Below are positions 1 to 25,868 of a stretch of DNA of 25,868 bases, piece after piece. Both the position numbers and the translations under genes were made by a program. The stretch covers positions 1 to 25,868 of IMG/VR virus record IMGVR_UViG_3300043410_002046; one strand, 5' to 3'. The stretch is from a virus. Positions within the stretch are counted from its first letter, which is position 1; each line of letters starts with the position of its first letter. Below the pieces are notes generated by a model. The model worked only from the letters and a program-made list of their open reading frames with translations. It made no database searches and had not been told where the DNA came from.

Positions 1-1
1 T

Positions 2-409
2 AATCCTAAGGGCGGTCAAACATCAATTCGTATTGATGAACCCTGTGAAGTACTTGAAATCGGTACTGGTTTTATGATGATTCACAAGGACTCGATGAAG
101 AAGTACATTGAATCTTATCCAGAATACATGTATAAGCCTGATCATGTTCGCACAGAACACTTTGATGGTTCTCGTGAGATTCATATGTCATTCCAAGCTG
201 AAATTGATCCAGTATCAAAGCGCTATCTTTCAGAAGACTATTGGTTCTGTCAGAAGGCTCAGGCTTCTGGAATTAAAACTTGGTTCTGTCCGTGGATGAA
301 AACACAACACGTCGGAACATATATATTTGGTGGATCACTTGCTGATCTTGCCACAATTGGTGCCTCTGCTACTGCAGATCCAGGTGCTTTGAAAAAGAAG
401 AGTGATTGA
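2..409 (+). CDS. Glycosyltransferase, GT-A type, C-terminal part (5' end outside window)
   Basis: The frame is open from base 2, so only the last 135 residues are visible; the first internal ATG at 74 is not the start. The segment EIGTGFMMI followed about 50 residues later by SEDYWFCQKA and a CPW...HVG motif is the usual C-terminal half of GT2-like GT-A glycosyltransferases, where the acidic ED pair sits near the acceptor site. It probably transfers a sugar from a nucleotide-sugar donor, to phage DNA, a virion protein or host glycan; the acceptor is not deducible. It ends 26 nt before the clamp gene. The family call rests on motifs, not alignment. Confidence 0.65.
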   Translation, partial: NPKGGQTSIRIDEPCEVLEIGTGFMMIHKDSMKKYIESYPEYMYKPDHVRTEHFDGSREIHMSFQAEIDPVSKRYLSEDYWFCQKAQASGIKTWFCPWMKTQHVGTYIFGGSLADLATIGASATADPGALKKKSD

Positions 410-435
410 AATAAACTTTAACTATGGAGTATACT

Positions 436-1140
436 ATGAAGCTTGATCCGAAGACCGTTACCATTCTCAAGAGTTTTTCTTCCATGAGCACTTCGTTGCT
501 CTTCCGTGAAGGAAATGTTTTGAAGGGTGTTTCTAATCAAAAGACCGTTCTCAGCCGTGCTGAAATTAAGGATAACTTTCCTGTAAAGTTTGCAATTTAT
601 GAATTGCATAAGTTCCTTGGCTGTCTTTCTCTGTTCCAGGAACCTAATCTTGAGTTCAGTGATAAGTATGTTACCATTTCTGAAGGTAAGCAAACTACAG
701 ATGGTGATACTAATTCCAATGTAAGCAGTGTAAAGTTTGTTTATGCTGATGAAAGCTTGGTTCCGATTCCTCCGGATAAACATTTGACTTTGCCTTCTAT
801 TGATGTAGAATGTAAGGTAACAGCTAAGACATTGTCTGATGTTTCTCGTGCATCAGGTATTCTTGGTTTGCCGGAAATTGCTTTCGTTGGTGATGGCCAA
901 AACATTTACATTCAGGCTATTGATATGAAGACCGAAACAAGTGGTGTATCAAATGCCTTTAAGGTAAAAATTGGTGAAACTAACCATACATTTAACTTCG
1001 TGTTTAAGGTTGAACATCTCCTTGCACTTATGAATGATGATTATGAAATTCAGTTCTCGAAGGATCGTCTTTCTTACTTCAAGGGTAAGGACATTGAGTA
1101 CTGGGTTGTTATGGAAGCAAATTCCTCATTCAGTTCATAA
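436..1140 (+). CDS. 45: Sliding clamp, DNA polymerase processivity factor (T4 gp45-like)
   Basis: Encodes 234 residues, close to T4 gp45 (228). The start MKLDPKTVTILKSFSSMST mirrors the T4 N-terminus (MKLSKDTTALLKNF), and the segment FAIYELHKFLGCLSLF matches the T4 pattern around IYDLNGFLGILSL. The ring-shaped trimer tethers the replicase to DNA and, in T4, activates late transcription. I chose the ATG at 436 because a GGAG ribosome-binding site lies 6 nt upstream and the protein then aligns with T4; an in-frame ATG at 424 overlaps that site. First gene of the clamp, loader and RegA cassette, and followed at once by a strong terminator. Confidence 0.93.
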   Translation: MKLDPKTVTILKSFSSMSTSLLFREGNVLKGVSNQKTVLSRAEIKDNFPVKFAIYELHKFLGCLSLFQEPNLEFSDKYVTISEGKQTTDGDTNSNVSSVKFVYADESLVPIPPDKHLTLPSIDVECKVTAKTLSDVSRASGILGLPEIAFVGDGQNIYIQAIDMKTETSGVSNAFKVKIGETNHTFNFVFKVEHLLALMNDDYEIQFSKDRLSYFKGKDIEYWVVMEANSSFSS

Positions 1141-1141
1141 G

Positions 1142-1168
1142 GTAGGGACTTTTTAGTCCCTACTTTTT
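1142..1168 (+). terminator. Rho-independent terminator after the clamp gene
   Basis: A perfect 9-bp stem (GTAGGGACT / AGTCCCTAC) with a TTTT loop is followed by TTTTT and TCTTT. It begins just after the clamp stop codon and ends 24 nt before the clamp-loader start. It should let the clamp, needed in large amounts, be transcribed in excess of the loader genes, with read-through or a weak downstream start feeding gp44. Confidence 0.9.
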
Positions 1169-1192
1169 CTTTATAATATGGAGCACTGTGAC

Positions 1193-2131
1193 ATGGAAGA
1201 TTTTCTCTGGGTTGAAAAGTATCGTCCTAAGGCAATTAAAGATACTATTCTACCACCTGAATTGAAAGAAACTTTTCAACAGTTTGTTGATCAGAAGAAC
1301 ATTCCCAATTTGATTCTGAGTGGTGGACCTGGCATCGGTAAGACTACCGTAGCCAGAGCAATGCTTGAAGAACTTGGTTGTGATTATATTGTTATCAACG
1401 GTTCAAATGAAGGCCGACAAATTGATACTCTTCGCAATCAAATCTTAAACTTTGCTTCTACAGTTTCATTTTCTGGCGGCCGAAAATATGTCATCCTTGA
1501 TGAGGCTGACTATATGAATTCAAATACTGTTCAGCCTGCTCTTCGTAATTTCATGGAAGAGTTTTCCAAGAACTGTGGCTTCATTCTTACTTGTAATTAT
1601 AAAAACAGGATCATCGAGCCTCTTCATTCAAGATGCTCGGTGGTCGACTTCAAGTTTACTAAGGCAATGAGTTCAAAACTTGCCATTCAATTCTTTAAGC
1701 GTATTGAACAGATCCTTACTGCTGAAAATATTGAATATGATAAGGCGGTAATTGCTGAAGTTATTCAGAAATACTTCCCAGACTGGCGCCGAGTGCTTAA
1801 TGAACTTCAGCGCTATTCTGCATCTGGTAAAATTGACAGTGGCATTCTTGCTAACATTACCGAGTCTTCTATTAAGGAACTTGTTGCTTTTATGAAGGAC
1901 AAAAACTTTACTGAAGTTCGTAAGTGGGCAAAGAATAATATGGATACTGATGTAAACATTCTTTATAATCAGTTCTATGATTTTGCAAATGAATATGTAA
2001 CCCCAAGATATATTCCTCTGCTTATTACTCTAATTGCAAAATATCAATATCAAAATGCATTCTCTGCTAATCCAGAGATTAACTTTGTTTCATTCTGTGC
2101 AGAAGTTATGAATGAAGTAGAGTTTGCTTGA
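1193..2131 (+). CDS. 44: Clamp loader large subunit, AAA+ ATPase (T4 gp44-like)
   Basis: 312 residues, near T4 gp44 (319). The start EDFLWVEKYRP is the usual opening of RFC/gp44 proteins. Walker A is GGPGIGKT (44-51), Walker B is ILDEAD (101-106), sensor 1 is TCN (133-135) and the arginine-finger SRC motif is SRC (146-148). It forms the ATP-driven core that opens and loads the gp45 ring. ATG 1193 was preferred over ATG 1178 because GGAG at 1180-1183 is well placed for 1193 and the extra MEHCD is not expected. Its TGA overlaps the start of the next gene (TGATG), implying translational coupling. Confidence 0.95.
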   Translation: MEDFLWVEKYRPKAIKDTILPPELKETFQQFVDQKNIPNLILSGGPGIGKTTVARAMLEELGCDYIVINGSNEGRQIDTLRNQILNFASTVSFSGGRKYVILDEADYMNSNTVQPALRNFMEEFSKNCGFILTCNYKNRIIEPLHSRCSVVDFKFTKAMSSKLAIQFFKRIEQILTAENIEYDKAVIAEVIQKYFPDWRRVLNELQRYSASGKIDSGILANITESSIKELVAFMKDKNFTEVRKWAKNNMDTDVNILYNQFYDFANEYVTPRYIPLLITLIAKYQYQNAFSANPEINFVSFCAEVMNEVEFA

Positions 2132-2553
2132 TGGCAAAAGAAAAGTATGATTGGAGATACGAAAACAGTATCCACAAAGCTGGTTCTAAACTGATCGAGT
2201 GGAAAGAAAAACCTGAGTTTGAATACATTCAGTATAGAACTAATCTCAATCTCTCTAACTTTACGGCTACAATCTACCACGCTAATTTTCTAAATATGAA
2301 TTACCATTTGGATGATAAACTCCACTATCACTATTGTTATCATGGTATTTCTAAGGCAAGAAATGGCAGATTCTCTCCAAAGAGAGATAAGAAGGAAGAA
2401 GATGCCCGACTTGCCGAAGATAAGCTCATTTCCTTAATCCAGGAGCACTATAAATATAGTGTTGTAAAGGCAAAAGAAGCTCTCAGAGTACTCACAGAGG
2501 AGCAGATCAACACCATAAGAAAACAAAAAGAAAAGGGTGGAGTGAGTAAATGA
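2131..2553 (+). CDS. 62: Clamp loader small subunit (T4 gp62-like)
   Basis: 140 residues, somewhat shorter than T4 gp62 (187). Sequence resemblance is weak, but the position between gp44 and RegA is the T4 arrangement, and the helical, charged C-terminus (a LIQEHYKYSV segment, then KEAL...EEQINTIRKQKEK) suits gp62. In T4 it completes the 4:1 loader with gp44. The ATG overlaps the gp44 stop in TGATG, the coupling known for T4 44/62. The call is mostly by synteny. Confidence 0.75.
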   Translation: MAKEKYDWRYENSIHKAGSKLIEWKEKPEFEYIQYRTNLNLSNFTATIYHANFLNMNYHLDDKLHYHYCYHGISKARNGRFSPKRDKKEEDARLAEDKLISLIQEHYKYSVVKAKEALRVLTEEQINTIRKQKEKGGVSK

Positions 2554-2951
2554 ATAATTTATTAGAAACGTTAGTTGAGGTGAAAATAGCCGAAGAAGAA
2601 GACTTCCTGAAGATTAAAGAAACTCTTACTCGAATCGGTGTTGCATCTCGTAAAGATCAAAAGCTTTATCAGTCTTGCCATATTCTACATAAGCAAGGCA
2701 AATATTACATTGTTCACTTCAAAGAGCTCTTTGCTCTTGATGGAAAACCTTCTGATTTTACTGCCGAAGATAAAGGCCGTAGAAACACCATTGCACAGTT
2801 GCTTGAAGAATGGGGTCTTATTAAGATCGTTGATGCTGAAATGGTAAAAGATCCAAAAGCCCTAATGTCACAGATTAAGATTATTCCTTTTAAGGATAAG
2901 TCAAACTGGACACTTGAAGCCAAGTATAATATAGGCAGAAAAAAGAGCTAG
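2550..2951 (+). CDS. regA: RegA translational repressor of early genes
   Basis: 133 residues (T4 RegA 122) with strong similarity along the chain: DFLKIKETLTRIGVA (18-32), LYQSCHIL (39-46), YYIVHFKE (52-59), EEWGLI (86-91) and a final KYNIG near T4 KYTIG. RegA binds initiation regions of early mRNAs, including those of gp45, gp44 and its own, and blocks ribosome entry. The start overlaps the gp62 stop (ATGA). The N-terminus carries about seven residues more than T4. Targets here probably include the AU-rich starts at 436 and 1193. Confidence 0.95.
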   Translation: MNNLLETLVEVKIAEEEDFLKIKETLTRIGVASRKDQKLYQSCHILHKQGKYYIVHFKELFALDGKPSDFTAEDKGRRNTIAQLLEEWGLIKIVDAEMVKDPKALMSQIKIIPFKDKSNWTLEAKYNIGRKKS

Positions 2952-2959
2952 GACAAAGT

Positions 2960-3328
2960 ATGTTTAATATGTTTAAAGTGATCCGTAAAAAGCCCAAAAC
3001 TACCGCAGAAGAAAAGTTGGAACAGGTTACTAATATCCTGTTTCCACCTTGCGGGCGTGAAAGGTTGAACTCAGGTGATCTAGTCCAAATAGATTATTCT
3101 GTAGATACTAACCTTGATGCAGTACTGACCGACCTCCAAGACGGCCACAATGATAAAGTATCTCAGAAGACTATCAGTCGTTGTATTGAGCGTCTTATCG
3201 AAGTACGAAAAGTTCTCGAGGCCTACGGTGAACTTGATCCGGAAGCCAAGTATGTTATAGTAGACGACTTGAGTCGGAAGGAGGAAGACCTCGATGAAAA
3301 AGTACAGGCATCGAATAGAGAACATTGA
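2960..3328 (+). CDS. Hypothetical phage protein
   Basis: 122 residues, mixed alpha/beta and soluble, with no membrane segment. A basic N-terminus (KVIRKKPK) is followed by a central acidic DLQDGHND segment and a helical SRCIERLIEVRKVLEAYGELD region. It starts 8 nt after regA and its tail overlaps the next gene by 35 nt, so it belongs to the same transcript. Function not recognised. Confidence 0.75.
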   Translation: MFNMFKVIRKKPKTTAEEKLEQVTNILFPPCGRERLNSGDLVQIDYSVDTNLDAVLTDLQDGHNDKVSQKTISRCIERLIEVRKVLEAYGELDPEAKYVIVDDLSRKEEDLDEKVQASNREH

Positions 3329-3518
3329 TAAGTTCATCGAAGCGCTTGAAATAATGATTGATGCTCGTGATGATATGTGGGAGGAAGAAAAGTACTCCAA
3401 TTACAAGCATGCATGGAAAATTAAAAACGAAAGATATCTTCCAGCTAAAAGTATGCTTCGTGAAGCACTATATGATTTTGTTGTAGAAGTTATGGATGAA
3501 GAATCTGAAGAAATGTAA
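3294..3518 (+). CDS. Hypothetical protein
   Basis: 74 residues, mostly charged helix with an acidic end (MDEESEEM). The ribosome-binding site GGAGGAAGA lies inside the preceding gene and the two reading frames overlap by 35 nt. No known domain recognised. Confidence 0.7.
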   Translation: MKKYRHRIENIDKFIEALEIMIDARDDMWEEEKYSNYKHAWKIKNERYLPAKSMLREALYDFVVEVMDEESEEM

Positions 3519-3541
3519 CAACTATTGTTATAAATCTTTTG

Positions 3542-3570
3542 TTTACATTCTAAAATTCTTATGATAGTAT
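3542..3570 (+). promoter_or_regulatory. Sigma70-type promoter, extended -10
   Basis: TTTACA (3542-3547), a 17-bp spacer, then TAGTAT (3565-3570) preceded by TGA, an extended -10. It drives the gene at 3596. Confidence 0.75.
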
Positions 3571-3595
3571 TATGAAATGATAATGGAGAGTGCAT

Positions 3596-3769
3596 ATGGA
3601 TCTCAGAACAATCTATTCCGACTTCAGAAAACTTGAAACAAATGAAGACCGTGTTTCATTCCTTGTTACACTTCGTGGACTCAAGCTTCCATATGATATC
3701 AATTATGATAGGCTAATTAACTATTGGACGAATCACGTTGAACGCTCAGAGGAAGATGAAGAAGAGTAA
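3596..3769 (+). CDS. Small acidic hypothetical protein
   Basis: 57 residues starting MDLRTIYSDF and ending in a run of acidic residues (SEEDEEE). GGAGAG lies 5 nt before the ATG and a clear promoter lies just upstream. The acidic tail recalls small phage proteins that bind host nucleic-acid-binding proteins, but that is only a resemblance. Confidence 0.7.
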   Translation: MDLRTIYSDFRKLETNEDRVSFLVTLRGLKLPYDINYDRLINYWTNHVERSEEDEEE

Positions 3770-3776
3770 CACAATT

Positions 3777-3859
3777 GTTTCAATGTACAGGTTATGAAAC
3801 AAAAAAGTAGTTTTGTAACACATTTTGGCATATACAATCGAATTCTTTTGTGATATGAT
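3777..3859 (+). promoter_or_regulatory. Promoter module A with upstream dyad
   Basis: TATACA (3831-3836), a 17-bp spacer and TATGAT (3854-3859, preceded by TGA). Bases 3777-3835 are repeated with four differences at 19370-19428. The upstream part holds a GTTTCA / TGAAAC dyad, then AAAAAA and TGTAACACA. A second dyad (TGATAT-GATT-ATATCA, 3851-3866) overlaps the -10. Likely an early promoter with its control region. Confidence 0.8.
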
Positions 3860-3886
3860 TATATCATAATCTAAGGAGACGGTTAA

Positions 3887-4162
3887 ATGTTCAATTATCT
3901 GACGAAGGCGCCCTACACGGGTAATAACGAAGACGTCCTGGCTACGGCTGGCTATGAAAATCCTTATTTCCTGACCTACCGTCAGGCCCTTTCTATCGGC
4001 CGTCAGGTCCGTAAAGGTGAACGTGGTATCACACTTCAACGGATCGTTTGGGTCGAGGAAATTATCAAAGGCGCCAAGCGTAAGGTCCGTAAACCAAAGC
4101 GCTTCACGGTCTTTAATATTGATCAGACCGAAGAAGTTCAAAAAGAAAGTGAGGCAGCATGA
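3887..4162 (+). CDS. ArdC N-terminal-like (DUF1738) antirestriction domain protein
   Basis: 91 residues. The segment NPYFLTYRQALSIGRQVRKG, then ERGITLQRI, and later FTVFNIDQTEE, follow the N-terminal ssDNA-binding domain of ArdC antirestriction proteins (pattern W/FLT..QA...G..VRKGE+G and FNVDQTEG). The C-terminal metallopeptidase domain of full ArdC is absent, so this is a stand-alone mini version. Known ArdC proteins protect incoming DNA from restriction; early expression from promoter module A would fit. It overlaps the next ORF (ATGA). The stop is genuine, and no HEXXH frame follows. Confidence 0.65.
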   Translation: MFNYLTKAPYTGNNEDVLATAGYENPYFLTYRQALSIGRQVRKGERGITLQRIVWVEEIIKGAKRKVRKPKRFTVFNIDQTEEVQKESEAA

Positions 4163-4266
4163 GAAAAAAGCACTGGTTCTGGAACAGCCGATTTATCTCG
4201 GTCGTGGAAGGCTTGGCATTAAAGCTCAGCACTTATCTTTGGAGAAAGCAATGGAACCGTCAGTAA
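4159..4266 (+). CDS. Small basic hypothetical protein
   Basis: 35 residues, MRKKHWFWNSRF..., basic and aromatic-rich. Its ATG overlaps the preceding stop (ATGA) with GAGG 4-5 nt upstream. It overlaps the next gene by 16 nt. Too short for a family call. Confidence 0.5.
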   Translation: MRKKHWFWNSRFISVVEGLALKLSTYLWRKQWNRQ

Positions 4267-4451
4267 TTGAGAAAAGCTTTGAACCGGTTCACAAATTGAC
4301 CGTTGAAAAGCTCTACCAGCGTCTCAGTGATGTGAATCGTGCTATGGCTGTAAAGCCAATGGATGATGAATTTGAACTTGGCATCGACTGTCGGTTGGCT
4401 AATGAGCAGGCATGGTTAATGAATTTGCTCCACGAGATCGAAAAGTATTAA
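4251..4451 (+). CDS. Hypothetical protein
   Basis: 66 residues starting MEPSVIEKSF. I chose ATG 4251 because GGAGA lies 5 nt upstream (4241-4245). The same frame is open far upstream, but that part is in the shadow of 3887-4162. Helical and acidic toward the end (QAWLMNLLHEIEKY). Function unknown. Confidence 0.65.
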   Translation: MEPSVIEKSFEPVHKLTVEKLYQRLSDVNRAMAVKPMDDEFELGIDCRLANEQAWLMNLLHEIEKY

Positions 4452-4469
4452 CCATTCTTATCTTTTCGG

Positions 4470-4509
4470 TTGACTTTGGCTCTAGGTTTGATAGAATAGT
4501 ACTATCAAA
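4470..4509 (+). promoter_or_regulatory. Promoter with operator-like inverted repeat
   Basis: TTGACT (4470-4475), 16-bp spacer, TAGAAT (4492-4497) preceded by TGA. A perfect 8-bp inverted repeat TTTGATAG / CTATCAAA (4487-4494 and 4502-4509, 7-bp gap) covers the -10 and probable start point, a classic place for a repressor site. Confidence 0.7.
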
Positions 4510-4520
4510 TGGAGGTTGAT

Positions 4521-4625
4521 ATGACTGTGACTGATGGCTTTATTATCTTTGGCCCCCTCTTGGTTCTTGTGATTGGTATGGCTCTGGCCTTTGGTATCTA
4601 TCATTATAATGAGTCCCGCCGATGA
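4521..4625 (+). CDS. Small single-pass membrane protein
   Basis: 34 residues. MTVTDG is followed by a hydrophobic helix FIIFGPLLVLVIGMALAFGI and a short tail HYNESRR, giving N-out/C-in by the positive-inside rule. GGAGG lies 5 nt upstream. The stop overlaps the next ATG (GATGA). Confidence 0.65.
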   Translation: MTVTDGFIIFGPLLVLVIGMALAFGIYHYNESRR

Positions 4626-4990
4626 CAATGCATCTCTGCCCAGTCTATTATACGACTACTTCTTCCAAGAAGCGCAAGTCCAAGATGACTGGTCGTGCTA
4701 AATGGTCCCTTCAAGCTCACGAACAGTGGGTTGCTAAAATGACTGGTAATAAAAAGCCAGACCGCAAGTTGCTTGACAAAATGTGGCGTAGTGAATATAA
4801 TGAATCAATGGCAGTAGAGCGCTCTGCATTTCAGAAACGCGGTATTGTTTCTGGTGCTTGTGCCAAGCCTGATGAAAAAGTATATACTGGTGGCAACCTG
4901 CTTGGTATTGCTACCATGCATAAATCAAATATGGTTCCAGTGTTCAAGGCATCTGATGCCGAGGAAATCGCCAGAATGAGGAGAGGTTAA
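4622..4990 (+). CDS. Conserved phage hypothetical protein
   Basis: 122 residues. The opening MTMHLCPVYYTTTSSKKRKSK (1-21) resembles a widespread short phage family that starts with HL.P..YTTT and a lysine-rich stretch. Basic, soluble, no membrane helix. Translationally coupled to the membrane protein before it. Function not known. Confidence 0.7.
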   Translation: MTMHLCPVYYTTTSSKKRKSKMTGRAKWSLQAHEQWVAKMTGNKKPDRKLLDKMWRSEYNESMAVERSAFQKRGIVSGACAKPDEKVYTGGNLLGIATMHKSNMVPVFKASDAEEIARMRRG

Positions 4991-4991
4991 T

Positions 4992-5165
4992 ATGGACATC
5001 GTTCACATTCAGGCACAGGATCCTTCAGGAAATTGGCGGACGTATCATACGACGTCAAATAATTCTCAGAGGATCCTTAGTGAGATGAAAACACTACAAT
5101 CTCGCTTACCGAACTATCGCGTACGCGCGGTGGATCAAAATGGAAGAGTTGTCGACATTTTGTGA
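4992..5165 (+). CDS. Hypothetical protein
   Basis: 57 residues, MDIVHIQAQDPSG..., with GAGAGG upstream. It begins 2 nt after the preceding stop. The beta-rich pattern (NWRTYHT, RVRAVDQNGRVVDIL) suggests a small compact domain. No family recognised. Confidence 0.6.
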   Translation: MDIVHIQAQDPSGNWRTYHTTSNNSQRILSEMKTLQSRLPNYRVRAVDQNGRVVDIL

Positions 5166-5173
5166 AAAAAGTG

Positions 5174-5202
5174 TTGACAAAGTGCACTATATAATGTAAG
5201 AT
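5174..5202 (+). promoter_or_regulatory. Sigma70 promoter for the HTH gene
   Basis: Consensus TTGACA (5174-5179), 17-bp spacer, TAAGAT (5197-5202). The gene follows after a 51-nt gap containing GGTTACACGTG. Confidence 0.8.
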
Positions 5203-5253
5203 AACTGAGTAATTCGGTTACACGTGATAAATAAACTATGAACGGAGAAACTT

Positions 5254-5514
5254 ATGTCAAAGACTAATCAGGTATTGAAGGCTCTTCAGAACGGTGATGA
5301 ACTCACCGCCGCACAGATTCGCTCGCGTTTCAGTGTCGGCAATCCACATGATGTTATTCATGTTCTTCGTGAGAATGGATATGCTATCTATCTGAATAAG
5401 CGTAAGAATTCCAAGGGTCAGGTAATGCAAAAGTATCGTCTAGGCACACCAACCCGCAAAATTGTTGCAGCTGGTATTGCCGCTCTAGGTATTGAAGCTG
5501 CGGGACTCGTCTAA
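5254..5514 (+). CDS. Winged-helix / HTH domain protein
   Basis: 86 residues. LTAAQIRSRFSVGNPHDVIH (18-37) fits a helix-turn-helix, then LRENGYAIY and a beta wing NKRKNSKGQVMQKYRLG. It resembles short phage HTH proteins that use the pattern T.AQ...F...N....I..LR..G. It probably binds DNA and may regulate nearby early promoters. It has its own consensus promoter and a strong terminator, so it is a monocistronic unit, and CGGAGA lies 8 nt upstream. Confidence 0.7.
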   Translation: MSKTNQVLKALQNGDELTAAQIRSRFSVGNPHDVIHVLRENGYAIYLNKRKNSKGQVMQKYRLGTPTRKIVAAGIAALGIEAAGLV

Positions 5515-5541
5515 TCGGTAGGGTTTAATCTCTATCTAACT

Positions 5542-5571
5542 AGGCGGGATCCAAAAGGTTCCGCCTTTTTT
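5542..5571 (+). terminator. Rho-independent terminator after the HTH gene
   Basis: AGGCGGGA / TTCCGCCT forms an 8-bp stem (one G-U), followed by TTTTTT. It separates the HTH unit from the tRNA operon promoter that starts 5 nt later. Confidence 0.92.
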
Positions 5572-5575
5572 ATTG

Positions 5576-5604
5576 TTGACAGTATAAGCATTTCCTGGTA
5601 CTAT
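5576..5604 (+). promoter_or_regulatory. Promoter of the tRNA array
   Basis: TTGACA (5576-5581), 17-bp spacer, TACTAT (5599-5604) preceded by TGG, an extended -10. It is the only clear promoter before the tRNA genes, so much of the array may be one transcript. Confidence 0.75.
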
Positions 5605-5690
5605 AATAATACGTTGTTTGACATTGTTAGATTCTTGTTGAGGCAACTTCGGTTGTCTCTTCATGGAAGTATCACTGCGGTTCCGCGAAA
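5605..5690 (+). other. Structured leader of the tRNA transcript
   Basis: Contains GAGGCAAC-TTCG-GTTGTCTC (5639-5658), an 8-bp hairpin with one G-U and a stable UUCG tetraloop, and then a CGGTT / AACCG hairpin near 5678-5695. No ORF. Possibly a stability or processing element of the precursor. Confidence 0.55.
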
Positions 5691-5765
5691 ACCGTAGGTC
5701 GTTCGTCTAATGGATAGGATGCGCTTCGCGGTGGAGATATGGGTTCGAGTCCCATACGACACGGT
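5691..5765 (+). pseudogene. Degenerate tRNA-like element
   Basis: Has a good T-arm (ATGGG TTCGAGT CCCAT), a Glu/Arg-type D region TTCGTCTAATGGATAGGAT and an outer stem of GTCGT (5698-5702) with ACGAC (5756-5760), extended by ACCG / CGGT across mismatches. No 5-bp anticodon stem with a 7-nt loop can be drawn and there is no CCA. It may be a decayed tRNA or a tRNA mimic. Confidence 0.5.
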
Positions 5766-5783
5766 ACTTCTTTGTAGAGACAT

Positions 5784-5857
5784 CCTCCTGTAGCTCAAAG
5801 GTAGAGCACACGACTGATAATCGTGAGACCATGGATCGATACCATGCGGGAGGACCA
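5784..5857 (+). tRNA. tRNA-Ile(GAT)
   Basis: Acceptor CCTCCTG / CGGGAGG, D-arm GCTC..GAGC, anticodon stem CACGA / TCGTG with loop CTGATAA (anticodon 5816-5818), CCA encoded. The T-loop is ATCGATA, with A in place of the usual T54. Confidence 0.92.
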
Positions 5858-5904
5858 GTTATAAAATGAATAATAACAGTTTTCATTATTATTCATTTTA
5901 TAAC
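5858..5904 (+). repeat. Perfect 19-bp AU-rich hairpin between tRNAs
   Basis: Arms 5858-5876 and 5886-5904 are perfect complements, with a 9-nt loop CAGTTTTCA. It begins directly after the CCA of tRNA-Ile and ends 6 nt before tRNA-Pro. As RNA it would be a long double strand suited to RNase III cutting. Confidence 0.9.
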
Positions 5905-5910
5905 AAGAAA

Positions 5911-5987
5911 CGGAGTGTAGCGCAGTCTGGTAGCGTGGCTGATTTGGAGTCAGTAGGTCGCAGGTTCGAACCCTGCCACTCCGACCA
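5911..5987 (+). tRNA. tRNA-Pro(TGG)
   Basis: Acceptor CGGAGTG / CACTCCG, A73, CCA encoded. Anticodon stem GCTGA / TCAGT with loop TTTGGAG (anticodon 5945-5947). D-arm GCGC..GCGT is typical of bacterial proline tRNAs. Confidence 0.95.
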
Positions 5988-5991
5988 ATTA

Positions 5992-6075
5992 GGAGGTATG
6001 CGAGCAAGGTGCTCAAGCGGTCTTGAAAACCGCGCCACCGCAAGGTTGATGGTTCGATTCCTTGTACCTCCGCCA
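5992..6075 (+). tRNA. tRNA-Ser(TGA)
   Basis: Class II tRNA: acceptor GGAGGTA / TACCTCC, anticodon stem GCGGT / ACCGC with loop CTTGAAA (anticodon 6024-6026), long variable arm, G73 and CCA. Confidence 0.95.
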
Positions 6076-6080
6076 AATTA

Positions 6081-6186
6081 TCCTGCTTTCTAGATACGCA
6101 GGAGAGACCTGTGCCAGATTAACATGAGGGGAACGCTGGCTAATATCGGATTGCTTACCTCTTCAGATCAATGGGCTGAACCGATA
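6081..6186 (+). ncRNA. Candidate structured RNA between tRNA-Ser and tRNA-Lys
   Basis: No ORF or tRNA fits here. Three stem-loops can be drawn: TCCTGC / GCAGGA (6081-6086, 6098-6103), GCCAG / CTGGC (6113-6117, 6136-6140), and a compound stem TATCGG + TTCAG / CTGAA + CCGATA (6144-6149, 6162-6166, 6176-6186) with a 12-nt bulge. Family unknown; a candidate only. Confidence 0.5.
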
Positions 6187-6201
6187 AGGTGTATGGAATA
6201 T

Positions 6202-6277
6202 GGACCGTTAGCTCAGTTGGTAGAGCAGGAGACTCTTAATCTCTTTGTCGCAAGTTCGATCCTTGCACGGTCTACCA
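6202..6277 (+). tRNA. tRNA-Lys(CTT)
   Basis: Acceptor GGACCGT / ACGGTCT (G1-T72 wobble), loop CTCTTAA (anticodon 6235-6237), T-arm GCAAG TTCGATC CTTGC, A73, CCA encoded. Confidence 0.95.
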
Positions 6278-6282
6278 ATTAT

Positions 6283-6358
6283 GAGGCGTTCGAATATCGG
6301 TTTAGTTCGCCACCCTTTCAAGGTGGAAAGATGGGTTCGATTCCCATACGCCTTACCA
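6283..6358 (+). tRNA. tRNA-Glu(TTC)
   Basis: Acceptor GAGGCGT / ACGCCTT, anticodon stem CCACC / GGTGG with loop CTTTCAA (anticodon 6317-6319), T-arm ATGGG TTCGATT CCCAT, CCA encoded. The D-arm GAAT..GTTC is AT-rich and atypical. Confidence 0.92.
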
Positions 6359-6359
6359 A

Positions 6360-6436
6360 GGACTCTTAGCTCAGTAGGTTAGAGCAGCGGTCTTTTAAAC
6401 CGAAGGTGCTGGGTTCGACTCCCAGAGAGTCCACCA
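6360..6436 (+). tRNA. tRNA-Lys(TTT)
   Basis: Acceptor GGACTCT / AGAGTCC, loop CTTTTAA (anticodon 6394-6396), T-arm CTGGG TTCGACT CCCAG, A73, CCA. It follows tRNA-Glu after one base. Pair 27-43 is mismatched (G-A). Confidence 0.94.
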
Positions 6437-6441
6437 AATCT

Positions 6442-6473
6442 GTTATATACAAACTATGAAATTTGTATATAAT
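6442..6473 (+). repeat. AU-rich hairpin between tRNA-Lys and tRNA-Asn
   Basis: TATATACAAA (6444-6453) pairs perfectly with TTTGTATATA (6462-6471), extendable by one or two pairs, around an 8-nt loop. Same placement and character as the 5858 hairpin, though unrelated in sequence. Confidence 0.8.
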
Positions 6474-6490
6474 ATATAGATAAAGTTTAT

Positions 6491-6567
6491 TTGCCTGAAC
6501 CCGAATAGGTATCGGGACCTGACTGTTAATCAGGCCACTGTAGGTTCGAATCCTACCAGGCAAGCCA
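6491..6567 (+). tRNA. tRNA-Asn(GTT)
   Basis: Acceptor TTGCCTG / CAGGCAA, loop CTGTTAA (anticodon 6525-6527), T-arm GTAGG TTCGAAT CCTAC, G73, CCA. The D-stem is CCCG / CGGG and positions 8-9 are AA, unusual for bacterial tRNA-Asn. Confidence 0.92.
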
Positions 6568-6572
6568 TTTAT

Positions 6573-6647
<75 letters not shown>

Positions 6648-6650
6648 TAT

Positions 6651-6758
6651 TTTAGATGGTCTGCGCCAAGTGCCAGAACGCGGCGAACTACTGAGTAAGC
6701 CCCTGACGCCGAAAGAGTAGTCGTGGTAAGAGACTAGCTGGAAAGTCCACCATCTAAA
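6651..6758 (+). ncRNA. Candidate structured RNA with pseudoknot
   Basis: A 108-nt unit closed by a perfect 10-bp helix TTTAGATGGT (6651-6660) / ACCATCTAAA (6749-6758). Inside, CGGCG (6681-6685) pairs with CGCCG (6707-6711), and ACTACT (6687-6692), from within that loop, pairs with AGTAGT (6716-6721), making an H-type pseudoknot. CCAG (6673-6676) / CTGG (6738-6741) adds an inner helix. There is no T-arm, so it is not a tRNA. Position among tRNAs recalls the stable RNAs C and D in the T4 tRNA cluster. Confidence 0.65.
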
Positions 6759-6767
6759 TGATCTTAA

Positions 6768-6843
6768 GGGGCCGTAGCTCAGTTGGGAGAGCGGTAGCTT
6801 TGCAAGCTTCAGGTCTGCGGTTCGATCCCGCACGGCTCCACCA
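6768..6843 (+). tRNA. tRNA-Ala(TGC)
   Basis: Acceptor GGGGCCG / CGGCTCC with the G3-T70 wobble that marks alanine identity. Loop TTTGCAA (anticodon 6801-6803), T-arm TGCGG TTCGATC CCGCA, A73, CCA. Confidence 0.96.
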
Positions 6844-6846
6844 GTA

Positions 6847-6928
6847 TCAGAGGACCTGGACAATAGTTTGGAGATTCTGAGCGGTTGATCGCGTCAAATA
6901 GATCCGACGGGAGCCACGGTCAGCTCCC
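6847..6928 (+). ncRNA. Candidate structured RNA between tRNA-Ala and tRNA-Thr
   Basis: TCAGA (6847-6851) / TCTGA (6876-6880), a small TTGA-TCGCG-TCAA hairpin near 6885-6897 and GGGAGC / GCTCCC (6909-6914, 6923-6928) can be formed. There is no U-tract after the last stem, so it is not a normal terminator. No ORF. Confidence 0.4.
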
Positions 6929-6936
6929 ACTTATTC

Positions 6937-7012
6937 GCTGGTTTAGCTCAGCAGGTAGAGCACCTGATTTGTAATCAGGCGGTCGTCAGTTCGATTCCGA
7001 CAACCAGCACCA
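6937..7012 (+). tRNA. tRNA-Thr(TGT)
   Basis: Acceptor GCTGGTT / AACCAGC, stem CCTGA / TCAGG with loop TTTGTAA (anticodon 6970-6972), A73, CCA encoded. Confidence 0.95.
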
Positions 7013-7117
7013 GAACGCGTACGATCTAGATACTCTAAGCCACCTGATGTACTATATGGTGGATGCCAGTCACAATGCTAGACGTTTCGGACCAAGCTGT
7101 GAGGTCGACTCAATTAT
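7013..7117 (+). other. Inter-tRNA spacer, possibly structured
   Basis: 105 nt without ORF or tRNA. CCACC (7040-7044) / GGTGG (7058-7062) forms a hairpin and CACA...TGTG brackets a second loop (about 7071-7091). Base composition and placement resemble the other candidate RNAs, but no closing helix was found. Confidence 0.35.
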
Positions 7118-7192
7118 TGCGGGATGGAGCAGTAGAAGCTCGCTTGGCTCATAACCAAGAGGTCGGAGGTGCAATTCCTTCTCCCGCTTCCA
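7118..7192 (+). tRNA. Initiator tRNA-fMet(CAT)
   Basis: TGCGGGA / TCCCGCT leaves positions 1 and 72 unpaired (T-T), the feature that marks bacterial initiator tRNAs. The GGAGCAG D-arm start matches fMet tRNAs; loop CTCATAA (anticodon 7150-7152). The anticodon stem has two rather than three terminal G-C pairs and the T-loop TGCAATT is atypical. CCA encoded. Confidence 0.88.
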
Positions 7193-7514
7193 GTTTCGAT
7201 GAGCAGAGTAGAGTCACGGTTTAGTAACAAGTAACCATTGGTTGTTACCTCTGAGTACTAAGCGAGGTCGGGGAGGCCTTGGTCGGCTTCATAACCTTGG
7301 GAACCCGTGCTCTGAAAAGGATAGCGCTGTCCGTCCTCATCGATACCTTATTCGTAGGCGTGGGAACCTACGTATCGCCAACCGGCTTCACACTGCACTG
7401 GCTTGGTTGGATATAGTGACTAGCCACTGGAGTCTAGCACGTGCAGTCGTCCGACCCATAAAATCTACTCCACGAAAAGGGAGATGCTGGATGGCAGTAA
7501 CCAGCGCGAGATTT
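7193..7514 (+). ncRNA. 322-nt non-coding stretch with extensive pairing
   Basis: No credible gene. The 5' half is closed by a perfect 8-bp helix TCGATGAG (7196-7203) / CTCATCGA (7336-7343), with GTAACAA / TTGTTAC (7224-7230, 7242-7248) and CAGAG / CTCTG (7204-7208, 7310-7314) inside. The 3' half has CGTAGG / CCTACG (7353-7358, 7367-7372), CTGCAC / GTGCAG (7393-7398, 7441-7446) enclosing TGGCT / AGCCA, and GCTGG / CCAGC (7486-7490, 7501-7505). It may be one or two RNAs. An ORF at 7242-7637 crosses it and tRNA-Asp and is judged spurious. Confidence 0.55.
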
Positions 7515-7588
7515 GATCCTGTTGCCGTCAGGGAAGGCCGCCCGCTGTCTACGGGCGAAGGAGGGTTCGAGTCCCTTCAGGATCGCCA
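7515..7588 (+). tRNA. tRNA-Asp(GTC)
   Basis: Acceptor GATCCTG / CAGGATC, stem GCCCG / CGGGC with loop CTGTCTA (anticodon 7547-7549), T-arm GAGGG TTCGAGT CCCTT, G73, CCA. T37 and a weak D-stem are unusual, so its activity is less certain than its neighbours. Confidence 0.8.
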
Positions 7589-7603
7589 TTACATAGGTGA
7601 GAC

Positions 7604-7930
7604 ATGGAAGAGCACATCAGCTACGAATACACTATGATGAATGAAATGTATAGAATTAAAGATGGTGGTCAACTTCAAATGGACGTCTTTAATAACATGT
7701 GGAACATCGTAGCTTTCACCACAGCACAGAACCTAATCTGGAGTCAACTCTTTGACCGTATAGAGATTCCAGATGACATTCTTGAGATCCTTGATAAGGT
7801 TGATGATCAAATCTTGTCGCTTACGTCTAGGCGTACTGATAATACTAGTGAAAAGCTTCAGCTCGAAGACTTTTTTACTCTCAAAAGCTTTATCGATCAA
7901 CATAAAGATAAGTTAAACATTCCGGAATAG
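7604..7930 (+). CDS. Hypothetical protein inside the tRNA array
   Basis: 108 residues, acidic and helical, with the leucine/isoleucine-rich middle IPDDILEILDKVDDQILSL. AGGTGAG precedes the ATG. The stop TAG (7928-7930) lies inside tRNA-Gln, a 10-nt overlap. Sits 15 nt after tRNA-Asp. No domain recognised. Confidence 0.7.
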   Translation: MEEHISYEYTMMNEMYRIKDGGQLQMDVFNNMWNIVAFTTAQNLIWSQLFDRIEIPDDILEILDKVDDQILSLTSRRTDNTSEKLQLEDFFTLKSFIDQHKDKLNIPE

Positions 7931-7995
7931 TTCAGCGGTAGAACATCAGACTCTGACTCTGAGTGTCGGTGGTTCGAATCCATCTTCCGGATCCA
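7921..7995 (+). tRNA. tRNA-Gln(CTG)
   Basis: Acceptor TCCGGAA / TTCCGGA, stem TCAGA / TCTGA with loop CTCTGAC (anticodon 7953-7955), T73, CCA. Its first 10 nt are the end of the upstream CDS. Confidence 0.92.
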
Positions 7996-8010
7996 AACAA
8001 CGAGGTCATC

Positions 8011-8235
8011 ATGAAGCTTGTATACTTTGCGGGTTCTTCTAATGGTAAGAAAACAGTTTCATTCTATCACGGTGATCACTTGCAATATGCGCCGCCTATC
8101 ATTACTACATGGTCTCATGTTGCCAAGCATTGGTTACAACATGCACCCGTTGGCGAATGGTTTATGGATGGTGATAAGATCTCAAACTATAAACATCAGT
8201 GGGTAATTGGTGTTGTAAAAGAAAATGTTGCCTGA
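8011..8235 (+). CDS. Hypothetical protein inside the tRNA array
   Basis: 74 residues starting MKLVYFAGSSNGKKTVSFYHG. ATG 8011 was chosen (GAGG upstream); the longer frame begins inside tRNA-Gln. Beta-strand-rich N-terminus and WSHVAKHWLQHAPVGEWFMDG middle. The TGA (8233-8235) lies within tRNA-Cys. Function unknown. Confidence 0.65.
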   Translation: MKLVYFAGSSNGKKTVSFYHGDHLQYAPPIITTWSHVAKHWLQHAPVGEWFMDGDKISNYKHQWVIGVVKENVA

Positions 8236-8301
8236 GCAGGACGGTAATGCGCGGGTCTGCAAAACCTTGAGAATCCGGTTCAACTCCGGAAGGCAACTCC
8301 A
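8227..8301 (+). tRNA. tRNA-Cys(GCA)
   Basis: Acceptor GTTGCCT / AGGCAAC, loop CTGCAAA (anticodon 8259-8261), T-arm TCCGG TTCAACT CCGGA and T73, as in bacterial tRNA-Cys. CCA encoded. Overlaps the upstream CDS by 9 nt. Confidence 0.92.
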
Positions 8302-8446
8302 AGTTTGTGGTAAGACGAGTCTCATCTAGCTCGGCCTGCAGGCGATACATGATGGGGTCGGAGTAATTAACCGACGAAAGGAGAATGGGAAGTCCAACTG
8401 GCTTGTGAGCCATAAATTGGACGGATACCTCACCTGCCACAAAACT
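8302..8446 (+). ncRNA. Candidate structured RNA between tRNA-Cys and tRNA-Arg
   Basis: 145 nt bracketed by AGTTTGTGG (8302-8310) and CCACAAAACT (8437-8446), a 9-bp helix with one bulge. Inside: GTCGG / CCGAC (8357-8361, 8371-8375) and a compound stem GTCCAA + TGGCT / AGCCA + TTGGAC (8392-8403, 8408-8422) with a TGTG loop. No ORF on the plus strand. The multi-branched fold is clear; the family is unknown. Confidence 0.62.
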
Positions 8447-8452
8447 AATTAC

Positions 8453-8530
8453 GGTCAGTTAGCTCAACTGGATAGTAGCATCGGAATACGGATCCGAAGG
8501 TTGAGGGTTCGAATCCTTCACTGACCACCA
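8453..8530 (+). tRNA. tRNA-Arg(ACG)
   Basis: Acceptor GGTCAGT / ACTGACC, stem TCGGA / TCCGA with loop ATACGGA (anticodon 8488-8490), A73, CCA. A34 would normally be changed to inosine by host TadA to read CGU, CGC and CGA. Confidence 0.93.
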
Positions 8531-8544
8531 TTATATATAGATCT

Positions 8545-9093
8545 ATGGAAAACATTTATTGTGCTCACTTGAACTTTGACATTGATACTTCTCCTCTTGA
8601 GAAGATTAAACAGTCTTGTAATAAGACACAGCTTGGGATCTTTGAGTATCCACAAGTTGATGAGAACTTAAAAAAGTTTCTCAGTAAATATCAGATAGTC
8701 ATAAGTCGAGCAGAAGTTTTTCATACTCCAGCCAAAGCAAAATTGCCCATTCACGTTGATATGGAAGAATTCAGTAATATAGTAAAACTGAATTGGGTTA
8801 TCGGTGGTGGTGAGATGATTTGGTGGAAACCAAAAGACAATACAGTACTTCGGCATCATACTACACCGATTGGTACAAAATATCTATTATTTGATGAATC
8901 AGAATGTAATGAAGTTTATCGTCAGAAAGTAGGTTGGCCAAGTTTGGTAAATGCTGGTGTTCCACATTCTGTTGATAATCATACAGATCAAAGTAGATGG
9001 TGCATAAGTCATAATATACATTGTTCTATTACTGGAGAACAATTACAGTGGCAAGATGCTATTAAAAGATTGGCGGAGGTAGCTCAGTGGTAG
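8545..9093 (+). CDS. 2-oxoglutarate/Fe(II)-dependent oxygenase-like protein
   Basis: 182 residues with a complete double-stranded beta-helix oxygenase signature: metal ligands H70 and D72 (PIHVDM) and H141 (GVPHSV), followed ten residues later by R151, the usual 2-oxoglutarate salt-bridge arginine. Strands NWVIGGGEMIWWKP lie between, as in the family. It should couple decarboxylation of 2-oxoglutarate to hydroxylation of an unknown substrate. It sits alone between tRNA-Arg and tRNA-Gly, and its stop falls 21 nt inside tRNA-Gly, so the C-terminus (LAEVAQW) is encoded by the tRNA. The ribosome-binding site is weak. Confidence 0.72.
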   Translation: MENIYCAHLNFDIDTSPLEKIKQSCNKTQLGIFEYPQVDENLKKFLSKYQIVISRAEVFHTPAKAKLPIHVDMEEFSNIVKLNWVIGGGEMIWWKPKDNTVLRHHTTPIGTKYLLFDESECNEVYRQKVGWPSLVNAGVPHSVDNHTDQSRWCISHNIHCSITGEQLQWQDAIKRLAEVAQW

Positions 9094-9147
9094 AGCTTTT
9101 GCTTGCCAAGCAAAGGGTCACGGGTTCGAACCCCGTTCTCCGCTCCA
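9073..9147 (+). tRNA. tRNA-Gly(GCC)
   Basis: Acceptor GCGGAGG / TCTCCGC, stem TTTGC / GCAAA with loop TTGCCAA (anticodon 9105-9107), T73, CCA encoded. Confidence 0.95.
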
Positions 9148-9152
9148 ATATT

Positions 9153-9227
9153 GCGGGTATAACTCAGTGGTAGAGTCACAGTCTTCCAAACTGTTGGTCG
9201 TGAGTTCGATTCTCATTGCCCGCTCCA
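9153..9227 (+). tRNA. tRNA-Gly(TCC)
   Basis: Acceptor GCGGGTA / TGCCCGC, stem ACAGT / ACTGT with loop CTTCCAA (anticodon 9185-9187), T73, CCA. Confidence 0.95.
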
Positions 9228-9232
9228 AGTAT

Positions 9233-9309
9233 GCCCCTGTAGCCCAATTGGTAGAGGTGCCGGTCTTAGAAACCGTAGGTTGTCAGTTCGAATCTGACCT
9301 GGGGCACCA
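9233..9309 (+). tRNA. tRNA-Leu(TAG), short variable loop
   Basis: Acceptor GCCCCTG / CTGGGGC (one T-T mismatch), loop CTTAGAA (anticodon 9267-9269), T-arm GTCAG TTCGAAT CTGAC, A73, CCA. Bacterial leucine tRNAs normally carry a long variable arm; here only about five bases (AGGTT) lie between the anticodon stem and the T-arm. Confidence 0.88.
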
Positions 9310-9314
9310 AACAA

Positions 9315-9390
9315 GCCCGCTTAGCTCAGTTGGTAGAGCAACTGATTAGTAATCAGTAGGTCGGCGGTTCGAATCCGTCAGCGGGCACCA
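9315..9390 (+). tRNA. tRNA-Thr(AGT)
   Basis: Acceptor GCCCGCT / AGCGGGC, stem ACTGA / TCAGT with loop TTAGTAA (anticodon 9348-9350), A73, CCA. A34 in a threonine tRNA is rare in bacteria. Confidence 0.92.
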
Positions 9391-9393
9391 TAT

Positions 9394-9467
9394 GCCATCT
9401 TAGTGTAATGGGAGCACGAGAGTTTGTGACACTCTTAGCACTGGATCGTAACCAGTAGATGGTACCA
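9394..9467 (+). tRNA. tRNA-His(GTG), A73 type
   Basis: Acceptor GCCATCT / AGATGGT, stem AGAGT / ACTCT with loop TTGTGAC (anticodon 9426-9428), CCA. There is no G at -1 and the discriminator is A, not C, the form known in alphaproteobacteria. The T-loop is ATCGTAA, lacking T54. Confidence 0.9.
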
Positions 9468-9472
9468 TTAAT

Positions 9473-9557
9473 GGGGAGACGGCGAAGTAGGAGAGTCGCG
9501 CTCGACTGTAAATCGAGTTCTTAAGATGAGTTGGTTCGATTCCATCTCTCCCCACCA
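9473..9557 (+). tRNA. tRNA-Tyr(GTA)
   Basis: Class II: acceptor GGGGAGA / TCTCCCC, stem CTCGA / TCGAG with loop CTGTAAA (anticodon 9508-9510), a variable arm of about a dozen bases, A73, CCA. The T-stem has one mismatch. Confidence 0.94.
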
Positions 9558-9563
9558 ATTAAT

Positions 9564-9640
9564 GCCGATGGGTCGGTGGCGGCCATCGAACAGTCCTCAT
9601 AAGACTGCCTAAGTTGTTTCGAGTACAACCATCGGCACCA
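9564..9640 (+). tRNA. tRNA(CAT), elongator Met or Ile2, odd D-arm
   Basis: Acceptor GCCGATG / CATCGGC, stem CAGTC / GACTG with loop CTCATAA (anticodon 9598-9600), T-arm GTTGT TTCGAGT ACAAC, A73, CCA. The D region folds as CGGTGG-CGG-CCATCG rather than the usual 4-bp stem with a GG loop. Whether C34 becomes lysidine (Ile) cannot be told. Confidence 0.8.
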
Positions 9641-9654
9641 ATTAAGGAAATATC

Positions 9655-9984
9655 ATGTACGATAAGAAAGTGATTCGCTATATTTTTGACCAAGAAAACT
9701 TACTTGTTCCTTGGTATCTGATTGCATCATATGCTTATTATGTAAAAGATAATCCTATTATTTCTGATGGATTGTTTGATAAAATTTGTAAAGATATGCT
9801 TGAACATTGGGATAAAATTAATCATTATCACAAGTACTTAATTGACAAGGAATCTTTAGATGCTGGTACTTGTCTATTAAAAGATGATGAATACGAATGT
9901 GATACTGAGGGTAAGACACCAATAGGGTATTATCCAAAGAGAGTTAAATACATTTATGAGAGCCTCAAGGAGACTAAAGTATGA
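9655..9984 (+). CDS. Phage hypothetical protein resembling DNA-ligase N-terminal segment
   Basis: 109 residues. LVPWYLIASYAYYVKDNPIISDGLFDKICKDML... follows the pattern YY..D.P.ISD..YD.L at the start of NAD-dependent DNA ligases, but nothing of the nucleotidyltransferase domain is present, so ligase activity is not expected. AAGGAAA lies upstream. The TGA overlaps the next ATG (ATGA). Confidence 0.7.
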   Translation: MYDKKVIRYIFDQENLLVPWYLIASYAYYVKDNPIISDGLFDKICKDMLEHWDKINHYHKYLIDKESLDAGTCLLKDDEYECDTEGKTPIGYYPKRVKYIYESLKETKV

Positions 9985-10226
9985 TTCATGTAGAAAAACT
10001 CAAACATCATATTGAAGCACTTAAGAAGAAACATTCTGACCTCGACAAGCAAATTGAAGAATCTTATCTTCATTACGATCCCGACAATGTCATTAAAAAA
10101 CTAAAATATGTAAAACTTCAATTAAAAAATGAAATTGAAGAATGTGAGAAAAAGATTGCTTCGGTAGCTCAGTTGGTAGAGCACCTGCCTGAAGAGCAGG
10201 GTGTCGGCGGTTCGACCCCGTCCTGA
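9981..10226 (+). CDS. DUF465-like coiled-coil protein running through tRNA-Phe
   Basis: 81 residues. The first 60 (HIEALKKKHSDLDKQIEES ... LKYVKLQLKNEIEECEKKI) form a helical hairpin like the small DUF465/YdcH family. The frame has no stop before tRNA-Phe, so the last 20 residues (SVAQLVEHLPEEQ...) are read from the tRNA gene and end at TGA 10224-10226. AAGGAG sits in the upstream gene. Confidence 0.65.
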   Translation: MIHVEKLKHHIEALKKKHSDLDKQIEESYLHYDPDNVIKKLKYVKLQLKNEIEECEKKIASVAQLVEHLPEEQGVGGSTPS

Positions 10227-10233
10227 AGCACCA
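10158..10233 (+). tRNA. tRNA-Phe(GAA)
   Basis: Acceptor GCTTCGG / CTGAAGC, stem CCTGC / GCAGG with loop CTGAAGA (anticodon 10191-10193), A73, CCA. Almost wholly inside the end of the upstream ORF. Confidence 0.95.
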
Positions 10234-10238
10234 TAATA

Positions 10239-10324
10239 GGAGAGTGGGCAGGACGGTAATGCAGCGGTTTGCTAAACCGTAGAACCGCAAGGTTCAATTG
10301 GTTCGACTCCAATACTCTCCGCCA
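10239..10324 (+). tRNA. tRNA-Ser(GCT)
   Basis: Class II: acceptor GGAGAGT / ACTCTCC, loop TTGCTAA (anticodon 10271-10273), long variable arm AGAACCGCAAGGTTC, G73, CCA. Confidence 0.95.
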
Positions 10325-10336
10325 TAAATACCATGA

Positions 10337-10410
10337 ATCGGTGAAGTGTTACGGTAGCACATCAGTCTCCAAAACTGAGGGCCTGGGTTCGACTCCTAGC
10401 ACCGGTGCCA
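10337..10410 (+). tRNA. tRNA-Trp(CCA)
   Basis: Acceptor ATCGGTG / CACCGGT, stem TCAGT / ACTGA with loop CTCCAAA (anticodon 10369-10371), G73, CCA. Last tRNA of the array. Confidence 0.93.
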
Positions 10411-10482
10411 TTCTATAATTGCTGATAAAATTCGTTATGAGTCTGATGATTAAAGAATTATCAACCCATAACGGAGCTAATC

Positions 10483-12327
10483 ATGAAAAAATTATTAGGA
10501 GCGCTGGTCGCTCTGTTTGCTCTTGTCAGTACCGCTTATGCTGATCAAGCACTTATTATAGACGCAGGTTATAGCACAGTAACACAAAACGTAAAAGGTC
10601 GCCTTGAAGCAGCAGGGCATACTGTTACAGTAACAACAGATTTATCTTTAATTCCAACAACCACTGGTTCATATCAACAAGTTTGGGATCTAAGATATTC
10701 AGCTGCTTTAACTTCAGGTGAACAGACAAAATATCAATCATTTATTACTAATGGTGGTTTTGCTTATTTCGTAACTGAAAATCCTGGTTGCTGTATGGCA
10801 CGTAACAATTCTGTTGCTGCTCTTATTACATCATTAGGTGGCGGTTCAACTCAAATTGGTCCAGGTTGGGCTAATAATGTTGAAACAAATATGAATACCA
10901 CTTATATGACTAACGGTTTAACAGTTAACTATGCTGCTGTTGCCGCTATCGTTAACAGTCAAGGTATCCCTCTTATCTCTGACGGCTCTGGTGCTGTATC
11001 AGGTATGTCGTGGATCGGCCGTGCTGATGCTCTTGGTCAGGGAGTAACTGGTACAATTATTACTGTTGCTGATACTAACTGGCTGGATCAATCACGTTTC
11101 GTTGTAGGCGGTACTTCTGCTCAGCAACAAAACGTACAAGCACTTGATGATATCATTCGTGGTGTTGTTGCCGGCACTGTTGCTGGTACAATTAGTGCTT
11201 CAGGCAATGGTTCTGGTGCTACAAATGGTAATTCTGGTGGCGGTTCTCCTCCACCTCCAACTCTTGTAAGTTCAGCTCCAGGTCAAAATATTGTTAATTC
11301 TTCAACTGCATATGGCCAAGCTGTTGTTACTAATCAAGTAGTAGATGGTAGTACTAAAGCTGGTAAGAATCTAACAGTAACAAGAACAACTACACCAGTA
11401 ACTGTTACACCTTACACCGTAACTACAGTAACTACACCTACAACTGTAGATACATATAGTGATGGTTCAACTGTTACAACAAATGGTACCGCAGTAACTA
11501 CCACCACATCTGGTGATATTATTACTGTCGGTCAATCTACATCTCAATCAAAAACTATTTCTGCTTCTGCTACAGCTGATTCAATTAAAGCAAAGAATAT
11601 GAACTTATTCTTAATTGATCCACTGTCACAGAACGATGGTACTTGGGCAACACCTTATGCCGGTTATATCTCATCTGTAGGTAATTACCGTATGCAAGGT
11701 GGTTCATTTGGCTGGCAGAAAACTGTTGAGAATAACTCAATCGGTATTGCTGGTAATATGATTTACGGTAAAGCAGGTAATCAGCCAGGATCACAATCTG
11801 ATTCAGAATCTTATTCTGGTAATATGTACTTACTATCTAAGCAATCATTTGCTTGGTTAAAAGCAGTACTTGGTTATAGCAATACCGAGCACAGAACACA
11901 GACAAGTATTCCAGAATTTGCATTAGCTAATAATTCTAAAGTTCGTCAGAATAACTATTATGCAGATCTTGGTGCTTATTCAGCTGATACTCTTTATGGT
12001 ATTAGAGCAGTTGGTGGTGCTACAATTAATTATAGCACTTTAAAGGGGTCAGAATCCGGTTCTCCTCTGCTTTCAACTTTACCTGAGAATGGTGGAACTA
12101 CTAAAGTATCACCATATTTTGGTTTAAGATATGAATATCAGAAAGCATCTTTTGAAACTCGTGTATATACAAATACCGAGTACAAAACTGTTATTACTAA
12201 TAAAGCTTCTATTAATCAGCCAATCCGTGAGAATGTATTTGTTAACGGAACTCTAGGTTTTGATAAAAGCTTGGATGAAAGATACAATAATACTTACGGT
12301 ACCATTGGCCTAAGAATAGCATTCTAA
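10483..12327 (+). CDS. Exported protein with outer-membrane beta-barrel-like C-terminus (autotransporter-like)
   Basis: 614 residues. A signal peptide MKKLLGALVALFALVSTAYA (1-20) is followed by an alpha/beta domain (about 21-245) with AGHTVTVTTDLS, YQQVWDLRY and GGFAYFVTENPGCC, reminiscent of class-I amidotransferase/ThuA-like folds. Then comes a linker GGGSPPPP (near 255), a Thr/Val-rich low-complexity region to about 360, and about 240 residues of alternating strands (from about 373) ending IGLRIAF, with the C-terminal Phe typical of outer-membrane barrels. This resembles a small autotransporter, odd for a phage. It could alter the infected cell surface or be a virion adhesin. GGAG lies upstream; many GGT/ACT codons. 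Confidence 0.7.
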   Translation: MKKLLGALVALFALVSTAYADQALIIDAGYSTVTQNVKGRLEAAGHTVTVTTDLSLIPTTTGSYQQVWDLRYSAALTSGEQTKYQSFITNGGFAYFVTENPGCCMARNNSVAALITSLGGGSTQIGPGWANNVETNMNTTYMTNGLTVNYAAVAAIVNSQGIPLISDGSGAVSGMSWIGRADALGQGVTGTIITVADTNWLDQSRFVVGGTSAQQQNVQALDDIIRGVVAGTVAGTISASGNGSGATNGNSGGGSPPPPTLVSSAPGQNIVNSSTAYGQAVVTNQVVDGSTKAGKNLTVTRTTTPVTVTPYTVTTVTTPTTVDTYSDGSTVTTNGTAVTTTTSGDIITVGQSTSQSKTISASATADSIKAKNMNLFLIDPLSQNDGTWATPYAGYISSVGNYRMQGGSFGWQKTVENNSIGIAGNMIYGKAGNQPGSQSDSESYSGNMYLLSKQSFAWLKAVLGYSNTEHRTQTSIPEFALANNSKVRQNNYYADLGAYSADTLYGIRAVGGATINYSTLKGSESGSPLLSTLPENGGTTKVSPYFGLRYEYQKASFETRVYTNTEYKTVITNKASINQPIRENVFVNGTLGFDKSLDERYNNTYGTIGLRIAF

Positions 12328-12329
12328 GG

Positions 12330-12375
12330 TTTACAACAACCCTCCATTTTGATATAATAATCATTATGGAGGGTT
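12330..12375 (+). promoter_or_regulatory. Promoter overlapped by an RBS-masking inverted repeat
   Basis: TTTACA (12330-12335), 17-bp spacer, TATAAT (12353-12358, preceded by TGA). A perfect 10-bp inverted repeat, AACCCTCCAT (12338-12347) and ATGGAGGGTT (12366-12375), places its right arm on the GGAGGG ribosome-binding site of the next gene. Confidence 0.8.
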
Positions 12376-12377
12376 GT

Positions 12378-12599
12378 ATGGTTATAGATTTTCCTAATCA
12401 TCAAGATACTACGGTTTTCTGTGGCCAGGTAATCAAAATACCTAGGACCAAAGCCGATTTCTTATCTGTAGCAAAACGGTTTCTTACAGAAGATGACTAT
12501 CACGATATCTGTGTAGGCATTTTGGATGCAGATTACTATCTTGAGATTGAACCGCCACTACAGAAAGTGGTAGATACATATTACTCTTACTTTCCATGA
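12378..12599 (+). CDS. Hypothetical protein
   Basis: 73 residues, MVIDFPNHQDTTVFCGQV..., acidic and soluble. ATG 12378 was chosen because GGAGGG (12368-12373) is ideally spaced; ATG 12366 overlaps that site. It has its own promoter and a possible RBS-hiding hairpin. No family recognised. Confidence 0.7.
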   Translation: MVIDFPNHQDTTVFCGQVIKIPRTKADFLSVAKRFLTEDDYHDICVGILDADYYLEIEPPLQKVVDTYYSYFP

Positions 12600-12600
12600 T

Positions 12601-12632
12601 TATAAATAAACAGTGGGCCTCATGAACCCACT
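12601..12632 (+). promoter_or_regulatory. Possible T4-type late promoter and leader hairpin
   Basis: TATAAATA (12601-12608) is the exact T4 late-promoter element read by the gp55 sigma factor. It is followed by a 6-bp hairpin AGTGGG / CCCACT (12612-12617, 12627-12632). The next gene starts at 12658. The octamer alone could occur by chance in AT-rich DNA. Confidence 0.45.
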
Positions 12633-12657
12633 AGAAACCATATATGGAGAGTTAAGA

Positions 12658-13602
12658 ATGACAACCAAGATACGTTGGGTTATTGCCCATGAACCAATCG
12701 GTCTCTTCCTTAAAGTAGCTGAACGTTTCAGCAAGGAAGTTAATGAAAAGACTGGTGGTAAATTTGATATTGAAGTACTTTCGCTTACAGATTATGCCAA
12801 CAAATATAACGAAGGTAAGAAGATTACCAAGTATCATTTGATGGATATGATCAATAATGGTACTATCGAAATGAGCCATATCTACACTACATGGCTTGCC
12901 GATTACAATAAAGATCTTCATGCATTAGATCTTCCATTCTTGTTCCGTGATCATAAGCACGCTGACCGTATCCTTGAAGGTGACCTTGGCAAGAATCTAT
13001 TGGCTGGTGTTTCTCAGAACTCAAACATCAAGGCCATGAGCTTTACTTACTCAGGTGGTTATCGTATTGTTCCTGCTAACTTCAAGGCAGATACAGTAGA
13101 ATCATGGCAGGGTAAGGTAGTTCGTACATCACGTTCACCAGTTGCTGAAGATGTTTTCAAGCTTCTCGGTGCTGAACCTCGTGGTGATATTGCTCTTGAA
13201 GATATGAATGAAGCAGCCACACGTGGTGAAATTGCCGCTGGTGAATCTACATATGTTCGCGTGTTCCCACTTGAACACGATAAGGCATTCGAATATGTCA
13301 ACGATACAGCACACAGCCTGTTCTTGACTAGCATTATTGTCAACAATGACTTCTTTGCTAAGTTTGATGAAGAAACTCAGAGAATTATGGCTGATGCCGC
13401 TGCCACTGCAGCCCGCATTGAACGCCGTGAATCTGTTGCGGATATTCCAAACATTCTTGCTGAATGCAATGAAAAAGGTGTTGAAGTTGTAAAGATGTCT
13501 GCCGAAGAAGAATCAAAGTTCAAAGCTATCACTTCTAAGGTATATGATAAGTATAAAGACTACTTTACACCTGGTCTTGTCCCAGCACTTGTTGCTGCCT
13601 AA
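12658..13602 (+). CDS. DctP-type TRAP solute-binding protein, no signal peptide (copy 1)
   Basis: 314 residues, the normal mature size of DctP-family proteins. IRWVIAHEP opens the first strand. DLPFLFRDHKHADRIL (91-106) is the family hallmark, and YSGGYR (R136) and GKVVR (R156) supply the two arginines around the ligand carboxylate. DctP proteins bind C4-dicarboxylates or other organic acids in the periplasm for TRAP importers. Here there is no signal peptide, so the product should stay in the cytoplasm, and no TRAP membrane subunits are nearby. ATG 12658 (GGAGAG 6 nt upstream) is preferred to GTG 12613. A paralog follows. Confidence 0.82.
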   Translation: MTTKIRWVIAHEPIGLFLKVAERFSKEVNEKTGGKFDIEVLSLTDYANKYNEGKKITKYHLMDMINNGTIEMSHIYTTWLADYNKDLHALDLPFLFRDHKHADRILEGDLGKNLLAGVSQNSNIKAMSFTYSGGYRIVPANFKADTVESWQGKVVRTSRSPVAEDVFKLLGAEPRGDIALEDMNEAATRGEIAAGESTYVRVFPLEHDKAFEYVNDTAHSLFLTSIIVNNDFFAKFDEETQRIMADAAATAARIERRESVADIPNILAECNEKGVEVVKMSAEEESKFKAITSKVYDKYKDYFTPGLVPALVAA

Positions 13603-13608
13603 TTTATA

Positions 13609-13630
13609 GGGCGGGGTTTCGGCTCCGCCC
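13609..13630 (+). terminator. GC-rich hairpin between the DctP paralogs
   Basis: GGGCGGGG / CTCCGCCC (8 bp with one G-U) around TTTCGG, then only ATTT. It is strong as a hairpin but poor in U, so it is likelier a partial terminator or a 3' stability element. Confidence 0.6.
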
Positions 13631-13648
13631 ATTTAACAGGGGATTCAT

Positions 13649-14668
13649 ATGAATCAAGAACCAATGAAACTTCGCTGGCTTATTGCACATCAACCAGCAC
13701 ATCTGTTCATCAGAACTGCCGAAGCTTTCGCAGCTGAACTTGAAAAAGAGTTGCCGGGTCAGTATGAAATAGAAATACTAACCATGAGAAAATACATGGA
13801 AAAGTATGGCGATATTCCAGAGCTGAAGATGAAGCCCGGTACTGTTGAAGGCATTGAGAAACTAGAAGGTCAAGAATTCTTTGAAAGTGTCGAGTGGGAT
13901 AAAATCAAAGAAAAATGGCAAGCATTCTTCAATGCATTGAAAACGGCCAAGATACATTTAAGTCAAACACAAGTTACTACAATCGGTTATCTTCATTCAT
14001 TATATAATGTACTTGATCTTCCATTCTTGTTTAAAGATCATGATCATGTTTCTCGTGTACTTGATGGTAGCATTGGCGACAAGCTTTCACAGAGCCTTAA
14101 AGATAAAACTGGTGTACGCGGTCTTGCATTTACTTACAGTGGCGGTTATCGTATTATTGGATCTAATCATCCAATTAAAAATCTCGATGAACTCAAAAAT
14201 GTTGAAGTAACTACTGTTCCGTATACAAAAGAAATGTTTGCTAAACTGGCAAAGAATGCTATAAACAGACAGTCTCAAAAGCTTGATGAAATTGCAGAAA
14301 ATGTAAGTTCCGGTGGTGCTATTGAAACCACATATTTACGTTTTGCTGGTAAAAATGTTCTGAAGACTAATCATAGTATTTTTATGACTTCAATTCTCAT
14401 TGGCGAGCCTTTCTTTGAAACTTTACCTGAAGAACATCGTGAAGTATTCCAGAGAGCGGCAAAGAAAGTAGCAAAACTTGAACGTCAATGGTCGCTTGAG
14501 GATGCAGAAACTTACGAGATCAATGCTGAAGAAAAAGGCATTTCAATCGTAGATCTTTCCGAGGAAGAAAAGAATGCTATGAAGAGTATTGCACCAAAAC
14601 AATATACTCGTGCATATAGCAATATTAAAGGAAGCGTAGTTTTAGTAGATGAAATTCAAAATTCTTAA
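13649..14668 (+). CDS. DctP-type TRAP solute-binding protein, no signal peptide (copy 2)
   Basis: 339 residues, paralog of the preceding gene: IRW/LRWLIAHQP start, VLDLPFLFKDHDHVSRVL (121-138) and FTYSGGYR (R168). An insertion of about 30 residues (55-100) follows the first domain. The second ligand arginine of copy 1 (GKVVR) is replaced here (NVEVTT, 184-189), so the ligand or mode of binding has probably changed. It has no signal peptide, and GGGGA lies upstream. A retained fold with a changed pocket suggests divergence after duplication. Confidence 0.8.
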   Translation: MNQEPMKLRWLIAHQPAHLFIRTAEAFAAELEKELPGQYEIEILTMRKYMEKYGDIPELKMKPGTVEGIEKLEGQEFFESVEWDKIKEKWQAFFNALKTAKIHLSQTQVTTIGYLHSLYNVLDLPFLFKDHDHVSRVLDGSIGDKLSQSLKDKTGVRGLAFTYSGGYRIIGSNHPIKNLDELKNVEVTTVPYTKEMFAKLAKNAINRQSQKLDEIAENVSSGGAIETTYLRFAGKNVLKTNHSIFMTSILIGEPFFETLPEEHREVFQRAAKKVAKLERQWSLEDAETYEINAEEKGISIVDLSEEEKNAMKSIAPKQYTRAYSNIKGSVVLVDEIQNS

Positions 14669-14685
14669 TTGATTTGGAGATTATA

Positions 14686-14934
14686 ATGTTTAAAACATGG
14701 CGTAATAAGTGGAATGAGAAGCAACGACGCTCAATCACAAAAGTGGTGACCTGGAGAATCTTGGTCACCATTACTAACTTTATAGGCGGATGGTTAGCAT
14801 CCGGCAACCCTTGGGTCGGCCTTGGTGTCGTCTCGTTTGCTTTAGTAGTGAACTCTATACTTTACTGGGTACACGAACGTATGTGGAATGTAACTGACTG
14901 GGGTAAAGAAATTGCCGAAAGTACTACAGTATAA
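14686..14934 (+). CDS. DUF2061 small membrane protein
   Basis: 82 residues. RSITKVVTWRILVTITNFIG opens the first membrane helix, SFALVVNSILYWVHERMW the second, and WNVTDWG ends the core: the DUF2061 pattern (K..TWR..., H.R.W). The family consists of small two-helix inner-membrane proteins of unknown role. ATG 14686 (GGAGA 5 nt upstream) is preferred to TTG 14674. Its 3' end overlaps the likely TTG start of the next gene. Confidence 0.8.
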   Translation: MFKTWRNKWNEKQRRSITKVVTWRILVTITNFIGGWLASGNPWVGLGVVSFALVVNSILYWVHERMWNVTDWGKEIAESTTV

Positions 14935-16000
14935 TAACTTTGTTCTCTCTGCAATGCTCAGAGATCCAGACAAAGAACTCTTACCATTATTTGAACCTTA
15001 TTTGGCTGATAATTATCTGAAAACATTTAGAAGGTATGATGACTTTCTAATGACTCAGAATGTTGTGTGTGATAGATCAGGTGCATTGCCGCACTTCGTC
15101 AATATGACTTATCCACACAAAATGCCAGATTATGATCCTACGTTCAATAAATCTTTCCAAGAAGTAGCAGAAGAACGAGCAAAAGAATTACTTCAAACTA
15201 ACAAACGAATTAAAGTTTGTTGGTCGGGCGGTATTGATAGTACTTACGTGCTTCTTCTCCTTGGCAATATGGCCAATGATCGTTCACAAATTACAGTCTA
15301 TGGTTCTTATAGTTCAATTGTTGAATCTGGTGATATCTTTGATAGATATATTAAAGATAGATTTAAGTATGAAATCAATGTATATAATTCTGAGAAACTC
15401 AGAAAATCGAAAGATGATAGTGTATACATTACAGGATTCCAAGGCAATCAGATCTTTGGTCCAACTGATGATTTCTTTGCCACGAATCAGCCGCAGGTAT
15501 TTTTCCATCATACGATGGGAACACCAGAAACAATCTATGAAGATTATAGAACAAATGTTAATCCAGAACTTCTAGAATTTCTTCAACCTGCTATTGATAG
15601 ATCTCCAAGAAAAATTGAAACTGTTTGTGATCTGAGATGGTATTGTATCTTTAATATGGACTGGCATAATGGTTTATATTTTGCTACAAGTGAAATGCCA
15701 AAAGAAAGATTTATGAATACACATCATTTCTTTAATACTGAAGACTTTCAGAAATGGGCTATAACTACAAAAGAACCATTTACAAAAATTAAAGGTAATT
15801 CCAAAACACACAGATGGCAAATGCGTGATTATATTGCTGAATGTGGCTTGGTAGAATATAGTAAAAATAAACCCAAAGCAATTTCCAATCTGGCTTCTGC
15901 TAGTGGATGGTGGTTTTTCCTAACCGAAAATCTAGATAACATTTACTATGACAAATCAACAAGGGAGTTGACAGTTGGATCAAAATACATCAAATTCTGA
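14912..16000 (+). CDS. PP-loop ATP pyrophosphatase-like protein (asparagine-synthase type), copy 1
   Basis: 362 residues from TTG 14912 (348 from ATG 14954; the start is uncertain). KVCWSGGIDST (101-111) is a textbook PP-loop that binds the ATP pyrophosphate in N-type ATP pyrophosphatases. The later NTHHFFNTEDFQKWA, then K and R residues, resemble the C-terminal half of the asparagine synthase domain. Such enzymes adenylate a carboxyl or carbonyl group before amidation, cyclisation or thiolation. There is no glutaminase domain, so another nitrogen donor or reaction is implied. It lies between DUF2061 and a small ORF, with a paralog two genes later. Its TAA is inside the next ORF. Confidence 0.75.
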   Translation: MPKVLQYNNFVLSAMLRDPDKELLPLFEPYLADNYLKTFRRYDDFLMTQNVVCDRSGALPHFVNMTYPHKMPDYDPTFNKSFQEVAEERAKELLQTNKRIKVCWSGGIDSTYVLLLLGNMANDRSQITVYGSYSSIVESGDIFDRYIKDRFKYEINVYNSEKLRKSKDDSVYITGFQGNQIFGPTDDFFATNQPQVFFHHTMGTPETIYEDYRTNVNPELLEFLQPAIDRSPRKIETVCDLRWYCIFNMDWHNGLYFATSEMPKERFMNTHHFFNTEDFQKWAITTKEPFTKIKGNSKTHRWQMRDYIAECGLVEYSKNKPKAISNLASASGWWFFLTENLDNIYYDKSTRELTVGSKYIKF

Positions 16001-16289
16001 ACCTTATGTAGATTGTTATATCTTTGAAGTAATGCAGTGGCCAAGATATGGTGATCACTATAACTATTATGTGCTCAATGATATTTTCTATTTTAACTCT
16101 TTGATAGGCGCTTCTCCCGAGAAAGCAAATTCTAGGTATATGAAAATACCTGAGCATTATATCTTGAATGCTGAAATGGAAAAAGTATTAGAGCAAAAAG
16201 ATAGAATTATCGGCAAGCCTGTAATAAGAAAAATAACTGAGCAGAGTTGGGCATTTGATACTTTTGTTATTGATCAAGAGATAATTTAA
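15975..16289 (+). CDS. Hypothetical protein between the PP-loop genes
   Basis: 104 residues from a TTG start; AAGGGAG lies 8 nt upstream and no ATG fits. It has many aromatic residues (CYIFEVMQWPRYGDHYNYY). It overlaps copy 1 by 26 nt, and its TAA overlaps the ATG of copy 2 (TAATG). Tight coupling suggests it works with the PP-loop proteins, perhaps as a partner or substrate. No domain recognised. Confidence 0.65.
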   Translation: MDQNTSNSEPYVDCYIFEVMQWPRYGDHYNYYVLNDIFYFNSLIGASPEKANSRYMKIPEHYILNAEMEKVLEQKDRIIGKPVIRKITEQSWAFDTFVIDQEII

Positions 16290-17320
16290 TGCTCGTAAGT
16301 TATTTTATGCATGCATATATGGCTCATGAATCAATAAGTCATACTATGAAAAATCAAACCAAAATAAGATGGGTGGAAAGACCTGATTTGGTAAGAAATT
16401 ATCTAGCAATAGCTAGATCAAGAAAACAATTTATTCCTTATTATGATAGATCTAAAACTCTACCACACTTTCTTCCTATTTCGTGTATAGCACCACTTCC
16501 TCCACCAGAAAGAAAAGTAGTGGTGCCATTTGAAGAAGCATTTTTTCAGCATGCAGAAATGCTTATAAAGAAAAATAGAGTATTAAATGTTTTTTGGAGC
16601 GGTGGTATAGATAGCACTTGTATCTTGAGTGGTCTATTTTTGGCTGGTGCAAGACCTGATCAAATTCACGTAAGTCTAACAAAAAGATCAGTTGATGAAT
16701 ATCCATGGTTCTTTGAAAATATTATTAAAGGAAAATTAAGTCACGGAGATCCCAATACAAGTCTTGCCGATCAAATTGATTTATTTCCGGATGAATATCT
16801 AAATATCACGGGTGATCTTTTTGGTGATATGTTTGCGGCTATTCAAGCAATTAAAGATTTTGATCGTGATGCTCCATGGCAAGATAATTTTACTGATAAG
16901 AAATTAATTGAGTTTTTGGAACCACTGGCTGAAAATAATGGTTATGTAAAATTAAAAACTATTTCTGAGATGAGCTGGGGCTTGAAGTTTTTCCTACAGT
17001 GGCAATTTAATAAAATAAGAAAATGCATTTATTCAGATAAGTTTTTTCAGAATACTCATCATTTTGCCGATGATGATGATCTGCTCCAATACTGGAGTAT
17101 ATATAGTGAAGAATCCAGATTACCGAATAAGCAAAAAGCTAGGGAAATGATTCTTTCTTTTACTAAAGATCTTGATTACTATAAAAATAAGAAAAAAGTT
17201 AGATCAATAGAAGATACCAATAAACACATCCTTGGATGGCATGGTTCACTTTCTCGTGAACCATTATATAACAACTATAGCAAAGTTTTTCTAGAAGATG
17301 GGAGATTGATATTAAGATGA
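16289..17320 (+). CDS. PP-loop ATP pyrophosphatase-like protein, copy 2
   Basis: 343 residues. NVFWSGGIDST (100-110) is the PP-loop. The preceding TLPHFLPIS and the later NTHHFADDDDLLQYWSI align with copy 1 (ALPHFVNM, NTHHFFNTEDFQKWAI), so the two are paralogs with the same architecture. The C-terminus is lysine-rich. Stop and next start overlap (ATGA). ATG 16289 is used; a second ATG at 16346 is possible. Confidence 0.75.
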   Translation: MLVSYFMHAYMAHESISHTMKNQTKIRWVERPDLVRNYLAIARSRKQFIPYYDRSKTLPHFLPISCIAPLPPPERKVVVPFEEAFFQHAEMLIKKNRVLNVFWSGGIDSTCILSGLFLAGARPDQIHVSLTKRSVDEYPWFFENIIKGKLSHGDPNTSLADQIDLFPDEYLNITGDLFGDMFAAIQAIKDFDRDAPWQDNFTDKKLIEFLEPLAENNGYVKLKTISEMSWGLKFFLQWQFNKIRKCIYSDKFFQNTHHFADDDDLLQYWSIYSEESRLPNKQKAREMILSFTKDLDYYKNKKKVRSIEDTNKHILGWHGSLSREPLYNNYSKVFLEDGRLILR

Positions 17321-18246
17321 AAAAGTTGTTTACAGTACTGTTAGCATGGTGTATGATTACAACTATGGCTAATGCAAAAACATACAAAATCATAGTTCCT
17401 AATGAAGCAGGAACTGGTTCTGACATTAATGCAAGAATCTTTACTGAAAAGCTTAAAGATTATAGCGAACATAAGTTCATTGTTACCAACGTGCCTGGTG
17501 CTCAAGGCATTAAAGCACACGAACAATTTGTCAATACAAAAGATAATGATGAAATTCTTTTCACTCATTGGGGTCGACAGATTTTTCTTGAAGGTACAAT
17601 GAATCTTAGATTTTCTACTATGGATTATCGCCCAATTATAATGATTAGTGAAAGTCCTTTATTTTTACTCACTCGTGATACCAAACCACTTACGGAAAAT
17701 TCTTGGGTGGCAATTTCTGGTGGTCCATCACAAGTGGCAGCAACAATACTAAGAAATAAATCAGGTATTAACTTCAACGTTATTTTATATCCTTCTGATA
17801 AAGAAATCTTTAAGGAAATGTTAAACGGTGCTGTTGACTTTACATTTACTACAGCACCGACTGCGGTACCTATGTTAAAGACTAAGCAACTTGGTGTGAT
17901 GTATACCACACAAACTACACCTGCTAAAGATCTTGAAACTGTTCCTACCAGCGATAAGCATCAATGGGGATTTAATCTATCAAACTGGCAAGCCATCTAT
18001 GCTAATAAATATATGACCAGTGCTGAGATAGCAGAGATTAATGCCGCCTTTAGTAAGGCAATGGATAATCCTGAACTACAAAAGAAGTTTGAAGAATTAG
18101 GAACATACATACCTAAACCTGAACAAAGAACATCTGAATATCTGGATAAGAGACAAAGAGCTGAACTTAAAGACTTTAAAGACAACTATCTGAAACTTGG
18201 TTGTCTAAAGATTCCCGAGGGAAGCAGAAAAATAATCTGTAACTGA
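17317..18246 (+). CDS. TctC/Bug-type periplasmic binding protein
   Basis: 309 residues. Signal peptide MKKLFTVLLAWCMITTMANA, then IIVPNEAGTGSDINARIFTEKL and NVPGAQGIKAHE, which track the Bug pattern (IVPF.PGG..D..AR...EKL, N.PGA.G). Bug proteins bind carboxylates such as citrate, aspartate or nicotinate for tripartite (TTT) transporters. No TctA/TctB is present, so it may feed a host transporter or scavenge ligand. Coupled to the PP-loop copy 2 gene by ATGA. Confidence 0.82.
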   Translation: MKKLFTVLLAWCMITTMANAKTYKIIVPNEAGTGSDINARIFTEKLKDYSEHKFIVTNVPGAQGIKAHEQFVNTKDNDEILFTHWGRQIFLEGTMNLRFSTMDYRPIIMISESPLFLLTRDTKPLTENSWVAISGGPSQVAATILRNKSGINFNVILYPSDKEIFKEMLNGAVDFTFTTAPTAVPMLKTKQLGVMYTTQTTPAKDLETVPTSDKHQWGFNLSNWQAIYANKYMTSAEIAEINAAFSKAMDNPELQKKFEELGTYIPKPEQRTSEYLDKRQRAELKDFKDNYLKLGCLKIPEGSRKIICN

Positions 18247-18258
18247 GGGATTTACATC

Positions 18259-18354
18259 ATGTCGTTTCGTGAATTATTATACGTTACATTGATGTGCAAT
18301 TGGATGGCAATAACAGCTGGAATTATAACAGCAGTCATCTTATATTTGAAGTGA
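18259..18354 (+). CDS. Tiny single-pass membrane protein
   Basis: 31 residues: MSFRELLYVTLMCNW then a hydrophobic stretch MAITAGIITAVILYL ending in K. GAGGGA lies upstream. It starts 12 nt after the Bug gene. Confidence 0.6.
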   Translation: MSFRELLYVTLMCNWMAITAGIITAVILYLK

Positions 18355-18382
18355 ATATCGTCAACAACTAAGGAGTAACAAA

Positions 18383-18934
18383 ATGCAAAAGACTATCGTG
18401 TCGGCGCTCGCTGTTCTTGCGTCGATGGCTGCAGCTTCGGCTGCTGACCTTCCAAGCAAGGCTGCACCGGCTTCTCCACTTCCTGCTTTCGCCGCTGGCG
18501 GATACTACGCAGGTGTTAATGTGGGCGCTAATGCAGATTCAGCACGCGTCTATTCTGGTGGTGCTGTTGCTGGCTGGAACGTCCTTCCGTTCCTCGCAGT
18601 AGAAGGTACATATGACCTTTCGCGCCCACAGGCTAAGGTCAACCGCGAATACAACTGGCAGAACACTGTCGCTGTAAACGCTGTGCCTCAGTACAAGGTT
18701 CCTGGCACTGATATCACTGCTTATGCAGTTGGTGGTATTGGTTATCGTTGGAACAGTGTATCTACAGTAGCGGATCATTCCGTTTATAACATCGGTGGTG
18801 GCCTCAAGTACGAGTTCGCAAAGAATCTTGAACTCGACGGCCGTTATCGTCGGATCGATGGCCTTCAGAAGAAAGATCGCACAAGCACTTCATCTGAAGA
18901 TCGTGTCACCTTCGGTGTGAACTACAAGTTCTAA
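18383..18934 (+). CDS. Omp25-like outer-membrane beta-barrel protein
   Basis: 183 residues. Signal peptide MQKTIVSALAVLASMAAASA, then ADLPSKAAP, the signature of rhizobial outer-membrane proteins. Alternating strands (GGYYAGVNVGAN, VAGWNVLPFLAVEGTYDL, YAVGGIGYRWN, NIGGGLKYEFAKNLELDGRY) end VTFGVNYKF with terminal Phe. It is about the size of an eight-stranded barrel. GC content and codon choice (GTC, CTC, CGC) differ from the AT-rich neighbours, consistent with capture from a host. It may alter the infected-cell surface, for instance for superinfection exclusion. AAGGAG lies upstream; its TAA overlaps the next ATG. Confidence 0.85.
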   Translation: MQKTIVSALAVLASMAAASAADLPSKAAPASPLPAFAAGGYYAGVNVGANADSARVYSGGAVAGWNVLPFLAVEGTYDLSRPQAKVNREYNWQNTVAVNAVPQYKVPGTDITAYAVGGIGYRWNSVSTVADHSVYNIGGGLKYEFAKNLELDGRYRRIDGLQKKDRTSTSSEDRVTFGVNYKF

Positions 18935-19362
18935 TGATTAGGAAAGCGACTCTGGAAGATCTAGAGTCGGTCCTGAAATTAGAGCAAACATTTGGCGCAG
19001 AGGCTTTTACAAAAAGGTCTTTGCGCCATTTTATTGAGAATGGATCGACACTGATCATTGAGGTAAAAGATAGCATAGCAGGTTATGCTATTGTTACCAA
19101 AAGAAAAGGCTCTAAAGTTGCTAGACTTTACAGCATTACAATAGCCGAAGAGCTCAGAGGCCGCGGCTATAGCAAACAACTCCTATCAGCTGCTGAGGAC
19201 CTGGCCCGACAATGGGGCCTTGCCGAGATGCGTCTGGAGGTGGCAGAATCTAACGAGGTGGCCAAAGGTCTCTATAATAGGGCACGTTACCATACATTCG
19301 ACCGGATCAACGATTACTACGCATCTGGTGAGGCTTGTCTAAGGCTTAAAACAGATTTGTAA
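18934..19362 (+). CDS. GNAT-family N-acetyltransferase
   Basis: 142 residues. MIRKATLEDLESVLKLEQ is a typical GNAT opening. RLYSITIAEELRGRGYSKQLL (64-84) carries the acetyl-CoA pyrophosphate motif (RGRGYS, 75-80), and LRLEVAESNEVAKGLYNRARY is the RimI-like fourth motif. It should acetylate an amine with acetyl-CoA; the substrate is unknown. Coupled to the Omp gene by a TAATG overlap. Confidence 0.88.
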   Translation: MIRKATLEDLESVLKLEQTFGAEAFTKRSLRHFIENGSTLIIEVKDSIAGYAIVTKRKGSKVARLYSITIAEELRGRGYSKQLLSAAEDLARQWGLAEMRLEVAESNEVAKGLYNRARYHTFDRINDYYASGEACLRLKTDL

Positions 19363-19369
19363 CAGAAAT

Positions 19370-19452
19370 GTTTCAATGTACAGGTCTTGAAACAAAAAAG
19401 TGGTTTTGTAACACACTTTGGCATATACTTTTGCCACAAGCCGTGATATGAT
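19370..19452 (+). promoter_or_regulatory. Promoter module B (copy of 3777-3835)
   Basis: TATACT (19424-19429), 17-bp spacer, TATGAT (19447-19452, preceded by TGA). Bases 19370-19428 match 3777-3835 at 55 of 59 positions. Here the upstream dyad is 7 bp (GTTTCAA / TTGAAAC). Confidence 0.8.
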
Positions 19453-19479
19453 CTATTCATGATCAAAGGAGACCAAATC

Positions 19480-19734
19480 ATGAAGTTCCAAAAAGACCTC
19501 TTCCAATACCACGGTGGTTACCTCACCTACGGCCCGAAGAATAAATTCATTGCTCGGTTCAAACATCGTGGTCCGGTTGGTAAGGCCGATTTTGTCCGCC
19601 TTTTGACCAAATACTACACAACTGAGATGTATTTCTCAAGCCTCGAGAATAATCTGGCACCGCTTCAAATTCTGATGAATGACGGTTACGTGACCTTTGA
19701 CTTCGAAAATCGCCGCTTCTCGGTGGCAAAGTAA
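19480..19734 (+). CDS. Hypothetical protein
   Basis: 84 residues, MKFQKDLFQYHGGYLTYG..., beta-rich and basic. ATG 19480 fits AAGGAGA at 19466-19472; ATG 19459 overlaps it. First gene behind promoter module B. The leader CTATTCATGATCAAAGGAGA is also found before 21439. No family recognised. Confidence 0.7.
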   Translation: MKFQKDLFQYHGGYLTYGPKNKFIARFKHRGPVGKADFVRLLTKYYTTEMYFSSLENNLAPLQILMNDGYVTFDFENRRFSVAK

Positions 19735-19745
19735 GGAGAATTGTT

Positions 19746-19859
19746 ATGACGACTTTTTGGTTCCCGATGCCTCAGGATGAGGAATTTGCTGGTGTGGTAA
19801 TCTACTGTGGTACCACTACAGACATTCCCTGCAACGCTTCTGTTATGATGATCCTCTAA
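19746..19859 (+). CDS. Small hypothetical protein
   Basis: 37 residues, MTTFWFPMPQDEEF...MMIL, preceded by AAGGAGA. The stop is followed within 12 nt by the next start. Too short for a family call. Confidence 0.5.
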   Translation: MTTFWFPMPQDEEFAGVVIYCGTTTDIPCNASVMMIL

Positions 19860-19871
19860 AGGAGATTGGCT

Positions 19872-20096
19872 ATGACTATCAAGGAAATCCGCAACGCTCT
19901 CGATTTTTTGGAATCGAACTACGAGATGGCTATGGACTCGAAAGCCCATGGTCTGGCTGATGCCCTTCGTGACAAGATTCTGGCTCTCCAGGATCAGTTG
20001 GTCAAGGCTATTGTGGCCGAAGATCCTTACACCACGGAGGCCGATGTTCGGTTCTTCGAGGGGTTCCCGGCCGAAGGCCGCAGGGGCTTTGCTTGA
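19872..20096 (+). CDS. Hypothetical helical protein
   Basis: 74 residues, MTIKEIRNALDFLESNYEMA..., strongly helical for the first 50 residues. ATG 19872 was chosen over TTG 19866; GGAGATTGGCT precedes it. Nearly the same leader (GGAGATTGGTT) precedes the next gene, a small duplication. Confidence 0.65.
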   Translation: MTIKEIRNALDFLESNYEMAMDSKAHGLADALRDKILALQDQLVKAIVAEDPYTTEADVRFFEGFPAEGRRGFA

Positions 20097-20109
20097 GAGG
20101 AGATTGGTT

Positions 20110-20304
20110 ATGACTGTCAAGTATCAAATTTCTGTAATGGAATCTGAACGTGGTTGGGGCCAAGATTATTGGACCGAAACGTTTGATACCTATGAAGAAG
20201 CAGAGAACCGTATTCGAGAAATTAATAGAAAGAATACGAGCTTAACTGCACCTAACTGGTATATGCAGGCAAGTGAAACAATTGAAGCAATCAAGGAGAA
20301 ATAA
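20110..20304 (+). CDS. Hypothetical protein
   Basis: 64 residues, MTVKYQISVMESERGWGQDYW.... The beta-hairpin then helix layout (TYEEAENRIREINRKN) resembles small phage proteins that end in a helix after a strand pair. AGGAGA lies upstream. Confidence 0.65.
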   Translation: MTVKYQISVMESERGWGQDYWTETFDTYEEAENRIREINRKNTSLTAPNWYMQASETIEAIKEK

Positions 20305-20305
20305 A

Positions 20306-20476
20306 ATGAGCAAGTTGACCGCATTTGAACGTGCTAGCCTTACGGCAGACTTCTTTGAGGCTTTTCTTAAAGCAACCTCATTGGTACTTGGTGCCGTGCT
20401 GATTTCAATGGCCTATCAATCCTGGGAAGTTGGGGTTGGTGTTGCCTCTTTAGTTTTCTTTGCAAAGTTGAAGTAA
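20306..20476 (+). CDS. Small membrane protein
   Basis: 56 residues. LVLGAVLISMAYQSW and VGVGVASLVFFA make two short hydrophobic stretches, so a hairpin in the membrane is likely. AAGGAG lies in the previous gene end. Confidence 0.6.
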   Translation: MSKLTAFERASLTADFFEAFLKATSLVLGAVLISMAYQSWEVGVGVASLVFFAKLK

Positions 20477-20477
20477 T

Positions 20478-20615
20478 ATGAAAGTTTATGTAGTTATAGA
20501 AGACGACCGTGGGATGGGTCCTACAATAGTAGGAGTTTACCGTACACTGGAAGCAGCCGAGGCAGCTCTCTACGGTGGCCATACTTGGGTAGTAGAGTGT
20601 GAACTGGAAGGATAG
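20478..20615 (+). CDS. Small hypothetical protein
   Basis: 45 residues, MKVYVVIEDDRGMGPTIVGV..., with a strand-strand-helix-strand pattern (EAAEAALYGG, then TWVVECELEG). Starts 2 nt after the previous stop. Confidence 0.6.
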   Translation: MKVYVVIEDDRGMGPTIVGVYRTLEAAEAALYGGHTWVVECELEG

Positions 20616-20619
20616 TGAT

Positions 20620-20838
20620 ATGCGTTGGAAGATTGAGCAATTCATTCATGAAGATGTTCGTTCTGATATACACGGCGATCTTTATGGTGTAGATCGTGCA
20701 GCTGATGCTATCGTAAACTTCGTATCTGCCGAGATCATCAGCCGTTTAAAGAGCGAGCTAGAATCAGCTCTTGGTTCTTATGGTGATGGTCTCTACGAAG
20801 CTATTGAGATCATTCAGGATCAATTCAAGGAGAAGTGA
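20620..20838 (+). CDS. Hypothetical helical protein
   Basis: 72 residues, MRWKIEQFIHEDVRSDIHGD..., acidic and amphipathic helical. AAGGA lies upstream. The frame from 20599 is too long; ATG 20620 fits the spacing. Confidence 0.65.
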   Translation: MRWKIEQFIHEDVRSDIHGDLYGVDRAADAIVNFVSAEIISRLKSELESALGSYGDGLYEAIEIIQDQFKEK

Positions 20839-20839
20839 G

Positions 20840-21160
20840 ATGGTCGACGTCCTGAAGATAATCGAGAATCTCAAGGCGAACCTGTGGGAGAAGTACGGTG
20901 ACGTCCTCAAGCGTGAGTGGACTCAGGACGACATCCACATGACTTACTACGCCGGAGACATTCTCGAGCGCCACGGCTACCAGTACAAAGTCTTCGACAA
21001 AGAAACTTACTACACTGAGAGAGCCATGCAGGCGGCCTTCATAGCTGGCTTGCGTGTTGGTCGCGTTGAAGCTAATAGAATTGCTGAGAACATTGTGGAA
21101 AATCGTATCGCAAGTGCAATTGCTTGCTTAAAAGGAGATCGTGATGGCTCGGATTGGTAA
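20840..21160 (+). CDS. Hypothetical protein with GC-rich 5' half
   Basis: 106 residues, MVDVLKIIENLKANLWEKYG.... The ribosome-binding site AAGGAGA overlaps the preceding gene end. The first 55 or so codons use GAC, CTC, GTC and TAC heavily, unlike the AT-rich neighbours and its own second half, hinting at a mosaic origin. The second half (AAFIAGLRVGRVEANRIAENI) is helical. No family recognised. Confidence 0.65.
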   Translation: MVDVLKIIENLKANLWEKYGDVLKREWTQDDIHMTYYAGDILERHGYQYKVFDKETYYTERAMQAAFIAGLRVGRVEANRIAENIVENRIASAIACLKGDRDGSDW

Positions 21161-21353
21161 AGACGTACTTACAGGTCCCGTTGAATCGCATAGCTACGAT
21201 AGGTGGTCGTTTGATAAGTTCTTGGATGAGATTATCCATCTGTCAGAGATCGACGAGGTGCCCGGTATCCGTGAAGCCAGACAGAAGCTTATTAAGGTAA
21301 TGTGGGAAAAGTATCCAGTCGACTGTCAGGCTATTGGTCTAAAAGGTAACTAA
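21144..21353 (+). CDS. Hypothetical protein
   Basis: 69 residues, MARIGKDVLTGPVESHSYDR.... AAAGGAGA lies upstream inside the previous gene; overlap 17 nt. Ends with LIKVMWEKYPVDCQAIGLKGN. Confidence 0.6.
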   Translation: MARIGKDVLTGPVESHSYDRWSFDKFLDEIIHLSEIDEVPGIREARQKLIKVMWEKYPVDCQAIGLKGN

Positions 21354-21365
21354 ACTGGTTACACT

Positions 21366-21411
21366 TGTAACACACTTTGGTATTTACAGGGCCGATTTTT
21401 TATGGTAAGAT
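21366..21411 (+). promoter_or_regulatory. Promoter module C (partial copy)
   Basis: TTTACA (21383-21388), 17-bp spacer, TAAGAT (21406-21411, preceded by TGG). The 22 bases before the spacer (TGTAACACACTTTGG...) match module B at 20 positions; the farther upstream dyad is missing. Confidence 0.78.
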
Positions 21412-21438
21412 CTATTCATGATCAAAGGAGACTATATC

Positions 21439-21627
21439 ATGATTAATGACCTGATTGAGAAAGCCGAACGGATCGAATCCATTATCCGTCGTACCAATAC
21501 CTTTGGTAAATCCAAGGAAGACATTCTTTTGGAATTTGAATTCATGGCTCAGGATCTCCGCAAACAGGCAGATCGTCTTGTGGAACAAATGGAGAAAGAA
21601 CATGAGTATTCCAAGCAGTTTGCCTGA
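21439..21627 (+). CDS. Hypothetical coiled-coil protein
   Basis: 62 residues, MINDLIEKAERIESIIRRTN..., helical with heptad spacing. ATG 21439 follows AAGGAGA (21425-21431); ATG 21418 overlaps that site. First gene behind promoter module C. Confidence 0.68.
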   Translation: MINDLIEKAERIESIIRRTNTFGKSKEDILLEFEFMAQDLRKQADRLVEQMEKEHEYSKQFA

Positions 21628-21877
21628 AGGTGTGGATCCGGATAAAACATGGACAGAATTGTATAAAGGTAAATCCTACATTGTCTGGCACGGTTGCCCA
21701 TTTGATCGCGGTATGTCTGACAGTTGGTACAGCCGTCCATGTAATCCTCACTATTGGCCACAAGACTCTCTTATTGGAAAACGAGTCGGTATTGAGGATA
21801 TGACTGAAGAAGAAATTGAAGCATATCGCGCAGGTTATGCTTTTAATGAAGAGCTCGGTGGAAAGAAGGTATACTGA
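21602..21877 (+). CDS. Hypothetical protein
   Basis: 91 residues, MSIPSSLPEGVDPDKTWTEL.... Has CPFDRGMSDSWYSRPCNPHYWP, rich in Trp, Cys, Pro and His, then an acidic helix TEEEIEAYRAGYAFNEEL. GGAGAAAG lies within the previous gene, and the frames overlap by 26 nt. Confidence 0.68.
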   Translation: MSIPSSLPEGVDPDKTWTELYKGKSYIVWHGCPFDRGMSDSWYSRPCNPHYWPQDSLIGKRVGIEDMTEEEIEAYRAGYAFNEELGGKKVY

Positions 21878-22065
21878 TGAAGTACATTGCTAAGCCAAAA
21901 CTGAACAATACTCTCGGTCAGAAGACTTTTGATTCCATTAAGGAAGCGGTAAATTATCTTGAAGATGTTACCGGTTATAAGATGGATTTCGTGGTCGATC
22001 GTCAAACAAAACAGAAGACTTACGACTGGGAACTCGTTGGTAAACTCATTCGTGTGGAGGAATAA
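21877..22065 (+). CDS. Hypothetical protein
   Basis: 62 residues, MKYIAKPKLNNTLGQKTFDSI..., basic. ATG shares the A of the previous stop (TGATG). No domain recognised. Confidence 0.65.
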   Translation: MKYIAKPKLNNTLGQKTFDSIKEAVNYLEDVTGYKMDFVVDRQTKQKTYDWELVGKLIRVEE

Positions 22066-22401
22066 GTGACTACACAATTCAATACAGCTTGTCTTAAAAA
22101 CTTTGCCAAGCTTTCACTGGTAACTATTGCAGTGCTATCTAGCACTCTCGGTCTTCGCACTGAGTTAACTATTATTCTCGGCGATGTTTTTGTAGCTACG
22201 TGGTGTGCAATTGCATGGGTGCTCATTATGATTGCCGTGCTTTCATACTACAAAGCTAAGACTGATGTTGAACTTGAGGTCTTCCGCGAGAATGAGCGTA
22301 ACCGCCATTTACTCGGTTTGCCGCCAATCGGTACTAACAATGCAATTTATTCTGAAGACCTTAAGCCAGGTCAACCCGTATTTTTGAGGGAAACAGAATA
22401 A
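22066..22401 (+). CDS. Two-helix membrane protein with GTG start
   Basis: 111 residues. Hydrophobic helices FAKLSLVTIAVLSSTLG and VFVATWCAIAWVLIMIAVLS, then a long charged tail (DVELEVFRENERNRHLL). The GTG follows the previous stop directly, with GAGGAAT as ribosome-binding site. Confidence 0.7.
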   Translation: MTTQFNTACLKNFAKLSLVTIAVLSSTLGLRTELTIILGDVFVATWCAIAWVLIMIAVLSYYKAKTDVELEVFRENERNRHLLGLPPIGTNNAIYSEDLKPGQPVFLRETE

Positions 22402-22427
22402 ATAGTATATCTAATTAGGAGGTTACT

Positions 22428-22625
22428 ATGTCTGCATATGCTTTCAAGGTGGTCTACAACGTGAAACACATCGACAAGAAGTCGGCGCTGTATGGCCTTG
22501 TTTCTTTTGATCAAACTTGTAAGTTTGCTTCCCTTAAAGAAGCATTTAAGTTTGCTCGTGAGATGCAAAATAAGCGTACCTCCAAGATCCAAGTGGTCGG
22601 AATGCCGATCATTGAACGCCTCTAA
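22428..22625 (+). CDS. Hypothetical protein
   Basis: 65 residues, MSAYAFKVVYNVKHIDKKSAL..., strand-helix-strand with a basic helix FKFAREMQNKRTSK. Strong AGGAGG 5 nt upstream. Confidence 0.68.
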   Translation: MSAYAFKVVYNVKHIDKKSALYGLVSFDQTCKFASLKEAFKFAREMQNKRTSKIQVVGMPIIERL

Positions 22626-22635
22626 GGAGAGTACC

Positions 22636-22914
22636 ATGCGTAAGGTAGTATTAGCACTAGCAGCTGTTATCATGGCCACCCCAGCTATGGCCGATTGGCG
22701 CCACCATTACCGTGCGCCACCGCCTCGAGTACAGCAGCACCACCGTGGTATTAATCCATGGGTGGCTGGTGCCATTGGACTTGGGGTTCTTGGTGCTGGT
22801 AGCTATTACTACTATAATAATCGCCGCTGTTGGAATGAACCAATGGTTGACTATTATGGCCGCCAGGTGTATGATAATTATGGTCGACCTATGGTTCAAC
22901 GTTTCTGCGAGTAA
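22636..22914 (+). CDS. Small exported Gly/Tyr/Arg-rich protein
   Basis: 92 residues. Signal peptide MRKVVLALAAVIMATPAMA; then DWRHHYRAPPPRVQQHHRG; a glycine-rich hydrophobic segment WVAGAIGLGVLGAGSYYYYN; and a Tyr-rich end. It resembles small exported proteins common in rhizobia. It would reside in or on the periplasmic side of the membrane. AAGGAGA upstream. Confidence 0.7.
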   Translation: MRKVVLALAAVIMATPAMADWRHHYRAPPPRVQQHHRGINPWVAGAIGLGVLGAGSYYYYNNRRCWNEPMVDYYGRQVYDNYGRPMVQRFCE

Positions 22915-22929
22915 TAAGAGACCTTTGTT

Positions 22930-23265
22930 ATGAATATCATTACCAAATATCACACGGGCCATACGTTTTGGGTTCCTCGAGTACTTAAAGAAGTAAGTCA
23001 AGAAGAACTTGTATTCGAAGGTGAAACTTGGTATAAGGATATTGAAACATATGTTCCTTACGCTAAACTCAAGAAGATTGTATGCATCGATATCCATATC
23101 GGTCGCGTAACTCGTATTGTTTATGGAGTTAAAAATGTTGGTGATGCATCTGAGGAACTTACTAAGTTCTATCCAGAAGCAAATATCAATGACTATACTG
23201 AGGAAGAAGCTATGGCTATCGCAGAAGAGTACGCAGAGCAGAATAAAGAATACTTTGGTAACTAA
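22930..23265 (+). CDS. Conserved phage hypothetical protein
   Basis: 111 residues starting MNIITKYHTGHTFWVPRVLKE (1-21); the FWVPRV segment recurs in short phage proteins. Acidic helical C-terminus (TEEEAMAIAEEYAEQNKEYF). Precedes tRNA-Gln by 3 nt. Confidence 0.7.
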   Translation: MNIITKYHTGHTFWVPRVLKEVSQEELVFEGETWYKDIETYVPYAKLKKIVCIDIHIGRVTRIVYGVKNVGDASEELTKFYPEANINDYTEEEAMAIAEEYAEQNKEYFGN

Positions 23266-23268
23266 TAT

Positions 23269-23343
23269 TGGGGCATCGTCTAATCGGTAGGACAGCTGAC
23301 TTTGACTCAGTCAATCGTGGTTCGAGTCCATGTGCCCCAGCCA
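23269..23343 (+). tRNA. tRNA-Gln(TTG), isolated
   Basis: Acceptor TGGGGCA / TGCCCCA, stem GCTGA / TCAGT with loop CTTTGAC (anticodon 23302-23304), G73, CCA. Lies 12.9 kb from the array, inside a run of small protein genes. Confidence 0.95.
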
Positions 23344-23359
23344 ACTTTAGGATTATATT

Positions 23360-23536
23360 ATGACAAGTGAAGATAAGAAAATAATTATTTGCATGCCAAT
23401 TGTTCTTACTGTTTGGTTTAGTTTTCTTTATTGGTTGTCAACTATTTCTCCATGGGTAGTTGGAACTGCACTTGGAGTAGTTTTTATGCTTGCTATGTTT
23501 ATGGGCATGGCTGATGGAGACGATAGTGTTGAATAG
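23360..23536 (+). CDS. Small two-helix membrane protein
   Basis: 58 residues: IIICMPIVLTVWFSFLYWLS and WVVGTALGVVFMLAMFMGM, with an acidic tail ADGDDSVE. TTAGGA upstream. Confidence 0.65.
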   Translation: MTSEDKKIIICMPIVLTVWFSFLYWLSTISPWVVGTALGVVFMLAMFMGMADGDDSVE

Positions 23537-23551
23537 AACGGAAGTGAAGTG

Positions 23552-23812
23552 ATGAACGAAGAGCTAATCCAAAAACTTGCAATCAAATCTGGATTTAAGA
23601 AATACAAAAATGATGATGGTCTCTATTCTCCGTATATCGAGGGATATGATCTTAATGATGAGCTTGAGGAGTTTGCTGAGCACATCATCAAAGAATGTAT
23701 GAACAGAATTTCTAAGTGGGATACATTCATTATTGAAGATGACGTCATCCATCATTCTAATATAGCAGATGATATTAATAAAGATTTGCGAGAACATTTT
23801 GGAGTCAAGTGA
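23552..23812 (+). CDS. Hypothetical phage protein
   Basis: 86 residues, MNEELIQKLAIKSGF..., acidic, with EEFAEHIIKECMNRIS helix. ATG 23552 preferred to GTG 23549. The MNEELI..LA..SGF opening is frequent in short phage proteins. Stop overlaps the next start (TGATG). Confidence 0.68.
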   Translation: MNEELIQKLAIKSGFKKYKNDDGLYSPYIEGYDLNDELEEFAEHIIKECMNRISKWDTFIIEDDVIHHSNIADDINKDLREHFGVK

Positions 23813-24096
23813 TGAAGATCTGCTCATCCTGTAAGTACTCATTCCCCTACCAGCACAGCCGTGAGTGGAACGATGAGATGCAAAAAGCCTACGAGGAAGA
23901 AGTAGCCAGCAACAAAGCTCTCTTTGAAGACACGGAGAGCTGGGCTTATAAACCTTTCCCAAGGTTCTTCTGGCATGATATCAAAGCTGCTTACGACGCC
24001 GAAGAAGATAAGAAAGCTAATTACATTACATGTAAGTGTATGCCTACCTATGCTCAACGAAAGAAAGATGACTCTTGTGGTCAATGGAGTAAATAA
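23812..24096 (+). CDS. Hypothetical zinc-ribbon-like protein
   Basis: 94 residues. C4-x2-C7 near the start and C74-x-C76 plus C89 near the end could bind zinc, with a charged helical middle. Overlaps both neighbours by 1 nt (TGATG, TAATG). Function unknown. Confidence 0.66.
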   Translation: MKICSSCKYSFPYQHSREWNDEMQKAYEEEVASNKALFEDTESWAYKPFPRFFWHDIKAAYDAEEDKKANYITCKCMPTYAQRKKDDSCGQWSK

Positions 24097-24329
24097 TGTC
24101 TGACGAATACTTTGATATTGCTATTATTAACTTTGACAAATACATTCTTCACGGTCGTATTGTAGATGCTGAGAATCCGTGGGATGATGAAACTTTTGAT
24201 TACAGAGTTCGTAATGAAAAGTATATTGAACAAATTCTTACAGATGATCAAAAGAGATTGGTATGGGAACTCGAAGACCGCCATCGTCGTGAACGTGATG
24301 AATTGCTCTCTAGTTTTGTGGTGCGATAA
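24096..24329 (+). CDS. Hypothetical protein
   Basis: 77 residues, MSDEYFDIAIINFDKYILHG..., acidic N-terminal half and a basic helix WELEDRHRRERDELLSS at the end. Start and stop both overlap neighbours by one base. Confidence 0.66.
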   Translation: MSDEYFDIAIINFDKYILHGRIVDAENPWDDETFDYRVRNEKYIEQILTDDQKRLVWELEDRHRRERDELLSSFVVR

Positions 24330-24520
24330 TGTTGGATAAAATGCGGGAACTAGTACTTGAGTATCGCGATGAGTTCGGTCTCCTTCCAGCTAGGAAGATG
24401 GCTAGAGATCAGATGCTTGAGGAAGCATTAAGTAATCTTACTGAATTAGATTTGACAACTTCAGAGAAAGTTGATAGAATCATTACAGTCCTTAAACTTA
24501 TGAACATGAAGGTGGACTGA
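24329..24520 (+). CDS. Hypothetical helical protein
   Basis: 63 residues, MLDKMRELVLEYRDEFGLLP..., wholly helical by inspection. Coupled to both neighbours. Confidence 0.66.
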   Translation: MLDKMRELVLEYRDEFGLLPARKMARDQMLEEALSNLTELDLTTSEKVDRIITVLKLMNMKVD

Positions 24521-24813
24521 TGATTGAGCCACTAAAGTTTACCGATCTTGGTTCCTTCGCAGAGTTTTCTACTATGGAGGAAATGTATCGTCTTCGTCAG
24601 AAAGTGGAAAAACTCGAGTCTGGTCCAGGTGGCATTATGGAGATGAAGCAGACCATTGCTAATAAAGAAGCTGAGATTGCAAAGCTTGAAGAAGAGCTAC
24701 TTGAATGGAAAGCTCGAGCAGTTAGTTTGTTTAACATGGTTCCTGGTGACGTCACAGTTGGTGAATTGAAAAATGCAAAAGATGCTATCTTGAAAGAGCT
24801 AGGAAATAAGTGA
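24520..24813 (+). CDS. Hypothetical coiled-coil protein
   Basis: 97 residues. RLRQKVEKLESG and MKQTIANKEAEIAKLEEELLE form a clear coiled coil in the middle; the tail GDVTVGELKNAKDAILKEL is helical. TGATG at both ends. Confidence 0.68.
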   Translation: MIEPLKFTDLGSFAEFSTMEEMYRLRQKVEKLESGPGGIMEMKQTIANKEAEIAKLEEELLEWKARAVSLFNMVPGDVTVGELKNAKDAILKELGNK

Positions 24814-25022
24814 TGGAATATAGTATTGAAGATAGTAAACTCAGCTTGAACTCGCCACGTGTATATACGCTTGGCGCTATTCCCCAAGCAGTAGGTTATT
24901 GGCAGTTACCTGGAGCTGATAAAGGAATGAGTATTCAGTATTCTGCTTGGAAGAAGCCACGTTGGCTGACTATCAAGATGATGTGGTGGATCTTTGAGTG
25001 GAAGTGGATTGGGGCTGAGTAA
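24813..25022 (+). CDS. Hypothetical protein
   Basis: 69 residues, MEYSIEDSKLSLNSPRVYTL..., with a Trp-rich end (WKKPRWLTIKMMWWIFEWKW). Coupled by TGATG and TAATG. Confidence 0.62.
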   Translation: MEYSIEDSKLSLNSPRVYTLGAIPQAVGYWQLPGADKGMSIQYSAWKKPRWLTIKMMWWIFEWKWIGAE

Positions 25023-25180
25023 TGAGAATCAATAAGCGATGGACGATCGAATATATCGGTTGGAAAGGTTCGCTGTTCATTTGGAATGATTTTCGTTTGA
25101 ACGGTGCTGGATCCATGTATGGCTATTCTCCATATAACTGTTGGAGACTTGGTCCTGTTATCTTAAAGAGGTATGTGTGA
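25022..25180 (+). CDS. Small hypothetical protein
   Basis: 52 residues, MRINKRWTIEYIGWKGSLFI..., basic and aromatic-rich. Its ATG overlaps the previous TAA and its TGA overlaps the next ATG. Confidence 0.6.
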   Translation: MRINKRWTIEYIGWKGSLFIWNDFRLNGAGSMYGYSPYNCWRLGPVILKRYV

Positions 25181-25383
25181 TGACAGATGAACAAGATTAT
25201 GATGTCGTGATCGCCACTCTCCAGAAACATCACGATGTTCTATCAAAAATGGATGAGAACGATTTTCTAGGATTTGGTATCATGCAACAGATTCGTATGC
25301 AACATTGCTATGAATTAAAGATGGCCATGCAGGTTTGGCAAAATTATAAGAAAGCTAACCCACATCAGTTTGAATGGGAGTGA
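25180..25383 (+). CDS. Hypothetical protein
   Basis: 67 residues, MTDEQDYDVVIATLQKHHDV..., helical. ATG 25180 chosen over the longer frame from 25141, which would overlap the preceding gene. Confidence 0.64.
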   Translation: MTDEQDYDVVIATLQKHHDVLSKMDENDFLGFGIMQQIRMQHCYELKMAMQVWQNYKKANPHQFEWE

Positions 25384-25386
25384 GTG

Positions 25387-25578
25387 ATGAATGAAGAAGA
25401 AAACAAGAAAGTATCACTGGCTGAACAGATTGCCAATGAGATTGTTTCTGTACAGCCAATGTCTAGCGATCTTATCAAAGAGTTATATGAACAGTCTATG
25501 ACTAGAGAAGAACTCAAGAAACAAGGCTATAAACCAGTTTCTCGTTTTGGATTGATGTGGGTGAAAGATAATGAATGA
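25387..25578 (+). CDS. Hypothetical protein
   Basis: 63 residues, MNEEENKKVSLAEQIANEIV..., acidic and helical; ends GYKPVSRFGLMWVKDNE. Starts 3 nt after the previous stop. Confidence 0.64.
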   Translation: MNEEENKKVSLAEQIANEIVSVQPMSSDLIKELYEQSMTREELKKQGYKPVSRFGLMWVKDNE

Positions 25579-25663
25579 TCGTAAACTTTGGATGTGGTAT
25601 GAACCATATTACTGTATGTTCTATGGTACATCTATATTTCAATTTGAAACGGAATTTAAGTGA
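25571..25663 (+). CDS. Very small hypothetical protein
   Basis: 30 residues, MNDRKLWMWYEPYYCMFYG..., aromatic-rich. Overlaps the previous gene by 8 nt and the next by one base. Supported by packing rather than by similarity. Confidence 0.45.
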   Translation: MNDRKLWMWYEPYYCMFYGTSIFQFETEFK

Positions 25664-25860
25664 TGACAGAAGTCAAATCGATCAGAAAAGCAACAACTCT
25701 TTTTGATGAGAATAGAGATGGTCCGCTAACAGATCAGGAACTGTATGATCTGAAACTTTATTCTTTTCAATTTCTACTAGATGATGGTGATACTGGTAGG
25801 ATGGCTTTGCTATTGAATAAGCTGATCGATATGATTGAAGAACTGAAGAGGGATAAATGA
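25663..25860 (+). CDS. Hypothetical protein
   Basis: 65 residues, MTEVKSIRKATTLFDENRDG.... NRDGPLTDQELYDLKLYSF recalls an EF-hand loop plus helix, but only one such loop exists and the match may be chance. Coupled at both ends. Confidence 0.6.
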   Translation: MTEVKSIRKATTLFDENRDGPLTDQELYDLKLYSFQFLLDDGDTGRMALLLNKLIDMIEELKRDK

Positions 25861-25868
25861 TGGCTGAT
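25860..25868 (+). CDS. Start of the next gene, cut by the window edge
   Basis: ATG overlapping the previous TGA (TGATG) followed by two codons (Ala, Asp). It continues the pattern of coupled genes. Confidence 0.4.

Follow-up and report, generated by a model that had tools for sequence, protein, structure and literature searches.

A recurrent phage neighborhood of signal-less DctP-fold and asparagine-synthetase-like PP-loop genes, possibly a small-acid modification module

In hundreds of uncultured phages, there is a version of the nutrient-binding protein DctP that should be cytoplasmic, its gene usually near that of an ATP-using, ligase-like enzyme. We tentatively propose that this signal-less DctP-fold protein and a stand-alone asparagine-synthetase-like PP-loop enzyme form a recurrent phage modification module, a reading that we regard as possible though short of probable. 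Because the putatively cytoplasmic DctP lies near a ligase-like enzyme, and often by a radical enzyme and fibers with Asn-Cys repeats, the arrangement suggests an undescribed phage pathway that attaches a small acid to some target.

The window, i.e. the whole stretch of DNA analyzed, is an IMG/VR virus record of 25,868 bases. It is a phage sequence with genes for a T4-type sliding clamp and clamp loader, and it contains 25 tRNA genes, one of which (tRNA-Met) resembles the tRNA-Met of Caulobacter and Rhodobacter phages; this likeness only hints at an alphaproteobacterial host. The module lies in an accessory island that adjoins a tRNA cluster. It consists of seven plus-strand genes in a single run (12658-18246) in the order DctP1, DctP2, DUF2061, PPa, a 104-aa ORF, PPb, and Bug/TctC, spaced by gaps of 46 and 17 nt and then by overlaps of 23, 26, 1, and 4 nt. 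The initial annotation had named the same genes in one run, the later ones joined by overlaps of 1-26 nt, and both the gene list (by Pfam matches and motifs) and the measured overlaps bear it out. The features of the module and its upstream neighbor are as follows:

10483..12327, + strand: signal-bearing protein with a beta-barrel-like C-terminal end, upstream neighbor of the module here and in the relative G005
12658..13602, + strand: DctP1, TRAP-type solute-binding protein without signal peptide (PF03480, E 2e-44)
13649..14668, + strand: DctP2, divergent DctP paralog without signal peptide (PF03480, E 3e-31; alignments)
14686..14934 (ORF from 14674), + strand: DUF2061 small membrane protein (PF09834, E 4e-12)
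14912..16000, + strand: PPa, stand-alone PP-loop protein with TTG start (SGGIDST; asparagine-synthetase-like predicted fold)
15975..16289, + strand: sORF, conserved 104-aa protein between PPa and PPb (homologs in tail-fiber loci)
16289..17320, + strand: PPb, second PP-loop protein (SGGIDST; PPa search, E 3e-19; family alignment)
17317..18246, + strand: Bug/TctC-type binding protein with N-terminal signal sequence (PF03401, E 3e-10)

Against a gathering cut-off of 23.4 bits, PF03480 scored 152 bits with DctP1 and 109 bits with DctP2. The longest DctP1 ORF spans 12613-13602, and its start was taken as the ATG at 12658, which is preceded by GGAG. DctP1 is 77-78% identical to the DctP proteins of G005 and L002, and DctP2, which contains an inserted segment, shares 32% identity with DctP1. 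In fold, sequence family, and its two pocket arginines, DctP1 resembles the TRAP receptors (DctP/SiaP). Both arginines, R136 and R156, are conserved to at least 90% each among 40 aligned homologs, and R156 aligns with the KxR arginine of solved TRAP receptors. Tight ligand binding by SiaP requires Arg-147, the equivalent of R156 (PMC4646407). The earlier claim of three carboxylate-binding folds stands for the folds only (PF03480 twice, PF03401). In DctP2, the arginine equivalent to R156 is lost according to the alignment.

Unlike TRAP receptors, DctP1 and DctP2 have a PP-loop gene as their usual partner, there are no DctQ/DctM membrane genes among the module genes, and no export signal peptide was found on either protein by alignment of 40 homolog starts and N-terminal hydropathy. 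A conserved WVIAH motif follows the start by 5-9 residues in 83 of 91 DctP ORFs; in the others, the longest-ORF start lies farther out or, in one case, 4 residues before the motif. The maximal 10-residue N-terminal hydropathy had a 95th percentile of 1.58 for DctP versus a 5th percentile of 1.80 for Bug, and the DctP group is devoid of a Bug-type hydrophobic N-terminus. Since they lack a signal peptide, DctP1 and DctP2 should be cytoplasmic, as judged from their sequences. The missing signal peptide also weakens an assignment of DctP as a nutrient uptake protein as such.

The Bug protein of the window, in turn, matches the receptor family of tripartite tricarboxylate transporters (Bug/TctC, PF03401) and has a hydrophobic N-terminus (MKKLFTVLLAWCMITTMANA). 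TctC alone is present in the module, with TctA and TctB absent; they occur in relatives, TctA in L005 and TctA plus TctB in L085. The signal sequence on Bug and the TctA/TctB genes of related phages would suit an auxiliary uptake function, in which the phage boosts import or use of organic acids by the host through Bug and DctP receptors, the PP-loop proteins being products of unrelated metabolic genes. However, uptake of the usual type is impossible with aligned phage DctP homologs that lack a signal peptide and a module in which no TRAP membrane subunit was found, and the most constant partner of DctP is the PP-loop gene rather than a permease. We therefore consider this explanation rather unlikely.

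PPa and PPb align with 27-30% identity, and the PP-loop residues S91, G92, G93, D95, and S96 are invariant among 47 homologs. A PPa homolog with 47% identity adjoins DctP in L003 and L004. Sequence searches with PPa and PPb revealed little past the PP-loop motif (LarE, nitrile synthetase, asparagine synthetase), and neither protein matched PF00733 (Asn_synthase) at E ≤1e-3; weak matches to this model were obtained for 18 of the 47 PP-loop relatives (best E 7e-4). The AlphaFold2 model of PPa (pLDDT 89.4, pTM 0.90) gave asparagine, carbapenam, and beta-lactam synthetases as best Foldseek matches in the PDB (E 1e-4 to 8e-4). All six PDB matches with E ≤0.001 were to asparagine synthetase (human and E. 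coli), carbapenam synthetase, or beta-lactam synthetase, with probabilities of 0.99-1.00 and TM-scores that were low to modest (0.31-0.37); at E 1e-4, the probability was 1.00 and the TM-score about 0.36. Guided by this predicted fold, we read PPa and PPb as stand-alone synthetase domains that would build an amide after activating a carboxyl group. The SGGxDS PP-loop of PPa and, tentatively, its predicted fold are like those of the asparagine synthetase-like (AS-like, PF00733) enzymes, comprising asparagine synthetase, beta-lactam synthetase, and the nitrile synthetase PesC; in contrast to these, PPa has no glutaminase domain and its sequence falls below the Pfam threshold. RiPP pathways employ AS-like enzymes to modify the C-termini of peptides, and the nearest chemistry is that of PesC, which modifies the C-terminus of a RiPP (PMC13060819). 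A role of the PP-loop enzymes in queuosine formation or tRNA thiolation was dismissed: the QueC, LarE, and TtuA matches extend no further than the PP-loop motif region, and the fold search with PPa prefers asparagine-synthetase types.

Profile scans of viral contigs identified the DctP family in 415 stretches, the PP-loop family in at least 438, and a family of radical SAM (rSAM) enzymes in 288; a search of phage records for DctP gave five weak matches only. For the neighborhood analysis, 90 DctP loci were grouped into 38 clusters at 90% identity, the locus counts referring to close relatives (best 80 loci of the scan). Among the 38 clusters of close relatives, 30 had a PP-loop gene no more than five genes away from DctP, and in 20 the two were direct neighbors. 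Bug was found nearby in 13 clusters, DUF2061 in eight, and TctA in five; three had none of the partner genes nearby, and a further five had Bug, DUF2061, or rSAM as sole partners. An rSAM gene was present at 47 of the 90 loci. The homologs are thus not scattered without a conserved neighborhood, the outcome that the initial annotation had named as refuting it. The conserved core consists of DctP and the PP-loop protein; the presence of Bug, DUF2061, and a second DctP varies. DUF2061 copies with 76-88% identity adjoin DctP or PP-loop genes in L001, L002, and G005. No close relatives of the Bug protein were confirmed in viral contigs, and the Bug proteins compared are just 16-18% alike, so they look separately acquired. 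Together with the varying gene composition, this would fit a loose build-up of unrelated accessory genes at a hot spot. Such an origin is nevertheless highly improbable in view of the 30 of 38 clusters with PP-loop near DctP (binomial p ~3e-18 at an assumed background of 15%; the backgrounds of 15% or 30% were chosen by us, and p serves as a guide only) and of the order rSAM-sORF-DctP-PPa, which is fixed across many contigs. The grouping of DctP with PP-loop genes is not due to chance.

The DctP/PP-loop pair occurs in three genomic settings. In the accessory islands of the window and of G005 (173 kb), it is accompanied by an outer-membrane-type protein and DUF2061. G005 is colinear with the first 5.5 kb of the window, and the product of 10483..12327 is 35% identical to a G005 protein encoded directly upstream of a PP-loop, c17, PP-loop, DctP series. 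The DctP (77% identity) and DUF2061 (76%) proteins of G005 and the window are close, but the PP-loop proteins are only 21-25% identical and belong to other subfamilies; thus, DctP remains paired with a PP-loop enzyme even as the type of enzyme differs. In a transporter setting, L005 has TctA and a Bug-like protein next to DctP, together with genes for neck proteins, a tail-sheath stabilizer, and terminase at the same locus; L085 combines TctA and TctB with two genes each for Bug, DctP, and the PP-loop protein.

The commonest setting among the fetched loci, unforeseen by the initial annotation, is a tail-fiber locus with an rSAM/SPASM maturase and Cys-tailed fibers. Here, a large fiber/baseplate gene is followed by a fiber protein, rSAM, sORF, DctP, PP-loop, and fiber-assembly genes. 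Homologs of the sORF sit between rSAM and DctP at many of these loci; its structure model reached a pLDDT of 84, and assignment to a known domain failed, with no convincing Pfam match and no PDB match to the predicted fold. The location of the DctP gene within the tail-fiber/neck region at about half of the loci, as well as the retained receptor fold, would be in line with a virion protein that is delivered by the tail to the periplasm, where it docks to a host TRAP permease and aids DNA entry; tail delivery would make a signal peptide unnecessary. We judge this improbable: the gene lies outside the virion genes in the window, G005, L002, L026, and others, the conserved pocket arginines suggest that ligand binding is important, and the PP-loop partner is left unexplained.

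The rSAM enzyme matched the SPASM model above cut-off and resembles RiPP maturases (PapB, SCIFF, and others) below the cut-offs of those models. The fiber protein encoded two to four genes upstream of it often ends in Asn-Cys repeats, e.g. NCNCNC, and other phages have a small Cys-rich protein directly upstream. A Cys-tailed gene was present within four genes of rSAM at 47 of 67 loci with upstream sequence, versus 9 of 308 other genes (Fisher p 1e-34, with loci that are partly non-independent). In the reverse direction, DNA was scanned for NCNCNC-stop; of the 80 loci obtained, 46 had an ORF so ending, and these included all 29 rSAM-bearing loci (p 4e-10). In many related phages, rSAM is thus like the radical-SAM/SPASM maturases of ranthipeptides (PapB) and SCIFF in lying near Cys-rich or Cys-tailed proteins, but differs in that its putative substrates are mostly C-termini of tail fibers. 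In the cultured Achromobacter phage JWF (gp028-gp030), a fiber with NCNCDCNCNCSC is followed two genes on by an rSAM of the same family (43% identity), which makes the rSAM/Cys-repeat half testable; DctP and PP-loop were not found in its 13-kb locus.

DctP, PP-loop protein, sORF, and rSAM/SPASM might constitute one RiPP-like pathway that modifies (Asn-Cys)n fiber C-termini, with the fiber tip gaining a non-protein group, perhaps a metal-binding or receptor-binding one, and the window carrying the DctP/PP-loop half. This extension is doubtful. Both tests on rSAM and Cys tails by themselves do not tie DctP or PP-loop to the fiber; DctP and PP-loop are absent from many rSAM/Cys-tail loci, and the two halves are linked by synteny only. 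Conversely, G005, G007, G009, and G012 have DctP and PP-loop-family matches without rSAM. As no rSAM was found in G005 (173 kb) and G007 (207 kb), both with DctP and PP-loop, these genes are not strictly rSAM-dependent and one common target is not established. In the 25,868-base window, which is a fragment, there is neither an ORF with CxxxCxxC nor a Cys-tailed protein; given this and the large relatives without rSAM, the fiber role may not apply here. If the module reading is right, the tail-fiber loci, with their radical-SAM maturase and Cys-repeat tips, may raise the question whether tail fibers are modified by enzymes, which bears on host recognition.

Returning to the proposed modification module, we infer that DctP and the PP-loop enzyme share one pathway, with the following ligand, chemistry, and target. 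DctP1 would bind a small carboxylate in the cytoplasm and hold or present it. Using ATP, the PP-loop enzyme would adenylate a carboxylate and transfer it to a nucleophilic nitrogen, so that a product of the phage or the host acquires an amide; in the fiber-locus version, the fiber tip would be the likely target. In the window, the exported Bug protein may help to gather the acid outside the inner membrane, on the periplasmic side, a purpose that TctA or TctABC of related phages possibly share. The initial annotation had envisaged capture and modification of a small acid, which receives indirect support from the carboxylate-binding arginine positions kept in DctP1, from the likeness of the PPa model to asparagine and beta-lactam synthetases, from TctA or a full TctABC set in related phages, and from some bacterial relatives located by an acid-adenylating ligase, a carrier protein, and an acyltransferase. 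A cytoplasmic ligand-binding fold with a possible activating enzyme, in the window on an accessory island by a tRNA cluster, might as well act as a sponge for counter-defense, in which DctP would bind and conceal an immune signal or a metabolite of the host that the PP-loop enzyme inactivates chemically. Sequestration of a host signal molecule, the other suggestion of the initial annotation, found neither support nor contradiction. No link to defense was found, and the location among late tail genes, next to the rSAM maturase, in many phages would be unexplained; a sponge is accordingly quite unlikely in our estimation.

Should the modification reading be right, a fold known from transporter receptors would serve phages intracellularly as the carboxylate carrier of an amide ligase, a use for which no description was found in the open-access papers searched. 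Likewise, the earlier statement that no phage system of this make-up is known to have been described agrees with our survey of open-access full texts (subscription papers were outside its scope), in which no counterpart was found. Each of the families is known; the novelty is in make-up and distribution, and the function may yet be ordinary.

A scan of bacterial genomes yielded 29 DctP-family loci, many of them in metagenome assemblies of Bdellovibrionota and other proteobacteria; some of the contigs may derive from phages. A signal-like N-terminus is seen in several copies that look chromosomal; other copies have no signal, with an MFS transporter as neighbor (L384). In L369, the DctP relative adjoins an AMP-binding ligase, a carrier protein, and an MBOAT acyltransferase. 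Thus, an acid-activating enzyme, though of a different type, is found beside the DctP family also outside phages.

In 47 of 67 loci, a protein with a C-terminal (Asn-Cys)n repeat was encoded one to four genes upstream of the radical-SAM (rSAM)/SPASM enzyme, a maturase family adjoining DctP/PP-loop genes in many related phages. Some of the proteins with this ending were phage tail fibres, others were small and Cys-rich (further examples in loci L210, L236 and others):

L028:4350-5492, Asn-Cys-repeat protein upstream of rSAM/SPASM
L020:4716-5081, Asn-Cys-repeat protein upstream of rSAM/SPASM

In the cultured Achromobacter phage JWF, the gene of fibre gp028 (L404:3844-5295) is placed two genes before an rSAM gene belonging to this family, and its product carries NCNCDCNCNCSC immediately N-terminal to the Hint-like sequence CFPAGTMVLMADGT. 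Hint cleavage of gp028 would place this repeat at a new C-terminus.

DctP relatives were found in a bacterial locus and in further viral contigs:

L370:5923-12222, DctP relative and rSAM, Bacteriovoracaceae locus on a 153-kb contig
L085:5761-15936, TctB, TctA, two Bug, two DctP and two PP-loop genes, viral contig

The bacterial DctP relative bears a signal sequence, and the rSAM, which matches the phage family at E = 5e-91, is encoded at a distance of approximately 4 kb. The gene complement of L085 amounts to a full tripartite tricarboxylate transporter set. Genes for a beta-keto acid cleavage enzyme, a short-chain dehydrogenase and an AMP-binding ligase were located near DctP in two phage contigs (L002:8981-12068 and L033:83-2192); the identity of the cleavage enzyme and the ligase from L002 was confirmed with Pfam.

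The PP-loop/small ORF/PP-loop layout of the window is shared with Pseudomonas phage Cygsa01, where it is positioned downstream of fibre-like genes:

L405:3763-5912, PP-loop gene pair flanking a 90-aa ORF, Cygsa01
Window 10483-12327 and 18383-18934, outer-membrane-type proteins either side of the module
Window 5784-10410, 24 clustered tRNA genes

Both flanking proteins, possibly receptor-masking or exclusion proteins, have homologues in the related 173-kb phage genome G005 (35% for 10483-12327, 48% for 18383-18934). A 25th tRNA gene is located outside the cluster, at 23269.

Follow-up and report, generated by a model that had tools for sequence, protein, structure and literature searches.

Signal-less TRAP-type solute-binding proteins of T4-like phages: one clade, a conserved pocket and repeated proximity to PP-loop genes

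The solute-binding proteins of TRAP transporters are taken as periplasmic parts of importers. The DctP-family members (PF03480), such as SiaP, TeaA and IseP, have a common two-lobed fold, and an arginine equivalent to R147 of SiaP, which fixes the carboxylate, is found in 96.8% of DctP proteins (PMC4646407). Binding folds outside the periplasm are also known, as about 1% of the proteins retrieved with solute-binding Pfam profiles from 49 bacterial strains were predicted to be cytosolic; these are bacterial, and the accessible part of that report describes no phage family or signal-less TRAP DctP (PMC9602780). Two BFVD entries of uncultured Caudovirales phage, A0A6J7WI33 and A0A6J7WKL0 ('TRAP transporter solute receptor DctP/TeaA'), are half-length (159 and 162 aa) and annotated only as transporter receptors; they share 50% and 36% identity, respectively, with the first of the two proteins treated here. 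No description of a signal-less DctP family of phages was found in the literature that could be searched.

The window, that is the whole stretch of DNA analysed, is an entire IMG/VR record, a virus contig of 25,868 bases (IMGVR_UViG_3300043410_002046). Its features relevant here are the following.

424-1140: sliding clamp, T4-type
1178-2131: clamp loader, T4-type
2550-2951: RegA-type repressor, T4-type
12601-12608, plus strand: T4-type late promoter element TATAAATA, exact match, 57 nt before the ATG at 12658
12646-12651, plus strand: ribosome-binding site GGAGAG of DctP copy 1 (sequence)
12658-13602, plus strand: signal-less DctP copy 1, 314 aa, TRAP-type solute-binding fold, R156 kept
13609-13630, plus strand: GC-rich hairpin GGGCGG...CCGCCC between the copies, no T-run (sequence)
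13638-13643, plus strand: ribosome-binding site AGGGGA of DctP copy 2 (sequence)
13649-14668, plus strand: signal-less DctP copy 2, 339 aa, TRAP fold, T188 at the R156 equivalent
14686-14934, plus strand: DUF2061 small membrane protein (Pfam), a recurrent neighbour of DctP
14912-16000, plus strand: PP-loop ATP-pyrophosphatase-like protein (SGGIDS), family c1
15975-16289, plus strand: small protein of family c16, recurring beside DctP or a PP-loop gene
16289-17320, plus strand: second PP-loop protein (SGGIDS), family c1
17317-18246, plus strand: Bug/TctC solute-binding protein with a signal peptide (MKKLFTVLLAWCMITTMANA), the internal control for export

The row thus holds two DctPs without a signal peptide, two PP-loop enzymes and an exported Bug. 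Neither DctQ nor DctM was found in the window, by the ORF list and by Pfam scans of the ORFs around the DctP pair. Unlike the known DctP-family proteins, the phage clade is devoid of a signal peptide and mostly of DctQM, and copy 2 in addition lacks the carboxylate arginine. Elsewhere in the window are 25 tRNA genes, 24 of them in a single cluster (5784-10410) and the other at 23269-23343, as well as two host-like surface proteins: a 614-aa protein that bears a signal peptide and matches no Pfam family with confidence (10483-12327) and an outer-membrane beta-barrel protein (PF13505; 18383-18934).

An earlier note on this DNA had claimed that both DctP genes start directly before the first strand, behind good ribosome-binding sites, and that they encode no signal peptide, unlike the Bug gene downstream. 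The sequence bears this out. Copy 1 starts at ATG 12658 (MTTKIRWVIAHEP) and copy 2 at ATG 13649 (MNQEPMKLRWLIAHQP), the first strand begins 6-9 residues after the start in both, and the Bug protein encoded from 17317 has an ordinary signal peptide. An upstream start giving an export signal, the objection which the note raised against itself, was examined for both copies and is ruled out by in-frame stops and non-hydrophobic extensions: the stop upstream of copy 1 ends at 12609 and permits at most 16 residues (TVGLMNPLETIYGELR), and that of copy 2 ends at 13636 and permits at most 4. The hairpin 3' of copy 1 was considered as a terminator; it has no T-run and was not called one.

The absence of the signal is a property of the whole group. 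For copy 2, 97 relatives were found in IMG/VR, of which 80 were kept and examined. A profile search of IMG/VR gave 429 matching stretches, again with 80 kept and examined; the 429 may include other DctPs, and, on sequence evidence, a signal-less DctP is encoded in hundreds of T4-like phage contigs, that of the window included. The T4-type major capsid protein Gp23 was present in 24 of 38 tested contigs that share DctP. Export was judged by the peak hydrophobicity of the first 30 residues, a simple measure and not SignalP, and by this measure none of the 115 non-redundant full-length phage DctPs among the kept relatives has a signal peptide. The peak was 0.8-2.0 in the phage DctPs, 2.3-3.5 in signal-bearing bacterial homologues and 2.2-3.5 in 20 of the 21 phage Bugs (1.4 in the remaining one). 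As all 115 begin likewise, the signal-less start is not due to chance. A tblastn search of the phage collection returned only distant matches (at most 35% identity), in fecal contigs and in records named after Salmonella, Escherichia, Listeria and Enterococcus.

Of the 90 proteins placed in a tree, 63 from phages and 8 signal-less ones from bacterial or MAG contigs form one clade with a support of 100/100; the 18 signal-bearing proteins all lie outside it, and so does L098, a signal-less protein on a long branch. Two of the contigs in the clade are short and may be phage (L093 and L103), while in six the surroundings look bacterial by eye, with genes for flagellin and cobalamin among others (L084, L085, L086, L089, L090 and L102). 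The nearest signal-bearing relatives found are exported DctPs of the WxxAHEP type from Bdellovibrionota and others (L087, L088, L091, L092, L094-L097 and L099); they share the WVLAHEP, TYSGG, R201 and ER signatures with the signal-less clade but possess clear signal peptides and stand outside it. The loss of an export signal means that the protein should remain inside the infected cell, and we strongly infer from the sequences that the signal-less DctPs stay in the cytosol. The Bug/TctC proteins, which are of a carboxylate-binding type and are encoded adjoining DctP in the same phages, have clear signal peptides in all but one of the cases and hence can act in the periplasm. In two relatives, the N-lobe and C-lobe of DctP are encoded by separate ORFs, with the break at about residue 153 (L016, minus strand; L021, 10077-11663, with two C-lobes); a similar appearance is shown by record G015 and by two BFVD entries of half length.

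Both copies match PF03480 well above the Pfam gathering cut-off of 23.4 bits (copy 1, 1.8e-44 and 152.7 bits; copy 2, 3.2e-31 and 109.2 bits). Their AlphaFold2 models have pLDDT values of 96.0 and 94.2, and the structures that match them best are solved TRAP binding proteins, with Z 35.9 for copy 1 (298 residues, rmsd 1.9) and Z 29.4 over 291 residues for copy 2, which carries an insert ahead of the SQT strand in its first lobe. As modelled, both are complete TRAP solute-binding folds. Across the 115 phage members W7, H11, TYSGG and R201 are invariant, and position 136 is arginine in 110 and lysine in 5. The carboxylate arginine, equivalent to SiaP R147 by sequence alignment only, is R156 in copy 1; leaving the copy-2 clade aside, 95 of the 103 phage members have it, as do 8 of the 9 signal-less proteins from bacterial contigs. 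The earlier note had stated that copy 2 lost one of the pocket arginines, and the alignment agrees: T188 stands in place of R156, whereas R136/R168 and R201/R231 are retained. Within the copy-2 clade, of 12 proteins, L019 keeps this arginine and the other 11 lack it. Judged from the alignment, the ligand pocket is conserved, except for this hallmark arginine in copy 2 and most of its clade. Devoid of the residue that fixes the carboxylate, copy 2 probably takes a different ligand, perhaps a non-carboxylate. Copy 1 is under purifying selection, with dN/dS of about 0.13 against close relatives; for copy 2, selection could be viewed only in comparisons with saturated dS.

PP-loop enzymes recur among the genes around DctP. 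A PP-loop gene of family c1, c2 or c6 lies within 5 kb of DctP in 89 of 114 loci. For c1 (SGGIDS), the distance is 3 kb or less in 22 of 37 whole records, as compared with a mean of 3.4 and a maximum of 10 in 1000 random placements, and the DctP-c1 pairing is found on the bacterial-looking contigs L084 and L090 as well. Against the PDB, c1 gives weak best matches, every one of them a PP-loop enzyme (GMP synthase, LarE, asparagine synthetase and TilS); a PDB profile search with c2 returned nothing. Further recurrent neighbours are DUF2061, Bug and c16. Metabolic islands with Rieske, AdoMet decarboxylase, fatty acid desaturase, ATP-grasp and several PP-loop genes occur near DctP in L043 (12296-19921), L036 and L037. 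In four MAG contigs (L085, L086, L090 and L102), a family of about 200 aa, with approximately 60-67% identity between genomes and no significant Pfam match, is encoded near the signal-less DctP; its HTD...H pattern suggests a possible 2OG oxygenase.

Transport genes also adjoin DctP. For example, a complete TRAP transporter of DctQ, DctM and a signal-bearing DctP is located between two signal-less DctPs in L009 (11558-14556) and L012 (11590-14588). The presence of a complete exported TRAP system beside the signal-less copies indicates that the latter are not simply the binding proteins of that transporter. Likewise, in L003 (5106-7238) DctP adjoins a TctA permease (PF01970, 1.2e-35), and the gene after the permease encodes a signal-bearing protein of 276 aa that has no Pfam match. 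An MFS gene, tested with Pfam, stands beside DctP in L102, and MFS-like genes in L085 and L086 are known by sequence similarity only. The assignment of c124 in L005 as DctM was withdrawn, as c124 is a head scaffold protein and the DctM matches of L005 lie elsewhere.

The linkage with PP-loop and carboxylate-transporter genes suggests that DctP carries or receives an organic acid, which is then activated. The explanation that we favour, although it falls a little short of an even chance, is that the cytosolic TRAP-type binding protein is a carboxylate-binding carrier or receptor for a PP-loop activation cassette, with ligand and partner putative. Its computed basis is the complete fold, the clade-wide absence of the signal, the conserved pocket, the purifying selection on copy 1 and the PP-loop linkage. 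The copy-1-type protein would be made late in infection and in quantity; a small organic acid would enter through phage or host carboxylate transporters; the signal-less DctP would bind it in the host cytosol as a stoichiometric receptor or carrier and present the collected acid to the adjacent PP-loop enzyme(s), which would activate it with ATP. Copy 2 probably would take a different ligand, e.g., the product or a second substrate. Against the carrier, 25 of the 114 DctP loci have no PP-loop gene within 5 kb and some DctP contigs have no c1 PP-loop at all; contact between DctP and the PP-loop enzyme is putative. The promoters also appear to speak against it, as that of DctP looks late, whereas the PP-loop, Bug and c2 genes rarely have a late promoter of their own, and DctP sometimes lies in the head/tail module.

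The late promoter is TATAAATA in T4 and NATAAATA in S-PM2 (PMC2984593). The window has two exact TATAAATA sites, a count which alone is not above chance expectation, and therefore the significance of the promoter rests on the relatives. TAAATA occurs at -12 to -75 of 42 of the 60 DctP genes in relatives and of 168 of 794 other genes, and a comparable pattern was seen only for the tail sheath, tail tube, neck and a few other clusters. The enrichment was weaker in a second set of relatives (28 of 61 vs 181 of 595, p = 0.02), where exact TATAAATA was not enriched upstream of DctP. In codon adaptation, copy-1-type genes rank 1-2 among the non-structural genes in 7 loci, while copy-2-type genes are average (that of L076 is last of 6). 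Together, the late promoters and the codon adaptation suggest that copy-1-type proteins are abundant, which is what a stoichiometric binder, be it sponge or carrier, would need.

The same observations could be read as a sponge or buffer: a cytosolic binder, made in large amounts, would sequester an acidic host metabolite or an immune or alarm signal, and the neighbours would be incidental cargo. Such a protein would possibly resemble the phage sponge proteins by analogy, on a TRAP-binding fold. The late promoter in the window and many relatives, the high codon rank of the copy-1 type and the conserved pocket all suit a sponge; the recurrent PP-loop and transporter linkage suggests a pathway instead, and the same protein is found beside MFS and PP-loop genes in bacterial-looking contigs. 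Moreover, late expression would come late for blocking an immune signal, and no defence or anti-defence gene was recognised among the DctP neighbours in a survey made without PADLOC. We regard a sponge as unlikely. The sponge or sensor put forward in the earlier note is possible but gained no specific support, and the PP-loop enzymes and carboxylate transporters fit a carrier or receptor at least equally well.

The location of DctP in some genomes brings in a structural role. In several phages the gene is inside the head/tail module, away from metabolic genes, and in L005, L022 and L044 it adjoins the head closure, head maturation protease, scaffold and major capsid genes. With a late promoter pattern like that of the tail sheath, tail tube and neck genes and with high codon adaptation, the fold might have been recruited as a late structural or packaged protein. 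However, the residues of the ligand pocket are near-invariant, the position of DctP varies widely and tracks PP-loop genes more than head genes, and the six bacterial-looking contigs carry signal-less members with metabolic neighbours, two of them (L084 and L090) with the DctP-c1 pairing where no virion is made. A virion or head-assembly protein is hence improbable in our estimate.

We give about as little credence to an enzyme, i.e., a binding fold that gained a catalytic role in the cytosol, as in other solute-binding-like folds. In its favour, the family has specific invariant residues beyond the canonical pocket (W7, H11, R201, H219, T224, E255 and R256). Most of them are, however, also kept in the exported bacterial homologues, so that the cytosolic form did not gain them, and the high expression exceeds the usual need for an enzyme.

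A periplasmic binding protein of the ordinary kind, whose start was missed or whose export route is not recognised and which serves host or phage TRAP transporters, would account for the canonical fold and pocket and for DctQ and DctM in some phages, yet it is very improbable. It is contradicted by the mapped starts (in the window, stops preclude every extension that could bear a signal), by a trait that is clade-wide at 100/100, by the separate exported DctP in the phages with a TRAP operon that were examined (L009 and L012) and by DctM being absent from 34 of 38 relative records and present in 4. A role in a TRAP importer is contradicted by the absent signal together with that separate exported DctP, and the claim of the earlier note that these proteins cannot serve an importer is well supported. 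An inverted TRAP exporter of phage DctM and signal-less DctP was dropped when the exported DctP was found in the same operon.

The DctP family itself is known; what appears to be new is that an entire clade lacks the signal, has a conserved pocket and is tied to PP-loop cassettes. Returning to the carrier, a wider form of it is conceivable but doubtful: the clade may have moved to the cytosol to become a dedicated substrate receptor for ATP-pyrophosphatases in T4-like phages and some bacteria, delivering to an enzyme and not to a transporter, with two paralogues, of which only one has the carboxylate arginine, serving two steps or two substrates. Phage copies of this kind would be labelled as transport genes, as in BFVD, though they are unable to serve as the periplasmic binding protein of an importer, and recognising this removes a probable cause of false calls of 'viral transporter' auxiliary metabolic genes. 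If the clade is cytosolic with an intact pocket, the TRAP fold can act as a free receptor or carrier, and this would point to undescribed phage biochemistry built on several families of PP-loop enzymes.
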